NCBI GenBank assembly: GCA_033344815.1
Contig: JAWPMR010000001.1
Location: 854,136 to 918,135, forward strand
Source: Paracoccaceae bacterium
Lineage (GTDB): Bacteria; Pseudomonadota; Alphaproteobacteria; Rhodobacterales; Rhodobacteraceae
Reading direction: 5' to 3'
Length of the DNA stretch: 64,000 nt
Numbering within the stretch: position 1 is the stretch's first letter; each line of letters starts with the position of its first letter. Below the pieces are notes generated by a model. The model was given only the letters and a program-made list of their open reading frames with translations, ran no database searches and had not been told where the DNA came from. This document shows, piece after piece, positions 1 to 64,000 of this stretch. The translations under genes were made by a program, and so were the position numbers.

Positions 1-25
1 CGTCTTACATGTGGGGCTTGAATAA

Positions 26-77
26 GGGCTGAGGCGAAAGCCTCGGTCCTCCCTATTTGAACAGACCGAGGTCAGCC
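26..77 (+). promoter_or_regulatory. Mutually exclusive hairpins (attenuator-like)
   Basis: A 10-bp stem with a GAAA tetraloop (arms 26-35 and 40-49, including G-U pairs) can form. Its 3' arm is also complementary to a later segment: CCTCGGTC at 41-48 pairs with GACCGAGG at 64-71. GGCTGA at 27-32 could also pair with TCAGCC at 72-77. The T tract after the first hairpin is weak, so this may be the terminator of a gene left of the window or a leader structure for the small genes on the right. Function is inferred only. Confidence 0.3.
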
Positions 78-90
78 AAACAACAACTGA

Positions 91-105
91 CAAATGATTC
101 ATTTG
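91..105. promoter_or_regulatory. Perfect palindrome, candidate operator
   Basis: CAAATGA-T-TCATTTG is a perfect 7-bp inverted repeat with a one-base centre, 50 bp upstream of the first small gene. A second short inverted repeat (CGTCA-AGCC-TGACG) follows at 114-127. The HTH-like protein encoded just downstream is an obvious candidate to bind here, but that is inference. Confidence 0.35.
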
Positions 106-155
106 GGTCGTTTCGTCAAGCCTGACGTTCGGTCGCAGCATCATGAGGTTTATCG

Positions 156-353
156 ATGCACGACTTGAAAGTGACGCCCGCCATGGCGTCCGTAATCAAA
201 CTGGCACGTTCTCAACGCATCCCGTATTCGTGGATCACGGGGTATTACACTGGCCTCAATTTTGGCCGCATCGCTGACGTTATGAAGGGGCGCTTGTTCC
301 CCAACGTGCCGCCAGCGCCGTCACTCCCATCCGACTTTCCGAGGGGGGTGTAG
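156..353 (+). CDS. Small HTH-like DNA-binding protein
   Basis: A 65-residue protein that I place only at the level of a fold. Residues about 22-48 contain the pattern I-x-Y-S-W-I-x(7)-LNFGRIADVMKGRLFP. This resembles small alphaproteobacterial HTH proteins in which a recognition helix reads 'N-x-GRI-x-E/D-V-x-x-G-x-x-F-P'. ATG at 156 follows a GAGG element. The stop overlaps the GTG just upstream of the next gene's ATG, so the two genes are probably cotranscribed. It could be an autoregulator or the DNA-binding partner of a mobile or toxin-antitoxin-like pair. No function is claimed beyond probable DNA binding. Confidence 0.55.
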   Translation: MHDLKVTPAMASVIKLARSQRIPYSWITGYYTGLNFGRIADVMKGRLFPNVPPAPSLPSDFPRGV

Positions 354-355
354 TG

Positions 356-634
356 ATGGCTAATATGTTAGTCACTTACGATCTCAACGGCCCGCATCCA
401 TCTCACAAAGAAATGGACGATCTGATTCCGAAGCTGGCGGTAACTTATGGCCGTGTCCTCGAAACAGTATGGTGGGTTGATTATCCGGGTACGGCTGCCC
501 AACTTCGTGATCGCTTGAAAACCATTCTTGGCAGTGAGGATTTGCTGTTGTTGGTCGAGTGTAAGAGTGCGGCATGGACAAAAACCCTTTTGGATAGCAA
601 ATCATTCAAAGACGCCTTCAATAAGGCAGCGTAA
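356..634 (+). CDS. Stand-alone Cas2-like (SinR-family-named) small protein
   Basis: A 92-residue protein beginning MANMLVTYDLNGP. It has the ferredoxin-like layout of Cas2/VapD-related proteins: beta-1 'LVTYDLN' with the Asp used by metal-binding members, a central 'TVWWVDYP' strand, an 'LRDRLKTILGSEDLLLLVE' helix-strand, then 'AAW'. Databases often label this family 'SinR family protein', although it is unrelated to Bacillus SinR. ATG 356 was chosen over GTG 353 because GAGGGGGG lies 8 nt upstream. There is no CRISPR array or cas1 nearby, so a role in CRISPR adaptation is unlikely; a nuclease or toxin-like role is possible. The pair with the preceding HTH-like gene looks like a mobile accessory module. 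Confidence 0.6.
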   Translation: MANMLVTYDLNGPHPSHKEMDDLIPKLAVTYGRVLETVWWVDYPGTAAQLRDRLKTILGSEDLLLLVECKSAAWTKTLLDSKSFKDAFNKAA

Positions 635-639
635 CGATT

Positions 640-666
640 AAGGGCGGCTTAATGGCCGCCCTTTTT
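640..666. terminator. Bidirectional rho-independent terminator
   Basis: GGGCGGC (642-648) pairs with GCCGCCC (655-661) around a 6-nt loop. It is followed by TTTTT on the plus strand and preceded by a short A-rich stretch. It serves the Cas2-like gene and overlaps the last codons of the convergent minus-strand gene. Confidence 0.75.
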
Positions 667-1107
667 CAGTGCCCATAACTTGCACACCCCATCCATACCC
701 GCCTCGACGACAAGCCCATCTTTCTTGATGGTGTTTATTGAAATGCCGATACGCTTTCGCAGCAAGCGCAAGGTTTCTGCATCCCCGTCTATCATTTGTT
801 CTATCACCCAAGCGTCCGCGATCTGCCGTGCAGACAGCGGGTCAGAGGCTTCCCTTAGCTGTGTCAGGATAAAGCGCTTCAAGTGCCCCTTGGGCGCTGT
901 GTGCCGCGGTATAAACCCGTCATGGTAGGTGGTCGGGGGCTATGCGTTCGGATCGAACAGCGCAACGCAGGCGTCAATATGTTTGATGCTTGTTCGTACC
1001 AGCTCTGCCTCTGTCGTGATCTTGCCGAGTAGCTTGGTTAACTCTTTCCGCTTGGCATTCAAGCCTGATACGGTGTTGGGACGTTCATAGACTACAGTGT
1101 TTTCCAT
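649..1107 (-). pseudogene. Winged-helix regulator-like gene split by an in-frame amber codon
   Basis: Read from ATG 1107, the minus strand encodes 55 residues (coiled region, ending ...IDACVALFDPNA), then TAG at 942-940. The same frame continues without other stops through ...PRHTAPKGHLKRFILTQLREASDPLSARQIADAWV... to 649. Together the halves (about 152 codons) match the layout of a common alphaproteobacterial small protein: an N-terminal helical pair ending in 'LFDP', a basic linker, and a C-terminal winged helix ('LS-ARQIA', 'RIGISINTIKKDGLV'). The downstream half has only a poor TTG start at 882. A nonsense mutation is the simplest explanation; a TTG-restarted separate protein is the alternative. 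The frame is otherwise intact, so the break is recent or tolerated. Confidence 0.55.
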
Positions 1108-1267
1108 GCCTCTTTATAGCTAACCATTTAAGATTATACAATAACCTTATTTGGTGAGTTTGCTCCATAATGCCGCAAAACAACGGGACCGACGTTTGGT
1201 TTTCGTTGGCGAGGGTGGCGGATTGCTCAGCTCTGAATCTCATCGCAGACATCGACAAGTTTGAGGA

Positions 1268-1462
1268 TCACCTTGCGCGCCAAGGGTCCGACCAAGTGCT
1301 TTCCTCCACCGATCCCCGCCTGCTCATCCCGCCCTGCGCATCGCGCGCAACAATAGCGTGAATGGCATCTTCGATGTGTTGGTTTGCGACGTCATATCTC
1401 GTTGTGTCGAGAGAATTCTGTATATCTCGGAGGGCAAAAATGGCCCAATGTGAATTTGTCAT
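1268..1462 (-). CDS. Small hypothetical protein
   Basis: A 64-residue reading frame starting MTNSHWAIFALRDIQNSL at ATG 1462. The frame remains open upstream, but the protein-like part begins at this ATG. The N-terminal 'HWAIFAL-x-DIQN' pattern followed by an amphipathic helix ('ANQHIEDAIHAIVA') resembles short uncharacterised Rhodobacterales proteins. No convincing ribosome-binding site is visible and the C-terminus is low in character, so it may be spurious. It lies downstream of the lipA stop on the same strand. Confidence 0.35.
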   Translation of the reverse strand: MTNSHWAIFALRDIQNSLDTTRYDVANQHIEDAIHAIVARDAQGGMSRRGSVEESTWSDPWRAR

Positions 1463-1570
1463 AGGCTCGGCTTTCAAGAGTAAATTACCCTTTCCACGTA
1501 CACAACCATGACGATAATTTTTACGGGAAAACCGCTGCGGATTTCCCCGGAAACCCACGCGCAAGTCTGC

Positions 1571-2530
1571 TCACGCAATTCCTAATTTTCGGTTGCGCGC
1601 ATCCCGCAGTCGCGCAAAATCATCCCCCGCATGATACGATGAACGGGTCAACGGCGTTGCAGATACCATCAGGAAACCTTTCCCATAGGCTGCCTTTTCA
1701 TACGAAGCAAATTCATCGGGATGCACGAAACGATCGACTGCATGGTGTTTTGGTGTTGGTTGCAGGTACTGACCGATCGTCAGGAAGTCGATATCCGCAG
1801 CGCGCATGTCTTCCATGACTTGCAGCACGGCTTGTTTATCCTCGCCCAAACCCACCATGATTCCTGATTTTGTGAACATGGATGGGTCCAGCTCCTTGAC
1901 GCGCTGCAAAAGACGCAAAGAATGGAAGTACCGCGCGCCGGGGCGCACTTCTGGGTATAGTCCCGGCACTGTTTCCAGGTTGTGATTGAACACATCCGGG
2001 CGTGCTTCAACCACTAGTTCCAAGGCTTCTGGCGCACATTTGATGAAATCGGGTGTCAGAATTTCGATTGTAGTGTCTGGACTGCGATGGCGAATCGCGC
2101 GAATCGTCTGAGCGAAATGATCTGCGCCGCCGTCTTCGACATCATCGCGGTCCACCGATGTGATAACCACATGGTTCAGTCCGAGCTTTTCAACCGCATG
2201 CGCCACCCGCCCCGGTTCAAAAGCGTCCAGCGCTTCGGGCGGCTTTCCTGTGGCGATGTTGCAAAAAGTACAGGCGCGGGTGCAGACCTCTCCCATGATC
2301 ATCATGGTGGCGTGGCCCTGGCTCCAGCATTCCCCGACGTTCGGGCACCCGGCTTCTTCGCACACAGTTACCAATTTGTTTTCACGCATGATCCGTGCCG
2401 TTTGTGCATACCCCTCCCCGCCCGGCGCTTTGACGCGAATCCAGTCCGGCTTTTTAGGTTGCGGATTATCCGGACGCCGGGCTTTTTCGGGATGGCGTTG
2501 CTCGGGGATTTTCAGATCGCGCGGGGCCAT
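1571..2530 (-). CDS. lipA: Lipoyl synthase LipA
   Basis: Radical-SAM enzyme that inserts two sulfur atoms into the octanoyl group on lipoate-dependent dehydrogenase subunits and GcvH. With the ATG at 2530 (GAGAAAG 6 nt upstream, preferred over TTG 2545) the protein has 319 residues, normal for the family. The auxiliary cluster cysteines are C57, C62 and C68 ('[13 protein letters not shown]'). The radical-SAM CxxxCxxC is C83/C87/C90 ('CTRACTFC'). The C-terminal 'TRSSYHAG' supplies the conserved serine ligand. It acts in the cytoplasm. No lipB is adjacent. The call is secure. Confidence 0.97.
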
Positions 2531-2663
2531 ATTGGTCTTTCTCAAACGACAGAAGCTTTGAGCGCCTCCTACCTCTCCTGTTTAACCGAGTTGTAATGAT
2601 GGTTTCAACAGGGCTCGGCGTCGCAGCCAACATGGGAGCCATGCAAATTCTGCACCCCTCAAC

Positions 2664-2690
2664 GTAAAAGGGACGCTGTAAAAGCGCCCC
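2664..2690 (-). terminator. Terminator downstream of the DUF6456 gene
   Basis: On the minus strand GGGGCGC pairs with GCGTCCC (one G-U pair) around a 7-nt loop and is followed by TTTTAC. It sits 29 nt beyond the DUF6456 gene's stop and before lipA, so the two are separate transcription units. Confidence 0.65.
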
Positions 2691-2718
2691 TCATCAAGTC
2701 CTGCATTTGTTTTTTCAG

Positions 2719-3900
2719 CTAGCCGATCAATGGACCACCGGGGCCGATTGTCTCGTCATAGTGGCGCTTAAGCCGCATCAGGGCGATGCGCAGTACGATC
2801 TTGCCGGACCGCGCTGACCAGCCCAGTTTCTTTTCGGCCGTTTCCAGACCTTCGAGATAGCAACAGCACCGCAACACCACGTCCGATAGCCCCGGCCCAA
2901 GATCGGCCAGCGCATCAGCCACGCGTTTGCGCGCGGTGGAGGGACCATCTCCTACGCCACTGTCAGGTACAAAACTGCCACACCCGCCTGAGGTCAGGAA
3001 CTTGTCCCAGTTCTGCGCGACTCGAGGACCCATCTGCGCCAGTTCAAAGTCTTCTCGCAACCGTTCGCCAACGGTTACAAGATCATCATCCAGGAAGTTC
3101 TCGCCATTCTTGTCACGGCGTCGGGCCAATGCCGTCAAAGGGCTTTCCGCAAGGTTGTAGCGCATACGGCGTGGACGGCCTGTATCCACATCCGGAAGGG
3201 ATTTTTCCCCCCAACTGCGATGCTGACCGGCGAAATCGGCAGGGGCTTCGGCAAAACCGCCTGAGACAACTGTGCCACCTTCGGAGCCAAGCATTTCTTC
3301 TAGCGCGGCGCGCCCTGTTGCGGTGATGGTATAGCGTGTAATCTTGCCGGATACCTGCGCCGAGATCCATTCTTTCAGCGCCATTGCTTCGGCGATCTTG
3401 CGCGTCACAACACCTGTGCGTGTGGCCTGTGCCCCCGCACCATCGCGCACGATAACGGCCTTTTCCATCTCGGCGGCGACGGCCAAAACAGCGCCTTTTT
3501 CACAAAGCCTGCGCAAAACGCGCTCGCCTTCTGCTTTCAGGGAAGTCTCGCTTGGTGGGCTGTCCAAATCTTCGGACGGGGCCGTTATACGATCTTGGAA
3601 ACTCATGGGCATTTCGTCCTTTGTAATCATTTCGGCAGCGTCGGAACGGGGAACAAAATGAGCAGCACCCAGGGCTTTGAGGGCGGCATCAACCAATGGA
3701 TCATCACGCCGTGTCTCAACCCGCCGGATCTGGCGCAAAATCGTTGAGGCGTGGCAACCCGCCGCCCGAGCCAGCGCCCGGATGGGCAGGCCTGCTTCGG
3801 TATGCGCCAAATAAACCTGCGCTGCGGCCGGTACCCAGTCTGGCAAACCTGCCCGGACCGGCATATTCGGGCGCATTGTGGTTATTTCTAGCTCATTCAT
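2719..3900 (-). CDS. HTH / DUF6456-domain protein
   Basis: A 393-residue protein with an N-terminal helix-turn-helix at about residues 37-60 ('LPIRALARAAGCHASTILRQIRR'). A variable charged middle follows, with a second winged-helix-like section ('ARKIAEAMALKEWIS...YTITATGRAALEE'). The C-terminus (about 230-390) matches DUF6456: 'ESPLTALARRRDKNGENFL', then 'ERLREDFELAQMGPRVAQNWDKF'. Members are widespread in Rhodobacterales and are presumed DNA-binding regulators with no established function. It is monocistronic with its own terminator. An AT-rich stretch lies just upstream. Confidence 0.8.
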   Translation of the reverse strand: MNELEITTMRPNMPVRAGLPDWVPAAAQVYLAHTEAGLPIRALARAAGCHASTILRQIRRVETRRDDPLVDAALKALGAAHFVPRSDAAEMITKDEMPMSFQDRITAPSEDLDSPPSETSLKAEGERVLRRLCEKGAVLAVAAEMEKAVIVRDGAGAQATRTGVVTRKIAEAMALKEWISAQVSGKITRYTITATGRAALEEMLGSEGGTVVSGGFAEAPADFAGQHRSWGEKSLPDVDTGRPRRMRYNLAESPLTALARRRDKNGENFLDDDLVTVGERLREDFELAQMGPRVAQNWDKFLTSGGCGSFVPDSGVGDGPSTARKRVADALADLGPGLSDVVLRCCCYLEGLETAEKKLGWSARSGKIVLRIALMRLKRHYDETIGPGGPLIG

Positions 3901-4280
3901 ATCATCGGCACCCTGATCATATCGCAGTTAGGTTGATTTAAAATTTCACGATACAACCTAAGGATGATTTAGTTACCCGTTCGTTAACAGTTTCTGATTT
4001 AGCAATTATTCTATTTAAAATATAAACAGTATTTAAACCTCCGTGCGTTGCCCGAGACACATACGCAACAGTGAAAATCGTGAGTGATCGGGTGTGCCAG
4101 AAAACCACCTGACAAAACGCATCGTGCGTAAAAGTGCCCCAGTTCAAAGTGTTAACAAGTCCCTAAACCCTGCGAGCGTGGATTTCGGGGCGCGCGCAAC
4201 ACAGCGATCAACGATGTAATATCTGTCACAGCAGGGTGGAATAGCCCGCTTGGGGATAGACGGATATAAAGGAAAACCAA
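3901..4280. other. Intergenic region with AT-rich segment
   Basis: A 380-bp divergent spacer between the DUF6456 gene (minus) and the DUF6477 gene (plus). The part around 3935-4045 is clearly more AT-rich than its surroundings. TTAA-N7-CTAAC-like spacing at 4152-4168 is one mismatch from a CtrA-type box. No gene was recognised here. Confidence 0.4.
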
Positions 4281-4580
4281 ATGCAAGACCTGATCTCAAT
4301 GCTGCACGCAATTCGACGGCCGCCACTTCTTATGCGGGCAGCGCGTATCGGTGCCGAAGACTACAGACGTTCGGTGCATTTGCCGCGATTGCTGGGCTAT
4401 GGGATATTGCCCCGGCACGGTTCTGCACTCTTCAAACTGATTGAGATCGAGGCTGAACTTAACACACAACGCACCGGCGGGGATACCAGCTACAGCCTGA
4501 TTCGACATGTGGATGTGTTGATAGCAATGCTGGGAGAAGCCCGCGTCTTGCGCGCCTCTCAAGCAGCACCCGTTACATGA
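4281..4580 (+). CDS. DUF6477 family protein
   Basis: A 99-residue protein matching DUF6477 as I know it: 'DLISMLHAIRRPPLLMRAARIGAEDYRR' at the N-terminus, 'ALFKLIEIEAELNTQR' in the middle and 'YSLIRHVDVLIAMLGEARVLRA' at the end. The family is small, restricted to Rhodobacterales and of unknown function. ATG 4281 follows AAAGGAAAACCAA. Its 3' end overlaps the convergent MttB-like gene by 8 bp. Confidence 0.85.
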   Translation: MQDLISMLHAIRRPPLLMRAARIGAEDYRRSVHLPRLLGYGILPRHGSALFKLIEIEAELNTQRTGGDTSYSLIRHVDVLIAMLGEARVLRASQAAPVT

Positions 4581-6117
4581 AACTGTCAGGTGTTTCGGAT
4601 TTCTTACGCGCGATGTAATCCGAAATCGCCTCGTGGATTGCGGGATCCAGTGCCGGTTGCTGGTAATCATTCAGCATTTTTTCAACACGTAGGCTGGCGA
4701 GGGATTGCGTGTCCCGCCCGCCTTCATCTTCCCATGTCTCATAGGGTTTGTAATCCAACAGATCGGACTTCCAAAAGGCCGATTTAAAGTTGTTTTGCGT
4801 GTGCTCACACCCGAGGTAATGGCCACCGGGGCCGACTTCGCGAATCGCATCCATCGCCTGCGCGTTGGTATCAATGGACACCCCTCGTGCCAAATGATGC
4901 AGGGTGCCAAGCTGGTCGGCATCCATCACGAATTTTTCAAAAGATGACACGAGCCCACCTTCAAGCCATCCACAGGCATGCAACATGAAATTGACACCGG
5001 AGAGCAGTCCCATGTTCAGACTATTGGACGTTTCATAGGCGGCCTGGGCATCGGGCAGCTTTGAGCCGCAAAAAGACCCGGCCGACCGATAGGGCAAACC
5101 AAGGCGGCGTGCCAGCTGTCCTGCGCCATAGGTGATATGTGCGGCTTCGGGCGTGCCAAATGTCGGGGCGCCTGAGTTCATGTCAATGGACGTCACGAAA
5201 GCCCCCATGATCACCGGCGCGCCCGGACGGATCAATTGGCTATAGGCGATGCCTGCCATTGTTTCGGCCAACACCTGCGTCAACGTGCCCGCCACGGACA
5301 CGGGCGCCATCGCCCCGCCGACAATAAAGGGCGAAATGATGCAGGCCTGATTGTTTTTCGCATAGACCTCAAGCGCGCCCATCATCACGTCATCAAACGT
5401 CATTGGCGAGTTGATGTTGATCAGCGAGGTCATCACGGTGTTTTGCTGAACAAAGTCCTCGCCAAACAGCAGACCGCACATTTCCACCGAATCCTGGGCG
5501 CGTGAGGGCTCTGTCACTGACCCCATGAACGGCTTGTCGCTGAGCGTCATATGCGCCATCAACATATCAAGATGGCGCTTGTTCACCGGCAGGTCAGTGG
5601 GCTCGCACACCGTCCCGCCTGAGTGGTGCAACCATTTGGACATATAACCCAGCTTCACGAATTTGCGGAAATCTTCCATCGTGGCATAGCGGCGCCCGCC
5701 AGCGGCATCGCGCACGAAGGGCGGGCCATAGACCGGCGCAAGCACCAGATTTCGACCGCCCACCTCAACGCTGCGCGCCGGGTTGCGCGCATGCTGCGTG
5801 AAACTGGAAGGGGCGGTTTTACAAAGCTGCCGGGCAAGGCCGCGCGGGATGCGCACGCGTTCGCCTTTCACATCCGCGCCCGCATCACGCCAGCGCTGCA
5901 ATGCCGCAGGGTTTTCAACAAAATTTACGCCGATTTCCTCGAGAACCGTCTCGGCGTTGGCCTCGATGATCTCCAGGGCTTCTTCGTTAAGCACTTCGAA
6001 ATTGGGGATGTTGCGCTCGATAAAGCGCTCGGTCTCAAAAGACACCGCACTGCGCTCAGCGCGCCGGGCTGCGCCTCCGCCGCCCCGTCTTCCCCTACGC
6101 TCTGCTGCTTCGGCCAT
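4573..6117 (-). CDS. MttB-family trimethylamine/betaine methyltransferase (non-pyrrolysine)
   Basis: A 514-residue member of the trimethylamine methyltransferase family that methylates a cobalamin (corrinoid) protein from a quaternary or tertiary amine. ATG 6117 was chosen over TTG 6135 because GGGGAG precedes it. The N-terminus is Arg/Gly-rich ('ERRGRRGGGGAARR'), followed by the family's helical start and TIM barrel ('VYGPPFVRD', 'KPFMGSVTEPSRA', 'GPGGHYLGCEHTQ' near the end). The frame has no internal amber codon, so it belongs to the non-pyrrolysine branch that includes glycine-betaine enzymes and many uncharacterised Roseobacter paralogues. No corrinoid protein gene is adjacent, so the substrate is unknown. 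Confidence 0.88.
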   Translation of the reverse strand: MAEAAERRGRRGGGGAARRAERSAVSFETERFIERNIPNFEVLNEEALEIIEANAETVLEEIGVNFVENPAALQRWRDAGADVKGERVRIPRGLARQLCKTAPSSFTQHARNPARSVEVGGRNLVLAPVYGPPFVRDAAGGRRYATMEDFRKFVKLGYMSKWLHHSGGTVCEPTDLPVNKRHLDMLMAHMTLSDKPFMGSVTEPSRAQDSVEMCGLLFGEDFVQQNTVMTSLININSPMTFDDVMMGALEVYAKNNQACIISPFIVGGAMAPVSVAGTLTQVLAETMAGIAYSQLIRPGAPVIMGAFVTSIDMNSGAPTFGTPEAAHITYGAGQLARRLGLPYRSAGSFCGSKLPDAQAAYETSNSLNMGLLSGVNFMLHACGWLEGGLVSSFEKFVMDADQLGTLHHLARGVSIDTNAQAMDAIREVGPGGHYLGCEHTQNNFKSAFWKSDLLDYKPYETWEDEGGRDTQSLASLRVEKMLNDYQQPALDPAIHEAISDYIARKKSETPDSFM

Positions 6118-6314
6118 TTCGCTCTCCCCGTCCAATGCTTGCGCTGGTGCTACCCTATTCCGCAGGCTCTATTGTTGCGGTTAACGTCTTTGCAGGGAAA
6201 AAAGCGACATGCGCGCCGACGTCTCTTTCATCTCGGGCAAGATTTGAGCCGCTTCGGGGATGCGTGCCCATTCGGGCTCTTGCCACTTGGCCTTCCCACG
6301 CCTAATCAGCACTT

Positions 6315-7877
6315 ATGAGCACACATGATCATGACCGCCTTCTCATCATCGACTTTGGCAGCCAGGTAACCCAGCTGATTGCGCGGCGTCTGCGAGAGTT
6401 GAACGTCTACTGCGAAATCCACCCTTTCAATATGGTGGACGACGCCTTTCTGACAGAATTCGCGCCCCGGGCCGTTATTTTTTCCGGTGGCCCCTCTTCG
6501 GTGTTTGCTGATGGTGCACCGATGCCGCCAAAAGGTGTTTTCGAGCTCGGTGTGCCAATTCTTGGCATTTGTTATGGCCAGCAAGTGATGATGCAGTGTC
6601 TGGGCGGCAAGGTGGAACGCGGTCACGGCACCGCTGAATTCGGGCGCGCTTATGTCACACCCGAAGCGCGACGTCTTGCCTTGCTGGAGGGATGGTTTGA
6701 GGCAGATCGCGAACAGGTCTGGATGAGCCACGGCGATCACGTCAGCGAAATTGCCCCCGGGTTCGAGGTCTATGGCACCTCGCCCAATGCGCCCTTCGCG
6801 ATCACCGGGGATATTGGACGCAATTTCTATGCGGTTCAGTTTCACCCCGAAGTGCACCACACACCAAATGGCGCAAAACTCTATGAAAACTTCGTGCGTC
6901 TGGCCGGTTTTAAAGGCGACTGGACCATGGGTGCCTACCGCGAAGAGGCGATCCAGCGCATTCGCGATCAGGTCGGTACGGGCCGCGTGATCTGTGCGCT
7001 ATCGGGTGGGGTTGATTCGTCCGTGGCGGCGGTGCTGATCCACGAGGCCATCGGTGAACAACTGACCTGCGTCTATGTCGATCATGGATTGATGCGCAAA
7101 GATGAAAGCGCGCAGGTCGTCGGCATGTTTCGCGAACATTATAACCTGCCCTTGATCCACGCCGATGAATCCGACCTGTTTCTGGGACAACTCGAAGGCG
7201 TCAGCGACCCCGAGACCAAACGGAAAATCATCGGCGGGCTGTTCATTGAAGTGTTCGAAAAGCACGCCAAGGAAATGGGCGGCGCGGAATTTCTCGCTCA
7301 AGGCACGCTTTACCCTGATGTCATCGAATCGGTCAGCTTTTCAGGTGGCCCCTCGGTGACCATCAAATCACACCACAATGTGGGCGGTTTGCCTGAACGC
7401 ATGAACATGCAGCTGGTCGAACCACTACGTGAACTCTTCAAGGACGAAGTGCGCGCTTTGGGCCGAGAATTGGGCCTGCCCGACAGCTTTATTGGTCGTC
7501 ACCCCTTCCCGGGCCCGGGCCTCGCGATCCGCTGCCCCGGTGAAATCACCCGTGAAAAACTCGACATTCTGCGCGAGGCCGATGCGGTTTACATCGACCA
7601 GATCCGCAAGCACGGGCTTTATGATGAGATCTGGCAGGCCTTTGTGGCCATCCTGCCGGTGCGCACAGTGGGCGTAATGGGAGACGGGCGTACCTATGAT
7701 TTTGCCTGTGCCCTGCGCGCGGTGACGTCGGTGGACGGTATGACGGCGGATTATTACCCGTTCAGCCACGAATTTCTGGGCGAAACTGCGACGCGCATCA
7801 TCAATGAAGTGCCCGGCATCAACCGCGTAACCTATGACATCACCTCCAAACCCCCCGGCACCATCGAATGGGAATAA
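6315..7877 (+). CDS. guaA: GMP synthase (glutamine-hydrolysing)
   Basis: Converts XMP to GMP with ATP and glutamine in the cytoplasm. The 520-residue protein has a class-I glutaminase domain (nucleophile C86 in 'GICYGQQ'; His/Glu in 'QFHPEVHH') to about residue 195. An ATP-pyrophosphatase domain with the PP-loop 'SGGVDSS' follows. The C-terminal dimerisation/XMP-binding domain ends '[13 protein letters not shown]'. ATG 6315 gives the usual length. It is divergent from the MttB-like gene with about 197 bp between them. Confidence 0.98.
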
Positions 7878-7923
7878 GGCATGCGCGCGCGCTGTTCAGC
7901 TGCGCCGGGGAAAAGCAAACCAG

Positions 7924-8787
7924 ATGAGCCCGACATTCAAAGCCGCCGTCTGGATGATGGGGTCCATCGCATCGTTTTCGTCCATGGCCGTCCTGGGGCG
8001 AGAACTTGCAGGCCAACTCGATACCTTTGAAATCATGATGTACCGCAGCCTTTTTGGCGTGGTGATTGTAGTGGCACTGGCCGGGCTGACAGGTACCTGG
8101 CGCGAGATCAACACGCAAAACATGTCGGTGCACCTCATCCGCAATATGGCGCATTTCACCGGTCAAAACCTGTGGTTCTATGCGGTAACGGTCATTCCGT
8201 TGGCACAGGTATTCGCTCTGGAATTCACCTCACCGATCTGGGTGATTGTGCTTTCACCGTTTCTGCTGGGGGAACGACTGACGCCGATGCGCGCACTTGC
8301 GGCGGTCATGGGTTTCATTGGAATCCTTGTGGTGGCACGTCCGGACATTGCCGGGATCAACGCCGGGGTGATCACGGCGGCCTCCTCCGCGATCTTCTTT
8401 GCGCTGACCATCATGTTCACCAAGCGACTGACCCGGACCCAGGGCATCACCTGCATCCTGTTTTACCTCACCACGATGCAACTGGTCTTTGGTGTGATTG
8501 CAGCCGGGTATGATGGCGATATCGCGGTGCCGACGGCTCAGGCCCTCCCTTTTGTGATGATGATCGGGGCGGCCGGCCTGTTGGCGCACTATTGTATGAC
8601 CAACGCGCTCTCGATTGCGCCCGCCACGGTTGTGGTGCCGATTGATTTCATCCGCCTGCCCGCCATCGCCGTTGTCGGCATGGTTCTTTACAATGAACCC
8701 CTCGATATGTGGGTCCTTTTTGGCGCAGTCATTATCTTTACCGGCAATTATCTGAACATCTGGGCAGAGACGCGTCAAAAAAGTTGA
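7924..8787 (+). CDS. EamA/DMT-family exporter
   Basis: A 287-residue inner-membrane protein with ten predicted transmembrane helices in two EamA repeats. ATG 7924 ('MSPTFKAAVWMM') is chosen because CGGGGAAA lies about 10 nt upstream; the open frame extends into guaA but has no better start. It lies 46 bp after guaA and may be read through from it. Substrates of such exporters vary (amino acids, nucleotides, drugs) and cannot be told from sequence. Confidence 0.88.
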   Translation: MSPTFKAAVWMMGSIASFSSMAVLGRELAGQLDTFEIMMYRSLFGVVIVVALAGLTGTWREINTQNMSVHLIRNMAHFTGQNLWFYAVTVIPLAQVFALEFTSPIWVIVLSPFLLGERLTPMRALAAVMGFIGILVVARPDIAGINAGVITAASSAIFFALTIMFTKRLTRTQGITCILFYLTTMQLVFGVIAAGYDGDIAVPTAQALPFVMMIGAAGLLAHYCMTNALSIAPATVVVPIDFIRLPAIAVVGMVLYNEPLDMWVLFGAVIIFTGNYLNIWAETRQKS

Positions 8788-8792
8788 TTTTA

Positions 8793-8835
8793 CGTCAGGT
8801 CACACGTCATTGTGACTTAGCGTCATTAATTGACG
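8793..8835. promoter_or_regulatory. CGTCA repeat cluster upstream of fadL-like gene
   Basis: CGTCA occurs at 8793-8797, 8805-8809 and 8821-8825, and inverted as TGACG at 8831-8835. A perfect inverted repeat GTCACA-CGTCAT-TGTGAC spans 8799-8816. TTGACG at 8830-8835 could serve as a -35 box. The pattern is seen directly; that it binds a regulator of the porin gene is inference. Confidence 0.45.
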
Positions 8836-8920
8836 AAAATTGTAATCGTGCTTACGTGCCCTCGCCTGTTCCGCAAATCCGCTTCACAACATTCAGGCGT
8901 ATCTTCTGGGGAGGAGATCC

Positions 8921-10042
8921 ATGAAATCCTATCTAACAAGTGCAACAGTTTTATGTCTTGTAACAGGTGCCGCCCAAGCCGGAGGCATTGACAGATCTGG
9001 TCAATCGATTGAAGCCCTTTTCGAAGAGGGTCGCTATTTGGAGTTCAGTGCGGTCAGCGTGTCCCCGGACATCACAGGCGAAGCACGTACACCGTTTGCC
9101 AACGGGTCAGGTTCTGGCGACATCGCACCGAGCTATTTTCGGTACGGTGCGGCATATAAGGCGGACATCAACGAGCAGTGGTCTTATGCCCTGATCCTCG
9201 ATGAACCCTTTGGCGCGGATGTCGATTACCCATCAGCGACTGGTTATTTTGCATCAACTTCGAATGCTGAATTCACAAGCCAAGCGCTTACGGGCTTGCT
9301 GCGATACAAAGACAGGTCAGGTTTTTCGGTTTATGGTGGCTTGCGTCTGCAATCAGCTGAGGCCAATGCGGCTGTAAACTTTGTGCGACCTGGCGCTTTA
9401 CCACCGCTTTTCTACAACGCGGATGCAGATGTACATTATGGAATCGGCTTTGTTGCGGGTGCATCTTATGAAAAGCCCGAAATCGCACTGCGGGTGTCAC
9501 TGACCTATAGCTCAGAAATTTCGCACAGCGTTGACACGGTTGAAAACGTTGTCGGCGTCGGATCACGCTCTACATCGACCGAATTTGAGACACCGCAATC
9601 GCTCAATCTGGAATTTCAAACCGGCGTGGCCGCGAATACCCTCCTTTTCGGTGGGATACGCTGGGTCGACTGGTCCGATTTTGCCCTTGACCCATCCCTT
9701 TACCAAACTGTGACAGGTGGGTCTGCTCTGCTAAGCTATGAAGAAGACGTTATTACCTACACGCTTGGCGTTGGACGACGTCTGAACGAAAATTGGTCGC
9801 TTGCAGCCTCAGTAGGGTATGAAGAGAACACGGGGAACCTTTTCACCAACCTTGGTCCTGCAGACGGTCAGACAAGTATCTCGCTGGCCGCAATTTATAC
9901 GCAAGGCAAATATGAAATTACGACAGGTATTCGTTACTTCTCAATCGGTGATACGACAACCGGGGTTAGCGGCACCCCCGCCGCCGACTTCGACGACAAT
10001 GACGCTATCGCGTTGGGCGTAAAGATTGCGTATCGCTTCTGA
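8921..10042 (+). CDS. FadL/OmpP1-type outer-membrane hydrophobic-solute porin
   Basis: A 373-residue precursor with an N-terminal signal peptide (cleavage after '...GAAQA', about residue 20). The beta-barrel has the FadL-like N-terminal segment ('RSGQSIEALFEEGRYLEFS'), repeated amphipathic strands and the C-terminal 'IALGVKIAYRF' ending in Phe, the outer-membrane insertion signal. Family members import long-chain fatty acids or other hydrophobic compounds through the outer membrane. GGGGAGGAG lies 7-9 nt before ATG 8921. It is monocistronic, with a strong terminator after it and a CGTCA-rich regulatory region before it. Confidence 0.87.
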   Translation: MKSYLTSATVLCLVTGAAQAGGIDRSGQSIEALFEEGRYLEFSAVSVSPDITGEARTPFANGSGSGDIAPSYFRYGAAYKADINEQWSYALILDEPFGADVDYPSATGYFASTSNAEFTSQALTGLLRYKDRSGFSVYGGLRLQSAEANAAVNFVRPGALPPLFYNADADVHYGIGFVAGASYEKPEIALRVSLTYSSEISHSVDTVENVVGVGSRSTSTEFETPQSLNLEFQTGVAANTLLFGGIRWVDWSDFALDPSLYQTVTGGSALLSYEEDVITYTLGVGRRLNENWSLAASVGYEENTGNLFTNLGPADGQTSISLAAIYTQGKYEITTGIRYFSIGDTTTGVSGTPAADFDDNDAIALGVKIAYRF

Positions 10043-10060
10043 TCCTGTAAAATCCAATCA

Positions 10061-10097
10061 AAGCCCTCGCACACCTTGTTTTGCGAGGGCTTTTTTA
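10061..10097 (+). terminator. Strong rho-independent terminator after fadL-like gene
   Basis: AAGCCCTCGCA pairs with TGCGAGGGCTT around a 10-nt loop and is followed by TTTTTT. It begins 19 bp after the porin stop codon. Confidence 0.92.
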
Positions 10098-10147
10098 TGC
10101 GCATGATCCGGGTGGTTGCGACACAGGTTCCCACCTAAAGTCCTGAT

Positions 10148-11074
10148 ATGATCGAACAGACCAGCATCTCATCAAAAGCCTGGGCCGCGCTGCTGCTTCT
10201 TGCCCTCATCTGGGGCGCATCTTTCGTCTCCATTCGCATCGCACTTGATGAGATCGGACCACTTACGGCAGTTGCGCATCGCACGTTTTGGGCCATGCTG
10301 GTGCTCTGGGGCGTGATCGCCCTGATGCGCCTGCCCCTGCCTCGCGATCCCAGGGTGTGGGGGGCTTTTCTGATTATGGGGCTGCTCAATAACGTTATCC
10401 CTTTCGGCCTCATGGCATGGGGGCAACTGCACATCGAAAGCGGTCTGACCTCCATACTGAACGCGGCGACGGCAGTGTTCGGCGTTTTGCTCGCCGCTGT
10501 ATTCTTTGCAGATGAACGGCTGAGCCTGCGCAAGGGTGTCGGTGTCGCCTTGGGGTTTATGGGCGTCGCGACAGCAATTGGTCTGGAAAACCTGCGCGAC
10601 TTTGACCTGCGCTCCCTGGCGCAAATCGCGGTGCTGGGCGGCACCTTGTCTTACGCGCTCGCCGGAGTCTGGGCGCGCAAGACCCTTTCGGGACTGGCAC
10701 CGCAGGTCGCCGCCGCCGGCATGCTGACCGGATCGACGCTGATCACCCTGCCCCTCGCGTTGTTTGTCGAAGGACCGATCACGCTCGATCTACAGCCGGA
10801 CACGCTGCTGGCCATCGCCTATTACGCCGTGATCGCCACCGCAGGCGCCTATTTGCTCTACTATTATGTCCTTGCGCGCGCAGGCAGCGGAAACCTCTTG
10901 TTGGTGACACTGCTGATCGCGCCCGTCGCCATTGTCCTTGGGGCACTTATCCTAAATGAACAACTCTATCCCAATGCTTATGCGGGCTTTGCATTATTGG
11001 CGTTGGGGCTGATCATTCTGGATGGGCGGGTATGGCACCGGATGCGCAGAATGCCTACGAAGGCCGCTGATTGA
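10148..11074 (+). CDS. EamA/DMT-family exporter
   Basis: A 308-residue membrane protein with ten predicted helices arranged as two EamA repeats ('LLLLALIWGASFVSIRIAL' at the start of the first). The second repeat ends 'YAGFALLALGLIILDGRVW', followed by a basic tail that suits the positive-inside rule. It is the second such exporter within 3 kb but is clearly different in sequence from the one at 7924-8787. The substrate is unknown. Confidence 0.88.
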   Translation: MIEQTSISSKAWAALLLLALIWGASFVSIRIALDEIGPLTAVAHRTFWAMLVLWGVIALMRLPLPRDPRVWGAFLIMGLLNNVIPFGLMAWGQLHIESGLTSILNAATAVFGVLLAAVFFADERLSLRKGVGVALGFMGVATAIGLENLRDFDLRSLAQIAVLGGTLSYALAGVWARKTLSGLAPQVAAAGMLTGSTLITLPLALFVEGPITLDLQPDTLLAIAYYAVIATAGAYLLYYYVLARAGSGNLLLVTLLIAPVAIVLGALILNEQLYPNAYAGFALLALGLIILDGRVWHRMRRMPTKAAD

Positions 11075-11136
11075 TTGACCCCTTCGGATGGCAAGGCTAG
11101 GACTCGCGCGACGGATCAGCCTTCAGGACGGATTTC

Positions 11137-11985
11137 ATGCTCTACTCTTCTGCCGCCGACTGGCGCGCCGCGCCGCGCAAATCCGTGCTGGTCTATGGCA
11201 TGTCCGGGTTGGGCAAAACCCATATGTCCAACCTGCTGCGCGCCAGTGGCGATTGGTTTCACTACTCTATCGATTACCGCATCGGCACACGGTACATGGG
11301 CGAATACATTACCGATAACGCCAAGGCCGAAGCGATGAAGGTGCCTTTTCTCCGCGATCTTCTGATGAGCGACAGCATCTACATCGGCTCCAACATCACC
11401 TTTGACAACCTTGCACCCGTGGCCACATACCTCGGCAAACCCGGTGACGCGGCCAAGGGCGGATTGCCCATGACAGAATATGCACGGCGCCAGGAACAGT
11501 TCCGCCAGGCCGAAATCGCGGCACTCTATGACACTGCGCATTTCGCAGATCGTGCCGAAGCGCTCTATGGCTACCCCCATTTCATCTGCGATTCCGGCGG
11601 GTCGATTTGCGAGTGGGTTGAGGCAGAGGATGATCACGACGCCCTGATGCGGGATTTATCCGCTCATTGCCTGCTGATCTGGATCAAGGGCGATGCAGCC
11701 CATACGCAACAACTCATCCGCAGGTTTGATCGCGCGCCCAAACCCATGGCGTATCAACCGAAATTCCTGCTGAACGTCTGGCAAGAATATCTGAACGAAA
11801 ACAATTGCCTTGAAGGCGATGTTGATCCAGATGATTTTATCAGATTCACCTATGCGCGCGCACTTGCACACCGTCAGCCCCGCTATGAGGCGATGTCGCG
11901 CTGGGGCGTCACCGTCACGGCCGATCAAGTTGCTGCGTTAAAAAACCCGCAAGACTTTGATAATCTGATCGCCAGCTGCCTGTAA
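11137..11985 (+). CDS. P-loop ATPase/kinase-like protein
   Basis: A 282-residue protein with a Walker A motif 'GMSGLGKT' at about residues 21-28. It then has 'YSIDYRIGTRYMGEYI', a long insert ('LGKPGDAAKGGLPMTEYARRQEQ') and 'FICDSGGSICEW', which may be the Walker B equivalent. The layout recalls nucleoside/shikimate-kinase-like folds; Rhodobacterales homologues are usually just called ATPase. ATG 11137 follows AGGACGG. It is on the same strand as the flanking EamA and metA genes but about 60-90 bp from each. The substrate is unknown. Confidence 0.7.
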   Translation: MLYSSAADWRAAPRKSVLVYGMSGLGKTHMSNLLRASGDWFHYSIDYRIGTRYMGEYITDNAKAEAMKVPFLRDLLMSDSIYIGSNITFDNLAPVATYLGKPGDAAKGGLPMTEYARRQEQFRQAEIAALYDTAHFADRAEALYGYPHFICDSGGSICEWVEAEDDHDALMRDLSAHCLLIWIKGDAAHTQQLIRRFDRAPKPMAYQPKFLLNVWQEYLNENNCLEGDVDPDDFIRFTYARALAHRQPRYEAMSRWGVTVTADQVAALKNPQDFDNLIASCL

Positions 11986-12075
11986 CGCGCGTCACCCAAC
12001 CGTGAGCGCCGCACCCTTGAGAGCCCTACCTCAAAAGACTATCTGACTTGCCTGAACTTGTTTTGGAAAACGCCC

Positions 12076-12993
12076 ATGCCCATTAAAATCCCGTCCGCCC
12101 TACCAGCTTATGACGTGCTGACGCGCGAGGGTGTCATGGTGCTGGATGAGGATGAGGCCGCTCTGCAGGATATTCGCCCCTTGCGCATTGGCCTCTTGAA
12201 CCTGATGCCCAAGAAAATTCAGACGGAAACCCAATTTGCGCGCCTGATCGGGGCGACGCCCTTGCAGATCGAACTGAGCCTGATCCGCATGTCCGAGCAC
12301 AAAACCAAGAATACCGCCTCAGAGCACATGGAAAGCTTTTACCGCCCGTTTCAGGATGTGCGGGATGAAAAATTCGACGGGCTGATCATCACCGGTGCCC
12401 CGATTGAGCACCTGTCTTTTGAGGATGTGACCTATTGGGACGAACTGCGCGACGTGATGGACTGGACGCAGACAAATGTGCATTCGACCTTTGGGGTGTG
12501 CTGGGGGGGAATGGCGATGATCAACCATTTCCACGGCGTCGATAAACATATGCTGGACGCCAAGGCATTTGGCTGTTTCCGGCATCGCAACCTGGCACCT
12601 GCCTCGCCCTATCTACGCGGTTTTTCAGATGATTGCGTGATCCCGGTGTCGCGCTGGACGGAAATGCGGCAGAACGAGATAGAAGCCGCACCGGGTCTCA
12701 ACACGCTGCTGGGCAGTGATGAGGTCGGACCTTGTCTGGTCGAGGACGCCAAGCACCGTGCGCTCTACATCTTCAACCACTTTGAGTATGATCGCGATAC
12801 GCTCAAACAGGAATATGACCGTGACGTGGTAGAGGGAACGGCGATTTCATTGCCCGCCAACTACTATCCGCAGGATGATCCGACGCAGATGCCCCTGAAC
12901 AGATGGCGCAGTCACGCCCATCTGCTTTACGGCAACTGGATCAATGAGATCTACCAATCCGCCCCCTTTGAGATGTCGCGCATTGGGTCCTAG
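12076..12993 (+). CDS. metA: Homoserine O-acetyltransferase (MetA family)
   Basis: Activates homoserine in methionine synthesis. The 305-residue protein (ATG 12076, GGAAAAC upstream, preferred over TTG 12058) carries the family's catalytic residues at the standard numbers: Cys142 in 'FGVCWGG', and His235 and Glu237 in 'NHFEYD'. Residue 111 is Glu ('[11 protein letters not shown]'). In studied MetA enzymes Glu at this position goes with acetyl-CoA and Gly with succinyl-CoA, so the acetyl donor is predicted. No clear SAM-II riboswitch was seen in the 90 bp upstream. Confidence 0.95.
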
Positions 12994-12994
12994 G

Positions 12995-13960
12995 GTGATA
13001 TTTAGCTGCCTGATTTTTGCGCTTGGCCTTGTTGTCCTGGTACAATGGCGCGCCAGCGCACGAGAAATGCGCGCGGAGGCAAACTACCCTCCGGAAGGCC
13101 AGATCGTGCGTGTCCAAGGCGTCAATATACACATCCGCATCGAAGGAAACGGTCCGGATCTGGTTTTGATCCATGGCGCCAATGGATCACTTCAGGATTA
13201 TACTTTCGATCTTGTTGACCGCCTCAAGGACAGTTACCGCGTGATCGTACTGGACCGACCCGGATTTGGGTGGAGCGGTCGCCTCGCGCCTGAATATGGC
13301 GGCGTTCTGAACGTGACCGCGGAACCACCTGCTGTCCAGGCGCGCCTGCTGCAGGGCGCCGTTGACGCCGTTGGTGCAACCCGGCCCATTGTCCTGGGAC
13401 ATTCCTTTGGGGGCGCAGTTGCGCTGGCCTGGGCGCTGGAGCGACCAGAAGACACCGCCGCCTTGGTCCTGATCGGCGCCGCCTCGAACCCCTGGCCGGG
13501 TAACCTCGGTGCGCTGTACCAGATCAATTCTTCGCTGCTTGGCAGCTTGTTTGTTGTGCCCGTGATCTCCGCCTTCGCGCCCGGCGACCAGATCCGCGAT
13601 ACCGTGGAGTCAATTTTCGCGCCACAAGCTATGCCGGAAGGATACCTTGATCACATCGGCCCAGACATGAGCCTGCGCCGCCCGACCATGCGCGCTAATG
13701 CCCAACAGGTAAACAATCTTCGCCCCTATATCGTTGAAATGGCGCAGCAATACCCTGACCTGACGCTGCCCGTGGAAATCTTGCATGGGACGGCTGATAC
13801 CATTGTGCCGCTGAGCGTGCATTCGGAACCCTTGGTTGAATTGCTGCCCAACGGCGTGCTGACGCGCTTGCAAGGGATAGGACATATGCCACATCACGCG
13901 GTGCCCGATGAAATCGTTGCTGCTGTTGGGCGCGCCGCATCGCGCGCGGGTTTGCGTTAA
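12995..13960 (+). CDS. Membrane-anchored or secreted alpha/beta hydrolase
   Basis: The protein has about 321 residues with GTG 12995, one base after the metA stop. An ATG at 12944 inside metA is possible but would add a long leader. The N-terminus is a single hydrophobic helix ('VIFSCLIFALGLVVLVQW'), so it is anchored or exported. The alpha/beta hydrolase signature follows: oxyanion 'IHGANGS', nucleophile elbow 'GHSFGG', acid in 'HGTADTIVP' and His in 'GIGHMPHH'. It is probably cotranscribed with metA. The substrate is unknown. Confidence 0.8.
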   Translation: MIFSCLIFALGLVVLVQWRASAREMRAEANYPPEGQIVRVQGVNIHIRIEGNGPDLVLIHGANGSLQDYTFDLVDRLKDSYRVIVLDRPGFGWSGRLAPEYGGVLNVTAEPPAVQARLLQGAVDAVGATRPIVLGHSFGGAVALAWALERPEDTAALVLIGAASNPWPGNLGALYQINSSLLGSLFVVPVISAFAPGDQIRDTVESIFAPQAMPEGYLDHIGPDMSLRRPTMRANAQQVNNLRPYIVEMAQQYPDLTLPVEILHGTADTIVPLSVHSEPLVELLPNGVLTRLQGIGHMPHHAVPDEIVAAVGRAASRAGLR

Positions 13961-14009
13961 GGCTGTTAACATCCCATATTGAAGTCAGAAACAGACTTGC
14001 GGAGACCCC

Positions 14010-14879
14010 ATGGACCTGCCCTTTGACGGCGCAATCAGTCGTTTTTTCGAGACCGAAGCGCCCAAATCGGTCCGCGACGCCATCAGGCGCGCTGATAAGG
14101 GCGACATTTTGTCAACAACCTATCCGCACGGCGAGCGTTTGGCGCGCAAACCGTATGAAAAGAAACTTGCTGCACTACAGATTGAACTGGTCAAGATGCA
14201 GGCCTGGGCAAAGGAGAACGGCACGCGCATCGCGATTGCATTTGAGGGCCGGGACGGTGCAGGAAAAGGCGGTACAATCAGTCGCTTCCGTGCCAACCTT
14301 AATCCACGTGGCGCACGCATTGTGGCCCTTTCGAAACCCACGGAAACCGAGGCGACACAATGGTATTTTCAGCGCTATGCGCAACATATGCCGAGCGCCG
14401 GTGAAATGGTTTTCTTTGACCGCAGCTGGTATAACCGGGGTGTCGTCGAGAAGGTTTTCGATTTTTGCACTGACCCGCAGCGCGAACAGTTTTTTGGTCA
14501 GGTCACCCCCTTTGAGGACCTGATGGTTGATGACAATATCCATTTGTTCAAATTCTGGTTGAACGTCGGGCGCGCAGAGCAGTTGCGCCGCTTGCTTAAG
14601 CGGGAAAGCGACCCTCTGAAGCAGTGGAAACTCAGTTGGATTGATGTTGAAGGGCTGAAGCGATGGGATGCCTACACCGATGCCATCCGGGAGACGTTGG
14701 ATCGCACGCATACCGACACGTCACCCTGGACAATCATACGCTCAGATGACAAGCGCCGTGCGCGCCTCAACACCATCAGAGCTGTCCTTCACGGGCTCGA
14801 CTATACCCAGAAAGATCCCCAGGCCATCGGCAAAATAGATGCGACAATTTGTGGTGGACCGGACATCTGGGATGCCTAA
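14010..14879 (+). CDS. ppk2: Polyphosphate kinase 2
   Basis: Transfers phosphate between polyphosphate and nucleotides. The 289-residue protein has the PPK2 core: Walker A '[10 protein letters not shown]' near residue 80, the lid-adjacent '[15 protein letters not shown]', Walker B '[13 protein letters not shown]', and '[16 protein letters not shown]'. The length fits single-domain (class I-like) enzymes. Whether it favours GDP or ADP cannot be judged by eye. Its stop codon overlaps the start of the following TetR gene by 8 nt, so the two are translationally coupled. Confidence 0.95.
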
Positions 14880-15489
14880 ACGCGGCTATCACCATGGTAA
14901 TTTGCGTCAGGCGCTGATTGAGGCGGCTTTGCACTTGATCGAGGCGCGTGGCCCGATGGGGTTTACGCTTTCAGAGGCCGCGAAACAGGCTGGGGTGACA
15001 CCCGCCGCTGTTTATCGCCATTTTGAAGGGCGCGAGGACCTAATCGCGGAAGCCGCTTTGCAGGGGTATGAAATTTTCGCTGACCTTATGGAATACGCAT
15101 ATGAAAAGGGACAACCCTCAGCCCTAGCGGCTTTTTCTGCGACCGGGCGCGCCTATCTTGCCTTTGCGCGCAAATACCCCGGACATTACATCGCAATGTT
15201 TGAAAGCGGTATATCGGTCAATCGGACGCCTGAACTGGCGGCGGTTGCAGCGCGCGCCAGCGGCGTGTTGGAAAAAGCAGCGACCGACTTGAGCCAGCAT
15301 ATTCCGGAAGACAAACGCCCCCCCGCGTCGATGTTTTCCGCACACATCTGGGCGATGAGCCACGGCGTCGTTGAGCTTTTCGCGCGAAATTCTCCCGGCC
15401 GCGCTTCACCATTTCCCGCCGACGATCTTTTGGAAACCGGGATCGGCATTTACTTGCGGGGTCTAGGCCTGATCAACCCAGACGATTGA
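14872..15489 (+). CDS. TetR-family transcriptional regulator
   Basis: A 205-residue protein from ATG 14872, which overlaps the ppk2 stop; the longer frame to 14839 lies wholly inside ppk2. The N-terminal HTH ('[33 protein letters not shown]') is typical TetR. The C-terminal part ('[20 protein letters not shown]') matches the WHG-type TetR ligand domain. Coupling to ppk2 suggests autoregulation of that pair or control linked to phosphate or stress state. No operator was identified. Confidence 0.88.
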
Positions 15490-15652
15490 ACAGATCACAA
15501 AAACCAAGGAATTACCTTGCCGCCGGCGATGCGTAAAAGACAGAGTCTCGCGGGATCGCCAGTTTATTTTATGCGACTGGCGCCATCCTGACCGCAGGAA
15601 TAATCGAGACGTTGATGTAGATTGCAGGTTTTTCGATCGACGAAAGGCCCTT

Positions 15653-15688
15653 GATGAAAGCGCCCTATTAGAGGAGCGCGCTTTCATC
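15653..15688. repeat. 11-bp perfect inverted repeat
   Basis: GATGAAAGCGC (15653-15663) and GCGCTTTCATC (15678-15688) are separated by 14 bp. No T tract follows on either strand, so this is not an obvious terminator. It could be a protein-binding site or a relic of a mobile element. Confidence 0.5.
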
Positions 15689-15825
15689 GCAAATCCGGGA
15701 AGAATTGCGCCGCAATTGCATCTTGGACCGCGGTCGTGGTCAGTGGCTGTTCGATTTGACCATAAGTTCCAACGCCCCGGCCCGCGTGCGGACAAAGCAG
15801 AGCCGCGCTCTTGATCTACCATTGA

Positions 15826-16203
15826 TCTCATGGTGTTCGACCCGTTCTCACGCCCTTCGATTGGATTGCAGGTTTTGAACGTTGTCTCAAACCAGAAACA
15901 ATCCAACCCCCACCAAAGAGAAAAAATCAATGTACTGGTTTTGTCAAACACGCCATCGAATGCATCAGGATCGATTCGAACGGTGGAAGCGCGCAGACAG
16001 GCTGGAAACCGAAGGTTTTTAGGGATGCGCTGGACGGGGGCGGCCGGAAATCTTTTTCAGGTTCATCCAACTTGGTTTTGTCCATAAGTAACCCCGAAGA
16101 CTGGCCAACAGTGTCACGTGAGCGCGGCTTTCCTGATCTCGGGCGTTGGCTCCGCGATCGTGAAAATGCTTTATCCGACTATGATGGGAACGGTATGCTT
16201 TAG
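15826..16203 (+). pseudogene. Start-less 125-codon open frame, possible gene remnant
   Basis: The frame after the TGA at 15823-15825 stays open for 125 codons to TAG at 16201. It reads in a protein-like way, for example 'TPFDWIAGFERCLKPE', 'QTGWKPKVFRDALDGG' and 'SNPEDWPTVSRERGF', 'PDLGRWLRDRENALSDYDGN'. No ATG, GTG or TTG occurs early in it, and a ribosome-binding site is missing. I do not recognise the family. Chance openness cannot be excluded. Confidence 0.25.
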
Positions 16204-17939
16204 GCCTGTGGATTTTTTTTGTACTATAGCAAGTTTGGGCTGCTGTTTGTCGGTTTTGAGAAACTGAAGATCGCGGTTTCATCGCAAGGTCCGAATATCG
16301 CAGAACGACGCTCCGAACTATCCCTGTCCGAGCGCTTAGGTCATGGTGCGTATTACCCTGCAGCACGTTTTGGCAATTGCCTCGCCATGCTCGCCGTAGG
16401 ACGCCTGCCGCGTAATCTCCTTTTTCCTCAACAAAATCTCGATGCGCCTCGTCCGAGGTAGCACCCCACTTCGACCGTCTGCAAAATGACTTACCGGCCA
16501 AGGAATGCGGCAAAAAAATTTGGAAAGCGTGAACCGCACGGTGGCAAACGACTTCGGCCGGTTTGAGCGGGGAGATAATTGCGAGAGTTGACAAGATGCA
16601 CGTTTGCGCCCGTCGCCAGAGTTTCTGGCGATAAAAGCAGGCAGCTCGCGGAGTGGTTTTGGCGCATACATGGCGGTTGGAGTATCCTTGACTAACTCCT
16701 TTGTTGGTTTTGTGGATTGGTGCAACCTACTCCTACGCCTAGGCAGACATCGTTGGCAGCGACGGTGTCGAGGCGCAAATGATGGCGCGGGTAATTACGG
16801 CGATCAAGGAGAGTGTCGAACAGGCCATGCGGGTCGTTATCTTCCAGCAGGATAAGGGCCTGGGGCGTCCGTTGGCGGCGTTCCATAGATCGTACAGTTA
16901 GATCAGCGGGTGACAAACCACGCCGCGAGAGGGCTTCATGCTCTTCGCATGCGGCCATTTCGGCAGGTCATTTTTCTTCCTTGCATGCGTGCTTCGCCCT
17001 CTCTTTGGTAAGCGCCACACCGGATCCTGCCTGCCGGCTTCTCGTCAGCCGACCAAATCCGAAGAAAACTTGTCTGACCAGAGTGTCAGATACCACAGAG
17101 GTGCGACCCAAGCGCTCACGGCGAAGGACACTACGACCCTTAGATGCATCCCGCGACGCGGCGCTCCACTGTGTCGCGACTGCGCGGCGGCACCAGTTCA
17201 AGATATGAGCCGGGGTACTAACCCTCCATTAGTTGCCACGACGGTCTCATCAGTAGTTTGCCGACAGATGCATTTTTTCCGCCTAACAACAACTGCCCCC
17301 CCTTGCTCAAGTTGACTTTGGCAATAGGTCTGATTCCAAGACCCCAAACGGTTGAGTCGGTCAGTTGGGTTCACCTTGTGCCACCTGGCAAGATCCGTTT
17401 GTTCACCGTCAAATCTGAGATCACGGCGCCCAACAGCTGCATTTCATTCCGGCTCGCAGGATATGGGGGCATGGCTGACGCTGCTACGTGGGAAAATTAC
17501 GGTAACTTTAAGGCCGTTTCGTCGATGTCGGGCACGGATTGGCTGGCCTGGATCCACCTCTCTCCATGCCAAAGGTACTAGACATTTCACGCGGGTCCGT
17601 TGCGCACCGAAAACATAATTTTAATCGTACGGGCGCGCTCTTGCACATGACCTTCTTGCAAACCCCAAGCCACGAACATCACAACAAACCGTCGGCAATA
17701 CCGCCCTTTAGCGATGGAGCGCTGCACTCTGCCATGGCATGCAGTCACCGCTCAACCCCTGCAAAACTTCCTAATCCAAGTGAAATGAAATGACCACTTG
17801 TTCCGCCTGTTCAAAGGGGTCAGGTTGACGGTCTCGACCGCAGCGGAGACTATACATCCCGGTTCACCTGGAACTAGGTTCAAGAGCGGCCGTTGGAACC
17901 ATTAAGCTATTGTTATTGAAAGCCTAAGTGAGACACGAT

Positions 17940-19202
17940 ATGACCCTTTCCACCGTACCAAATCTCATCGAACATGTGCGGAATCGTTTTGCCCACGTAG
18001 AGGCCTGTCCCTTTGAGGGTCCACGTGTGTACTTCGAAAACGCCGGTGGTGCTTTGACGTTGAACTCCGTAATTGAGACATCCGCTGAGTTTGCAGGCTA
18101 TCCCGACAACCACGCAGGTCGCGACAATCCAGCCGGAATTGCCCTGCGCGCGGCCATCGAACGCGGAAAGGCCGACGCGCGCATATGGCTGAACGCAGCT
18201 GACGGACAAATTTTCATGGGCGAGAGCGGAACCGAGGTTTTGTTTCGACTGGTGCGGACGGCGGCACTTGGTGCTCCACATGGCGGCACGATGCTGGGCA
18301 GTACGCTTGAACATCCTGCCTCGCGCAGCGCCATGGCGCGTTGGGCGGATGTTACTGAGCGCCCCCATCTGCTTGCGCTGCACGATGATGCAACAGGCAC
18401 GGTCAGCCTTGACGCCTATCTGCCTCACATCACCCCCGATCTACGGATTGCCACAATCGTGCAAACATCGCCCGTCACGGGTATCTCGGTTGACGTGCCT
18501 GCGATCACCGCCGCAATCCGGCGCGTGGCACCCGATTGCATGATCATCATCGACGGCATCCAACACGCAAGCCACGGCAGCATCGACATTGCCAGTTATG
18601 ATGCGGATGGTTATGCAGTATCCCCCTACAAAGTGTTTTCACGCCATGGATATGGGTTAGGCTGGGCCTCAGACCGCTTGAGTGATTTCACCAAGGAGAC
18701 CGTGATCGGCGGGGCCGCAACAAACTGGGAACAGGGCACACGCGACGCCGGCAGCTACGCCACGTTTTCGGATGTCGTTGCTTATTTCGCATGGCTCGGG
18801 GGGCATTTTACGGACAGCACGGACAGGCGCACCCAAATCCTCGCTGCAGCAGACGCCATCCATGCTCACGAACAAGTGCTGACCCAGGCGATGATGCATG
18901 GCTCGGGCAATCAACGCGGCCTCGCAGATATCGACGGTGTTACGGTGATCGGCGGTCTGGACAACCCGGACAGAGAGGGTGTCATTTCCTTGACACTCGA
19001 CAATATGGAGTCCGCTGCACTGGTGCAATTTCTGAACCAACACGGTGTGCGCACTCATATCCGCAACAATGATCACTATTGCGGTAATATCCTGACACCA
19101 CTGGGTTTGGACTCCTGTATTCGCGTCTCCGTCAGCCACTACAATACAGAGGGCGAAGTCAGTCAGTTTCTGCAGGCAATGAATGCGGCAGCCCAGAATT
19201 GA
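17940..19202 (+). CDS. Class-V aminotransferase-fold PLP enzyme
   Basis: A 420-residue PLP-dependent protein of the class-V (cysteine-desulfurase-like) fold. Visible are the N-terminal 'VYFENAGGALT' substrate loop, 'ESGTEVLFRLVR', the PLP-pyridine Asp205 in 'IIIDGIQHASHG', the Schiff-base Lys231 in 'SPYKVFSRHG', and a C-terminal 'GVRTHIRNNDHYCGNI' arm. ATG 17940 was chosen over GTG 17928. The desulfurase cysteine loop is not obvious, so an aminotransferase, lyase or epimerase role is as likely as sulfur transfer. The gene stands alone at the right edge of the gene-poor region, convergent with the CoA-transferase gene. Confidence 0.75.
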   Translation: MTLSTVPNLIEHVRNRFAHVEACPFEGPRVYFENAGGALTLNSVIETSAEFAGYPDNHAGRDNPAGIALRAAIERGKADARIWLNAADGQIFMGESGTEVLFRLVRTAALGAPHGGTMLGSTLEHPASRSAMARWADVTERPHLLALHDDATGTVSLDAYLPHITPDLRIATIVQTSPVTGISVDVPAITAAIRRVAPDCMIIIDGIQHASHGSIDIASYDADGYAVSPYKVFSRHGYGLGWASDRLSDFTKETVIGGAATNWEQGTRDAGSYATFSDVVAYFAWLGGHFTDSTDRRTQILAAADAIHAHEQVLTQAMMHGSGNQRGLADIDGVTVIGGLDNPDREGVISLTLDNMESAALVQFLNQHGVRTHIRNNDHYCGNILTPLGLDSCIRVSVSHYNTEGEVSQFLQAMNAAAQN

Positions 19203-19428
19203 TCACTTGACCGCGCTTTAAGGCCGCCGAAGGTTTTCGCATTTTGCCTGGAACAAAGCTCATCGCGGTATCCAAGTCTTCGTCTTCGACTTCGGACAAA
19301 AAACAGAGCTGTGGACGCCAGGCGATTCCAAACACAGGCTCACGCGTTTCGCACCGCGCGGCGCGCAAAGGACACTGCGCAGGGTCTTATCCCACCATCG
19401 CGCTCAGAAACCTGGGCTCGCAAATGCC

Positions 19429-20634
19429 CTATGCCGCAATCACCGCACCGGCAAGAATCAAAGCCTCGATCTGCGCTTTGTCGCAACCGACTTCTGCCAG
19501 AACCTCGCGCGTGTGCTGACCCAAAACGGGGGCGGCGTGATTGACGCTGGCAGGCGTTTCGCTGAACTTTACCGGATGGCCAATTGTTTCTACCCTACCC
19601 GCTTGCGGATGATCCACTTCAACAATCATATCGCGGGCACGCGCCTGCGGGTCAGCATGCATCGCCGGAATGTCGTTAACCGGGCCAGCAGGCAAATTTG
19701 CCGCCTCCATCCGACGCAACCAGTTTTCAGTGGTGTCCTGAGCCATATGCCCGTTCAGGATCTCAATCAAGGCAGGCAGATTGCGAATACGTTCAGCGTT
19801 GGATGAAAACTTGGGAATTTCATTCAGTTCTGGCGCTCCGATCACATCCAGAAACCTCAGCCAATTGCTCTGGTTTGCCGCACCGACGTTGATCCAGCCA
19901 TCGCTTGTCTGGAACGATTGATAGGGCGCGTTCAGTGGATGCGCGGATCCAAGCGGTTCGGGCGTTTCCCCAGTAGCCAACGCGATGGCAGATTGCCAAT
20001 AGGTCTGCACGATAGCCGCTTCAAACAGCGACGTGTCCACTTTTTGACCCTGCCCGGTTTTCAACATGTTGGAATAGGCCGCACAGACGCCCATCGCCCC
20101 CAGAATACCCGCATTGATGTCAGAAATCGGTGCCGCGACTTTGACCGGCGGACGGCCCGGCCCCTCCCCGGTGATCGACATCAGACCGGACATACCTTGC
20201 GCGATCAAATCAAAGCCACCGCGCTCGGCGTATGGACCTGTACGACCAAAGCCCGAGATTTCGCAATAGATGAGCTTGGGATTGATTTTTACCAGGTCTT
20301 CGTAGGCCAAACCCAGTTTTTGCATGGTCCCCGTACGATAATTCTCAACAACGACATCTGCCTTAGCCAACAGTTTGCGCAAAATTTCAACCGCCGCAGG
20401 ATCCTTGAGGTTCAAGGAAATTCCGCGTTTGTTGCGGTTCATCATCATATAGGCCGCGGCTTCGCCATTGATTTCAGGTGGCACAAACCGGCGGCTGTCA
20501 TCGCCGGTTGGTTTTTCCACCTTGATGACATCCGCGCCCATGTCAGCCAGCATCAAACCACAGACAGGCCCTGCCATGATATGCGCCAGTTCGATAACCT
20601 TGACGCCTGTGAGCGGTCCGGTTTTTGGGCTCAT
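19429..20634 (-). CDS. Family III (CaiB/BaiF) CoA-transferase
   Basis: A 401-residue CoA-transferase that moves CoA between carboxylic acids through a glutamate/aspartate-anhydride mechanism. Family features are 'MAGPVCGLMLADMGADVIKVEKP', 'NRNKRGISLNLKDP', and Asp142 in 'ERGGFDLIAQGMSG', the catalytic Asp of this family. ATG 20634 overlaps the preceding stop codon (ATGA), so it is translationally coupled to the ECH-like gene. It is the last gene of the minus-strand operon that starts with the aminotransferase at 25574. The acid it activates is probably the TRAP substrate or a breakdown product, but is unknown. Confidence 0.9.
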   Translation of the reverse strand: MSPKTGPLTGVKVIELAHIMAGPVCGLMLADMGADVIKVEKPTGDDSRRFVPPEINGEAAAYMMMNRNKRGISLNLKDPAAVEILRKLLAKADVVVENYRTGTMQKLGLAYEDLVKINPKLIYCEISGFGRTGPYAERGGFDLIAQGMSGLMSITGEGPGRPPVKVAAPISDINAGILGAMGVCAAYSNMLKTGQGQKVDTSLFEAAIVQTYWQSAIALATGETPEPLGSAHPLNAPYQSFQTSDGWINVGAANQSNWLRFLDVIGAPELNEIPKFSSNAERIRNLPALIEILNGHMAQDTTENWLRRMEAANLPAGPVNDIPAMHADPQARARDMIVEVDHPQAGRVETIGHPVKFSETPASVNHAAPVLGQHTREVLAEVGCDKAQIEALILAGAVIAA

Positions 20635-21416
20635 TTTCCGGTCCACTCCGGTTTTTTCTTGCTCAGGAAAGCTTCCATACCGATCCGGAAATCTTCACTC
20701 ATATAGCAGGACAGGATCAGATCTGAATCCTCAACCTTACCCGCCGCCCGATTGCGGCGCATGGCTTCTTTTGTTGCGCGCAGCGTGAGTGGCGCCATGC
20801 CGCCAATTCGGTCCGCAAGATCTGTGGCGCGTGCCATGAGCGCCGCTTCATCCGTCAGAACTTCGCTGACGAGCCCAACCCGCAGGGCCTCTTCCGCTTC
20901 AATCAGCCGCGCGGTAAAGATCAGTTCTCGCACACGACCCGCGCCGATCAATTCAGACAAACGCGCGAGATTCCCAGCCGCCAGACAATTGCCCAGCGTG
21001 CGCGCAATCGGGAAGCCGAATTTCAAGTTGGCAGAGGCAATCCGAATATCGCAGGCCGCCGCGATGGAGCCTCCTCCCCCGGTGCAAGCGCCGTTGATCG
21101 CCGCAATCGTCGGCACCGGACAGCGTTCCACTGCATCGAGGACCGCATCAATCCGGCCTTCATAATCCAATGCATCCTGCGGTGTCTCAAAGGCGCGAAA
21201 CTGGGTCATATCCGTGCCCGCTGCGAAAGCCTTTCCGCCCGCGCCCGAAATGACCACCGCGCGCACAGATCCATCCGTGGGCATTGTCCGGCAAAGGTCC
21301 GCCAGACGTTCATACATCCCAAAGGTCAGGGCATTACGCGCCTGTGGCCGCTCAAAGGTGGCCCACATCACGCCATCACGCAACTCGTCCGTAATCTCAG
21401 GTGTTTCCATCGTCAT
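20631..21416 (-). CDS. Enoyl-CoA hydratase/isomerase-like protein lacking both catalytic Glu
   Basis: A 261-residue crotonase-fold protein (ATG 21416 overlaps the dctM stop as ATGA). The oxyanion-hole segments are present ('FAAGTDM' and 'GACTGGGGS'). Compared with mitochondrial enoyl-CoA hydratase, the catalytic Glu of 'GGGCE' is Ser117 ('GGGGS') and the Glu of 'QPE' is Ile137 ('GFPIARTLG'). Both hydratase glutamates are therefore absent, and simple hydration of an enoyl-CoA is unlikely. Other crotonase reactions such as decarboxylation, hydrolysis, isomerisation or C-C cleavage use different residues. It sits between TRAP dctM and the CoA-transferase gene, so its substrate is probably a CoA thioester made from the imported acid. 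Confidence 0.88.
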   Translation of the reverse strand: MTMETPEITDELRDGVMWATFERPQARNALTFGMYERLADLCRTMPTDGSVRAVVISGAGGKAFAAGTDMTQFRAFETPQDALDYEGRIDAVLDAVERCPVPTIAAINGACTGGGGSIAAACDIRIASANLKFGFPIARTLGNCLAAGNLARLSELIGAGRVRELIFTARLIEAEEALRVGLVSEVLTDEAALMARATDLADRIGGMAPLTLRATKEAMRRNRAAGKVEDSDLILSCYMSEDFRIGMEAFLSKKKPEWTGK

Positions 21417-22693
21417 CGGTAAAAGTATTCCACAAGGAACATCGGCACGGATGGTACGTAAGTGCACAGCATGAGCACCATCAGCAGGACGGCGACGAAC
21501 CAGACGTTGACCTTGGACACCTCCCAGATGTTGGCGCGCGCCACCGAGCAGGCGGTGATCAGCACCGAGGCCACGGGAGGCGTTTGTTGTCCGATGGCGA
21601 GGTTCAGCGTGACCACAAGCCCAAAGTGTACCGGATCAATCCCTGCTGCCGTGATCAGCGGTATGACAATCGGGATCACTAGAATGATCGCCGCTGCGGA
21701 GTGCAAAAAGAAGCCCACGATCAGAAAGAAAAAGTTCAGGATCAGCAGAATGGCCCATTGCTGTGTGGTGATGGACAGGATGCCTTCGGCCAACTGTTGC
21801 GGGATTTGCGCGCGGGTCAGGAAGCCGCCCATCAGGACCGATGCCGCAACCAGCAACATCACGACGGCCGTCTGAATGCCACCATCCAGCATCGCGCGGC
21901 GCAGGTGGCTCACGTCCAGATTTCCGTACCATGCGGAGACCACGAGGGAGGCCAGCACGGCCAAACCTGCCGCCTCAGTGGCTGTCACATACCCCCCAAA
22001 GATACCGCCCAGAATGATCACCGGCAGTGTAAAGGCAGGCAAAGCATCCACAAAAGTCTCGCGCAAACGCCTTAAGTTAAATGCGGCTTCTGTCGGAAAA
22101 TTATAGCGTTTCGCAAAGAGATAAGCGACCGTCATCAACCCCCCGGCCCCCAGCAAGCCCGGCACGATGCCCGCAACAAACAGTTGTTCCACAGAAGTAT
22201 TGGCAGAGGCCGCATAGAGGATCATCGGGATTGAGGGCGGGATAATGATCGCCAGCGACGCAGAGGATGAAGTGACGGCAGCAGAAAATTCCTTGGAATA
22301 CCCGCGCTTTTTCATTTGTGGGATCAGAATGGAGCCCATGGCGGCCACGTCTGCAACGGCTGAGCCGGAAATCTCGGCAAAAAACAGCGACACACCGATG
22401 TTCACCATGGCCAGACCACCGCGTATGAAACCGATGATCGCAGTTACAAAGTTGATCAGTTTGTCCGTAATCCCGCCCGCATTCATGATCGCGCCTGCGA
22501 GCACAAACATCGGGATCGCGATCAGGGAAAACTTGGTGGAACCATCATACATATCAAGCGCAATGGTCACCAAACTGTCGGTGCCTTCAGTAAAGAGCAG
22601 CCCCAAAACGCCGCACATGGCCAAGGCCACGGCAATGGGAATGTTAATGCAAATCATCAGCAGCATCGCGATGAAAATTCCGGTGATCAGCAT
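21413..22693 (-). CDS. dctM: TRAP transporter large permease (DctM)
   Basis: A 426-residue inner-membrane protein with about 12 hydrophobic helices, opening 'MLITGIFIAMLLMICINIP'. Conserved DctM landmarks are 'FAEISGSAVADVAAMGSILIPQMKKRGYSKEF', 'IIIPPSIPMILYA' and 'GGYVTATEAAGLAV'. Its ATG overlaps the dctQ stop (TGATG). It forms the sodium-coupled core of a TRAP importer with the adjacent DctQ and DctP. Cargo is unknown. Confidence 0.95.
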   Translation of the reverse strand: MLITGIFIAMLLMICINIPIAVALAMCGVLGLLFTEGTDSLVTIALDMYDGSTKFSLIAIPMFVLAGAIMNAGGITDKLINFVTAIIGFIRGGLAMVNIGVSLFFAEISGSAVADVAAMGSILIPQMKKRGYSKEFSAAVTSSSASLAIIIPPSIPMILYAASANTSVEQLFVAGIVPGLLGAGGLMTVAYLFAKRYNFPTEAAFNLRRLRETFVDALPAFTLPVIILGGIFGGYVTATEAAGLAVLASLVVSAWYGNLDVSHLRRAMLDGGIQTAVVMLLVAASVLMGGFLTRAQIPQQLAEGILSITTQQWAILLILNFFFLIVGFFLHSAAAIILVIPIVIPLITAAGIDPVHFGLVVTLNLAIGQQTPPVASVLITACSVARANIWEVSKVNVWFVAVLLMVLMLCTYVPSVPMFLVEYFYR

Positions 22694-23259
22694 CAGACGC
22701 GGTCCTTGTTCTTTTCGAGTTCGCTTTCGACCTCTTCCTCAATTTCGGCGTGCTCCAGCGAAATGCCGGCGGCGGTCAGCTTCAGGTATCCAGGCAGGCT
22801 GAGGATCTGACAGATCATGAAGAGGATAGCCCCGATTGGGATGACAGACTGCGTGACCTGAATCGGCACCCATGTAAGAGAGATCAGCGTGTCCCCGGCC
22901 AGCACTTCCAGAACCTGAAGCCCTGCCCGTGCCATGAGAAAAAAGAACGTCAGCACGACGACTTCGCCAAACAACAAGGCCGCCACCCGGAACTTCACCG
23001 GCATGGACAGCAAAACCGTATCAAAGCCAATATGTCGGCGGTGCAAAGCGGCAAGCGCAGAGCCATAATAGGTGATCCACGCCAGCATGATCGCAGCCAC
23101 CTCATCATACCAGGAAAAGCTTTGCCCCATAAGACGCGCCAAAACCGCCATGGTGACGATCAGTGTCAACAAGACCATCAGGCTGATCGTGATCCATTCC
23201 AGCAATTTGCTGATCGTTCGGTTTATACGCGAAAGCGTCGGATAAGATGCATGTTCCAT
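22693..23259 (-). CDS. dctQ: TRAP transporter small permease (DctQ)
   Basis: A 188-residue protein (ATG 23259; the frame runs back to a TTG at 23304) with four transmembrane helices: 'LLEWITISLMVLLTLIVTMAVLAR', 'AAIMLAWITYYGSALA', 'AALLFGEVVVLTFFFLMARAG' and 'SVIPIGAILFMICQILSL'. This is the DctQ layout. It has a charged C-terminal tail. It pairs with DctM, and a terminator-like hairpin separates it from dctP. Confidence 0.92.
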   Translation of the reverse strand: MEHASYPTLSRINRTISKLLEWITISLMVLLTLIVTMAVLARLMGQSFSWYDEVAAIMLAWITYYGSALAALHRRHIGFDTVLLSMPVKFRVAALLFGEVVVLTFFFLMARAGLQVLEVLAGDTLISLTWVPIQVTQSVIPIGAILFMICQILSLPGYLKLTAAGISLEHAEIEEEVESELEKNKDRV

Positions 23260-23335
23260 GTCGGTCAGACCTATTGGACTCCGAAAGCTGCTGGCGCCTG
23301 TCAAACGACACCATCGGCAATGAGAAAGGGAATTG

Positions 23336-23366
23336 AAAAAGGCGGCAGGTTGTTGCCCCGCCGCCC
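23336..23366 (-). terminator. Intra-operon terminator between dctP and dctQM
   Basis: On the minus strand a GC-rich stem (GGCGG(C)GG ... CC(T)GCCGCC) is followed directly by TTTTT. It starts about 10 nt past the dctP stop and would reduce transcription into dctQM, leaving dctP mRNA in excess. Confidence 0.75.
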
Positions 23367-23375
23367 TCTGACCTG

Positions 23376-24356
23376 TCAGCCAGAATTGCCCAGCCCGAGC
23401 ACGGTGTCGATCATGTCCTGACCGCCCTCGACCTCATCCGCGAACTGCTGGTAGATCGGTTTGGACGCTTCGATGAAGGCCGCTTTGTCGGCTGTATTCA
23501 CCGTCACGCCCGCCTCCTCAATCACCGTCAGCAGGCTTGCTTCAAGCTCAGCGGCTTTTTCATAGGTAAAATCCTGCGTCTTATTTGCACATTCTGTCAG
23601 CCCGGCCTGAACCTCAGCAGGCAGTTTGTCGAACTGCTTTTTCGAGGCCAGAATATAGGCAGGCGTGTAAACATGCCCGGTCACGGACAGGTATTTCTGG
23701 ACTTCCTGAAATTTCGCTGACGCGATTTGTGCGTAAGGATTTTCCTGCCCGTCAATAACACCGGTTTGCAAGGCCGTGAATACGTCGGAAAACGCCATCG
23801 GTGTTGGGTTTGCGCCATATTCCTGGAACATTTTCAGACGCCACACGCCATTGGGCGTACGCAGTTTCACGCCTTCCAGATCAGCGGGCACATTGATCGG
23901 GCGCACGTTATTGGTGATGTTGCGAAAGCCATTCTCAGCCAGCCCGACGATATGATAGCCGTTCGCGTGAGCAGCATCCTGGAATGTGTCCATCATTGCG
24001 CCCTGCACGCGGCGCATGTGGTCGCGATCTGAAATGATGTAGGGCATTTCAAAGATGCCGAAGGAATCATCCACCGAGGACATCACCGAAGAGGGCAGCG
24101 CGAAATCGACCTGCGCAAGTTTGAGCTTTTGCAGAAGTTCCTTGTCCTTGCCCAGTTGCGAAGACCCAAAAGTCTGTACTTCGACTTTGTCCGGCATCGC
24201 ACCGTTCACACAGGCCGCGAAATTATCGACCGTGGCCTCGAACAGCGATCCCGGAGCGCCCACATGCCCAAATTTCATGGTCATATCTGCGGCCAAAGCG
24301 CTTGTCGCCATACCGATGGCCGTCGTTGCGGCCAGAAGCCTTGGAATTACTTTCAT
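23376..24356 (-). CDS. dctP: TRAP transporter substrate-binding protein (DctP)
   Basis: A 326-residue periplasmic protein with a signal peptide ending '...TSALAA' near residue 23. The DctP fold is evident from 'TMKFGHVGAPGSLFEAT', 'LAENGFRNITNNVRPI', 'LEGVKLRTPNGVWRLKMFQEYGANPTPM' (the Arg in 'KLRTPNG' is the usual carboxylate ligand) and 'LQTGVIDGQENPYAQI'. The conserved Arg indicates an organic acid. GGGAGGAG lies 7-8 nt before the ATG. It belongs to the operon headed by the aminotransferase. Confidence 0.93.
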   Translation of the reverse strand: MKVIPRLLAATTAIGMATSALAADMTMKFGHVGAPGSLFEATVDNFAACVNGAMPDKVEVQTFGSSQLGKDKELLQKLKLAQVDFALPSSVMSSVDDSFGIFEMPYIISDRDHMRRVQGAMMDTFQDAAHANGYHIVGLAENGFRNITNNVRPINVPADLEGVKLRTPNGVWRLKMFQEYGANPTPMAFSDVFTALQTGVIDGQENPYAQIASAKFQEVQKYLSVTGHVYTPAYILASKKQFDKLPAEVQAGLTECANKTQDFTYEKAAELEASLLTVIEEAGVTVNTADKAAFIEASKPIYQQFADEVEGGQDMIDTVLGLGNSG

Positions 24357-24416
24357 GACGTTCTCCTCCCAGAGATTTACTTTTCTATTCTTCTAAACCC
24401 ATGACGGGCGCTGGTC

Positions 24417-25574
24417 TCAGGCGAGCAGGCTCATCGCCGCTTGCACCCCACCCTCCCGATGGGGGACATTTGCCTTTTTGAGACCCATTTCGACGCCTGC
24501 CAGTGTACCGACAAGCATCAGATCGTTGAAATCGCCCAAGTGACCAATCCGGAACACCTTATCCGCCACTTTGGACAACCCGTTTCCTAAAGATATGTCG
24601 AAATGCGCCAGCGTCGATGCCCGGAATGCGTCCGCGCTATGTTCTTCCGGCAATCTTACCGCCGTCAGCACACCGCTTTCCTGGCCCTGAGCTGCGCAGA
24701 GAACCTCAAGCCCCCAGGTCCGCACAGCCGCGCGCGCGGCGGCACCATGGCGGGCGTGACGGGCAAACACGTTCTCCAGCCCCTCTTCGTGTAGCATGTC
24801 AATGGCTTCGTTCAGACCGTAAAGCAGGTTCGTCCCTGGCGTATATGGAAAGTACCCCGTCTTGTTGGGTCCGACCATTTCGGCCCAATCCCAATAGGAT
24901 CGCTGAAGTTTTGCCGCTTTATTGGCTGCCATGGCTTTGGCACTGGCGGCATTGAATGACAGACCGGGCGGCAGCATCAACCCTTTCTGCGATCCTGAAA
25001 CGGTGACATCGACGCCCCAGGCGTCATGCTGATACTCAAGCGAGGCCAGACCGGAAATCGTGTCGACCATGAACAATGCGGGATGGTTCGCATTATCAAT
25101 CGCCGCGCGCACCGCCGCAATGGGAGACACCGATCCCGTAGATGTTTCATTGTGAACAACGCACACTGCTTTGATCTCATGAGCCGTATCTTCGGCCAAA
25201 TAGGCCTCGATCTGATCGGGATCCGCCCCGCCGCGCCAATCGCCCTCGATAAATTCCGCCTGCAAGCCCAGCTTATCCGCCAGTTTCTTCCAAAGCGTCG
25301 CGAAATGTCCGGTTTCGAACATCAGCACACGATCCCCCGGCGACAAGGTGTTTACAAGCGCTGCCTCCCATGCGCCCGTGCCCGAAGCCGGATAGATGAA
25401 CACATGCTGTTCCGTTTTGAAGATTGATTTCAGACCATCAAGTGCGCGCAATCCGACCTTGGCAAAATCCGGACCGCGATGGTCAATGGTTTGCTGTCCA
25501 ATGGCGCTCAATACCCGGTCGGGCACAGCGCTTGGTCCGGGGATCTGTAAAAAGTGGCGGCCAGCTTTTCTCAT
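24417..25574 (-). CDS. Serine/aspartate-glyoxylate-type aminotransferase
   Basis: A 385-residue class-V aminotransferase starting 'MRKAGRHFLQIPGPSAVPDR', the standard N-terminus of the serine-glyoxylate aminotransferase group. The longer frame to 25616 has no ribosome-binding site. PLP residues are Asp171 in 'FMVDTISG' and Lys197 in 'SGSQKGLMLPPG'. Such enzymes turn glyoxylate to glycine, or in the beta-hydroxyaspartate cycle use aspartate as donor; none of the other cycle genes is present here. It is the first gene of the minus-strand operon (aminotransferase, dctP, dctQ, dctM, ECH-like, CoA-transferase) and divergent from the FAD dehydrogenase. It may consume a 2-oxoacid made by that dehydrogenase. 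Confidence 0.88.
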   Translation of the reverse strand: MRKAGRHFLQIPGPSAVPDRVLSAIGQQTIDHRGPDFAKVGLRALDGLKSIFKTEQHVFIYPASGTGAWEAALVNTLSPGDRVLMFETGHFATLWKKLADKLGLQAEFIEGDWRGGADPDQIEAYLAEDTAHEIKAVCVVHNETSTGSVSPIAAVRAAIDNANHPALFMVDTISGLASLEYQHDAWGVDVTVSGSQKGLMLPPGLSFNAASAKAMAANKAAKLQRSYWDWAEMVGPNKTGYFPYTPGTNLLYGLNEAIDMLHEEGLENVFARHARHGAAARAAVRTWGLEVLCAAQGQESGVLTAVRLPEEHSADAFRASTLAHFDISLGNGLSKVADKVFRIGHLGDFNDLMLVGTLAGVEMGLKKANVPHREGGVQAAMSLLA

Positions 25575-25660
25575 AGCAATCAATCTCACGGGCGAAGTGT
25601 TTTTCACGATGATCATGCTAAATCAGATCAAACACTTGCGGTTTTCTGTTGAACCAACGT

Positions 25661-25678
25661 AATTTTGAATTCATAATT
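25661..25678. promoter_or_regulatory. Near-perfect 18-bp palindrome, candidate operator
   Basis: AATTTTGAATTCATAATT has 8 of 9 self-complementary pairs. It lies in the 154-bp divergent spacer between the aminotransferase and dehydrogenase genes. The GntR/FCD protein encoded at 28628 is the natural candidate to bind it; that is inference. Confidence 0.4.
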
Positions 25679-25728
25679 AAGTCAATCAGAATATTCACGT
25701 GTTCTTCCGCATCACACTGGATCCGAAA

Positions 25729-28617
25729 ATGTCACAGCTCTCTGCCATTCTGGAAAATCGTGTTCAGGGCGACTTGATGTTTGACCGCTTTTCTCGGGGT
25801 CGTTACGCCACCGATGCGTCGCTGTATCAGATGATGCCGCTTGGTGTTCTTTCACCGAAATCAGAGGATGACATTCGTGCGGCAATCGAAATTGCGGCAG
25901 ATCAAAAGCTACCCATTTTGGCGCGCGGCGGTGGCACGTCGCAATGCGGACAGACCGTAAACGAAGCGCTGGTCCTGGATAACACACAGTATTTCAATGA
26001 TATTCTGGAACTGGATGTAGAAGGTCAGAGATGTGTAGTACGCCCTGGCATCGTGCTGGATGAATTGAACCGTGTCTTGAAACCCCATGGCCTGTGGTTT
26101 CCGGTAGACGTCTCCACAGCATCACGTGCGACGATCGGAGGGATGGCGGGCAATAATTCATGCGGAGGAAAATCCCTGCGATACGGCATGATGCGGGACA
26201 ATGTTTTGTCCATAGACGCCTTCCTCGCGGATGGCAGCAAACATCATTTCGGACCCACAGACGAAAACACGTCCCCGCAGATAGCGGCGGATCTTCTAGC
26301 GCTCGGCAGACGCGAAGCCGCGGAGATTGACGCCCGATTCCCCAAGGTCATGCGCCGCGTCGGAGGATATAATATCGACGCCCTGGTTCCCAGTCACAAC
26401 GTCAACAACCTTGCTCATCTGTTGGTCGGCTCAGAGGGGACGCTGGCCTATTCCACGGCACTGGAATTGAAACTCTGGCCGCTGATTTCGCAAAGAGTTT
26501 TGGGCATTTGCCACTTCCCCACCTTCCATCATGCGATGGACGCAGCGCAGCATCTGGTAACGCTTGAACCACAAGGTGTCGAGCTGGTGGATTCGACGAT
26601 GATTGCGCTGGCACGCGATATCCCGTTGTTTCGCACCACGATTGAAGAGGTCGTAACCGGCGCGCCCGAGGCATTGTTACTGGTGGAATTTGCCGAATCT
26701 GATCCGACACAACATCTGCCAAAACTCAAACAACTCGAAGAAATAATGGGCGATCTGGGCTTTTCCTGGACCGGCACAGGAAAGAACTGGGGTGGTGTCA
26801 CGCGCGTTGTAGAGCCAGCCATGCAGGCCCGCATCGCCGATCTGCGCAGTTCCGGGCTCAACATCATGATGTCCATGAAAGATGACGGAAAGCCAGTTTC
26901 CTTTGTCGAGGATTGCGCCGTCGAACTGCCCGATCTTGCGGCCTATACGGCTGGTCTGACGGAAATTTTTGATAGGAACGGCACAAAAGGCACATGGTAC
27001 GCGCATGCTTCTGTCGGGTGTCTGCATGTGCGGCCGATCTTGAACATGAAACTGGACAAAGACGTCAAGACCATGCGCGCCATTGCGGAAGAATGCTTTG
27101 ACCTTGTGGCAAAATACAAAGGCTCTCATTCCGGCGAACATGGCGACGGTTTGGTCCGGTCGGAGTTTCATGAAAAGATGTTTGGCGCGCGCATGGTGGC
27201 GAATTTCTCCGAAGTAAAAAAACTGTTCGACCCCAACGGAGTGTTCAATCCGGGCAAAATTGTTGATGCCCCTAAAATGGATGACCGGAACCTGTTTCGC
27301 TATGGGCCTGACTACACCGTTCCGGCATTTGATACACAACTTGACTGGTCGGAATGGACCGGCAGCGGCGGCGGTTTTCAAGGCGCCGTCGAGATGTGCA
27401 ACAACAATGGTGCTTGCCGCAAACTGAAGGGTGGCGTGATGTGCCCATCCTTTCGGGTCACGCGCAAGGAACAGGACCTGACGCGCGGGCGGGCCAACAC
27501 GTTACGGTTGGCAATTTCGGGGCAATTGGGGCCGGATGCGCTGACGTCGGACCAGATGGCGGAGACTATGAAACTCTGTGTATCCTGCAAAGGATGCAAA
27601 CGCGAATGTCCCACAGGCGTTGACATGGCACGGATGAAAATCGAGGTCATGGCCGCGCGGGCCAAGAAAAACGGTACAAGTTTTCATGATCGTCTGATCG
27701 CTTTCCTGCCACGCTACGCGCCCTGGGTGTCGCGCCTGCCCTTTCTGGCAAATCTGCGCAATCACATACCCGGGTTGGCCAGGTTGACCGAAAAATTAAC
27801 CGGTTTCACCGCAACGCGGGACTTGCCAAACTGGAGCGCCAAACCGTTCCGGGATGCAGAAGTCTCGCGTCAAGACGAACCTGAAGCCGTGCTGTTTGCC
27901 GATAGTTTTAACCGATATTTTGAACCTGAAAACCTGCGCGCCACGCTGAAAGTGCTTGAAGCGGCCGATGTCCGTGTCCATCTGGCTGCTGCACCGTCAG
28001 GCGAGCGGCCTCTTTGTTGCGGGCGCACGTTCCTGTCGGCCGGTTTGGTGGATGAAGCAAGACAAGAGGCGCAAAGGTTGGTCAAAGCCTTGTTGCCTTA
28101 TGCGCAAAAAGGCGTGCCGATCATTGGACTGGAGCCCAGTTGCCTGCTCACTTTGCGTGACGAAATCCCCACATTGCTGCCGGGCGAGGACACGGAGACC
28201 CTGGCCAGACATGCGCGGATGCTTGAAGAGTACATCGCCGATCAGGTGGACAACCCGGATTTCCAACTTCCGCTAAAATCACCTGCGCGCAAGATTCTGA
28301 TGCATGGGCATTGTCACCAAAAGGCCATGGGCGTCATGACGAGCGTGGAAAAGACCTTGTCGCTGCTGCCTGATACCGAAATCGAGGTCGTGGAAACAAG
28401 CTGTTGTGGCATGGCGGGCGCTTTTGGCTATGGTATCGAAACGCATGAAATTTCGCGTAAGATGGCAGAGGCGGATTTGATGCCAGCGGTAAGAGAAGCT
28501 GAAGGAGACACGCTGATCGTGGCGGACGGAACGTCTTGTCGCCATCAGATCGCGGATCTGAGTGAGGCCAAACCCCTGCATGTCGCGCGGCTCCTAGAAA
28601 GGGCCTTGAAAAAGTGA
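25729..28617 (+). CDS. FAD / 4Fe-4S 2-hydroxyacid dehydrogenase (GlcD-GlpC fusion, YdiJ-like)
   Basis: A 962-residue fusion. The N-terminal FAD_binding_4 domain ('LARGGGTSQCGQTVN', 'TIGGMAGNNSCGGKSLRYGMM') and the FAD-linked oxidase C-terminal domain ('SGEHGDGLVRSEF', 'FDPNGVFNPGKI') fill about residues 1-530. Ferredoxin-like Cys clusters follow ('CNNNGACRKLKGGVMCPSF'; 'CVSCKGCKRECPTG'). The CCG-type Cys-rich tail comes last ('CCGRTFLSAG', 'HGHCHQKA', 'TSCCGMAGAFGYG'). Relatives oxidise D-lactate, D-2-hydroxyglutarate or glycolate and pass electrons to quinone. ATG 25729 was preferred over GTG 25699. It is followed after 10 bp by a GntR regulator and faces the aminotransferase/TRAP operon, suggesting an imported 2-hydroxyacid is oxidised here. 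Confidence 0.9.
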   Translation: MSQLSAILENRVQGDLMFDRFSRGRYATDASLYQMMPLGVLSPKSEDDIRAAIEIAADQKLPILARGGGTSQCGQTVNEALVLDNTQYFNDILELDVEGQRCVVRPGIVLDELNRVLKPHGLWFPVDVSTASRATIGGMAGNNSCGGKSLRYGMMRDNVLSIDAFLADGSKHHFGPTDENTSPQIAADLLALGRREAAEIDARFPKVMRRVGGYNIDALVPSHNVNNLAHLLVGSEGTLAYSTALELKLWPLISQRVLGICHFPTFHHAMDAAQHLVTLEPQGVELVDSTMIALARDIPLFRTTIEEVVTGAPEALLLVEFAESDPTQHLPKLKQLEEIMGDLGFSWTGTGKNWGGVTRVVEPAMQARIADLRSSGLNIMMSMKDDGKPVSFVEDCAVELPDLAAYTAGLTEIFDRNGTKGTWYAHASVGCLHVRPILNMKLDKDVKTMRAIAEECFDLVAKYKGSHSGEHGDGLVRSEFHEKMFGARMVANFSEVKKLFDPNGVFNPGKIVDAPKMDDRNLFRYGPDYTVPAFDTQLDWSEWTGSGGGFQGAVEMCNNNGACRKLKGGVMCPSFRVTRKEQDLTRGRANTLRLAISGQLGPDALTSDQMAETMKLCVSCKGCKRECPTGVDMARMKIEVMAARAKKNGTSFHDRLIAFLPRYAPWVSRLPFLANLRNHIPGLARLTEKLTGFTATRDLPNWSAKPFRDAEVSRQDEPEAVLFADSFNRYFEPENLRATLKVLEAADVRVHLAAAPSGERPLCCGRTFLSAGLVDEARQEAQRLVKALLPYAQKGVPIIGLEPSCLLTLRDEIPTLLPGEDTETLARHARMLEEYIADQVDNPDFQLPLKSPARKILMHGHCHQKAMGVMTSVEKTLSLLPDTEIEVVETSCCGMAGAFGYGIETHEISRKMAEADLMPAVREAEGDTLIVADGTSCRHQIADLSEAKPLHVARLLERALKK

Positions 28618-28627
28618 GGCAAATCCA

Positions 28628-29305
28628 ATGACACCGGCAACAGAATCTCGGGCAATCCTGCGCACGTCCCTGCACCATGAATTGGTGGGTCGTTTGCAGA
28701 CGCTGATCATAAATGCAGAACTCGAACCGGGCGCCAAGGTGCCGGAAAAAACACTCTGTGATCAGTTTGGGGTCTCCCGTACGCCGCTGCGCGAAGCTTT
28801 GAAGGTGTTGGCATCAGATGGGCTGGTGCGTCTGGAACCCAACCGCGGCGCGTGGGTTACGCAGGTCACCATCGGTGAGGTCGAGGAGGTGTTCCCGGTG
28901 CTTGGCGCGTTGGAAGCCTTGTCTGGCGAGTTGGCTTGCAGACGCATCAGTGATGTCGAAATCGAAGCCGTGCGCACCCTGCACGACCAGATGCTGGAGA
29001 GCTATGAAAAGCGGGATCTGGATGCCTATTTCACGATCAACCAGAAAATCCATCGCGCCATTCTCATGGCCGCGCATAATGATACTTTGACGACATCTTG
29101 TCAGGCGTTGTCCTTGCGCATGCAACGGGCGCGCTATCTGGCGAATATGACCGAAGGGCGTTGGTTTGAAGCGGTACAGGAACATGAAAACATCATGAAA
29201 TTTCTAGCCGCCCGGGACGGTGAAGCTTTGGCCAAAACGCTGCTCGATCACATGGATGCAAAACGGATTTCCGTGATCCGCTGGCTTGAAACCGAGGACG
29301 CATAG
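28628..29305 (+). CDS. GntR-family regulator (FCD domain)
   Basis: A 225-residue FadR/FCD-type regulator. The winged HTH is at about residues 20-80 ('LEPGAKVPEKTLCDQFGVSRTPLREALKVLASDGLVRLEPNRGAWV'). A helical FCD effector domain follows, with metal/ligand-binding Asp and His positions such as 'FTINQKIHRAILMAAHNDTL' and 'EHENIMKFLAARD'. FCD members usually sense organic acids. It is in an operon with the dehydrogenase (10 bp gap) and probably controls both divergent units. Confidence 0.93.
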   Translation: MTPATESRAILRTSLHHELVGRLQTLIINAELEPGAKVPEKTLCDQFGVSRTPLREALKVLASDGLVRLEPNRGAWVTQVTIGEVEEVFPVLGALEALSGELACRRISDVEIEAVRTLHDQMLESYEKRDLDAYFTINQKIHRAILMAAHNDTLTTSCQALSLRMQRARYLANMTEGRWFEAVQEHENIMKFLAARDGEALAKTLLDHMDAKRISVIRWLETEDA

Positions 29306-29445
29306 TCGGATCTGTTACTGCCTAAGTCTCGCGCTTTTGGATCCCTGCGGAGACTTCAGCAGGTTGGTTGTGAAGGCCGATAGGTTATCACGGCGAGCCC
29401 AACAGCCGTTACCTGAACCCGCAGAAACTTGGCAGCGACGCCTGT

Positions 29446-30138
29446 TTATGACGCGGGTGCCTCGATCAACTGCGCTTGAAACGCCTGTTCCCCCCGACGT
29501 GAGAATGTCACAGCGCGACTGTCAGGTTGACGTGCCGCCCAGCCGCGCGCTTCGATCTGGGAGAGCAACGCCCGCCCAAGACTACCGGCGAGATGCGAAC
29601 GCCGCGCGCTCCAATCCAGACACTCCTTGCACAAAGGCGATTTCTGGGACCGCAACAGCACCAAATCCACCCCAAAACCTTGCACAAAACCGTCACCGCT
29701 TGATGTCAAACGCAATACTTCGCCGTCAATCTCCAAGAACCCGCGCGTCATGAAGCTGTCAAACATTTGAATGCCCATATCGCCCGCCAAATGGTTGTAA
29801 CACACACGCGCCTTGCGCAAGGCGGCGTCCTTGGGTCCGGTGCGCGTGCGCAAGTGACCGGTTTTGACCGCCAGACCCATCAACCCTTCCAGCACCTGTG
29901 CCACATCATCACTGGCCAGCGAGAAATACTTGTGCCGGCCTTGTTTAAGGGGCCTCAGCAAACCGCCCGCATCCAGTTTCGCCAAATGCGAACTCGCGGT
30001 CTGGCTGGTAATCCCGGCTTCTGCCGCCAGTTCAGTGGCGGTCAACGCCTTACCAGTCATCAGCGCGGTCAACATGTTGGCGCGCGCAGGATCCCCGATC
30101 AGGGCGGCGATGCGCGCGATGTCTGGTCCTTCTTTCAT
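29446..30138 (-). CDS. ArsR-family regulator with C-terminal extension
   Basis: A 230-residue ArsR/SmtB-type repressor. The winged HTH is at residues about 8-85 ('LIGDPARANMLTALMTGKALTATELAAEAGITSQTASSHLAKLDAGGLL'). It is followed by a long extension containing 'ARVCYNHLAGDMGIQMFDSFM' and a Cys pair 'KSPLCKECLDW', a layout common in alphaproteobacterial ArsR proteins that do not sense arsenic. It is divergent from the NIPSNAP/ABM pair with a 71-bp spacer holding a TTCGA-N6-TCGAA palindrome. Confidence 0.9.
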   Translation of the reverse strand: MKEGPDIARIAALIGDPARANMLTALMTGKALTATELAAEAGITSQTASSHLAKLDAGGLLRPLKQGRHKYFSLASDDVAQVLEGLMGLAVKTGHLRTRTGPKDAALRKARVCYNHLAGDMGIQMFDSFMTRGFLEIDGEVLRLTSSGDGFVQGFGVDLVLLRSQKSPLCKECLDWSARRSHLAGSLGRALLSQIEARGWAARQPDSRAVTFSRRGEQAFQAQLIEAPAS

Positions 30139-30140
30139 AG

Positions 30141-30156
30141 TTCGATCGTAGTCGAA
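30141..30156. promoter_or_regulatory. Candidate ArsR operator
   Basis: TTCGA-TCGTAG-TCGAA is an interrupted palindrome 2 bp upstream of the ArsR start codon, between the divergent ArsR and NIPSNAP genes. Autoregulation with control of the neighbour is inferred from position. Confidence 0.45.
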
Positions 30157-30209
30157 GCATTCCAGTCGATCAATCCCCTATTCAAGGCACAGACATGAAA
30201 GGAAAACCC

Positions 30210-30533
30210 ATGCTTACCTGTATCATCCGCTATCAGATCGACCCGACAAAAAAGGCGCATTTCATTCAGTATGCACGAAATTGGGGGCAAGCCATTCCAA
30301 GATGTGGCGCAGATTTGATTGGCTATTATGCGCCTCATGAAGGATCATCAACACTCGCTTACGGGATTTACAACATCCCCAACCTTGCCACCTATGAGGC
30401 TTATCGCGCGCGTTTGGCAGATGACCCGCTGGGCCGTGAGAATTACGAATTTGCGCAATCAGAAAAATTTCTGCTGCGCGAAGACCGGACCTTTTTGAAG
30501 CTGGCCTCCGCGCCACATGGAGAACCTACGTGA
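30210..30533 (+). CDS. NIPSNAP family protein
   Basis: A 107-residue dimeric alpha/beta-barrel type protein. The NIPSNAP pattern is clear: 'CIIRYQIDPTKKAHFIQYARNWGQAIPRCGADLIGYYAPHEG', then 'YEAYRARLADDPLGRENYEFA'. ATG 30210 follows AAAGGAAAACCC and is preferred over ATG 30195. The molecular role is unknown; relatives occur beside ArsR regulators and ABM proteins. It overlaps the next start by 4 nt (GTGA). Confidence 0.85.
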   Translation: MLTCIIRYQIDPTKKAHFIQYARNWGQAIPRCGADLIGYYAPHEGSSTLAYGIYNIPNLATYEAYRARLADDPLGRENYEFAQSEKFLLREDRTFLKLASAPHGEPT

Positions 30534-30883
30534 TTGCCGTGATATTCGAAGTCGAACCCGCAGAGGGGCGCAAGGAAGATTATCTAGAGATCGCCGCGAA
30601 AATGCGCCCTATGCTTCAGGAAGTTGAGGGTTTCATTTCCGTCGAGCGGTTTCAAAGCTTGACAGATCCGGCCAAGATCCTGTCTTTGTCATTCTTCGAG
30701 GATGAAGAAGCTGTGAAGCGCTGGCGCACGCTCAGCGCGCATCGCGGGGCGCAATCTGATGGGCGCGCCGGGGTTTTCGCCGGTTACCGTTTGCGGGTCG
30801 CCGGCGTGCTGCGCGATTACGGCATGTTTGATCGCGCGCAGGCACCGGAGGATAGCAAGGCAGCCCATCAAGTGGACCACTAA
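30530..30883 (+). CDS. Antibiotic-biosynthesis-monooxygenase (ABM) fold protein
   Basis: A 117-residue ferredoxin-like ABM protein. GTG 30530 overlaps the NIPSNAP stop. It has 'VIFEVEPAEGRKEDYLEIAAKMRPMLQEVEGFISVERFQS', 'LSLSFFEDEEAVKRWR' and 'YRLRVAGVLRDYGMFDR'. ABM proteins include heme-degrading and quinol monooxygenases, but many have no known activity. Coupled translation with NIPSNAP suggests the two small barrels work together. It is convergent with the second TRAP operon (6 bp gap). Confidence 0.85.
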   Translation: MIAVIFEVEPAEGRKEDYLEIAAKMRPMLQEVEGFISVERFQSLTDPAKILSLSFFEDEEAVKRWRTLSAHRGAQSDGRAGVFAGYRLRVAGVLRDYGMFDRAQAPEDSKAAHQVDH

Positions 30884-30889
30884 GCCGCT

Positions 30890-32290
30890 TTACCCCGCCA
30901 GTGACGGCAGAAACAGAACGATGCCCGGGAAAGCAACGAGGAGCGCGATGGTCACGCCATCGGCGATAAAGAAAGGGGTCACACCTTTGAATACATCCTG
31001 AACCGTCAAATCATCACGCACGCCCGCCACCACAAAACAGTTGAGGCCGATGGGCGGGGTGATCAGACAGAACTCTGCCATTTTGACCACCAATATCCCG
31101 AACCAGATCGCACACATCGGACCAGACATGCCAAACGCGCTGTCTGCGGCGGCCACGGTTTCACCGCCATTGAGCGCCATGACTGCCGGATAAACCACGG
31201 GCAGCGTCAAGAGAAGCATGCCAATCGCGTCCATGAACATGCCCAGTACCGCATAGGCCAGCAGGATGCAGATCAGGATCAGCATGGGCGACATTTCGAG
31301 CGACGTGATCCAATCGGCAAAGGCTTCGGGCAATTCGGCAAATCCCAGGAAACGCACATAGATCAGCACGCCCCAGATGATGGAAAAAATCATCACGGTG
31401 AGTTTTGCGGTATCCAGCAATGCGCTCTTGAGTTGTTTCCAGCGCATGCCGCGATAAAGCGCCATCAGGAATATGATAAACGCGCCAATCGCGCCGCCTT
31501 CGGTTGGTGTCCCCCAGGCATCACCAAAGGGGTTGTAGACAAAAAAGATGATGATCACGACCACCGCCAGAATGGGCAGCGCGGGCGGCAGGGATTCAAA
31601 ACGTTCGCGCCATGAAAAGCCACCAACCGGTGGACCGACGGTTTTGAAAATCACCGCGATGCCGATGATCAGGGCGGCGTAGACAATGGCGGAAAACATA
31701 CCCGGCAAGAAGCCCGCGAGCAGCAGTTTACCGACATCCTGCTCCACGATGATCGCGTAGATCACAAGGATTGCAGAGGGTGGAATAAGCGAGGCAAGTG
31801 TACCGCCAGCGGCCACCACGCCTGCGGCGAATTGTTTATTGTACCCGATCTTGAGCATCTCTGGGATGGCAATGCGGGCAAAAACGGCAGCGGTTGCCAC
31901 AGAGGCACCTGACACGGCGGCAAACCCGGCGGTGGCAAAAACCGTGGACACGGCAAGCCCGCCCGGCACCCACGCAATCCAGCGTTTGCAAGCCGTAAAA
32001 AGCGCCGTGGTAAGTTTCGCGTGATAGGCCATATAGCCGATCATGATAAAGACCGGGATCAAGCTCAGCACCTGCGCGGAGACCTTGGAATGGGGCGTCA
32101 GACCAGCGATTTTGACGCTGATCTCAACGGCTTTCCAGAAGCGATCCGGATCATAGTCAAATCCGTTCCAGCGGAGCCAAACAAGGCCAACAAACCCGGC
32201 CAAGGCGGCTGCAAATGCCACACGCATGCCCAGTATCACGAACGTCAGCAGGCCCGCACTGACCCACAATCCGATTTCAATAGGTTCCAT
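30890..32290 (-). CDS. dctM: TRAP transporter large permease (DctM), long variant
   Basis: A 466-residue permease, about 40 residues longer than the usual DctM. Landmarks include 'FAAVSGASVATAAVFARIAIPEMLKIGYNKQFAAGVVAAGGTLASLIPPSAILVIYA' and 'FGILVVKMAEFCLITPPIGLNCFV'. It has a short cytosolic stretch around 'FSWRERFESLPPAL'. Its start overlaps the dctQ stop (TGATG). It is the second of three TRAP systems in the window; cargo is unknown. Confidence 0.94.
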   Translation of the reverse strand: MEPIEIGLWVSAGLLTFVILGMRVAFAAALAGFVGLVWLRWNGFDYDPDRFWKAVEISVKIAGLTPHSKVSAQVLSLIPVFIMIGYMAYHAKLTTALFTACKRWIAWVPGGLAVSTVFATAGFAAVSGASVATAAVFARIAIPEMLKIGYNKQFAAGVVAAGGTLASLIPPSAILVIYAIIVEQDVGKLLLAGFLPGMFSAIVYAALIIGIAVIFKTVGPPVGGFSWRERFESLPPALPILAVVVIIIFFVYNPFGDAWGTPTEGGAIGAFIIFLMALYRGMRWKQLKSALLDTAKLTVMIFSIIWGVLIYVRFLGFAELPEAFADWITSLEMSPMLILICILLAYAVLGMFMDAIGMLLLTLPVVYPAVMALNGGETVAAADSAFGMSGPMCAIWFGILVVKMAEFCLITPPIGLNCFVVAGVRDDLTVQDVFKGVTPFFIADGVTIALLVAFPGIVLFLPSLAG

Positions 32291-32919
32291 CAGTCCGCCC
32301 CATCCAATGCTTCAGCCTCTAAACGGGCTTGTTCTGCCACACTAAGGTTGAGCGGCACGGCAACAGGGTTTTCCAGTCCCAAGACCAATGCGCGCCCGTA
32401 TCCCCAGGCCTGCAGGATCAGACGCAGGCAGAGCACTGCAAAGGCGATCGGCACCACCAGTTTGGAAGGCCAGATAGGCAGGCCCACATCGATTGAACTG
32501 TCCCGGCTGCACCACGGGCGGGCGCAATCAAACGAGCGGTCAAAATGTTCCCACGCGCCCCAAGTCAGGGCGACAATCACCAACAGGATCAGCAAGACGG
32601 AAACCAGTTCAAAGAACCACAACATGCGTCCTCTGAGAGCGCTGACCAACATATCCATGCGCACATGGGTGCCGTCACGCTGCACGTAAGAGACGCCCAT
32701 GATCGCGATGATGGGCATGGCCGCCTCGATGTAATCGACGTACCCCGCCATCGGGGAGGCAAAGAATTTACGCCCCGTCACCGAATAGGCCGCCAGAAAC
32801 ATCAGCGAAAAAATAGCAAGGCCGCTCAGCAGGGCGCAGAATTTTTCGAGTGGTAATAGTGCACGATCCAGTCGGCTGAGCAGACTGGAATCTTCGAGCA
32901 CGGCTGCGGATCCCGCCAT
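32290..32919 (-). CDS. dctQ: TRAP transporter small permease (DctQ)
   Basis: A 209-residue four-helix membrane protein: 'CALLSGLAIFSLMFLAAYSV', 'AAMPIIAIMGVSYVQ', 'FFELVSVLLILLVIVALTW' and 'LVVPIAFAVLCLRLILQAWGY'. It has an extra loop with two cysteines ('FDCARPWCSRDSS') between helices 3 and 4, longer than in the other two DctQs here. It is coupled to dctM. Confidence 0.9.
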   Translation of the reverse strand: MAGSAAVLEDSSLLSRLDRALLPLEKFCALLSGLAIFSLMFLAAYSVTGRKFFASPMAGYVDYIEAAMPIIAIMGVSYVQRDGTHVRMDMLVSALRGRMLWFFELVSVLLILLVIVALTWGAWEHFDRSFDCARPWCSRDSSIDVGLPIWPSKLVVPIAFAVLCLRLILQAWGYGRALVLGLENPVAVPLNLSVAEQARLEAEALDGAD

Positions 32920-32946
32920 TGCTCTGCCCCCTTGTTTTTATAATTG

Positions 32947-32975
32947 AAAAGGCCGCCCCCTTTTCGAGAGCGGCC
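32947..32975 (-). terminator. Intra-operon terminator between dctP and dctQM
   Basis: On the minus strand GGCCGC and GCGGCC pair around a loop and are followed by TTTTC. It lies 9 nt after the dctP stop and before dctQ, the same arrangement as in the first TRAP operon. Confidence 0.7.
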
Positions 32976-32983
32976 TGTTGTTT

Positions 32984-34000
32984 TTAGCTGCCGCCTTTGG
33001 CTTCAGCGAGCGTTTTGACCACCAGATCATAAAGCTCCTGACCGGGCAGGCCTTGGGCTTCCATGTCGGCGATCCACGCGTCCTTTGCCGGATCTGCGGC
33101 GATCGCGCGGAACTCAGAAATAACGGCAGGATCGATCTCGACCTTCTGAACACCTTTTTCTTCCAGCACAGAATCCCACTTTTTCAACAGCTCGCCATAG
33201 TTGGCCAGATAGTGATCAATGGCTTCCGGGATTGAGCTGTCAAGCGCTTCGCGTTCCGCATCGCTGAGGGACTCGTAGGCGTCGATGTTCACCACAACCG
33301 GGCAATTCACTGTGCCGGGGTTAAGGTTTGCCGTCCACCAATCCGCTTGATTGATCGTGCCAAAACTCAGATGCGCGTGCTGTGCAAAAGCCACTGTGTC
33401 AACCACGCCGCCTTCCATCGCCTGATAGGCTTCGGTTGCGGTCACAGATGTCGGCACGCCGCCAACGGCTTTGAATGCCGCGCCCAAACCGCCGGTGGCA
33501 CGCACGCGCATGCCCTCGAATTCGGCCAATTCGTCGCGCGGCTCGCCCGTGCCAACAAGGTTGTACTGCGGCATCGGCGAGGTCATCAGCAGTTTGGCAT
33601 TCCACTGCGCCATCTCTTCGGTGGCGGCGGGATGCGCGTAAACGGCAGCGGAAACTGCCACTTCCTGCTCCAGGTTTTCAACACCAAGGAACGGCAATTC
33701 CAGAACGGTGATCACGCGGTTCTTATCGGCGTGGTAACCTGCACAAAACTGTGCCATTTCAAAAGCACCAATGGAGATACCGTCGAGGTTTTCGCGGTTC
33801 TTGGACAGACCACCGTAGCTGACGTTCATGGTGAATTCGCCGTTGGTCTTCTCGGACACAAGCTCAGCGAGTTTTTCAACATGCTCGGTAAAGGCGCGAC
33901 GCTTGCCCCAGACAGACACGTTCCATTCGGTCGCGGCGGCCTCGGACACGAAAGCAAAACTGATCGCAGCAACAGCTGCGCCGGATAGATATTTGTTCAT
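32984..34000 (-). CDS. dctP: TRAP transporter substrate-binding protein (DctP)
   Basis: A 338-residue periplasmic protein (ATG 34000, AAGGGAG upstream) with a signal peptide ending near '...SEAAAT'. The DctP fold is supported by 'WNVSVWGKRRAFTEHVEKLAELVSEKTNGEFTMNVSYGG', 'FEGMRVRATGGLGAAFKAVGGVPTSV' (Arg ligand in 'RVRATGG') and 'AMEGGVVDTVAFAQHAHLS'. It is distant from the other two DctPs, so a different substrate is likely. First gene of the PQM operon. Confidence 0.92.
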   Translation of the reverse strand: MNKYLSGAAVAAISFAFVSEAAATEWNVSVWGKRRAFTEHVEKLAELVSEKTNGEFTMNVSYGGLSKNRENLDGISIGAFEMAQFCAGYHADKNRVITVLELPFLGVENLEQEVAVSAAVYAHPAATEEMAQWNAKLLMTSPMPQYNLVGTGEPRDELAEFEGMRVRATGGLGAAFKAVGGVPTSVTATEAYQAMEGGVVDTVAFAQHAHLSFGTINQADWWTANLNPGTVNCPVVVNIDAYESLSDAEREALDSSIPEAIDHYLANYGELLKKWDSVLEEKGVQKVEIDPAVISEFRAIAADPAKDAWIADMEAQGLPGQELYDLVVKTLAEAKGGS

Positions 34001-34453
34001 AAAGTTTCTCCCTTGTTGCACGCCTCAGGTCGGGCGCACTTGGCGCAAAACTACCGAAGCCCGCGCGCAGTGCCAAGCCCTGAATACCGCTGTTTTGCGG
34101 ACATCCCTCAGGCATTTGATTCCAATGCATTTAACTGCGTTTTGCCGTACTGTTGCGGCACTCATTTTCTATTTCAACTCTGGGGCGAAAGACGGCCTCA
34201 CTCGGACTGCAACCGTCTGACGTCGTTGATACTGGGGTAATTGTTTAAACGATGAAGCGCCTGCCACAGTCCGATTTTTTCAAATTCCTCAACTCTCCGG
34301 GAAAAACCTGTTCACAGAAAGCCTTATGACACTGTGGCTTATTCCTTTCTGTTCCAATCCCGTTATGATCGCCCTCAAGAGGAGCGGTGGTTCAGGCAAT
34401 GACGATGACCTTGGCCACCCTTCGAAAAACTGCGACCCAAGGGAGGAGCCTTC
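34001..34453. other. Intergenic region upstream of acs
   Basis: A 453-bp divergent spacer between dctP (minus) and acs (plus). No reading frame of merit and no RNA gene was recognised. It must contain both promoters; a weak TTATGAT-like -10 box at about 34362-34368 could serve acs. Confidence 0.4.
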
Positions 34454-36418
34454 ATGTCCGACGCAACCACATCCGCCAAAACCTATCCACCATCGCCCCA
34501 AATGGCTGCAAAGGCACATGTAGATGCCGCGAAGTATGAAGAAATGTACGCCGCATCCATTTCGAACCCCGATGCGTTCTGGCGCGAACAAGCCGGGCGC
34601 GTCGACTGGATGCGGCCTTTTACAGAAGTCAGCGACATCAACTTTGATCTGGGATCGGTGTCAATCAATTGGTTTTCTGACGGCACGTTGAATGTCTCCG
34701 CCAATTGCATTGACCGGCATTTGGCGGCACGCGGCGATCAGACTGCAATCATCTGGGAGCCTGACAACCCCGAAGATGGCGCGCTACACATCACCTACAA
34801 CGACCTGCACAAATCCGTTTGCAAAATGGCCAATGTACTCAAGGACCTGGGCGTTACCAAGGGTGATCGGGTGATTATCTATATGCCGATGATCCCAGAG
34901 GCGGCTTATGCCATGTTGGCCTGTGCACGCATTGGCGCGATCCATTCGATTGTCTTTGCCGGTTTCTCGCCGGATGCGCTATCTGCGCGGGTGAATGGAT
35001 CCAAGGCCAAGGTCGTGATCACTGCCGACCATGCCCCTCGCGGGGGGCGCGCGACGCCGCTGAAATCCAATGCAGATCAGGCCTTGCTGCACTGCTCTGA
35101 TCAGGTCAAATGCCTCGTGGTCAAGCGCACGGGAGGACAGACCACATGGGTTGAGGGGCGCGATTACGACTATAATGCGCTAGCGGCTGAGGCCTCGGCG
35201 GACTGCGCGCCCGAGGAAATGGGCGCTGAAGATCCATTGTTCGTGCTCTATACCTCCGGCTCCACCGGGCAACCCAAGGGCGTTGTGCACACCACGGGCG
35301 GTTACATTGTTTACGCCGCAATGACACATGAAATAACCTTCGACTATCACGATGGCGACGTGTTCTGGTGTTCCGCAGATGTCGGCTGGGTTACCGGCCA
35401 CAGCTACATCGTCTATGGACCGCTGGCCAACGGAGCGACCACTGTGATGTTTGAGGGGGTGCCCACCTACCCGGACGCCAGCCGGTTCTGGGAAGTCTGT
35501 GACAAACACAAGGTCAACCAGTTCTATACCGCCCCTACGGCCATTCGCGCGCTGATGGGACAGGGAACGGCGTTTGTCGAGAAATGCGACCTCAGCAGCC
35601 TGCGCTTGCTGGGCACCGTGGGCGAGCCGATCAACCCCGAAGCCTGGAACTGGTACAACGACGTTGTCGGAAAGGGTAAATGCCCCATTGTTGACACCTG
35701 GTGGCAGACCGAAACCGGTGGACATCTGATGACCCCCCTGCCCGGCGCGCATGCCATGAAACCGGGCTCCGCAATGAAGCCGTATTTTGGCATCAAACCT
35801 GTCGTTTTGGAGCCGACCACCGGCGAAGAGATCCATGGCAATGACGTTGAGGGAGTCCTCTGCATCGCCAGCAGCTGGCCGGGCCAGATGCGCACCATCT
35901 GGGGTGATCATGAGCGGTTCGAGAAAACCTATTTCTCAGATTACAAAGGGTACTATTTCACCGGGGACGGATGCAAACGCGACGTGGAAGGGGATTATTG
36001 GATCACCGGGCGGGTTGATGACGTTATCAACGTCTCCGGTCACCGGATGGGCACAGCGGAGGTTGAAAGTGCGCTGGTAGCCCATGCAAAGGTCGCAGAG
36101 GCCGCCGTTGTCGGATACCCGCATGATATCAAGGGACAAGGCATCTATTGCTACGTGACCTTGATGGGCGGAGAGGAACCCTCCGAAGAACTGCGCAAGG
36201 AGTTGCGCAGTTGGGTACGCGCCGAAATCGGACCCATTGCAAGCCCGGATCTGATCCAATGGGCCCCGGGCCTGCCGAAAACCCGGTCGGGCAAAATCAT
36301 GCGTCGGATCCTGCGCAAGATCGCGGAGAATGATTTTGGCGCGCTTGGTGATACATCGACACTCGCCGACCCCTCGGTTGTGGATGATCTGATCGAGAAC
36401 CGGATGACCAAGACCTGA
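34454..36418 (+). CDS. acs: Acetyl-CoA synthetase
   Basis: Makes acetyl-CoA from acetate, ATP and CoA through acetyl-AMP. The 654-residue length is typical. Motifs include the AMP-loop '[11 protein letters not shown]', '[12 protein letters not shown]', '[20 protein letters not shown]' and the regulatory lysine in '[11 protein letters not shown]', which is acetylated in other bacteria to switch the enzyme off. GGGAGGAG lies about 8 nt before ATG 34454. It is monocistronic. Confidence 0.97.
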
Positions 36419-36447
36419 TGCAATAGATATCCCCCCAACGGTCGGAT

Positions 36448-36475
36448 CGGCCTTTTCTGAGGCCGGCCTGATTTT
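36448..36475 (+). terminator. Weak terminator-like hairpin after acs
   Basis: CGGCCT and AGGCCG form a 6-bp stem, followed after a few bases by ATTTT. It lies 30 bp past the acs stop. Confidence 0.35.
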
Positions 36476-36609
36476 GCGAAGCGGACGTTGCCGTATGGGT
36501 CGGGTGACAATTCCCTTGCCGCACCGGTGCGGCGTGTTACCTACCAGACTAGAAAACGGGACACAGGTCATGACATCAAGAAACACCGCTTCACTCAGGG
36601 GATCAATTG

Positions 36610-37122
36610 ATGCCGCCTGACACTGGCTTTTTCGTGCCAACACCGGAACGGCAACGTGACCTGCGCAGCGCTTTCGCCTGTTTTGGCACCGGCGTGACTG
36701 TGATCACCACGCAAACATCTGAAGGACCGTTAGGAATAACAGCCAACTCTTTTTCGTCCGTTTCGCTGGAGCCGCCTTTGGTGCTGTGGTCGCCTGCCAT
36801 CGCCGCCCGCCGCCATGACCCCTTTGCCGCTGCAGAGACGTTTTGCATCCACATTCTTGGTGCGGATCAGATGCCGCTTGCACGTCACTTTGCAACCGAA
36901 GGACATGGGTTTGATGCATTCGACTGGACCCCGGGACCCTTAGGGGCACCGAGATTGGAGGGATGTCTGGCAGAGTTTCATTGCAGCAAATATGCCATCC
37001 ACCCTGCGGGCGACCATTCTGTGATACTGGGCGAGATCCACCATGTTTTTCAGGCGGACTCAGAGATACAGGGCCTTTTGTTCAAACGCGGACAGTTTGG
37101 AAATTTCACACCTGATCCGTGA
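36610..37122 (+). CDS. Flavin reductase (HpaC/RutF-type) family protein
   Basis: A 170-residue FMN-binding split-barrel protein: 'LRSAFACFGTGVTVITTQTSEGPLGITANSFSSVSLEPPLVLWSP' (flavin-binding segment), 'HFATEGHGFDAFDWTP' and the C-terminal 'GDHSVILGEIHHVF' with the conserved His. Such proteins supply reduced FMN to a monooxygenase. None is adjacent, although a similar protein is fused into the monooxygenase operon at 57289. ATG 36610 follows AGGGGATC. Confidence 0.88.
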   Translation: MPPDTGFFVPTPERQRDLRSAFACFGTGVTVITTQTSEGPLGITANSFSSVSLEPPLVLWSPAIAARRHDPFAAAETFCIHILGADQMPLARHFATEGHGFDAFDWTPGPLGAPRLEGCLAEFHCSKYAIHPAGDHSVILGEIHHVFQADSEIQGLLFKRGQFGNFTPDP

Positions 37123-37132
37123 TCAGATCGCC

Positions 37133-40100
37133 TCAATAGTCACGTTCAAAGAACAGGCCAATGCCGGTGTTCCCGTCATTCTCAACAGTGCCACGGGCTT
37201 TGAGTGAGTCGGTCAATTCAAGATTGATCGACAACTCGGTTTCCCCACCCCCGGTAAACACATCCGTGTAAATCGTGTCGGTGATGTACTTACCAGCACG
37301 CACGGCGGCCTCCCCATCATCGGTTGTGGTCACGTCGAAATCGTCAAGACCAAAGCCCTTACGCAGATTGCCCACAATCCCCACGCCGCTTTTCCCCGCC
37401 AGGACGGCCACCGCGTTCGCCAGTTGTAGGGCTTGAAACCCGGAAATCTCGCTGAGTTTTCGGCCAAAAAGCAATTGTGACAAGACCTCGTCCTGGGGCG
37501 CTTCTGGGACTGCTTCAAAGGTCACTTCCGGTTCGTCTACCGGTCCATCGAGTACGATGCTTGCCGTCCCATCATCCGTGTCGGACAGTGTCTTAAAACG
37601 AATATAGGGAACAAGATCACCCTGAAACTGGATCGATCCTTCTTCCAGTTCAAATCGCTTCCCAAGAATATCGATCCGGCCGCGCACAAGATCAAACTGA
37701 CCCGCAGAAATCACCCGCGCCGTTGTGCCTGTGACTTCCAACCCGCCCCCGAGTTCCGCATCAACGCCACGGCCACGCACAAATATCTTGTTGGGTGCAG
37801 TGATCTGAAGACCCAGATCATAAACGCTGCCAGCGCCGCCGTTGCCCTGCTCTTCGGGTTCGGGGATGACGCCTGCACGCCCGCGCGTGGTTGTAACGGA
37901 TTGAGGCGCGCCGACATGGGTGATTTCTGGGATTTCCCCGATACTGGTCAATCCCGATGAGGGAACCGAAATCAGCGTCTCGCCGATATCGATTGTACCA
38001 CCGATGCGCGCCCCGCCCGTCAATGGACCCGCGACCGCAATGTCAGCCGTAATCAGTGTTGAATACAAACGCGGATCGGACAGAACCACACTGTTCAGAA
38101 GGATCTTGAGATCGGCGACCAAACTGTTCAGGTTTAGCCCTCCGGCAACTGCGAGTGTGCCACCTGCTTCGACCGCGCCGCCCAGGTCAAGTTGCGCATC
38201 TCCGCCATTGAGATTGATCGTGGTAATTAGATCTGTCAGAGCCAGACGCAAACCAGGGTCTGCAAAGGTGGCCCCGGTCGAGGAAATCGTGCCGGAAATC
38301 GCGTCCAAACCCGGCGCGCCTTTGGCTGTCAGATCAAATTGAGCCTGCCCTTGCAAGCTGCGCGGGGCCAAAAACGGGTCAGACAACCCCAAGGGCACCG
38401 CCCCAATTATACCCAGATCCAGAGTGCCGTCTTCGCCAACGCGGCCTTTTACGCTCGCTTCGGTTCCAGCCGGACCTGTGGCAGCCGTATCAATTTGCCA
38501 GTCCGCCCCATCACGCGCAGCGTCGCCTTCGATTGAAAGCGGTCCTGCAAGTTTCGGAACAAACACGCCAATATCTGGCATAGCCGCGAGGAACGCCACT
38601 GCCGCGTCTGGTCCCGTCGCCAAACCCGCAACGCTGACTTCGGATTGAAACGGTCCGGCGGCGTCCACGTCAACATTGTATCCCGCATCGCTCAACCAAA
38701 CGCGCCCATTGGCATCCAGTGGTCCATTGATTGCTTCAACAAGGGGCTGCACTTCCGGAACCGACAAATCAAATTGAACATCTGTTTCTGGCCCGGTTGC
38801 GACGCCTTTGACAGAAAAGGAACTGTCATATGGCGCGTTCGCGACAACATCAACGGCCCATCCAATTGCGTCCTGCGTGGCTTTGGCATCCAGACTGAGC
38901 GGGCCGGTATATTGCGGTAGCACAAGCGCCACATCATTCAAGCGCGCCAGCACCTTCACATCGCTGGCGTTTGTTTGCAACTTGATGTCGCCTGTGATGT
39001 CGAGTGCATCGTTTTTGAGATCTAGGTCTTGGACAAAAGTGCCTGTTTCATCGCGGCGGGCCTGCAGGGTCAGCGCCGTCACCCCGGCCATCACGGCATC
39101 GGCTTGCGGAATATCGAGTTTCAGATCGCGCGTGGTGCCGCCAATTTTGAGATCGAAGATGCTGCTGAGCGGTGTGATACTGCCCGCCACATCAAGCTGC
39201 GCAGCCCCTGCCAGAGACTGCCCGGCAAGACCGGCAAACCGGGCAAGTTCAGCCGCCTGAACTGACAGATCAATATCCGTTGGAATGCCACCATCGAGGC
39301 CTTGAATGATAACATCCCCCGACAGCCCGTAATCCGCGCCAACAAGCTCTAGGCCGGTAATCCGGATTGGCTCATCCTCGACATAGTCAATATTTGCTTT
39401 GCCTCGGAACTCTTGGCCGAGCGCCTCTGCTGCTTCGGGATCATCCAGCGCCAGCCCGCGTGTTGTGAGGTCAAGATCCCCAAGGAAACGACCAACCGAG
39501 CCCAAATCGCCCTGAAGTGTTCCATCGAGCGCCAGCAACGTGTTTTCAAAACGAATGCCTTCACGCGCGAATTGGGTGATGTCGAAGGCACCCGCAAAGA
39601 CGTCGCCCGACTGTGCGTCATAATCAACGCTCAACTCAATGGATTGAACGGTGGTTTCGACGTCAGATCCGGGCAGCAAAACAGGCTGTCCATCTGCCTG
39701 AGCAATGGTGCCATCCACGTCTATGAATGTGGGCCACTGGTCACTGTTCAGTTTCACCTTTCCGGCCAATTGCACGGCCTTGGCATCAAGCGCGAAATCA
39801 GACACGTCAACCGCCCCGTCAGCGCCCAGCAAAGCGTCTACGTTGAGGGCAACTTTGGTGCCGAAGAAGTCACGCGATTGCGGTGCCACCAGCGCGGTAA
39901 TATCACCACCCAGATTGGCCCGAATGCGCCGATCCGGCTGCGCGCCTTCGACCTCGGACGGCAATGCATTGAGCGTCACCTGCCCGGCCACGCGCTGCAT
40001 CCCATCGGTGGCCAGCCCGATATCAGCGGTAAAATCATCGAGGGGTCCTGTCCCTGCAACCGTCAAATCAATTGATGGCTTGCCGGGCAAGTTCATGGTG

Positions 40101-40750
40101 TGTCCGGCGATACCACCGGGCGCCTCGTCCAGCGCGATGTCGACATTGATCTCAGACCCTTCACGCGCGAAGCTGCCTTTGACGACATAGTTCCCGTCCG
40201 CATCGTCCACCCGTTGGGCCGTCAGATCAATGAACGCCCCCTCGTCATTCAATTGGATCGAGGCCTTTACGCCCAGTGCTGCCGCTGTGCCTACTATTGG
40301 TTCACCAAGATCAATGCGCGTCACTTCGAAGACGTCGATGTTTACCGAGACCGGCAAATCGGGCAGCGCAAAGGGCGCTGCCTCCGCAGAGGGCACTTCG
40401 ACGGTTTCCTCGGCTTCGGGCAAGCGCGGCAAATCCAATGAAGCTGCGCTCAGATTGTTCACTTCAAGCTGTCCGCGCAGCAAGGCAAGCCTGCTCCAGT
40501 TCAGTTTCACATCCTCAAGCGTCAACCAAATGCCCTCATCATCCGCGATGGTCATGCGCTCAAAGGAAGCCTCAGAACTCAGTGCCCCGGCGAAACCGGT
40601 GATTTTCACCTCACGCCCGGCACCCGAAAGCAAGTCCTGAATGGTTCGGGTCAGGAAACCACCGTCGTCCTCGTCATCCTGAGCCGCCCCGCCGATAGGA
40701 ACCAGCAGGAACAGAACGAATAGACCTCTGAGTAACCAACGAAATCGCAT
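37133..40750 (-). CDS. tamB: Translocation and assembly module TamB
   Basis: A 1205-residue inner-membrane-anchored periplasm-spanning protein of the AsmA/TamB superfamily. There is a signal anchor at residues 1-23 ('WLLRGLFVLFLLVPIGGA'). Repetitive beta-groove segments ('...PLSLDAKATQDAIGWAVDVVANAPYDSSFSVKG...') fill the middle. The DUF490 domain is at the C-terminus ('IQFQGDLVPYIRFKTLSDTDDGTASIVLDGPVDEPEVTFEAVPE'), ending 'GIGLFFERDY'. With TamA it helps place outer-membrane proteins and is implicated in lipid transport. The start overlaps the tamA stop (TAATG). Confidence 0.95.
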   Translation of the reverse strand: MRFRWLLRGLFVLFLLVPIGGAAQDDEDDGGFLTRTIQDLLSGAGREVKITGFAGALSSEASFERMTIADDEGIWLTLEDVKLNWSRLALLRGQLEVNNLSAASLDLPRLPEAEETVEVPSAEAAPFALPDLPVSVNIDVFEVTRIDLGEPIVGTAAALGVKASIQLNDEGAFIDLTAQRVDDADGNYVVKGSFAREGSEINVDIALDEAPGGIAGHTMNLPGKPSIDLTVAGTGPLDDFTADIGLATDGMQRVAGQVTLNALPSEVEGAQPDRRIRANLGGDITALVAPQSRDFFGTKVALNVDALLGADGAVDVSDFALDAKAVQLAGKVKLNSDQWPTFIDVDGTIAQADGQPVLLPGSDVETTVQSIELSVDYDAQSGDVFAGAFDITQFAREGIRFENTLLALDGTLQGDLGSVGRFLGDLDLTTRGLALDDPEAAEALGQEFRGKANIDYVEDEPIRITGLELVGADYGLSGDVIIQGLDGGIPTDIDLSVQAAELARFAGLAGQSLAGAAQLDVAGSITPLSSIFDLKIGGTTRDLKLDIPQADAVMAGVTALTLQARRDETGTFVQDLDLKNDALDITGDIKLQTNASDVKVLARLNDVALVLPQYTGPLSLDAKATQDAIGWAVDVVANAPYDSSFSVKGVATGPETDVQFDLSVPEVQPLVEAINGPLDANGRVWLSDAGYNVDVDAAGPFQSEVSVAGLATGPDAAVAFLAAMPDIGVFVPKLAGPLSIEGDAARDGADWQIDTAATGPAGTEASVKGRVGEDGTLDLGIIGAVPLGLSDPFLAPRSLQGQAQFDLTAKGAPGLDAISGTISSTGATFADPGLRLALTDLITTINLNGGDAQLDLGGAVEAGGTLAVAGGLNLNSLVADLKILLNSVVLSDPRLYSTLITADIAVAGPLTGGARIGGTIDIGETLISVPSSGLTSIGEIPEITHVGAPQSVTTTRGRAGVIPEPEEQGNGGAGSVYDLGLQITAPNKIFVRGRGVDAELGGGLEVTGTTARVISAGQFDLVRGRIDILGKRFELEEGSIQFQGDLVPYIRFKTLSDTDDGTASIVLDGPVDEPEVTFEAVPEAPQDEVLSQLLFGRKLSEISGFQALQLANAVAVLAGKSGVGIVGNLRKGFGLDDFDVTTTDDGEAAVRAGKYITDTIYTDVFTGGGETELSINLELTDSLKARGTVENDGNTGIGLFFERDY

Positions 40751-42567
40751 TAAAATGCCTGTCCTATTCCGATGTAAACTTGCCAGGATGACCCATCGTC
40801 ATCCCCTGATGTGGGCACAGCAACGTCAAACCTGATTGGTCCGATCGGCGTGTCATAACGCAATCCCAAACCCGCGCCGCTTTGCCATTCCCCCGAGCCA
40901 TCCGGCAAGGCCTCTGATCCAATATAGCCCGCGTCAAAGAAACCGACATAGCCAAGACTGCCCGCAGTGCGGTAACGCACCTCGGCGGACAGACCCAGGA
41001 ACGACCGCCCGCCAACGATCTGGCCATTGCCAATATCCACGCCGAGTGATTGGTAATCATGGCCACGCACCGTATCGCCGCCACCCGAATAGAACAAGAA
41101 ATCCGCCGGCGCATCTTCGAGGCTCGGGCCAACAACGGATCCCAGCTGTCCGCGCAGGGCAAGGGTCGTGGTTGAGACAGTGCCAAAAGTCCTGTAAACA
41201 CGGGCATCCAATTCTGTCAGAACACCATTGTCAGCGCCATCTACTGCGTAAAATGGTGAGACCTCCGCATCCAGATAAAACCCTTTTCGCGCATCCAGTA
41301 TCTTGTCGCGGTAGTCAAAGGTCGCCCCGGTCGGGAACAGCAGCAAAGTGTACTGGTCTTCGCCAAAGGCATCCCGTGTATTTGCGCGGCGAACCGCCAC
41401 GCCAAATCGATAAGACCTCTGGTCTGACACAATGCGCTCAATGCCCGCGCCAATCGTTGCCTGACGAGAAAAGTAGTTCACTTCGTCTTCCTGCTCGACT
41501 TCGCCGAGAATATAAAGATCCGTGTCTTCATTAAAGGTGGAGGGTCGCTGGTAGCGCGCGCCAAGAAGGAAATCTGTGCCGCCGGTCTCCCCTCCAACGC
41601 CACTGATCTCGGCCTCCAAACGCAACCGCTCCGCCCCGCCAAACAGATTGCGATGCACCCAGAATGCACTCGCGGACAGGCCTTCAATAGTAGACACCTC
41701 GCCCCCGAAACCGAAACGCCGGGGTTTGTCATCTGCCACGCGCGCAGTGATGCCCAACTGATCGCCCGGGCCGACTTCTTCTGCCTCAATCATCGCGACA
41801 GAACTGAACGCGCCCGTGCGGCGCAATCGCCCGGCCGCGTCGGCCAGTTCATCCGGGGAGTAGACAGTTCCGACAGGCAGACCGGCGATTTCGAGGATAC
41901 GTTCGGTGCGCACGGCGCTGTCACCGCTCACTTTGAGATCGCCAAAGCGGAGCTTGGCTCCGGGATCCAGTCGCAATGTAGCATTGAGCGTGCCGTCTGT
42001 ATGCCGCGCAGTGATGGTTTGGCTTTCCAACTTGGCCTTGGCATGACCCTGATCCCGCCACGCCTTGGTGCCGGCGCTTACCGTATCGCGCAGCAGGCTC
42101 AATCGCGCGGTTTCGCCACTCCTGAAGCCTTCCGGCAGGACAGTGCCTTCCGCAACGGGTCCAATATCCGCCGTGCCAAACCGAAAGACTTTGCCAAGAG
42201 TCACGCTGATTTGCGCTGATGTGACACTGCGCGGTGGGGCCACCGAAGTGATGGAGGATGCTTCGCGCCCGTCCAGCGTAATGCCAATAATAGCGCCGTA
42301 GTAACCAAAATCATAAAGGACGGCCAAAACACGTTTGTAATCCGCCTGAGCAATTGCAACCAGTTCCTGAGATGAGACTTCTGTTTCTGCTGCTGCCTGT
42401 TCGATCAACAGCGACCCGCCTTCCAACGCCTCTCGCAAGTCCTCGTCCGCAACCCCTTGCAGGGTTGCCTCAAATGCCAGTGCGGGCAGGCTCAGGCACG
42501 CCGCAGCAACGGCCATGATTGCAAGCCGGACACAGCGCCGAGCGTTGTTTTTTTTAGAAGATCGCAC
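40750..42567 (-). CDS. tamA: Outer-membrane translocation module TamA (BamA/Omp85 family)
   Basis: A 605-residue Omp85 protein with a signal peptide ('LAIMAVAAACLSLPALA'). POTRA-like repeats cover about residues 35-270 ('LRFGDLKVSGDSAVRTERILEIAGLPVGTVYSPDELADAAGRLRRTGAF'). The barrel carries 'GGGDTVRGHDYQSLG', the family's conserved VRGY/F-like loop-6 motif. The terminal strand ends '...IGIGQAF'. GTG 42567 is preceded by GGGGGAAA. It forms an operon with tamB. Confidence 0.95.
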   Translation of the reverse strand: MRSSKKNNARRCVRLAIMAVAAACLSLPALAFEATLQGVADEDLREALEGGSLLIEQAAAETEVSSQELVAIAQADYKRVLAVLYDFGYYGAIIGITLDGREASSITSVAPPRSVTSAQISVTLGKVFRFGTADIGPVAEGTVLPEGFRSGETARLSLLRDTVSAGTKAWRDQGHAKAKLESQTITARHTDGTLNATLRLDPGAKLRFGDLKVSGDSAVRTERILEIAGLPVGTVYSPDELADAAGRLRRTGAFSSVAMIEAEEVGPGDQLGITARVADDKPRRFGFGGEVSTIEGLSASAFWVHRNLFGGAERLRLEAEISGVGGETGGTDFLLGARYQRPSTFNEDTDLYILGEVEQEDEVNYFSRQATIGAGIERIVSDQRSYRFGVAVRRANTRDAFGEDQYTLLLFPTGATFDYRDKILDARKGFYLDAEVSPFYAVDGADNGVLTELDARVYRTFGTVSTTTLALRGQLGSVVGPSLEDAPADFLFYSGGGDTVRGHDYQSLGVDIGNGQIVGGRSFLGLSAEVRYRTAGSLGYVGFFDAGYIGSEALPDGSGEWQSGAGLGLRYDTPIGPIRFDVAVPTSGDDDGSSWQVYIGIGQAF

Positions 42568-42966
42568 GATTTCCCCCGGTTCGGCTATGTCTTATGGATT
42601 GGCATTTGAGGGCAGACTCAAACGAACAACTGACTCGCCATTGCCTCCCTTCTAACGGAAGTCGGGCAACCCGTGCAAACAGCAATAAGCCGTGTCGTCA
42701 CAAACGTTGGACACTGGAAAACAATCACGCAATCCGATCCCGGCTGAATGCGCGGGTCCTCGTGCGACCACCGGGCATCTCAGACTGCGCGTTTCGCAGC
42801 GCGCATAAGTCCAAGGTCGGGTGATGTGAGCATCTGATGAACGCCCACGCGTTGATGCCTTCACGGCGCAAAGCAAAAAGCCTATCGCGCAAATCTGGCA
42901 TTCACAGTCTTGTTTGTTCTTTTTGATTTTGAGCCGTGCGCCTCAAGCAGTTGAACTTACCCGATG
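42568..42966. other. Intergenic region without recognised features
   Basis: About 400 bp between tamA and the DUF3307 gene, both on the minus strand. No gene, RNA or clear terminator was recognised. It must contain the tamA promoter. Confidence 0.5.
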
Positions 42967-43362
42967 TCAGGTCGGGAAATCCGACATAATCCACGCCCAG
43001 ATCATTACCACATAGGTCAGTTGGTGCAGTGCCTGATCCATCCCGCACACACGCCAATAGGCTGCATCCTGCGGTGTCAGATTTTGAACGGACGTATGAC
43101 GCCCTTTCCACCAGTCGATATGAAAATGGATGGCCCATTCCAGCAAGATCACTGGCAGAATGAAGCCAATCTTCGCGCCGATCAGAATAAAGGCGAGCGC
43201 TGATCCCGCGGCATGCACGCCTGCATGCACAAAGCGGCCGAGATGGGCATAGGTATCGCGCCCATCCAGCATAATCCTGGTCTGGAGGAAATAGTCCCCA
43301 AGCATGTGTTTGACCTGAAGCAAGCACATGAGGATCAATATCGTGCCGTAACTTATTACCAA
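42967..43362 (-). CDS. DUF3307 membrane protein
   Basis: A 131-residue membrane protein. The DUF3307 pattern is visible: 'QVKHMLGDYFLQT' near the N-terminus (cf. H-x-L-G-D-F-x-L-Q), 'AHLGRFVHAGVHAAGSALAFILI', 'EWAIHFHIDWWKG' (His-rich helix) and 'MDQALHQLTYVVMIWAW'. Function is unknown; the conserved His/Asp pairs suggest metal or cofactor binding in the membrane. A TTG start at 43362 is supported by AAAGGAG 5-6 nt upstream. Confidence 0.75.
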   Translation of the reverse strand: MVISYGTILILMCLLQVKHMLGDYFLQTRIMLDGRDTYAHLGRFVHAGVHAAGSALAFILIGAKIGFILPVILLEWAIHFHIDWWKGRHTSVQNLTPQDAAYWRVCGMDQALHQLTYVVMIWAWIMSDFPT

Positions 43363-43471
43363 AACAACTCCTTTTCATCCCCCCGCGCCAAACATGACGA
43401 CATACGGGAGGATCAATCTTAAATCCGGCGTCCCCACAGTATCAGACAAAATACATGTCCCACCAAAGGGG

Positions 43472-43506
43472 AAAAAATTTAGTTCCGCGGCATTTCAAAC
43501 CGCGAA
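43472..43506 (-). terminator. Terminator of the agl operon
   Basis: Reading the minus strand, TTCGCGG pairs with CCGCGGAA (one bulged base) around a 9-nt loop and is followed by AAATTTTTT. It starts a few bases past the aglK stop. Confidence 0.65.
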
Positions 43507-43511
43507 TGTAA

Positions 43512-44618
43512 TTAGTTTCGATACAGCAAGGAGCGCCCATTTGCGAACAAATGCACCTTAGAAGGATCCGCCGTCAGTTTTAGCGTCTGCCCGCGCATCT
43601 CTGTGTGGATACCGGCCAATTTCGCGATCACGGTATCAGTATCCGCACTGGAACTGGGCGCCGCAAAATAAAGCTGCGTGACTTCGCCCAGCGCCTCCAC
43701 AATTGTGACTTTATCGGCGAAAGCGTAATCATTGCCTTCTGTGGCAATCATATCCTCCGGGCGGATACCCACATTTACTTTTAGCCCCTTATCGGCTGGT
43801 TGCGTCGGTATATTCGCCTGAAATGTCCCCTGCCCGTCGGTGCAGGAAACGGTGGTAACGGTACCGGTTTCAACGACTTCACCCGCCAGCAGGTTCATCG
43901 CAGGCGAGCCTATGAATTGAGCCACGAATTCATTCTCTGGCCTTTCATAGAGTTCAAGCGGCGAGCCGACCTGCGCGATCCCCTTGTTTGCCAGCACCAC
44001 AATGCGACTGGCCAGGGTCATGGCCTCCACCTGATCGTGAGTCACATAGATCATCGTGGAATTTGGCATGCTTTCCTTGAGCTGCGCAATTTCGATGCGT
44101 GTCGCCACGCGCAAAGAGGCATCCAGATTAGAGAGCGGTTCGTCAAACAGATATACCTTCGGATCGCGCACGATCGAACGCCCGATGGCGACACGCTGGC
44201 GCTGACCGCCAGACAGAGCTTTGGGCAGGCGATCAAGGTATTCATCCAGTTGCAACACTTTGGCCGCACGCCCCACTGCCTCGTCGATTTCAGCGGGCGT
44301 TTTCTTGGCCAGTTTCAGGGCAAAGGCCATGTTGTCGCGCACCGTCATATGCGGATAAAGCGCGTAAGACTGGAACACCATCGCAATGCCGCGTTGTGCA
44401 GGGGGCACATCATTCATGCGGTCCCCGTCAATTTGCAACTCTCCGCCCGTGATTTTTTCCAGACCTGCGATCATCCTGAGCAAGGTCGATTTCCCACAAC
44501 CAGAGGGTCCGACAAAAACAATCAATTCACCGGTTTGGATGTCGAGATTGATGTTTTTGAGTACTTCCACCCCGGCGCCGTAGGATTTTCCCACATCTGT
44601 CAGTTTAAGTTCGGCCAT
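43512..44618 (-). CDS. aglK: ABC transporter ATPase, AglK (MalK-type)
   Basis: A 368-residue ATP-binding subunit of a carbohydrate importer. It has Walker A 'GPSGCGKST' (about residues 37-45), the Q-loop 'AMVFQSYALYPHM', signature 'LSGGQRQRVAIGRS', Walker B 'VYLFDEPLSNLDA' and H-loop 'THDQVEAM'. A C-terminal TOBE/regulatory domain follows from about 235. It is the last gene of the minus-strand operon aglE-aglF-aglG-aglA-aglK and matches the Sinorhizobium aglEFGAK order. Confidence 0.93.
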   Translation of the reverse strand: MAELKLTDVGKSYGAGVEVLKNINLDIQTGELIVFVGPSGCGKSTLLRMIAGLEKITGGELQIDGDRMNDVPPAQRGIAMVFQSYALYPHMTVRDNMAFALKLAKKTPAEIDEAVGRAAKVLQLDEYLDRLPKALSGGQRQRVAIGRSIVRDPKVYLFDEPLSNLDASLRVATRIEIAQLKESMPNSTMIYVTHDQVEAMTLASRIVVLANKGIAQVGSPLELYERPENEFVAQFIGSPAMNLLAGEVVETGTVTTVSCTDGQGTFQANIPTQPADKGLKVNVGIRPEDMIATEGNDYAFADKVTIVEALGEVTQLYFAAPSSSADTDTVIAKLAGIHTEMRGQTLKLTADPSKVHLFANGRSLLYRN

Positions 44619-44645
44619 ATCTTTGTCCCTCCCAAGACGCGGGTC

Positions 44646-46298
44646 TTAATCCTGTTTCACGGCCAGGCAGGCTTGCCATGGTCCCAGGTGCAGTTTGAAA
44701 TCGGCAGACGGGGTCGCCCCGCCCAGTTCATGTCCGATGGTGTGCCAGTCTCCCGGCGGCATGCCGTGTAGCGATGGCGAGTCCGACAGGTTGAACGCAC
44801 AAAACAACGTCTGGCCTTCATGCGTGCGGGTGAATTGCAGCACGTCGCCATAGGCAAAAACGCCGCCATGTTCACCTTTGACCAAGGCCGGGTGATCCTT
44901 GCGAAAGGCAATCGCACGTCGGTAATGGTGCAGGATCGCACCCGGTTCATTTTCCTGGGCGTGCACTGATCGGTTAAGGTGATCATGGCTGACGGGCAAC
45001 CATGGGAACCCTTCGGAAAAGCCGCCGTTCTGGTTGGACGTTTCCCAGACCATCGGCGTGCGGCATCCATCGCGGCCCTTGAATTCCGGCCAAAACGTGA
45101 TGCCATAAGGGTCCTGCAAGTCTTCAAAGGCGACATCGGCTTCGGGCAGGCCAAGTTCCTCCCCCTGATACAGGCACACCGACCCGCGCAGACACATGAT
45201 CAGCGTGGCGAAAAGACGTTGCGCTTGGGGTGAGAGATCCCACCGCGATGCGTGGCGCATCACATCATGATTGGAAAACGCCCAGCATGGCCAGCCATCC
45301 TCGGCCACACGGCCAAGTTCCTCAAAAACCTGTGCCACCCGCGCCGCGTCCAATTTGGTCTTGGCAAGGAACTCAAAGGCATAACACATATGCACCATTT
45401 CCGGCCCGCTGGTGTATTCACCCAACAACTCGAGCCCGCGCTGCGCATCCCCGACTTCGCCCACACAGGCCGCTGCCGGGTATTCATCCAACAACGCCCG
45501 GAAGCGCTTTAGGAATTCAATGTTTTCAGGCTGGTTCTTGGAGTGGATATGTTCCTGATGGTTGTAAGGGTTGACCGAGGGCGCGATATTGGCGTTACGC
45601 CGTTCCGGCGGCAAAGCGGGGTTGTCGCGCAAATCCTTGTCCGCAAAATAGAAATTGATCGTATCCAACCGGAACCCATCCACGCCGCGATCCAACCAGA
45701 ACCGCGTGGTCGCCAGAATGGCGTTTTGCACATCACCGTTGTGGAAATTCAGATCGGGCTGTTCGACCAGAAAGTTATGCAGGTAGTATTGCTCGCGCCC
45801 GGGGTGCCACTGCCAAGCGGGTCCGCCAAAAATCGACAGCCAGTTGTTGGGCGGCGTGCCATCGGGTTTCGGGTCAGCCCAGACGAACCAATCTGCCTTG
45901 GGGTTTGTGCGGTCCTTCTTGCTCTCCTGAAACCACGGGTGCTGATCCGAGGTGTGGCTTAGCACCAGATCAATCATCACTTTCAGCCCATGCTGATGGG
46001 CGGATTCCACCACGACATCGAAATCGGCCAATGACCCGAACATCGGATCAACGTCGCAATAGTCGCTGACATCATAGCCGAAATCCTTCATCGGCGACGT
46101 GAAAAACGGCGAGATCCAGATCGCATCAACACCCAACGACGCAATATAACTCATGCGATGTGAGATACCGATCAAATCACCGATGCCGTCTCCGTTGCTG
46201 TCCTGAAAACTGCGCGGGTAGATCTGATAAATGACGGCACCACGCCACCAGTCCTGATCAACCACGGGCAGATGCAAGTGATGTTCCATTTTGGTCAT
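44646..46298 (-). CDS. aglA: Alpha-glucosidase AglA (GH13)
   Basis: A 550-residue GH13 enzyme that cleaves imported alpha-glucosides (sucrose, maltose, trehalose-type sugars). Catalytic residues are the nucleophile Asp212 in 'DGFRLDTINF', general acid Glu280 in 'CVGEVGD' and Asp344 in 'FSNHDVMR'. Also visible are 'YQIYPRSFQDSNGDGIGDL' and 'GVDAIWISPFFTSPM'. There is no signal peptide, so it acts in the cytoplasm on sugars delivered by AglEFGK. It lies between the permease and ATPase genes of the same operon. Confidence 0.94.
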   Translation of the reverse strand: MTKMEHHLHLPVVDQDWWRGAVIYQIYPRSFQDSNGDGIGDLIGISHRMSYIASLGVDAIWISPFFTSPMKDFGYDVSDYCDVDPMFGSLADFDVVVESAHQHGLKVMIDLVLSHTSDQHPWFQESKKDRTNPKADWFVWADPKPDGTPPNNWLSIFGGPAWQWHPGREQYYLHNFLVEQPDLNFHNGDVQNAILATTRFWLDRGVDGFRLDTINFYFADKDLRDNPALPPERRNANIAPSVNPYNHQEHIHSKNQPENIEFLKRFRALLDEYPAAACVGEVGDAQRGLELLGEYTSGPEMVHMCYAFEFLAKTKLDAARVAQVFEELGRVAEDGWPCWAFSNHDVMRHASRWDLSPQAQRLFATLIMCLRGSVCLYQGEELGLPEADVAFEDLQDPYGITFWPEFKGRDGCRTPMVWETSNQNGGFSEGFPWLPVSHDHLNRSVHAQENEPGAILHHYRRAIAFRKDHPALVKGEHGGVFAYGDVLQFTRTHEGQTLFCAFNLSDSPSLHGMPPGDWHTIGHELGGATPSADFKLHLGPWQACLAVKQD

Positions 46299-46313
46299 GA
46301 AACGGGAACTTTC

Positions 46314-47438
46314 CTATTTGACGGAGCCGGCCAGCAGACCGCGCACCAGATAACGTTGCATTGTGAAAAACACGATGAGCGGCACCGCGATGGAGATAAA
46401 TGCCGCAGAGGCCAGAATACCCCAGTCGCCCCCACGTGAGCCCAAAAGGTCATCCGCGATCTTGACCGTCATCACCCAGCTTTCAGAGTTGGACGGCAGG
46501 AACACCTTGGCCACCAGCAGGTCGTTCCATGTCCACAGGAACTGAAAGATGGCGAAAGAGGCCAGTGCGGGAAAGCTCAGCGGCAACACGATCTTGGTGA
46601 AGACCTGAAAATCAGTGGCCCCGTCCACCTTGGCGGATTCAATGATATCGCGCGGCAGGCCGACCATGTAGTTTCGTAACAGGTATATCGCCAGTGGCAG
46701 CCCGAACCCGGTATGCGCCATCCAGATGCCAAGGAAACTCTGCCCGATGCCGATCTTGTTGTGGAACTGCAAAAGCGGCACGAGCGCCAGTTGCAAGGGC
46801 ACAACCAGCAAGCCGACCACCACGGCGATCAACAACCCCCTGCCCGCGAAATCCATCCACGCCAGCGCATAGGCCGCAAAAGCAGCAATCAGAATGGGGA
46901 TGATCGTCGCCGGGATCGTCACGGTCAGTGTGTTGATGAAGGCAATGTCCATGTTGTTGGAAAACAGGATGTTGCGATAATTCGAGAGCGAGAAATCAGG
47001 CGGCGTTGCAGTGGAATAATAAACACTCGGGTCGCGCTTGATTTCAGCAGGCGAGAAATAGCTGAAATCGCCGTTTTGTTGAACTGTCAGCGCGCGGTCA
47101 CGGGTGAGTTCAGCGGTTTCACCCGCAGCGGCAATCGTTGGGTTGGAACGTGCGCCGCCAAAACGGATCACTTCCGTATCACCGCCGCCAAAGATATTGC
47201 CTTCGATCACGAAGCCGCCATTGCCGGGTTTGGCCTCTTCAGCAGGGATTTTCGCCTGGAAATTCTGCTCGACTGCAAAAGGCGAAAGCCACCAGCCTGA
47301 CGCCGAAATCTGGTCCCGGTCGCGAAACGACGACACAAGCAAGCCAACGGTCGGGATCAGCCAGATCACCACGAGAAAGATCACCGACAGATTGACAGCC
47401 CAGCTGAGCGAAGATTTGGTACCTGCAATATTTTCCAT
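46314..47438 (-). CDS. aglG: ABC sugar permease AglG
   Basis: A 374-residue MalG-type permease. It has the EAA loop 'LPRDIIESAKVDGATDFQVFTKIVLPL' and about six transmembrane helices. A large hydrophilic insert (about residues 50-130) after the first helix ('FQAKIPAEEAKPGNGGFVIEGN...') makes it longer than MalG, as in rhizobial AglG. The start overlaps the aglF stop by 1 nt. Confidence 0.93.
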   Translation of the reverse strand: MENIAGTKSSLSWAVNLSVIFLVVIWLIPTVGLLVSSFRDRDQISASGWWLSPFAVEQNFQAKIPAEEAKPGNGGFVIEGNIFGGGDTEVIRFGGARSNPTIAAAGETAELTRDRALTVQQNGDFSYFSPAEIKRDPSVYYSTATPPDFSLSNYRNILFSNNMDIAFINTLTVTIPATIIPILIAAFAAYALAWMDFAGRGLLIAVVVGLLVVPLQLALVPLLQFHNKIGIGQSFLGIWMAHTGFGLPLAIYLLRNYMVGLPRDIIESAKVDGATDFQVFTKIVLPLSFPALASFAIFQFLWTWNDLLVAKVFLPSNSESWVMTVKIADDLLGSRGGDWGILASAAFISIAVPLIVFFTMQRYLVRGLLAGSVK

Positions 47439-48433
47439 TATCTCATCTCCGCACGGGCTTGACGAATGTTCCAGATCATCACGGGCAGCACGATGATCAT
47501 GATGACAAAGGCAACCGCGGTGGCGCGCCCATCATCGCGAAACATGTAAGACATCATGTAGCTGGGCAGAATTTCAGTGCCGAAATTGCCCCCTGTCATC
47601 GTGTAGACGATGTCGAAAACCTTGAGCACCAGAATGGTAATCGTCGTCCAGACCACCACAATGGTGCCCATGATCTGTGGCACCTTGATCTTGAAGAATA
47701 CCTGAAACGGGTTGGCCCCATCGATTATCGCGGCTTCGATGGTTTCCTCGGGAATTCCGCGCAGGGCAGCAGAGAGGATTACCATGGCAAAACCGGTCTG
47801 GATCCACACCAGAATGAACATCAGGAAAAAGTTGTTCCAGAAGCGCAGTTGCAAAACGTCGAGCGGCTCTGAGGCGCCAAACATGTCCCGGATCGCGTTG
47901 ATCAGACCGATGTCGGCATTGTTGGCGTAAACGAATTTCCAGATCAGCGACGCGCCCACAAAGGAAATCGCCATGGGCATGAAAATCAGAGACTTGGCGA
48001 TGTTGCCCCATTTCATCCGGTCGGTCAGCTGTGCCACCAGAAGGCCGAAGAACGTGGCGGAGGCCGGGACAACCAGCACCCAGAGGAAATTGTTGAAAAG
48101 CGCTGTCTGAAACCCGGTATCCGAGAACATGACGGAATAGTTGCCAAACCCGATGAACTCATCTCCGGAGCGGTTGTAAAGAGAGCGCCAGAAAGAGCCG
48201 ACAACCGGGTACACAAGATAGAGACCCAGAGCGGCCATCGCGGGAAACAGAAACAACCAGGGCCGCACAAGATTGGCGCGGTTGATGTTTTGCCCGGGAT
48301 TATCTGCACGCGGCGGAAAGATAACCTTGTCAAGAATGAGATTGGACAGAAAGAAGTATCCGACACATCCGCCGACACCCACGATAACTGTCACAATCCC
48401 CTGTAGCAGCGGTGACATGGCATTCCCTCCCAA
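47438..48433 (-). CDS. aglF: ABC sugar permease AglF
   Basis: A 331-residue MalF-type permease with six or more helices and the EAA loop 'IPEETIEAAIIDGANPFQVFFKIKVPQ'. The N-terminal 'GIVTVIVGVGGCVGYFFLSN' helix precedes the core. It pairs with AglG to form the membrane channel. It is separated from aglE by a 63-bp spacer that holds a strong hairpin. Confidence 0.93.
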   Translation of the reverse strand: MGGNAMSPLLQGIVTVIVGVGGCVGYFFLSNLILDKVIFPPRADNPGQNINRANLVRPWLFLFPAMAALGLYLVYPVVGSFWRSLYNRSGDEFIGFGNYSVMFSDTGFQTALFNNFLWVLVVPASATFFGLLVAQLTDRMKWGNIAKSLIFMPMAISFVGASLIWKFVYANNADIGLINAIRDMFGASEPLDVLQLRFWNNFFLMFILVWIQTGFAMVILSAALRGIPEETIEAAIIDGANPFQVFFKIKVPQIMGTIVVVWTTITILVLKVFDIVYTMTGGNFGTEILPSYMMSYMFRDDGRATAVAFVIMIIVLPVMIWNIRQARAEMR

Positions 48434-48452
48434 GATGCAGTTTCACGGTGGT

Positions 48453-48481
48453 GCGGTCCGGCAAATAGATTGCCGGACCGC
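48453..48481. repeat. 12-bp perfect hairpin between aglE and aglF
   Basis: GCGGTCCGGCAA (48453-48464) and TTGCCGGACCGC (48470-48481) form a perfect stem with a 5-nt loop. No T tract follows on the minus strand. The position, just after the binding-protein gene, fits an mRNA-stabilising or processing hairpin that raises AglE over the permeases. Confidence 0.7.
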
Positions 48482-48496
48482 CGTTTTGTGCTGGGG

Positions 48497-49888
48497 TTAC
48501 TGGATTGTGTCCCAGCGGTCTTGGATGCCTTTGGCGACCTCTTCTGCGCTGACGCCCGTGGTATAATCGACCATGCCTGTCCAGAACGCGCCCGCGCCGA
48601 TTTCGCCGGGCATCAGGTCTGATGCATCAAAGCGGAATGTCGTAGCGTTCAACAGAATTTCCCCCTGCGCTTTAAGACTTGGATCAGCATAGAGGTCTGC
48701 GTTTACACCCGCATGCGCTGTCAGGAAGCCGCCCTGTGCCATCCACAATTCATGTGCAATTGGCGTTTTCAGGAATTCCACAAAAGCATTTGTGGCCTCG
48801 GATGGATTGGTGATGGCAACAACGGTGCCCGCGCCCAAAACTGGCTTGCCGAGATCTTTCTCGGCATAGGCAGGAAAGTAGAAGAAATCGACATCGTCCC
48901 CGACGGCTGTGCCTTCCGGGAAGAATGCCGGGATGAAAGAAGCCTGACGGTGCATGTAGCACTTTGGCGGGATCGAAAAGAGGCCCGTTGGGCTGTCGCG
49001 GAAATCTGTATTGGCCACTGCTGATGCGCCGCCGTCGACATACGCGTCGTTGCGGGCGAAGGCACCGAATTCTTCGATTGCGGCAATCACCTTGGGATCG
49101 TTGAACTTCAGTTCATTCGCAACCCAGGCGTCATAGTCTTCCGGCGATTGCGTGCGCAGCATCATTTCCTCGACCCAGTCTGTCGCAGGCCACCCTGTGG
49201 CCGCACCGGAACCCAGACCGATACACCACGGTGTGCCGCCCTCTTCCACGATCTGGTCGGTCAACGCCTTGAGGTCTTCCATCGTTTCGGGAATGTCATA
49301 ACCCGCCTCGTCAAAGGCTTCGGGCGAGTACCACACCAGAGATTTCACATCGACGCGGTAGAAAATACCATACATCTGATCGGCGCCATCTGCATCCGCG
49401 TAGGTACCCAGATCGACCCAGGATTGCCCAGCGGCATAGTTATCCCGCACCCAATCTGCAGATCCATCCGCCAGCGGTGTCAACAACCCCTGGCTTGCCA
49501 TATCCGCAGCAAGGCCCGGTTGCGGGAAGACCGCGAGGTTTGGCGCAGAGCCGGAGCGGGCGGAAATCACGATGTCCTGCTCAAAGCTATCTGACCCGGA
49601 ATAATTCACCGACGCCCCTGTGGCGCTCGTGAAGTAAGAGAACGCGATATCCACCTTCTCTTTTTCGTTGCCCGTCCACGGTCCTGTGATCTCGACAGAC
49701 TGACCGCTCAGATCATATTTGTCGGCAAATGCTGTATAGCTGTCCCAGTTGAAATCACCTTCGCCTACAGCAAAAGGCTGATGCCCGTCTGCCTGCGCCA
49801 TACCTGCGCAAAGAGCCAGCGCTGCTGCGCCCGCGTAAAACCGTGCCTTCATTGTATCCTCCCGTTGCGGTGCCTGTTTCGGCACCAT
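48497..49888 (-). CDS. aglE: Alpha-glucoside-binding protein AglE
   Basis: A 463-residue periplasmic solute-binding protein of ABC family 1. The protein-like start is 'MKARFYAGAAALALCAGMAQA' (ATG about 49852), so the first 12 residues of the open frame may not be translated. A typical cluster-D sugar-binding layout is seen ('VEITGPWTGNEKEKVDIAFSYF', 'GSAPNLAVFPQPGLAADMASQGLL'), as is the C-terminal 'SAEEVAKGIQDRWDTIQ'. First gene of the agl operon and divergent from the LacI regulator. Confidence 0.92.
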   Translation of the reverse strand: MVPKQAPQREDTMKARFYAGAAALALCAGMAQADGHQPFAVGEGDFNWDSYTAFADKYDLSGQSVEITGPWTGNEKEKVDIAFSYFTSATGASVNYSGSDSFEQDIVISARSGSAPNLAVFPQPGLAADMASQGLLTPLADGSADWVRDNYAAGQSWVDLGTYADADGADQMYGIFYRVDVKSLVWYSPEAFDEAGYDIPETMEDLKALTDQIVEEGGTPWCIGLGSGAATGWPATDWVEEMMLRTQSPEDYDAWVANELKFNDPKVIAAIEEFGAFARNDAYVDGGASAVANTDFRDSPTGLFSIPPKCYMHRQASFIPAFFPEGTAVGDDVDFFYFPAYAEKDLGKPVLGAGTVVAITNPSEATNAFVEFLKTPIAHELWMAQGGFLTAHAGVNADLYADPSLKAQGEILLNATTFRFDASDLMPGEIGAGAFWTGMVDYTTGVSAEEVAKGIQDRWDTIQ

Positions 49889-49920
49889 AGTGCTTATTAT
49901 CTACGCGCAAAGAATCACCT

Positions 49921-49932
49921 CAAAGCGCTTTG
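49921..49932. promoter_or_regulatory. Candidate AglR (LacI) operator 1
   Basis: CAAAGCGCTTTG is a perfect 12-bp palindrome with the central CG typical of LacI-family operators. It is in the aglE/aglR divergent spacer, nearer to aglE. Confidence 0.55.
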
Positions 49933-50001
49933 GATGCCTTGAACGTGGCTGAACGCTGTATATCTGTCAACTCATGGTTCGGTTTCATTTGCGTTTTCAA
50001 G

Positions 50002-50018
50002 GCGCTAGATTTTAGCGC
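50002..50018. promoter_or_regulatory. Candidate AglR operator 2
   Basis: GCGCTA-GATTT-TAGCGC is an interrupted palindrome about 80 bp from operator 1, between it and the aglR start. It shares the GCGCT half-site core with operator 1. Confidence 0.4.
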
Positions 50019-50104
50019 TCCGACTTACACTGTTTGGCCTTTGACGAAAGCGATCCACCTGCATAGGCTGGCACGGTTGAGCACAGAAAAGACGTCCGGA
50101 TTTT

Positions 50105-51127
50105 ATGAACTTACGAGAATTGTCAAAACGGTTGAACCTGTCGCAAACGACGGTCAGCCGTGCCCTGAACGGGTATCCGGAAGTCAATGAAGCCACGCGA
50201 AAGCGCGTTGCTGATGCCGCAGCACTTTATAATTATCTTCCCAACGTGCGCGCCCAACGACTGGCAACGGGACGTTCCATGTCAATCGGACACATCATTC
50301 CGCTTTCAAAACAAAACGAGATGGTGAATATCGTCTTTGCCGATTTCATCACCGGCGCGGGTGAGGTCTACTCTCGGCATGGCTACAACATGACGCTTAC
50401 CGTTGTGCGCGATGAAGACGAGTTGAACACCTACCGCATTATGGCAGAACAGGGTGCGGTGGATGGCATTATAGTGCATTCTCCCACCCGTAATGATCCG
50501 CGCATCTCATTTCTGGCCGATCTGGATATCCCATTTCTGGTGCATGGGCGCGCGTCGGAGGTCCGTATCGAATATTCGTGGATGGACGTGAATAACAAGC
50601 GCGCCATCGAAAAAGGCACGCAATACCTGTTGGACCTCGGGCATGAACGCATCGGGTTTATCAACGGTCAGGAACATATGGATTTTGCGCAACGCCGCCG
50701 CGAGGGATATCTCGCAGCGTTTGCGGCACGCGACCTGAAACCGACTGAGGCGCGCATGCGTACGGGTGAGATGAGCGAGCCTTTTGGGCACGCCTCAACG
50801 CTTGAGATGCTGGACAGCGATGATCCCCCAACCGCATTTGTTGCTTCCTCCATCGTGCCCGCGTTGGGTATTCGTCGTGCCGTTGAGGAACGAGGGTTAC
50901 GCATGGGGCGGGATGTTTCAATCCTGTGTTTTGATGATGATATCTCCTATCTTCCCAATGGTTTGGATGCGCCGGTATTCACCGCGATGCGCTCTTCTGT
51001 GCGCGATGCCGGGCGTCGTTGCGCCGAGCTTTTGATGGAACAGATTTCCACGGCCTCGCGCGAGATCAGAACCGAACTTTGGGACGCAGAATTGGTGATC
51101 GGGCAGTCCACCGGCCCATGCCCTTGA
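50105..51127 (+). CDS. aglR: LacI-family regulator AglR
   Basis: A 340-residue LacI-type repressor. The HTH and hinge are in residues 1-60 ('MNLRELSKRLNLSQTTVSRALNGYPEVNEATRKRV', 'RLATGRSM'). A periplasmic-binding-protein-like sugar-sensing domain follows ('SIGHIIPLSKQNEMVNIVF', 'FVASSIVPALGIRRAVEE', 'SILCFDDDISYLPNGLDAPVFT'). It is divergent from aglEFGAK, the same context as rhizobial AglR, and is cotranscribed with the GH1 gene 10 bp downstream. Confidence 0.92.
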   Translation: MNLRELSKRLNLSQTTVSRALNGYPEVNEATRKRVADAAALYNYLPNVRAQRLATGRSMSIGHIIPLSKQNEMVNIVFADFITGAGEVYSRHGYNMTLTVVRDEDELNTYRIMAEQGAVDGIIVHSPTRNDPRISFLADLDIPFLVHGRASEVRIEYSWMDVNNKRAIEKGTQYLLDLGHERIGFINGQEHMDFAQRRREGYLAAFAARDLKPTEARMRTGEMSEPFGHASTLEMLDSDDPPTAFVASSIVPALGIRRAVEERGLRMGRDVSILCFDDDISYLPNGLDAPVFTAMRSSVRDAGRRCAELLMEQISTASREIRTELWDAELVIGQSTGPCP

Positions 51128-51137
51128 AGGACAAGAC

Positions 51138-52451
51138 ATGAATTTCAAACGATCAGACTTCCCACAAGATTTTCAATTCGCAGCCGCCACCTCGAGCTAT
51201 CAGATCGAGGGTCATAAATTTGGCGGTGCGGGCAAAACCCATTGGGACACCTTCGCCGCCACACCCGGGAATGTGGTGCGCGCAGAAAACGGCGATATCG
51301 CCTGTGATCACTATCACCGGATGGACGAAGACCTCGATCTGATGCAAGCGCTTGGGCTTGATGCGTACCGGTTTTCTACCAGCTGGGCGCGGGTTCTGCC
51401 GGAGGGGCGCGGTACGCCAAACCCTGAAGGGCTTGATTTTTATGACCGATTGGTGGATGGACTGCTGGCGCGCGGGTTGAACCCGATGGCGACGCTCTAT
51501 CACTGGGAACTTCCCGTGCCACTGGCGGATCTGGGCGGCTGGCGCAATCCGGACATTGCCCATTGGTTTGCTGATTTCGCCACTGTGATCATGGAACGGA
51601 TCGGGGATCGGGTGTTCAGCGTCGCGCCCATAAACGAGCCGTGGTGTGTTGGCTGGCTGTCGCATTTCATGGGACATCACGCGCCGGGCCTGCGCGACAT
51701 CCGCGCCACCGCCCATGCCATGCATCACGTGTTGACGGGACATGGTCGGGCCATTCAGGCAATGCGCGCGTTGGGTGTGAAAAACCTCGGAGCGGTGTGT
51801 AATTTTGAATACGCAAACCCCGTGGATGACAGCGCAGAGGCCGCATCGGCCTCACAGCTTTATGACGGCTACTACAACCGCTTCTTTTTGGGCGGTTTGT
51901 TCAAAGGCGCATATCCAGATGACGTCATGGCAGGACTTGGTCCTCATATGCCCAAGGGCTGGGAAGATGATTTCGATCTGATTGGGCAGCCTCTGGATTG
52001 GTGTGGGTTAAACTACTACACCTGCAAACGCATTGCACCCAATGATGGTCCCTGGCCTGCACATGACGAAGTTCCCGGCCCTTTGCCCAAAACACAGATG
52101 GGATGGGAAATTTACCCTGAGGGGCTGCATCATTTCCTGACCTGGGTACATGAGAATTACACGAAAGGCTTGCCGCTCTATGTTACCGAAAATGGCATGT
52201 CGAACCCGGATGAAATCGATGTGCCGGATACCGCACGGATTGATTACCTCAACGCCCATATTGCATCGGCACAACAGGCTATGGCAGAGGGCGTCCCGCT
52301 TGCGGGCTATACGTTCTGGTCGCTGATGGACAATTACGAATGGGCGCTGGGGTATGAAAAACGCTTTGGCCTGATTCATGTAGATTTTGAAACGCTGAAA
52401 CGCACACCCAAAGCCTCCTATCATGCCTTGGCAGCGGCGTTGAAACGGTAA
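51138..52451 (+). CDS. Beta-glucosidase (GH1)
   Basis: A 437-residue GH1 enzyme. The acid/base Glu is in 'APINEPWCVG' (about residue 165) and the nucleophile Glu in 'YVTENGMSNP' (about 350). Further family signatures are 'FAAATSSYQIEG', 'DAYRFSTSWARVLPEG' and 'FWSLMDNYEWALGYEKRFGL'. It has no signal peptide and so is cytoplasmic. Clustering with aglR suggests it widens the substrate range of the agl system to beta-linked sugars. It ends 3 bp from the convergent peroxidase gene. Confidence 0.95.
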   Translation: MNFKRSDFPQDFQFAAATSSYQIEGHKFGGAGKTHWDTFAATPGNVVRAENGDIACDHYHRMDEDLDLMQALGLDAYRFSTSWARVLPEGRGTPNPEGLDFYDRLVDGLLARGLNPMATLYHWELPVPLADLGGWRNPDIAHWFADFATVIMERIGDRVFSVAPINEPWCVGWLSHFMGHHAPGLRDIRATAHAMHHVLTGHGRAIQAMRALGVKNLGAVCNFEYANPVDDSAEAASASQLYDGYYNRFFLGGLFKGAYPDDVMAGLGPHMPKGWEDDFDLIGQPLDWCGLNYYTCKRIAPNDGPWPAHDEVPGPLPKTQMGWEIYPEGLHHFLTWVHENYTKGLPLYVTENGMSNPDEIDVPDTARIDYLNAHIASAQQAMAEGVPLAGYTFWSLMDNYEWALGYEKRFGLIHVDFETLKRTPKASYHALAAALKR

Positions 52452-52454
52452 GTT

Positions 52455-53735
52455 TCAGGGTTTGAACCACGCGGGCACGCCAAACGGTGGCGTATGGAGC
52501 GTGGTCCCAGTGAGGCTTTTCAGAAACGCGACGATCTGCGCGATTTCCGCGTCTTCCAGTGTTTGCGATTTTACCTTGACCGCCTGCGCTTGGCGCGCCA
52601 TTTCGCGTGCATCCGATTGAATTATGAAATCGGTTGCGGCCAACCACGGAACGGCGGGTAGGTTTGCGTCTTGCCTGTGCCATGCCGCGCGCGCCGACTG
52701 TGGATCAAGGTGATGACGCACCATGCTTCCCAAAGTGGGATAGGCCCCGTTGTGCCCATAGGGCGCGGTCAAGGCCACATTGCGCAACATCGGTGTTCGA
52801 AACGCATAGGCGTCCGCAATCCGATTGCTTTCGCCCATACGACCCACATCGCGCGCATAAGGGTCAAAAAGGCGCGTGCGGCCCGGGCCAAAGGCAGGCA
52901 AGCCAAGCGCGTGGAATCTCTGATCCGACATTAACGGCCCGGAATGGCAGCTGTTGCAACCTGCTTTGCCATAAAACAGATCCATTCCTGCCTTTTGCGG
53001 ATCTGTGAGTGCGTCGGATTTCCCCGCAAGGTATTGATCAAACGGGCTGTCGATACTGGTCCACTCAATTGCCATAAAAGCAGCCAGCGCATTGGCAATC
53101 TCAACGATTGTTACCTCCTCGGAGGTTTCAATATGATCGAAAGCTTCCACAAAACGCGCGCCGTAATCACCATCGGTCCGCACCCGTTTCGCCAATATCG
53201 GCCAAGCCCCATCAATTCGGTCGTGCACAGCCCCGATGATTTCGTTTTCACCGGGATTGCCTGCCATCTCGAATTGTGCGGTCAGCGGAAACAGAGCTTG
53301 CGCGGCCAGCAGAGAATTCAGACCATCAGGCAACCATTCCTCGGCGGGAGAATTGAAGCCATTACCAAAAATCTCCGATGTGCTGAGGCGCCCGTCATGA
53401 AACATCACGTGCAGATCACGCGCGCCAAGGTTCCATAGCCCGGGCGCATTGCGCGGAATGCGTTTGGCAATGCGCGACAGGCCCGTGCCGGGGGTGCGAT
53501 CCGGACCCAGGCCGCTGCCCCCCTCCCCGATACCCAGTGACAACCCGTCTCCGGTGCCAAAATCAGGATGATGGCAATGCGCACAGGTAATATTCCGGTT
53601 GCCCGACAAGATCGGATCGTAGAACAAGGACTGGCCCAGAGCCGCCTGTTTGTGATCAAATTCGAGAAAATCCGCTTGCGACAGGGGCCGCGGTAGATCA
53701 CCCGCCGTAGCTGCGAACGCAAAACAGGAGACCAA
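52455..53735 (-). CDS. Di-haem cytochrome-c peroxidase / MauG-like protein
   Basis: A protein of about 426 residues with two c-type haem sites: 'CAHCH' (about residue 56) and 'CNSCH' (about residue 245). The distal region reads 'TPMLRNVALTAPYGHNGAYPTLGSMVRHH'. This is the bacterial CcpA/MauG fold acting in the periplasm on peroxide or as an oxidase. The start is uncertain: TTG 53735 gives a short export signal ('VSCFAFAATAG'). The open frame runs on to 54167 but lies antisense to the Sel1 gene there and has no ATG before it. Confidence 0.85.
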   Translation of the reverse strand: MVSCFAFAATAGDLPRPLSQADFLEFDHKQAALGQSLFYDPILSGNRNITCAHCHHPDFGTGDGLSLGIGEGGSGLGPDRTPGTGLSRIAKRIPRNAPGLWNLGARDLHVMFHDGRLSTSEIFGNGFNSPAEEWLPDGLNSLLAAQALFPLTAQFEMAGNPGENEIIGAVHDRIDGAWPILAKRVRTDGDYGARFVEAFDHIETSEEVTIVEIANALAAFMAIEWTSIDSPFDQYLAGKSDALTDPQKAGMDLFYGKAGCNSCHSGPLMSDQRFHALGLPAFGPGRTRLFDPYARDVGRMGESNRIADAYAFRTPMLRNVALTAPYGHNGAYPTLGSMVRHHLDPQSARAAWHRQDANLPAVPWLAATDFIIQSDAREMARQAQAVKVKSQTLEDAEIAQIVAFLKSLTGTTLHTPPFGVPAWFKP

Positions 53736-53741
53736 AACCCA

Positions 53742-54212
53742 ATGCGCACCATACTTCTTGCCTGCACATTGCTTGCCGCCCCCGCGTTTGCGGAGATCGA
53801 AGAAGCGCGCGATATGATGGAGGCCGGTCAATTTGAAGAAGCCTACGAAGCACTTTGGCCCGCCGCGCGGTCGGGCAATGCCGACGCAGAAGAGCTGATC
53901 GGCGTGATGTATGCCATGGGCCTCGGTGTGCCGCGCGATGACGTGCGCGCGTTTGAATGGTATCTGCGCTCGGCGATGAAGGGGCATCCGGGTGCGCAAT
54001 CTGGTGTTGGATGGTACTATGAGGTCGGGCGCGGATTGCCTAGCGTTGACCTTACGCGCGCCTATATGTGGTACACGCTTTCCGCCATTGGCGGTGATCC
54101 TGACGCCGCGATCAGCCTGGAAGAGGTCGTCAAGAAAATGACGCCGGAAGAGATCGAAAAAGCGCATGTCCTAGTGGCCGACTACAAGGTCTGGATGTAT
54201 CCGTTTCGGTGA
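53742..54212 (+). CDS. Sel1-repeat exported protein
   Basis: A 156-residue protein with a signal peptide ('RTILLACTLLAAPAFA', about residue 17) and two or three Sel1 repeats ('AAR-SGNADAEELIGVMYAMGLGVPRDDVRAFEWYLRSAMKGHPGAQSGVGWYYEVGRGLP'). Sel1 repeats are solenoid scaffolds for protein contacts in the periplasm. GGAG lies about 12 nt before ATG 53742. It is divergent from the peroxidase gene with almost no spacer, so the two may share control. Confidence 0.88.
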   Translation: MRTILLACTLLAAPAFAEIEEARDMMEAGQFEEAYEALWPAARSGNADAEELIGVMYAMGLGVPRDDVRAFEWYLRSAMKGHPGAQSGVGWYYEVGRGLPSVDLTRAYMWYTLSAIGGDPDAAISLEEVVKKMTPEEIEKAHVLVADYKVWMYPFR

Positions 54213-54215
54213 TCG

Positions 54216-54240
54216 GGGGCGGCCAAAGACCGCCCCTTTT
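54216..54240 (+). terminator. Terminator after the Sel1 gene
   Basis: GGGGCGG and CCGCCCC pair around a 7-nt loop and are followed by TTTT. It lies a few bases past the Sel1 stop and also separates it from the convergent TRAP dctP. Confidence 0.85.
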
Positions 54241-54244
54241 CGGT

Positions 54245-55303
54245 TTAGTTCAAGTCTGCCGCGCGGGCTTCGCCAAGCTCAGCTTCGGCCTCAGCAACCG
54301 CTTCCGCGAGCGCGTCAAAAATTTCCTCGCCCCGTCCGACGTTGCCTTTGAACCAGTCAAACACAGGTGCGGCACCTTCTTTGAAGGCCGCTTTCTGCTC
54401 AGGTGTTGGGACATAAAGATCGCCACCTTCGGCCACGAATTGCTCGTAGGCGGCGATAGATTTACGCTTGGGCGAGGCAAATGTCGCCTGTTGCAGCGCA
54501 TAGAACCCATCCACCACAACGCGGCGCATATCTTCGGGCATCTCAAGGAATTTTGCGTTGTTCATCCACCACAGCGCGCCCATGTAAGCGTGGCCGTCCA
54601 GCGTGACATATTTCAATCCCGCATCGGGGAATTTCATGCCCATAATGTCGGTAATGCCGTTTTTGGAGCCCTCGACAACGCCGGTCTGAAAAGAGGTGAA
54701 CAATTCAGGCCACGGGATCGGTGTCGGGGCTGCACCAAGTGCTTTGACCAGCTCTTGCGGCAGGTCCGCCACAACCGTACGGATCTTCAGCCCTTCCATG
54801 TCCGACGGCTCTGCCACGCGACGTTTGGTATTGGCAAAGTTGCGCCACCCGCCCGTGTTGCCGATGGTCATCAAGCGGATTGTGTCACCGGAGTCCTCCA
54901 GCGCCATGGCGCGCATTTTGCGGGTGAAATCGCCCGACAGAACCGTTTCTGCAATCCGGTCATCTGCCATCAGGTAAGGCAGGTCAAGCACCTGAACATA
55001 AGGGAAAATCCCCGAGGCACCGCCCGAAGTAGACACATAGACGTCGATGGTTCCATCTGCGACGCCCTGCAGACATTCCGCACCATTGCCACACAATTGT
55101 GTTCCGATGAACAGTTCAACCTCGATTGCACCATTGGACGCGGCTTCAACGTAGTTTTTGAACACGACCAGACCATCATAGTCTTCGTCATTCTCATTGG
55201 AATTGGCCGTGGCGCGGATCTTAAAGTCCGCGGCGGACGCAGCCATCGCCGTACCGGCAAGCAACGCCGCCAAGGTCAAAGTCTTTAGTGTATTTTTCAG
55301 CAT
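54245..55303 (-). CDS. dctP: TRAP transporter substrate-binding protein (DctP)
   Basis: A 352-residue periplasmic binding protein. ATG 55303 follows GGGAGAGAGC and is preferred over the upstream in-frame start at 55339. It has a signal peptide ('LTLAALLAGTAMAASA'), then 'FKIRATANSNENDEDYDGLVVFKNYVEAASNG', 'MTIGNTGGWRNFANTKR', the Arg-containing 'LKIRTVVADLPQELVKALGAAPTPIPW' and 'SFQTGVVEGSKNGITDIMG'. It is the last gene of the minus-strand operon that begins with the flavin monooxygenase. Unlike the first two TRAP operons, dctP comes after dctQM. The genes before it suggest a sulfonate such as sulfoquinovose as substrate. Confidence 0.92.
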   Translation of the reverse strand: MLKNTLKTLTLAALLAGTAMAASAADFKIRATANSNENDEDYDGLVVFKNYVEAASNGAIEVELFIGTQLCGNGAECLQGVADGTIDVYVSTSGGASGIFPYVQVLDLPYLMADDRIAETVLSGDFTRKMRAMALEDSGDTIRLMTIGNTGGWRNFANTKRRVAEPSDMEGLKIRTVVADLPQELVKALGAAPTPIPWPELFTSFQTGVVEGSKNGITDIMGMKFPDAGLKYVTLDGHAYMGALWWMNNAKFLEMPEDMRRVVVDGFYALQQATFASPKRKSIAAYEQFVAEGGDLYVPTPEQKAAFKEGAAPVFDWFKGNVGRGEEIFDALAEAVAEAEAELGEARAADLN

Positions 55304-55328
55304 TAAGCTCTCTCCCGTTAGATTATAG

Positions 55329-56618
55329 TTAGTTTGCAAAGCCCGTCAGTCGCGGGACGGTCATGGATAGCGCCGGTATGTAGGTGATCAGGAAAATCAC
55401 TAAGATCTCCACCGCGAGGAAAGGCAGGATCGCTTTGGAAATTGCTTCCACGCGTTCGCCCGACACCGACGAGGCCACGAATAAAACCAGCCCCATGGGC
55501 GGTGTCGCCAGCCCCACTGTCAGATTGACGCTCATGATGATCGCGAAATGGATCGGATCGACGCCGAGACTAACAAAGATGGGTCCTAAAATCGGCCCCA
55601 GAATGATGATTGCCGGACCCGCATCCAAAAACATCCCCACAACGAACAACAACAGATTGATCAGGAACAATAGGATCAGGGGGTTGCTGGTCAGGCTGAG
55701 CACAAATTCAGCCATGGCTTCAGGTGCGTGGCTCAGGCTGACGACCGTCTTGAAGGCCATGGCGGCCCCGACCAGCAGCAGAACTACCGCAGAGGTGATC
55801 CCTGCCCGGTTCAGCACATCCGGAAGATCGCTGAGTTTCAGCGTCCGCATGACAAATAACCCGATGACCAGCGCATAGGCCACAGCAACAGCCGCGGCTT
55901 CAGTGGGGGTAAATACGCCCGCCAAGATACCACCCAGAATAATGACAGGCGTCATCAATGGGAAAAACGCCTTGAGGCTCGCTTGACCGCGTTCACCCCA
56001 TGAGTGCTTTTTCGTGGCCACGGGGAAATCGTATTTATCCGCCTGAAACTTCACCATCAACATGAGGCCAAGACCGACCATAATGCCCGGCACAATGCCC
56101 GCGAGGAACAACGCAGCAACGCTTTCGCCCATCACATAGGCATAGATGATCATGATGCCCGAAGGCGGAATAATAGGCCCAATGACCGAGCTGGCCGCGG
56201 TAATGGCGGCGGCAAATTTGCGCGTGTAGCCCTGTTTTTCCATGGCCGGGATCAGCATGGACCCAAGCGCGGAGGTATCCGCCACAGCAGACCCTGACAG
56301 ACCGGCAAAAAGCATCGAGGACAGGATGTTCACATGTGCCAAACCACCGCGAAAATGCCCCATCATGGCTTGAGCAAATTCGACCAGCCGCATGGTAATG
56401 CCGCCCTTGTTCATCAGCTCGCCCGCGAGCATGAAGAAGGGAATGGCCATCAGTGGAAAACTGTCCATCCCATTGTAAACGTTACGGTACAGGAGTGTGA
56501 TGTCTTTTTCCTGACCGTTCAGCCAGAGCAGGATACCCGGCGCGGCCAGAAGGCCAAAAAACACCGGCAGACCGATCAACAAGAAAACGAGGAAAAGCGG
56601 GAGAAACCATACCAGCAT
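55329..56618 (-). CDS. dctM: TRAP transporter large permease (DctM)
   Basis: A 429-residue permease with the usual DctM elements ('MLFAGLSGSAVADTSALGSMLIPAMEKQGYTRKFAAAITAASSVIGPIIPPSGIMIIYAYV', 'GGILAGVFTPTEAAAVAVAYAL'). The start overlaps the dctQ stop. It is in operon with dctQ (upstream) and dctP (25 bp downstream). Confidence 0.95.
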   Translation of the reverse strand: MLVWFLPLFLVFLLIGLPVFFGLLAAPGILLWLNGQEKDITLLYRNVYNGMDSFPLMAIPFFMLAGELMNKGGITMRLVEFAQAMMGHFRGGLAHVNILSSMLFAGLSGSAVADTSALGSMLIPAMEKQGYTRKFAAAITAASSVIGPIIPPSGIMIIYAYVMGESVAALFLAGIVPGIMVGLGLMLMVKFQADKYDFPVATKKHSWGERGQASLKAFFPLMTPVIILGGILAGVFTPTEAAAVAVAYALVIGLFVMRTLKLSDLPDVLNRAGITSAVVLLLVGAAMAFKTVVSLSHAPEAMAEFVLSLTSNPLILLFLINLLLFVVGMFLDAGPAIIILGPILGPIFVSLGVDPIHFAIIMSVNLTVGLATPPMGLVLFVASSVSGERVEAISKAILPFLAVEILVIFLITYIPALSMTVPRLTGFAN

Positions 56619-57208
56619 TATTCAGCTCCCACTTGTTCTTCGAGAGAAATGGGAGGCAGACGATCTTCGCCGCCCATCATTTTCACGATCGCGCGCAGGA
56701 TCAATTCCACGTTCACGGAAATGAGCAGTGCAACGCCCAGCAAGAGCGATGCCATCATCCAACTGCGTGGCACGCGCAGCCAGTTCTCAAAGGTTAAATC
56801 CGTCGGAACATAAAGCGAGGCCGTAGCGAATTTACCCGCAAATCCCGTCACTTCGGACCACCCGATCTGCACAGCGACGATCAAAACGCCGAGGCTCAGA
56901 AACAGGAGGATCAGCGTGATAACAGCCCCGATGCGCGCGGGCAACAAGCGCACCAGCGTATCAATGGCGACAAACCCGCCGCGCCGGAAGGCTGTCGGTG
57001 CCATCAAACCGGTCATCCACATCATGCAGAAACGTGCGGCCTCGTCGGGCCAAGGCAGCGCGCTGTTTAACGCGTATCGGAAGAAAACTTGAATCAGGAT
57101 CGCGACGACCATTGCGGCCACGGCAAACACGCCGATGGCGCGTCCAAGCGTCAGCAAGGCCTCATTGACCAGCCGGAGCGGTGTCATCACCGCCAGCAAT
57201 GCTCCCAT
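56618..57208 (-). CDS. dctQ: TRAP transporter small permease (DctQ)
   Basis: A 196-residue membrane protein with four helices: 'FAVAAMVVAILIQVFFRYALN', 'DEAARFCMMWMTGLMAPTAF', 'AVITLILLFLSLGVLIVAVQIG' and 'SWMMASLLLGVALLISVNVEL'. GGGAGGAGGC lies before ATG 57208. An 80-bp spacer with a GCGCAGG/CCTGCGC hairpin separates it from the flavin reductase gene on the same strand. Confidence 0.92.
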   Translation of the reverse strand: MGALLAVMTPLRLVNEALLTLGRAIGVFAVAAMVVAILIQVFFRYALNSALPWPDEAARFCMMWMTGLMAPTAFRRGGFVAIDTLVRLLPARIGAVITLILLFLSLGVLIVAVQIGWSEVTGFAGKFATASLYVPTDLTFENWLRVPRSWMMASLLLGVALLISVNVELILRAIVKMMGGEDRLPPISLEEQVGAE

Positions 57209-57251
57209 GTCGGAGCCTCCTCCCTTGTGCCCGGGTATTCCGGGTCACCGC

Positions 57252-57270
57252 GCGCAGGTTTTCCCTGCGC
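57252..57270. repeat. Hairpin between flavin reductase and dctQ
   Basis: GCGCAGG (57252-57258) and CCTGCGC (57264-57270) form a perfect 7-bp stem with a 5-nt loop. No T tract follows, so it is more likely an mRNA processing or stability hairpin than a terminator. Confidence 0.5.
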
Positions 57271-57288
57271 CCTTCATTGGTTGGCCCT

Positions 57289-57813
57289 TTAAGCCTTTTT
57301 GTCAAACCTTCTAAAGCGGCCTTGGCAAAAAATCAGCGCCTCCCCCTCCCGGGAGGCGGCTGACAGGACCCGACCCAGAACAATCGAATGATCGCCTGCG
57401 TCATGAATTTGGTGTGTCACGCATTCAAATCGCGCCAGACAATCGTTCAGCAATGGCACGCCTTGCGCGTTGAATGTGACGTCCAACCCATCAAACGCCT
57501 GACCCGATTTGGCAAATGCCATGGCGACATCTTCGTGCTCAGGCGCCATCACATGGATCGCAAAATTTTGCGCTTGGATGAAGGCATGATACCGACTGGA
57601 TGATTTCGCCGGGCTCCACATCACAAGGGCCGGATCCATCGAAATGCTGGAAAAGGAATTTGCCGTCATGCCAATCGGGCCTTGCGGCGTTTGTGCCGTT
57701 ACCACGGTCACCCCGGTGGCGAACTGACCCAAGGCATTGCGAAATTGCCTCTGTGTATCAGCGCCGGGCGCGAAGTGATTCATCTGCGCCATTTGCCGTG
57801 TGCCATCTGCCAT
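57289..57813 (-). CDS. Flavin reductase (SmoA/SsuE-like partner)
   Basis: A 174-residue FMN-binding split-barrel reductase: 'FRNALGQFATGVTVVTAQTPQGPIGMTANSFSSISMDPALVMWSP' (flavin-binding loop) and 'DAGDHSIVLGRVLSAASREGEALIF'. It would supply reduced FMN to the adjacent SsuD-like monooxygenase. ATG 57813 overlaps the AKR stop by one base (TGATG), with AGGAGG upstream. In Agrobacterium's sulfoquinovose monooxygenase pathway the equivalent is SmoA. It is also similar to the stand-alone protein at 36610. Confidence 0.9.
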   Translation of the reverse strand: MADGTRQMAQMNHFAPGADTQRQFRNALGQFATGVTVVTAQTPQGPIGMTANSFSSISMDPALVMWSPAKSSSRYHAFIQAQNFAIHVMAPEHEDVAMAFAKSGQAFDGLDVTFNAQGVPLLNDCLARFECVTHQIHDAGDHSIVLGRVLSAASREGEALIFCQGRFRRFDKKA

Positions 57814-58703
57814 CACGCGACCTCCTGTCCGTTTGCGGCTTCAAAAAGTTCAAACCAGGTTTGGCGATCCATTTCGACCTTGAAAGCATCGCTGAATGTG
57901 GCGATGCGTGACAGCGTATTTGTCCCCATCACGGGCATAATTCCAGCGGGGTGCGCCAATAACCAGGCAACAGCAACTGCGGCACGATCAACGCCTTGCG
58001 CGGCACCAATTTCGTCCATCTTGGCGCTCAGAGGATTTGTTTCCGTCATCAAGGACCCACCGCCGAGGGGCGACCACGCCATGGGTTTGATCTTATGCTG
58101 TTGCAGATGCGCCAGATCGCCATTGGTGTAACTGTCCCGCGCGGCCAGCGACATTTCAATCTGGTTTGTCACCAAACGGTTGTTCATCGCGGATTGCAAT
58201 AAATCCCAATCCCATGGTCGGAAATTGGACACTCCGACAGCGCGTACTTTGCCGCTTTGGATCAAGGCATCCAATGCGCCACCGGTTTCTTCGGCATCCA
58301 TCATCGGATCAGGGCGGTGGATCAGCAACAGATCAATCTGCTCAATGCCCATATAGGTCAACGACGCCTCGACCGAGGCCTGAATATGCGCCGCTGACGT
58401 GTCATAGTATTTGACCCGCCGGTCGCTGTATTTGCCGATGGGCGCAACGATGTCACATTTTGTCACGATTTCAAGCTGATCGCGCAAACCGGGGCTTTGT
58501 TTCAAACACGCACCCAACACCTCTTCGGCGGCATAGCCCCCATAGATATCTGCCTGATCCATCGTGGTAATGCCCTGCGCAAGACAAGCATCAATCTTGG
58601 CACGCACGTGATCGGGCGCGGTGTTTGTGTCATCGGCCAGACGCCACATGCCATAGATAATGCGGCTGAATTGCAGGGTGTCGGAAAGGGCAATGCGTTC
58701 CAT
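57813..58703 (-). CDS. Aldo/keto reductase (YdhF/SmoB-like)
   Basis: A 296-residue AKR-superfamily protein. The catalytic tetrad is Asp49 and Tyr54 ('DQADIYGGY'), Lys82 ('VTKCDI') and His129 ('LLLIHRPDP'). The strand pattern 'VGVSNFRPWDWDLLQ' and 'MAWSPLGGGSL' places it in the YdhF-like subgroup. In the oxidative sulfoquinovose pathway SmoB, an enzyme of this family, reduces 6-oxo-glucose from the monooxygenase to glucose. Its start overlaps the monooxygenase gene's stop, so all three enzymes are translationally coupled. Confidence 0.9.
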   Translation of the reverse strand: MERIALSDTLQFSRIIYGMWRLADDTNTAPDHVRAKIDACLAQGITTMDQADIYGGYAAEEVLGACLKQSPGLRDQLEIVTKCDIVAPIGKYSDRRVKYYDTSAAHIQASVEASLTYMGIEQIDLLLIHRPDPMMDAEETGGALDALIQSGKVRAVGVSNFRPWDWDLLQSAMNNRLVTNQIEMSLAARDSYTNGDLAHLQQHKIKPMAWSPLGGGSLMTETNPLSAKMDEIGAAQGVDRAAVAVAWLLAHPAGIMPVMGTNTLSRIATFSDAFKVEMDRQTWFELFEAANGQEVA

Positions 58704-59857
58704 CAGCGGCGTTCTCCGGCGGCAAGTGGGGTTTTTGGCGCAGCGTTTGGCACGCGCCCATAGGCTTCTGGCAAGGAGCAGGTTTTTAGGTGCGGCATCA
58801 CCAAACGTCCAAAATGCTCGGCTTCTTCAATGTGCGGATACCCGGAGAAAATGAACGCCCGGATGCCCATTTTCCGGTAAGCTTCGATCTCGGAAAGAAC
58901 CTGATCGGCGGACCCGACCAAGGCCGCGCCACATCCAGACCGCGCGCGCCCGACGCCCGTCCACAAATGAGGCTCAACATAGCCAAACTCATCCGCAATA
59001 TCGCGGTTTTTCGACTGATGCGACACACCAAGCGAGGTCGAATCCAAAGCCCGTTCGCGAATTTTGCGGCCATAGTCGTCATCTAATTTAGAGACGATGT
59101 AATCGGCGTATTCTTTCGCCTCGGCTTCGGTATCGCGCACAATCATATGCACGCGCAGGCCGTAATCCAGCGTGCGCCCTTTTTCAGCCGCCCGTGTGTG
59201 TACCGCCTGCATCCGTCCGGCGATCTGATCTTTGGGCTCTGGCCACATCAGATAAACGTCACAATGTTCAGCGCAAAGATCCAACGCTGCCGGAGAATAC
59301 CCCCCGAAATACAACAGTGGCCCGCCTGTTTGATAGGGGCGTACCGGGTCCGTTGTGACCTTTTCGAATTGGTAAACTTCGCCTTGATGATCGATCTCAT
59401 CGCGCGTCCAGGCCTGTTTGAGGATTTCCACAACCTCGCGGGACCGTTGATAGCGAAAATTACTTTCTGCTTTTTCGCCCGGGAAATCAGAGCTGATGAT
59501 ATTGACCGTCAAACGGCCCTCCAGCATGTGATCAAGGGTGGCAATCGTGCGCGCCAACATGATGGGCTGCATCTCCCCACAGCGCACGGCGGCCAGCAGG
59601 TTGATTTTATCAGTGATCGGCGCGCAGCCCGCCACAAAACTCAACGTGTCCTGCCCCACCTGATAGGACGATGGGCACAGAATATTGCGAAACCCCTGCG
59701 CCTCAGCGGTTTTCACGATATCCGAACAATGCTTCCAGGAAGAGCGCAGATCACCATCCGGCACACCCAAGAATTGATAGTCATCAGAGCACAGAGCCGA
59801 AAACCAGGACACTTCCGCCGCATCTAAATCTGCTGAGGTTACCGGCACGATCGTCAT
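58703..59857 (-). CDS. SsuD-like flavin-dependent sulfonate monooxygenase (SmoC candidate)
   Basis: A 384-residue luciferase-like, flavin-dependent monooxygenase (SsuD is 381). ATG 59857 follows AAGGGAAATCT; the frame upstream to 59977 is not protein-like. SsuD sulfonate-site residues have equivalents at Arg235 and His237 ('GLRVHMIVR'), Arg306 ('VGRARSGCGAALVG') and Tyr340 ('FSGYPHIEEAEH'). SsuD's Cys54 loop differs ('PSSYQVGQD'). Predicted reaction: oxidative removal of sulfite from an organosulfonate to leave an aldehyde. Coupling to an AKR and a flavin reductase points to sulfoquinovose, though other sulfonates are possible. First gene of the six-gene operon. Confidence 0.88.
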   Translation of the reverse strand: MTIVPVTSADLDAAEVSWFSALCSDDYQFLGVPDGDLRSSWKHCSDIVKTAEAQGFRNILCPSSYQVGQDTLSFVAGCAPITDKINLLAAVRCGEMQPIMLARTIATLDHMLEGRLTVNIISSDFPGEKAESNFRYQRSREVVEILKQAWTRDEIDHQGEVYQFEKVTTDPVRPYQTGGPLLYFGGYSPAALDLCAEHCDVYLMWPEPKDQIAGRMQAVHTRAAEKGRTLDYGLRVHMIVRDTEAEAKEYADYIVSKLDDDYGRKIRERALDSTSLGVSHQSKNRDIADEFGYVEPHLWTGVGRARSGCGAALVGSADQVLSEIEAYRKMGIRAFIFSGYPHIEEAEHFGRLVMPHLKTCSLPEAYGRVPNAAPKTPLAAGERR

Positions 59858-59912
59858 AGATTTCCCTTTGCACGCCTTGATATGAATTGCCCCTTGAATA
59901 GCACTCACAAAC

Positions 59913-59934
59913 TGGTAGATCAATGGTGTATCAA
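59913..59934. promoter_or_regulatory. Tandem 11-nt repeat, candidate regulator site
   Basis: TGGTAGATCAA (59913-59923) is followed immediately by TGGTGTATCAA (59924-59934), differing at two bases. It lies in the 102-bp divergent spacer between the monooxygenase and HutC-type regulator genes, one helical turn apart. Confidence 0.45.
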
Positions 59935-59959
59935 TTTTCAAATCACGTTTACCCGCTTC

Positions 59960-60667
59960 ATGGTCACACCATCTCAAAACGCCAACACGCCGCCAAAATA
60001 TGTCCAGCTCAGCGAGTTGCTGGCGCGCGACATTGATGCGGGGCGTTTGCTGGATGGGGAACGTCTGCCGCCGGAACGCGACATGGCCGCATCACTTGGC
60101 ACCTCTATTGGCACCCTGCGCAAAGCCCTTGCCGTGCTGGAAAAAAAGGGATTGTTGCGCCGGGTTCAAGGCTCGGGCAACTATATTCAGAAATCCGTTG
60201 AAGCCGCTGGCGCATATCCGATGTTTCGCCTCGAATTGCTCTCGGGAGGCGGTTTGCCGACAGCTCAGGTTCTCACGCTGGATGTGATTCAAAAACCGAA
60301 AGACTTGCCCGCTTTTGGCACAAGCCCACGCGCCACGCGCATCCGCCGCCGCCGTTATCTCAATGATGTAGCAATTGCGGTTGAAGAAATCTGGCTCGAT
60401 GCCAGCGTGGGGGAATTGAGTGTCAATCGCCTCTCTGATTCTCTATATCAAACCTATCTCCAACAGCTGCATTTCTGGATCACGCGGGCAGAAGACCGCG
60501 TCAGCATCGGGTCGCTGCCCTCCTGGACTCCCGAAAGCTTTGGTCAGGGTGGTGCCACTTGCGGATACATCGAACGCTACAGTTGGTCGGATCACCCCAC
60601 CGCAATTGAATTCTCTCGCACATGGTTTGATACCGCCAAAGCCGTCTACGTGCAGCGGTTGAAATAA
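59960..60667 (+). CDS. GntR/HutC-family regulator (UTRA domain)
   Basis: A 235-residue regulator from ATG 59960; the in-frame upstream ATG 59882 would add residues with no family pattern. The winged HTH is at about residues 12-75 ('LARDIDAGRLLDGERLPPERDMAASLGTSIGTLRKALAVLEKKGLLRRVQGSGNYI'). The UTRA ligand domain follows ('RATRIRRRRYLNDVAIAVEEIWLDA', 'WSDHPTAIEFSRTWFDTAKAVYVQRL'). HutC-type members commonly respond to sugars or amino acids. It is divergent from the monooxygenase/TRAP operon and followed by the Gfo/Idh/MocA gene, so it is the likely local regulator. Confidence 0.9.
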   Translation: MVTPSQNANTPPKYVQLSELLARDIDAGRLLDGERLPPERDMAASLGTSIGTLRKALAVLEKKGLLRRVQGSGNYIQKSVEAAGAYPMFRLELLSGGGLPTAQVLTLDVIQKPKDLPAFGTSPRATRIRRRRYLNDVAIAVEEIWLDASVGELSVNRLSDSLYQTYLQQLHFWITRAEDRVSIGSLPSWTPESFGQGGATCGYIERYSWSDHPTAIEFSRTWFDTAKAVYVQRLK

Positions 60668-60678
60668 GGACAACGGAC

Positions 60679-61773
60679 ATGAGTAAGATCACTCGGTATG
60701 GCATGATCGGCTGCGGCATGATGGGTCAAGAACACTTGAAAAATATCGCGCTTTTGCCCGACACCTCTGTTAGCGCGATATTTGAGCCAAACGAGGACAT
60801 GCGCCGGATTGCCCATTCACTGGCACCCAAGGCGCGATTTGTGAGCTCATTGGCAGAGCTGCTGGAGGAGGATACGCTGGAGTGTCTCGTCATTGGCAGC
60901 CCCAACCATTGTCACGCGGAGCAGGTCGTGGAAATCGCCGAAAAGCGCCCCCTGCCCTTGTTGGTAGAAAAGCCATTGCTGACTGATCCTGCGGACATCC
61001 CAAGGTTGAAAAAGGTCTCAGCAGCCTATCCGGCGCCGATCTGGGTTGCGATGGAGTATCGCTATATGCCGCCCATTGCCGCTTTGCTGAACGAAGTGGA
61101 GGAGGTAACGGGCGGGGTCAGAATGCTAAGCATCCGTGAACATCGCTTTCCGTTTCTTCACAAGGTGGGCAACTGGAACCGGTTCAATCATCAGACCGGC
61201 GGCACCTTTGTCGAGAAATGCTGTCATTTTTTTGATCTGATGCGTCTGGTCATGGGTACGAAACCGATCCGGGTCATGGCCAGTGCGGCGCAATCGGTGA
61301 ACCACCTTGATGAGAATTACGATGGCGCCGTGCCCGATATCATCGACAATGGTTATGTGATTGTCGATTTTGAAGGCGGCAAGCGCGCCATGCTGGAGTT
61401 GTGCATGTTTGCCGAAGGCGCGCGGTATCAGGAGACCATTTCCGCCCTCGGCCCGCAGGGAAAAATCGAAGCATTCGTACCCGGACCGACCCGCTTCTGG
61501 CCTGACGATCTGGGGCCCGCACCAACACCTGTTCTGGAGGTCAGCCCCCGGTTCCCGAAAAAACCGCAGACGCGCAAGGTTCCGGTCGATCCGAACCTGT
61601 TGGAAGCGGGTGACCACAATGGATCCACATTTTATCAGCATCAACGGTTTCTCGAACTGATACGCGGGCAACGCAGCCAGCCGGATGTGTCTTTTAGCGA
61701 TGGTCTATGGGCCGTGGAAATGGGCATGGCCGCACAGATTTCCGCGCAGACTGGTCGGTCGATTGATCTGTAA
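60679..61773 (+). CDS. Gfo/Idh/MocA-family oxidoreductase
   Basis: A 364-residue NAD(P)-dependent sugar oxidoreductase. It has the Rossmann start 'YGMIGCGMMGQEHLKNIALLP', 'GSPNHCHAEQVV', the EKP motif 'LVEKPLLTD' and 'MEYRYMPPIAALLNEVEEV'. The catalytic His/Lys region is 'TGGTFVEKCCHFFDLMRLVMG'. Members oxidise or epimerise sugars and inositols. It is 11 bp after the regulator gene, and no other sugar enzyme is coupled to it, so a role in processing the monooxygenase product or a related hexose is inferred. Confidence 0.88.
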   Translation: MSKITRYGMIGCGMMGQEHLKNIALLPDTSVSAIFEPNEDMRRIAHSLAPKARFVSSLAELLEEDTLECLVIGSPNHCHAEQVVEIAEKRPLPLLVEKPLLTDPADIPRLKKVSAAYPAPIWVAMEYRYMPPIAALLNEVEEVTGGVRMLSIREHRFPFLHKVGNWNRFNHQTGGTFVEKCCHFFDLMRLVMGTKPIRVMASAAQSVNHLDENYDGAVPDIIDNGYVIVDFEGGKRAMLELCMFAEGARYQETISALGPQGKIEAFVPGPTRFWPDDLGPAPTPVLEVSPRFPKKPQTRKVPVDPNLLEAGDHNGSTFYQHQRFLELIRGQRSQPDVSFSDGLWAVEMGMAAQISAQTGRSIDL

Positions 61774-62042
61774 GGACGGCCGCGAATCCATCCGTTCGGC
61801 CCACGCCAACCTGCCCCAAACGCAAGTTCAACGCGACTGAGGATACAGGATGGCCCCGAAATTCCTGTCGGGCCAAGCGGCACAAAGGCACGGAGCGAAC
61901 AAACCGCACCCAAACTCGATTTGCACGGATATTTTCAACCCATTGGTGCTTTTCAATGGCAGATGACCTGCCAAGCCTTGTCTGGTCATCTGCTGTCGGT
62001 CAGAAACATCGGCCATCCATTGTGCCTGTCCCGCCTGGTCGA

Positions 62043-62786
62043 TCAGGAGAAAAGCATACCACCATTAATGTCGACATTTGCGCCTGTGATGAATGCCGAA
62101 TCTGCACTTGCGAGAAACAGAATCAGATTGGCAGTGTCATCGGTAGTCCCTTGCCGCTTGACCGGCGCCGCTGCCTCAAACCCGCGGCGACCTGCATCAG
62201 GTGTGTGGATGTTGTGGAAATCCGTATCGATCATCCCCGGACACAACGCGTTCACGCGAATATTGGGACCGACTTCCTTGGCCAGCGCGCGCGTCATCGT
62301 CATCACGGCACCCTTTGACGTGGCATAAGCAACCGCTCCCGGCCCACCGCCATCACGACCCGCCTGGCTGGCGAGGTTCACGATGGTTCCACGTTCCATA
62401 TGCGCCAGGCATGCCTTGGTCATCAGAAACATGCTGGTCAGGTTGAGTTCCATCACTGCATTCCAATGCGTAAGTGACATGTCAGAAATGGTTTTGCGCG
62501 CAATCAAGCCGCCCGCATTGTTCACCAGGATGTCGATGCCGCCAAACTCCGCGACGGTTTTCGCGACAAGTGCTTCGACATCTTCCAGTTTTGTAAGATC
62601 ACCCTTCATTGCAAAGGCCCGACCACCCTCGGCGGTAATTTGCGCGACCGCTGCATCCGCGCCTGTGCTGCTTGAATAGTAGTTGATCGTTACGTTCGCG
62701 CCTTCTGCTGCCAGTTTCAGCGCCGCGGCCTGCCCAATGTCTCGCCCCCCGCCGGTAACTATCGCGGTTTGCCCTGCAAGTTTCAT
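62043..62786 (-). CDS. Short-chain dehydrogenase/reductase
   Basis: A 247-residue SDR. It has the cofactor motif 'TGGGRDIGQAAALKL', 'NNAGGL', and the catalytic Ser in 'NLASQAG' with Tyr and Lys in 'YATSKGA'. The C-terminal 'ITGANVDINGGMLF' is normal for classical SDRs. The glycine-rich motif's 'GGGRDIG' suggests an NAD- or NADP-type SDR acting on a sugar or hydroxyacid. It is divergent from the FCD regulator with twin palindromes between them, so it is probably controlled by that regulator. Confidence 0.92.
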   Translation of the reverse strand: MKLAGQTAIVTGGGRDIGQAAALKLAAEGANVTINYYSSSTGADAAVAQITAEGGRAFAMKGDLTKLEDVEALVAKTVAEFGGIDILVNNAGGLIARKTISDMSLTHWNAVMELNLTSMFLMTKACLAHMERGTIVNLASQAGRDGGGPGAVAYATSKGAVMTMTRALAKEVGPNIRVNALCPGMIDTDFHNIHTPDAGRRGFEAAAPVKRQGTTDDTANLILFLASADSAFITGANVDINGGMLFS

Positions 62787-62815
62787 AAGGTGTTCCTTTT
62801 CATTTCATCTCGCTC

Positions 62816-62847
62816 TGGTATACTAGTTATTAAACTGGTATACCAGT
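62816..62847. promoter_or_regulatory. Two palindromic GntR-type operators 20 bp apart
   Basis: TGGTATACTA at 62816-62825 and TGGTATACCA at 62836-62845 (the second extended to the perfect ACTGGTATACCAGT at 62834-62847). They are 20 bp apart, about two helical turns, so two dimers could bind on the same face of the DNA. The TGGT-N2-ACCA form fits GntR-family sites. They lie between the SDR and FCD-regulator genes. Confidence 0.65.
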
Positions 62848-62953
62848 GAGAACTGGATCCTGCCGCGCTTATGCCAATGTGAAGCCAGGTATGGTGAAGT
62901 CCGTCGCATTTTCGCTCAAAAGGCTGAGGTTTGCATAACAAGGAAGGGATGGA

Positions 62954-63655
62954 ATGTCACAAGCCACACAATTCACCGGGCGACGCACGAGTGTTGATGA
63001 TATTTTCGAACACCTTCATGCGGAGATCCTGTCCTTGCGACTGCGGCCCGGCGACAAAATTTCGGAGGCCGAGGTCGCGGCACAATTCAATGTGTCACGC
63101 CAACCGGTGCGCGATGCGTTCAGCCGCCTTGCCACGCTCGATCTTTTGCTGATCCGCCCGCAACGCGCAACCGAAGTGAAACGCTTCTCAGCCCGCGAGA
63201 TCATCAAGTCCCGTTTTGTGCGCGCCGCTATTGAAAAGGAAGTTCTCGGACGCGCAGCGCTGCATTGCGACGCAACCGGCGCGGCACAACTTGACGCAGC
63301 CCTTGCGGCACAGGAACAAGCGATACACGATCGCGACGTGGATGCATTTGGCAAATTGGACTATGCGTTCCACAAGACCCTGTGCACAATTGCCAAGGTA
63401 GATTTTGCCTTTGATGTCATTTCTGCCGAAAAGTCCAAGGTTGATCGTCTATGCACTCTGAGCCTGTCGAAATGGGATCGTGTGCCCGAATTGCTGGCAG
63501 ATCACCGAAATATTGCCGAAGCCATAAAAACCCATGACGCTGACAAAGCGGTCACGTGCGGCATGTGGCACTTGTCGCGGCTGGATGACACGATTGAGCA
63601 GATTTCGCAAACCAATGCAGGCTATTTCGAACCTGCTGACCCGCGGAGCAAATGA
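62954..63655 (+). CDS. GntR-family regulator (FCD domain)
   Basis: A 233-residue FadR/FCD regulator. HTH at about residues 15-75 ('LHAEILSLRLRPGDKISEAEVAAQFNVSRQPVRDAFSRLATLDLLLIRPQRATEV'). A helical FCD domain follows ('DAFGKLDYAFHKTLCTIAKVDFAFDVISAEK'). AAGGAAGGGATGGA precedes ATG 62954. It very likely binds the twin palindromes just upstream and controls both itself and the divergent SDR. Confidence 0.92.
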   Translation: MSQATQFTGRRTSVDDIFEHLHAEILSLRLRPGDKISEAEVAAQFNVSRQPVRDAFSRLATLDLLLIRPQRATEVKRFSAREIIKSRFVRAAIEKEVLGRAALHCDATGAAQLDAALAAQEQAIHDRDVDAFGKLDYAFHKTLCTIAKVDFAFDVISAEKSKVDRLCTLSLSKWDRVPELLADHRNIAEAIKTHDADKAVTCGMWHLSRLDDTIEQISQTNAGYFEPADPRSK

Positions 63656-63799
63656 CATGCATTTCCTTCGCAACTGCCCTTTTGCCGGCAACCGGCCCAA
63701 CAGCCGGGCATTACCTGCCGATCCAAATTTACTCCATGCCCGTGCGTGTTCTTACAAAACGCAACGGGATGGCGCTTCAAAATAGAAAAAGGACGCTAA

Positions 63800-64000
63800 G
63801 TGAACACGTCAAAACCCCATGTCGGTGATCAGATCGGCAAAATGATCCTGGAGACCACCCAAGGCGGATCGGTATCGATCGGACAACCCAAACAACGTTG
63901 GACCATGCTTTTTGTATATCGGGGACGACATTGTCCTCGGTGCAAACGCTTTTTGAACAAGTTGAATGACGCACTGGCAGCTTGGACAGAAGCCATGGAT
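63800..64000 (+). CDS. Peroxiredoxin-like (AhpC/TSA-type) protein, truncated by window end
   Basis: The first 67 codons of a thioredoxin-fold protein starting at GTG 63800 (AAAAAGGACG upstream): 'GDQIGKMILETTQGGSVSIG', then 'WTMLFVYRGRHCPRCKRFLNKL'. 'FVYRGRHCPRC' is typical of peroxiredoxin-like family proteins with the peroxidatic Cys in the CPxC position. The rest lies beyond position 64000. Whether it belongs with the SDR/GntR pair cannot be told here. Confidence 0.7.
   Translation, partial: MNTSKPHVGDQIGKMILETTQGGSVSIGQPKQRWTMLFVYRGRHCPRCKRFLNKLNDALAAWTEAMD

Follow-up and report, generated by a model that had tools for sequence, protein, structure and literature searches.

The sulfo-SMO (smo) cluster of Agrobacterium was reportedly described by Sharma et al. 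in 2022, and its sulfoquinovosidase belongs to family GH31. In the accessible text of PMC9594981, this cluster comprises an ABC transporter for the glycerol glycoside of sulfoquinovose (SQGro) and a sulfoquinovosidase. GH188-bearing clusters of the sulfo-SMO pathway have already been published for Roseobacters: the excerpts of Kaur et al. (2023; PMC10755693) present GH188 as near-universal in these clusters and do not name their importer. The locus analyzed here comes from the same clade and is very likely a cluster of the same kind. It has in common with the Agrobacterium cluster the C–S cleaving core formed by SmoC, SmoB and a flavin reductase, whereas the ABC importer and the GH31 enzyme of Agrobacterium are replaced here by a TRAP importer and a GH188 enzyme. 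No TRAP importer for sulfoquinovose (SQ) was found in the literature searched, which covers part of the work on SQ in Roseobacters; among the matches listed, no paper contained both sulfoquinovose and a TRAP-type term, and TRAP is unmentioned in PMC13372026 and PMC12890257. One further paper found does pair sulfoquinovose with a TRAP transporter, the latter concerning sulfolactate.

The window (the whole stretch of 64,000 nucleotides analyzed) contains a marine Roseobacter locus with six genes on the minus strand: smoC (58703-59857), smoB (57813-58703), smoA (57289-57813, with an alternative GTG at 57816), dctQ (56618-57208), dctM (55329-56618), and dctP (54245-55303, ATG at 55303). They are predicted to code for an FMNH2-dependent sulfoquinovose monooxygenase (Pfam Bac_luciferase), an aldo-keto reductase converting 6-oxo-glucose to glucose (Aldo_ket_red), a flavin reductase serving SmoC (PF01613, Flavin_Reduct), and the small permease (PF04290, E 1.5e-22), large permease (PF06808, E 3.8e-122) and binding protein (PF03480) of a TRAP transporter, all six products scoring clearly above the Pfam family cut-offs. 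Two divergent genes lie on the plus strand: gntR (59960-60667), for a GntR/HutC-type regulator (PF00392 and PF07702, UTRA), and sqgA (60679-61773). This agrees with a preliminary description of this DNA made from the sequence alone, which had listed six open reading frames in this order, the first three coupled by overlapping starts and stops, and a divergent HutC regulator. Stop and start codons overlap in smoC/smoB and smoB/smoA, as well as in dctQ/dctM; gaps of 80 nt separate smoA from dctQ and of 25 nt dctM from dctP, measured from the dctP ATG. The second divergent gene had been taken for a Gfo/Idh/MocA enzyme, a family assignment that Pfam upholds; its product is nevertheless predicted to be a GH188 sulfoquinovosidase (see below). 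The same six-gene order, sought in relatives as had been suggested, was present in 40 of 55 SmoC loci, so that the arrangement is not due to chance and is not peculiar to this genome.

SmoC was 78.1% identical to PDB 7olf and 77.0% to 7oh2 (383 residues), which we take to be SmoC proteins of the sulfolytic SQ monooxygenase pathway. The PDB names of these two entries are methanesulfonate sulfonatase and alkanesulfonate monooxygenase. SmoB showed 68.9% identity over 296 residues to 7bby, presumably SmoB (456 bits, against 208-211 bits for YdhF-like chains); the PDB name of this entry is aryl-alcohol dehydrogenase. SmoA was 55% identical to the flavin reductase adjoining smoC in Rhizobium sp. SL42, and its tentative assignment comes from PF01613, a profile that does not separate SmoA from other flavin reductases, and from its conserved position in the loci of relatives; its best NCBIfam match was FerA, under the cut-off of that model. 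The two structural matches agree with the SmoC and SmoB assignments originally proposed, and they support the prediction that a sulfolytic SQ monooxygenase (sulfo-SMO) pathway is encoded here. Concerning the fate of sulfite, the Mo-co_dimer sulfite oxidase profile (PF03404) had no match in the genome, whereas 2 of the 14 control genomes gave one in the same search. Matches to PF03601, a putative sulfate exporter family, lay only elsewhere in the chromosome, away from the locus.

SqgA matched the GH188 structures 8qc2 (E 1.1e-106) and 8qc3 (E 8.2e-106) (FlSqgA, ArSqgA), as well as 8zn9 (E 3.4e-184). The similarity to 8qc3 extends over the full length, with 170 of 358 aligned residues identical (47%). 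In the part of PMC10755693 available, the residues of ArSqgA that contact SQ are K107, Y136, R166, L170, K172, E189, H193, and H321; all eight, which include the catalytic and sulfonate-binding positions, are identical in SqgA (K98, Y127, R156, L160, K162, E179, H183, and H313). A ninth named residue, E163, aligns with V, and the position after it holds a conserved E, so that its numbering is unsettled. No signal peptide was recognized in SqgA by eye. On the basis of sequence and active-site residues, 60679-61773 is thus predicted to code for a GH188 NAD+-dependent sulfoquinovosidase and, since this enzyme belongs to the locus, the latter should handle SQ glycosides besides SQ.

All three subunits of a TRAP DctPQM transporter are encoded, and DctP contains the arginine of such binding proteins. 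As had been noted before, dctQMP stands in the place of the ABC sulfosugar importer of Agrobacterium type, which is absent from the cluster. DctP is a binding protein of the same type as IseP of the isethionate transporter IsePQM, with 29% identity (89 of 308 aligned residues). According to the excerpts of PMC11668362, from which the roles of the IseP residues are taken, R156, R177, N217, and W200 anchor the anionic ligand (the sulfonate); these four are kept in DctP, whereas the isethionate contacts N98, Y153, and H244 are replaced by G97, G153, and A245. In the same excerpts the R156/R177/N217 anchor takes carboxylates as well as sulfonates, and therefore it does not name the ligand of DctP. 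An AlphaFold model of DctP, calculated from 16 similar sequences, was too unsure for use (mean pLDDT 60, pTM 0.62).

The distribution of these genes was analyzed in 193 genomes, including the one under study, with SmoC present in 56 and a DctP orthologue in 53. Both occurred together in 42 of the 193 genomes and shared one locus every time (Fisher p 3e-20, not corrected for kinship). The eight-gene block sqgA-gntR/smoCBA-dctQMP was found in 39 of the 55 SmoC loci of relatives; 14 of the 55 showed no DctP, and nine of the 14 had no recognizable importer of another kind. Since the type of importer varies among SmoC loci, the ABC importer was not treated as defining the pathway. DctP without SmoC was found in 11 relatives, and in eight of them it was adjacent to a second, unrelated SQ module, scored as GH188 together with two or more of three enzymes: an SQ-isomerase-like protein, a PfkB resembling sulfofructose kinase, and an aldolase of LacD/YihT type. 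These sulfo-EMP2-like loci (L087, L088, L090, L093-L097, and L140, among others; L094 had no aldolase match) resemble the GH188-bearing sulfo-EMP clusters in the available text of PMC10755693 in combining GH188 with isomerase, kinase and aldolase, and differ from them, as far as that text goes, in holding the same TRAP orthologue as the smo loci. For the L097 isomerase, a comparison with the PDB gave nothing at E 1e-5, and its role was consequently assigned from NCBIfam NF048012 (260 bits, under the 700-bit cut-off). A quick DctP tree required at least seven changes between the two SQ modules. In addition, locus L092 contained TRAP genes and a SmoA-like gene, and lacked SmoC and SmoB.

Three other readings of the locus were weighed. 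That these genes form a general operon of SsuD/MsuD type, desulfonating alkanesulfonates or methanesulfonate for sulfur supply, has in its favor that SmoC is a flavin monooxygenase of the SsuD family and, as pointed out earlier, keeps the Arg/His/Arg/Tyr set of SsuD: R226, H228, R297, and Y331, in what we take to be the numbering of the sulfonate site, align with SmoC R235, H237, R306, and Y340. The comparison with SsuD already envisaged gave only 32.2% identity over 345 residues (PDB 1m41), against the 78.1% to 7olf, and on the SsuD equivalog TIGR03565 SmoC scored 253.6 bits, below the cut-off of 518.2; moreover, such an operon has no place for the sugar enzymes SmoB and SqgA. Identity and profile score ruled out the assignment of SmoC to SsuD/MsuD, and we give this reading hardly any credence. 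The preliminary description had suggested a TRAP-fed variant taking up free SQ or a related sulfonate, and had seen no GH31-type sulfoquinovosidase in the window; a second reading is accordingly a pathway for free SQ only, for lack of a sulfoquinovosidase. The SmoA, SmoB and SmoC enzymes would fit such a pathway, and the lack of a GH31 enzyme in the window extends to the whole genome, where PF01055 had no match (the same search was positive in 6 of 14 control genomes). Against it, sqgA is a GH188 gene by sequence and active site, and a GH188 gene accompanies 52 of the 55 SmoC loci of relatives, one of the three without it (L066) ending near the cluster. The reading was dropped on the GH188 match and the kept residues, and is improbable.

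It is also unlikely, if slightly less so, that the TRAP transporter simply lies next to the smo genes and imports some other compound, for which isethionate, another C3 sulfonate-like substrate or a sugar acid might be candidates. The arginine anchor, indifferent to carboxylate or sulfonate in the available text of PMC11668362, would allow this, and three DctP loci (L121, L145, and L089) carry TRAP genes with neither SQ module within 9-10 kb on either side. In contrast, one orthologue accompanies two unrelated SQ modules, and given the sulfo-EMP2 loci mere adjacency is unlikely; a relative of the sulfosugar-type ABC binding protein of Marinovum was seen in none of the 100 SmoC loci that have TRAP, as opposed to 4 of the 14 that lack it; smoA and dctQ lie at most 211 nt apart in 98 loci; and the isethionate contacts of IseP are lost in DctP. 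Since the same DctP stands beside two SQ modules, and the ABC protein was not seen where TRAP is present, SQ or SQGro is the likely cargo predicted for the transporter, a sulfonate related to SQ being a possible one.

Upstream of gntR, a candidate operator, ATTGATACANNATTGATCTAC (59915-59935, minus strand), is the only site within three mismatches in the 5.08 Mb genome. The likely start of gntR is at 59960 (MVTPSQN), beyond this site, the longest reading frame beginning at 59882. A near form of the candidate operator was detected in 74 of 114 SmoC loci and in none of 18 sulfo-EMP2 loci; a looser pattern was less specific (88 of 114 and 2 of 18, respectively, and two further sites in the window). 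We propose that GntR regulates both transcripts from this one candidate operator. At the other end, a terminator-like inverted repeat (54215-54237, unstranded, listed on the plus strand) separates dctP from a convergent gene for a Sel1-repeat protein (53742-54212, plus strand; PF08238); 15 terminator-like sites were found against a shuffle mean of 9.2, and the repeat is therefore weak. The Sel1 gene is a frequent neighbor of dctP (within 1.5 kb in 93 of 132 loci), as is a gene for a di-haem cytochrome c peroxidase/MauG family protein (here 52455-53684, start uncertain, minus strand; PF03150, E 8.9e-34), lying within 3.5 kb in 100 of 132.

The reading that we consider highly probable is a complete sulfolytic SQ utilization locus, with TRAP import, SqgA, SmoCBA and GntR control. 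Flux would start with DctP and DctQM moving SQ, and probably also SQGro, across the inner membrane, glycosides being hydrolyzed in the cytoplasm by SqgA with NAD+. SmoA would supply reduced flavin to SmoC, which would cleave the C–S bond to yield sulfite and 6-oxo-glucose, the latter being reduced to glucose by SmoB; GntR/UTRA would repress both divergent transcripts until an SQ-derived ligand binds. A wider proposal, to which we give even chances, is that DctPQM is the first sulfo-sugar TRAP importer, for SQ and for intact SQGro, which GH188 would then hydrolyze in the cytoplasm. It would serve marine Alphaproteobacteria as a constant entry point, while the unrelated cytoplasmic modules behind it, the sulfolytic SmoCBA (releasing sulfite) and the sulfoglycolytic sulfo-EMP2 (releasing a C3 sulfonate), would have been repeatedly exchanged, with Sel1 and di-haem peroxidase as frequent companions.

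SQ is produced at about ten billion tons per year, according to the excerpts of PMC10755693. The mode of its import bears on which substrate marine bacteria compete for, the free sugar, which is rare, or its glycosides, which are commoner. TRAP transporters use an ion gradient in place of ATP, which suits seawater. If confirmed, the dctP family would be a marker of SQ uptake in ocean metagenomes, whichever pathway of degradation follows. Modules swapped behind a single importer would also offer a natural experiment on what determines whether sulfite is released or a C3 sulfonate, which feeds others.

The six minus-strand genes of the locus are smoC (58703-59857), smoB (57813-58703), smoA (57289-57813), dctQ (56618-57208), dctM (55329-56618) and dctP (54245-55303). 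The open reading frames in the window bear out the positions and order given in the preliminary description, and the Pfam names agree with the six gene assignments. The overlaps it described among the first three genes are also seen, stop and start codons overlapping at smoC/smoB and smoB/smoA, and likewise at dctQ/dctM. The smoA-dctQ gap is 80 nt; across 98 loci that carry the six genes on the same strand, this distance, measured between match ends, had its median at 78.5 nt and did not exceed 211 nt. In two loci the dctM distance was absurd because a second dctM-like gene had been picked. SmoC was 78.1% identical to PDB 7olf and 77.0% to 7oh2 (383 residues), both of which we take to be SmoC, a name that the PDB itself does not give them, as against 32.2% to Escherichia coli SsuD (1m41; 345 residues). 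SmoB was 68.9% identical to 7bby, presumably SmoB under another PDB name, and its best match scored 456 bits versus 208-211 for YdhF-like chains. The SsuD sulfonate-site residues, in the SsuD numbering that we assume, have the expected equivalents in SmoC when aligned (R235, H237, R306 and Y340). Profiles do not set the flavin reductase apart from others of its kind, and its role as SmoA is assigned from its position and its 55% identity to the flavin reductase adjoining smoC in Rhizobium sp. SL42.

Divergent from these genes, on the plus strand, lie a gntR/hutC-type regulator gene (59960-60667) and sqgA (60679-61773). The product of sqgA matched FlSqgA (8qc2; E 1.1e-106) and ArSqgA (8qc3; E 8.2e-106), which are GH188 NAD+-dependent sulfoquinovosidases, and chain 8zn9 (E 3.4e-184). 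In the text available from Kaur et al. (PMC10755693), which states both deposition codes, eight residues contact the hydroxyls and sulfonate of sulfoquinovose (SQ), and all eight are identical in aligned SqgA; E163 of that text does not match in our numbering, the next position holding a conserved E. The lack of a GH31 enzyme noted earlier holds for the whole genome (one contig of 5.08 Mb), in which PF01055 gave no match while the same search was positive in six of 14 control genomes. The locus does have a predicted sulfoquinovosidase, the gene previously described as Gfo/Idh/MocA being GH188 by match and residues. According to the same text, nearly all sulfo-SMO clusters of Roseobacters have GH188, and these bacteria had earlier been believed limited to the free sugar. 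By eye, SqgA opens straight into its Rossmann fold and is therefore expected to be cytoplasmic, so that the glycoside would need to be imported whole; the TRAP cargo would then be the SQ glycerol glycoside (SQGro) as well as SQ.

Among 193 genomes, the window's own included, SmoC was found in 56 (E 1e-100) and a DctP orthologue in 53, with one match each (E 1e-80; at most ten candidates scored per genome); 42 genomes had both, every time in one common locus. With the window's own locus left out, the six-gene order was present in 40 of 55 SmoC loci, a DctP orthologue in 41, the eight-gene order with divergent sqgA and gntR in 39, and any GH188 gene in 52. In named genomes, a set partly overlapping the first (e.g., L098/L033; L and G numbers denote individual loci and genomes) so that counts are not additive, DctP relatives were confirmed in at least 522 stretches; among the best 80, 59 had SmoC, 58 the eight-gene order, ten a second SQ module and 11 neither. 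Nine of these 11 lay less than 7 kb from a contig end on at least one side (exceptions, L121 and L145), and they included smoB in L133 and the DeoR gene of the second module in L170. The eight-gene block also occurred on plasmid records of Ruegeria sp. TM1040 and of Rhizobium sp. SL42, outside Rhodobacterales. L085 and L086 are diverged smo loci belonging to other families within the class: SmoC was 53% identical, smoB preceded smoC, GH188 adjoined and no TRAP match was seen. In L072 the TRAP genes come directly after smoC, and smoB, smoA and sqgA gave no match there.

A different gene set adjoined the TRAP genes in eight of the 11 relatives with DctP and no SmoC. In L097 it comprised a Fucose_iso_C protein matching the NCBIfam sulfoquinovose isomerase SftI (E 3e-77, below cut-off), a DeoC/LacD aldolase also matching sulfofructosephosphate aldolase YihT, an aldehyde dehydrogenase, a GH188 gene and a PfkB kinase; the L140 counterpart of this kinase has sulfofructose kinase 7ag6 as its nearest solved structure. 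By these resemblances, the set can be read as a sulfo-EMP2 layout. The other three relatives were L089, with neither module; L092, with only a smoA-like gene; and L091, with smoB, smoA, sqgA and gntR and no smoC. L091 also has the TRAP genes, and its gntR-smoB interval of only about 215 bases leaves no room for smoC; its genome had no SmoC at E 1e-100.

Between gntR and smoC we propose a candidate operator, ATTGATACACCATTGATCTAC (59915-59935, minus strand). It had no second site within three mismatches in the genome, a backwards control pattern had no site at all, and the pattern was absent from 100 shuffles of the window. Of 114 smo loci, 74 contained a near form, as against none of 18 sulfo-EMP2 loci. 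Three loci were not oriented; in the others the near form stood no more than 250 nt ahead of smoC in 67 of 97 with TRAP and five of 14 without. Several of 20 misses listed are one or two bases away from it, and a looser pattern reached 88/114 smo loci but also 2/18 sulfo-EMP2 loci. The site would be a GntR operator controlling this divergent promoter alone.

Two genes come after dctP (together 52455-54212): one, on the opposite strand, encodes a Sel1-repeat protein, the other a member of the di-haem cytochrome c peroxidase/MauG family. Downstream of dctP, the peroxidase was no farther than 3.5 kb away in 74/100 SMO, 16/18 sulfo-EMP2 and 10/14 other loci, and in several sulfo-EMP2 loci it separates dctP from the kinase or aldolase gene. 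The Sel1 and peroxidase pair often stands beside dctP under either module (e.g., L087, L088, L090, L095, L126, L140, L152 and L164). The tie is not strict: among 39 genomes whose peroxidase match reached at least 51% identity, 37 had a DctP orthologue (not G043 and G115), and in G075, G038, G076 and G099 the peroxidase was at least 13 kb away or on a different contig. Of 100 SMO loci with TRAP, 12 had a putative sulfate exporter of the PF03601 type. Such a gene, possibly an exit for sulfate or sulfite, follows the locus in L182 (17079-18104; Ruegeria sp. TM1040) and L179 (13926-14885; Rhizobium sp. SL42), by annotation, and in L121 (13001-13996; a Labrenzia), by PF03601; the window's genome has a PF03601 match about 1.3 Mb from the locus. 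Inspected by eye, the stretch adjoining the SQ locus (47438-52451) holds genes for a sugar ABC importer and a LacI-type regulator and one resembling a GH1 beta-glucosidase; sugar ABC genes adjoin the locus in several same-genus loci too. Beyond sqgA lie an SDR dehydrogenase, just above the cut-off of the glucose 1-dehydrogenase-like profile NF005559, and a divergent FCD-type GntR regulator (62043-63655); this pair had weak matches only (31-37%), in two of 66 loci.

The smo pathway and the GH188 gateway are already known in Roseobacters; a literature search covering few subscription journals found no account of TRAP as an SQ importer or of its occurrence beside two different pathways. Downstream of the smo genes of Marinovum algicola comes a sugar ABC importer; relatives of its binding protein occurred in four of 14 smo loci without TRAP, in none of 100 with TRAP and in none of 18 sulfo-EMP2 loci. 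TRAP-less L083 had a different ABC binding protein. In the other nine TRAP-less loci no importer was identified by a survey coarser than a gene-by-gene reading; one of them, L057, ends soon after smoB and is too short to judge. IseP is, according to its authors in the text available (PMC11668362), the first sulfonate-specific TRAP binding protein. The window's DctP is 29% identical to it (308 aligned residues) and shares R156, R177, N217 and W200, which are invariant in 16 DctP sequences; the arginine anchor serves carboxylates too. In contrast, IseP N98, Y153 and H244 are replaced by G97, G153 and A245, smaller residues that would leave space for a hexose. The structure model of DctP was too poor to inform. 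C73 and C79, six residues apart, are also invariant in the 16 sequences and possibly form a disulfide.

DctP orthologues 71-83% identical were seen in L121, L145 and L089, with no SMO or sulfo-EMP2 genes in the flanks examined, which would mean a third module or SQ genes in another place. L156 and L169, labelled as Gammaproteobacteria MAGs, carry DctP 80-82% identical to that of the Roseobacter, through horizontal transfer or misbinned contigs. A quick DctP tree comprised 79 rows (56 SMO, 18 sulfo-EMP2 and five other), chosen among 132 loci and the window itself. On it, the SMO and sulfo-EMP2 labels change at least seven times (the five other rows uncounted), and starred branches, at times overrated by the quick method, force at least five changes for sulfo-EMP2. 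These changes indicate that the importer stayed while the cytoplasmic pathway was exchanged repeatedly. The pairing of one importer with two pathways is strong context evidence that their shared cargo is SQ or its glycoside.
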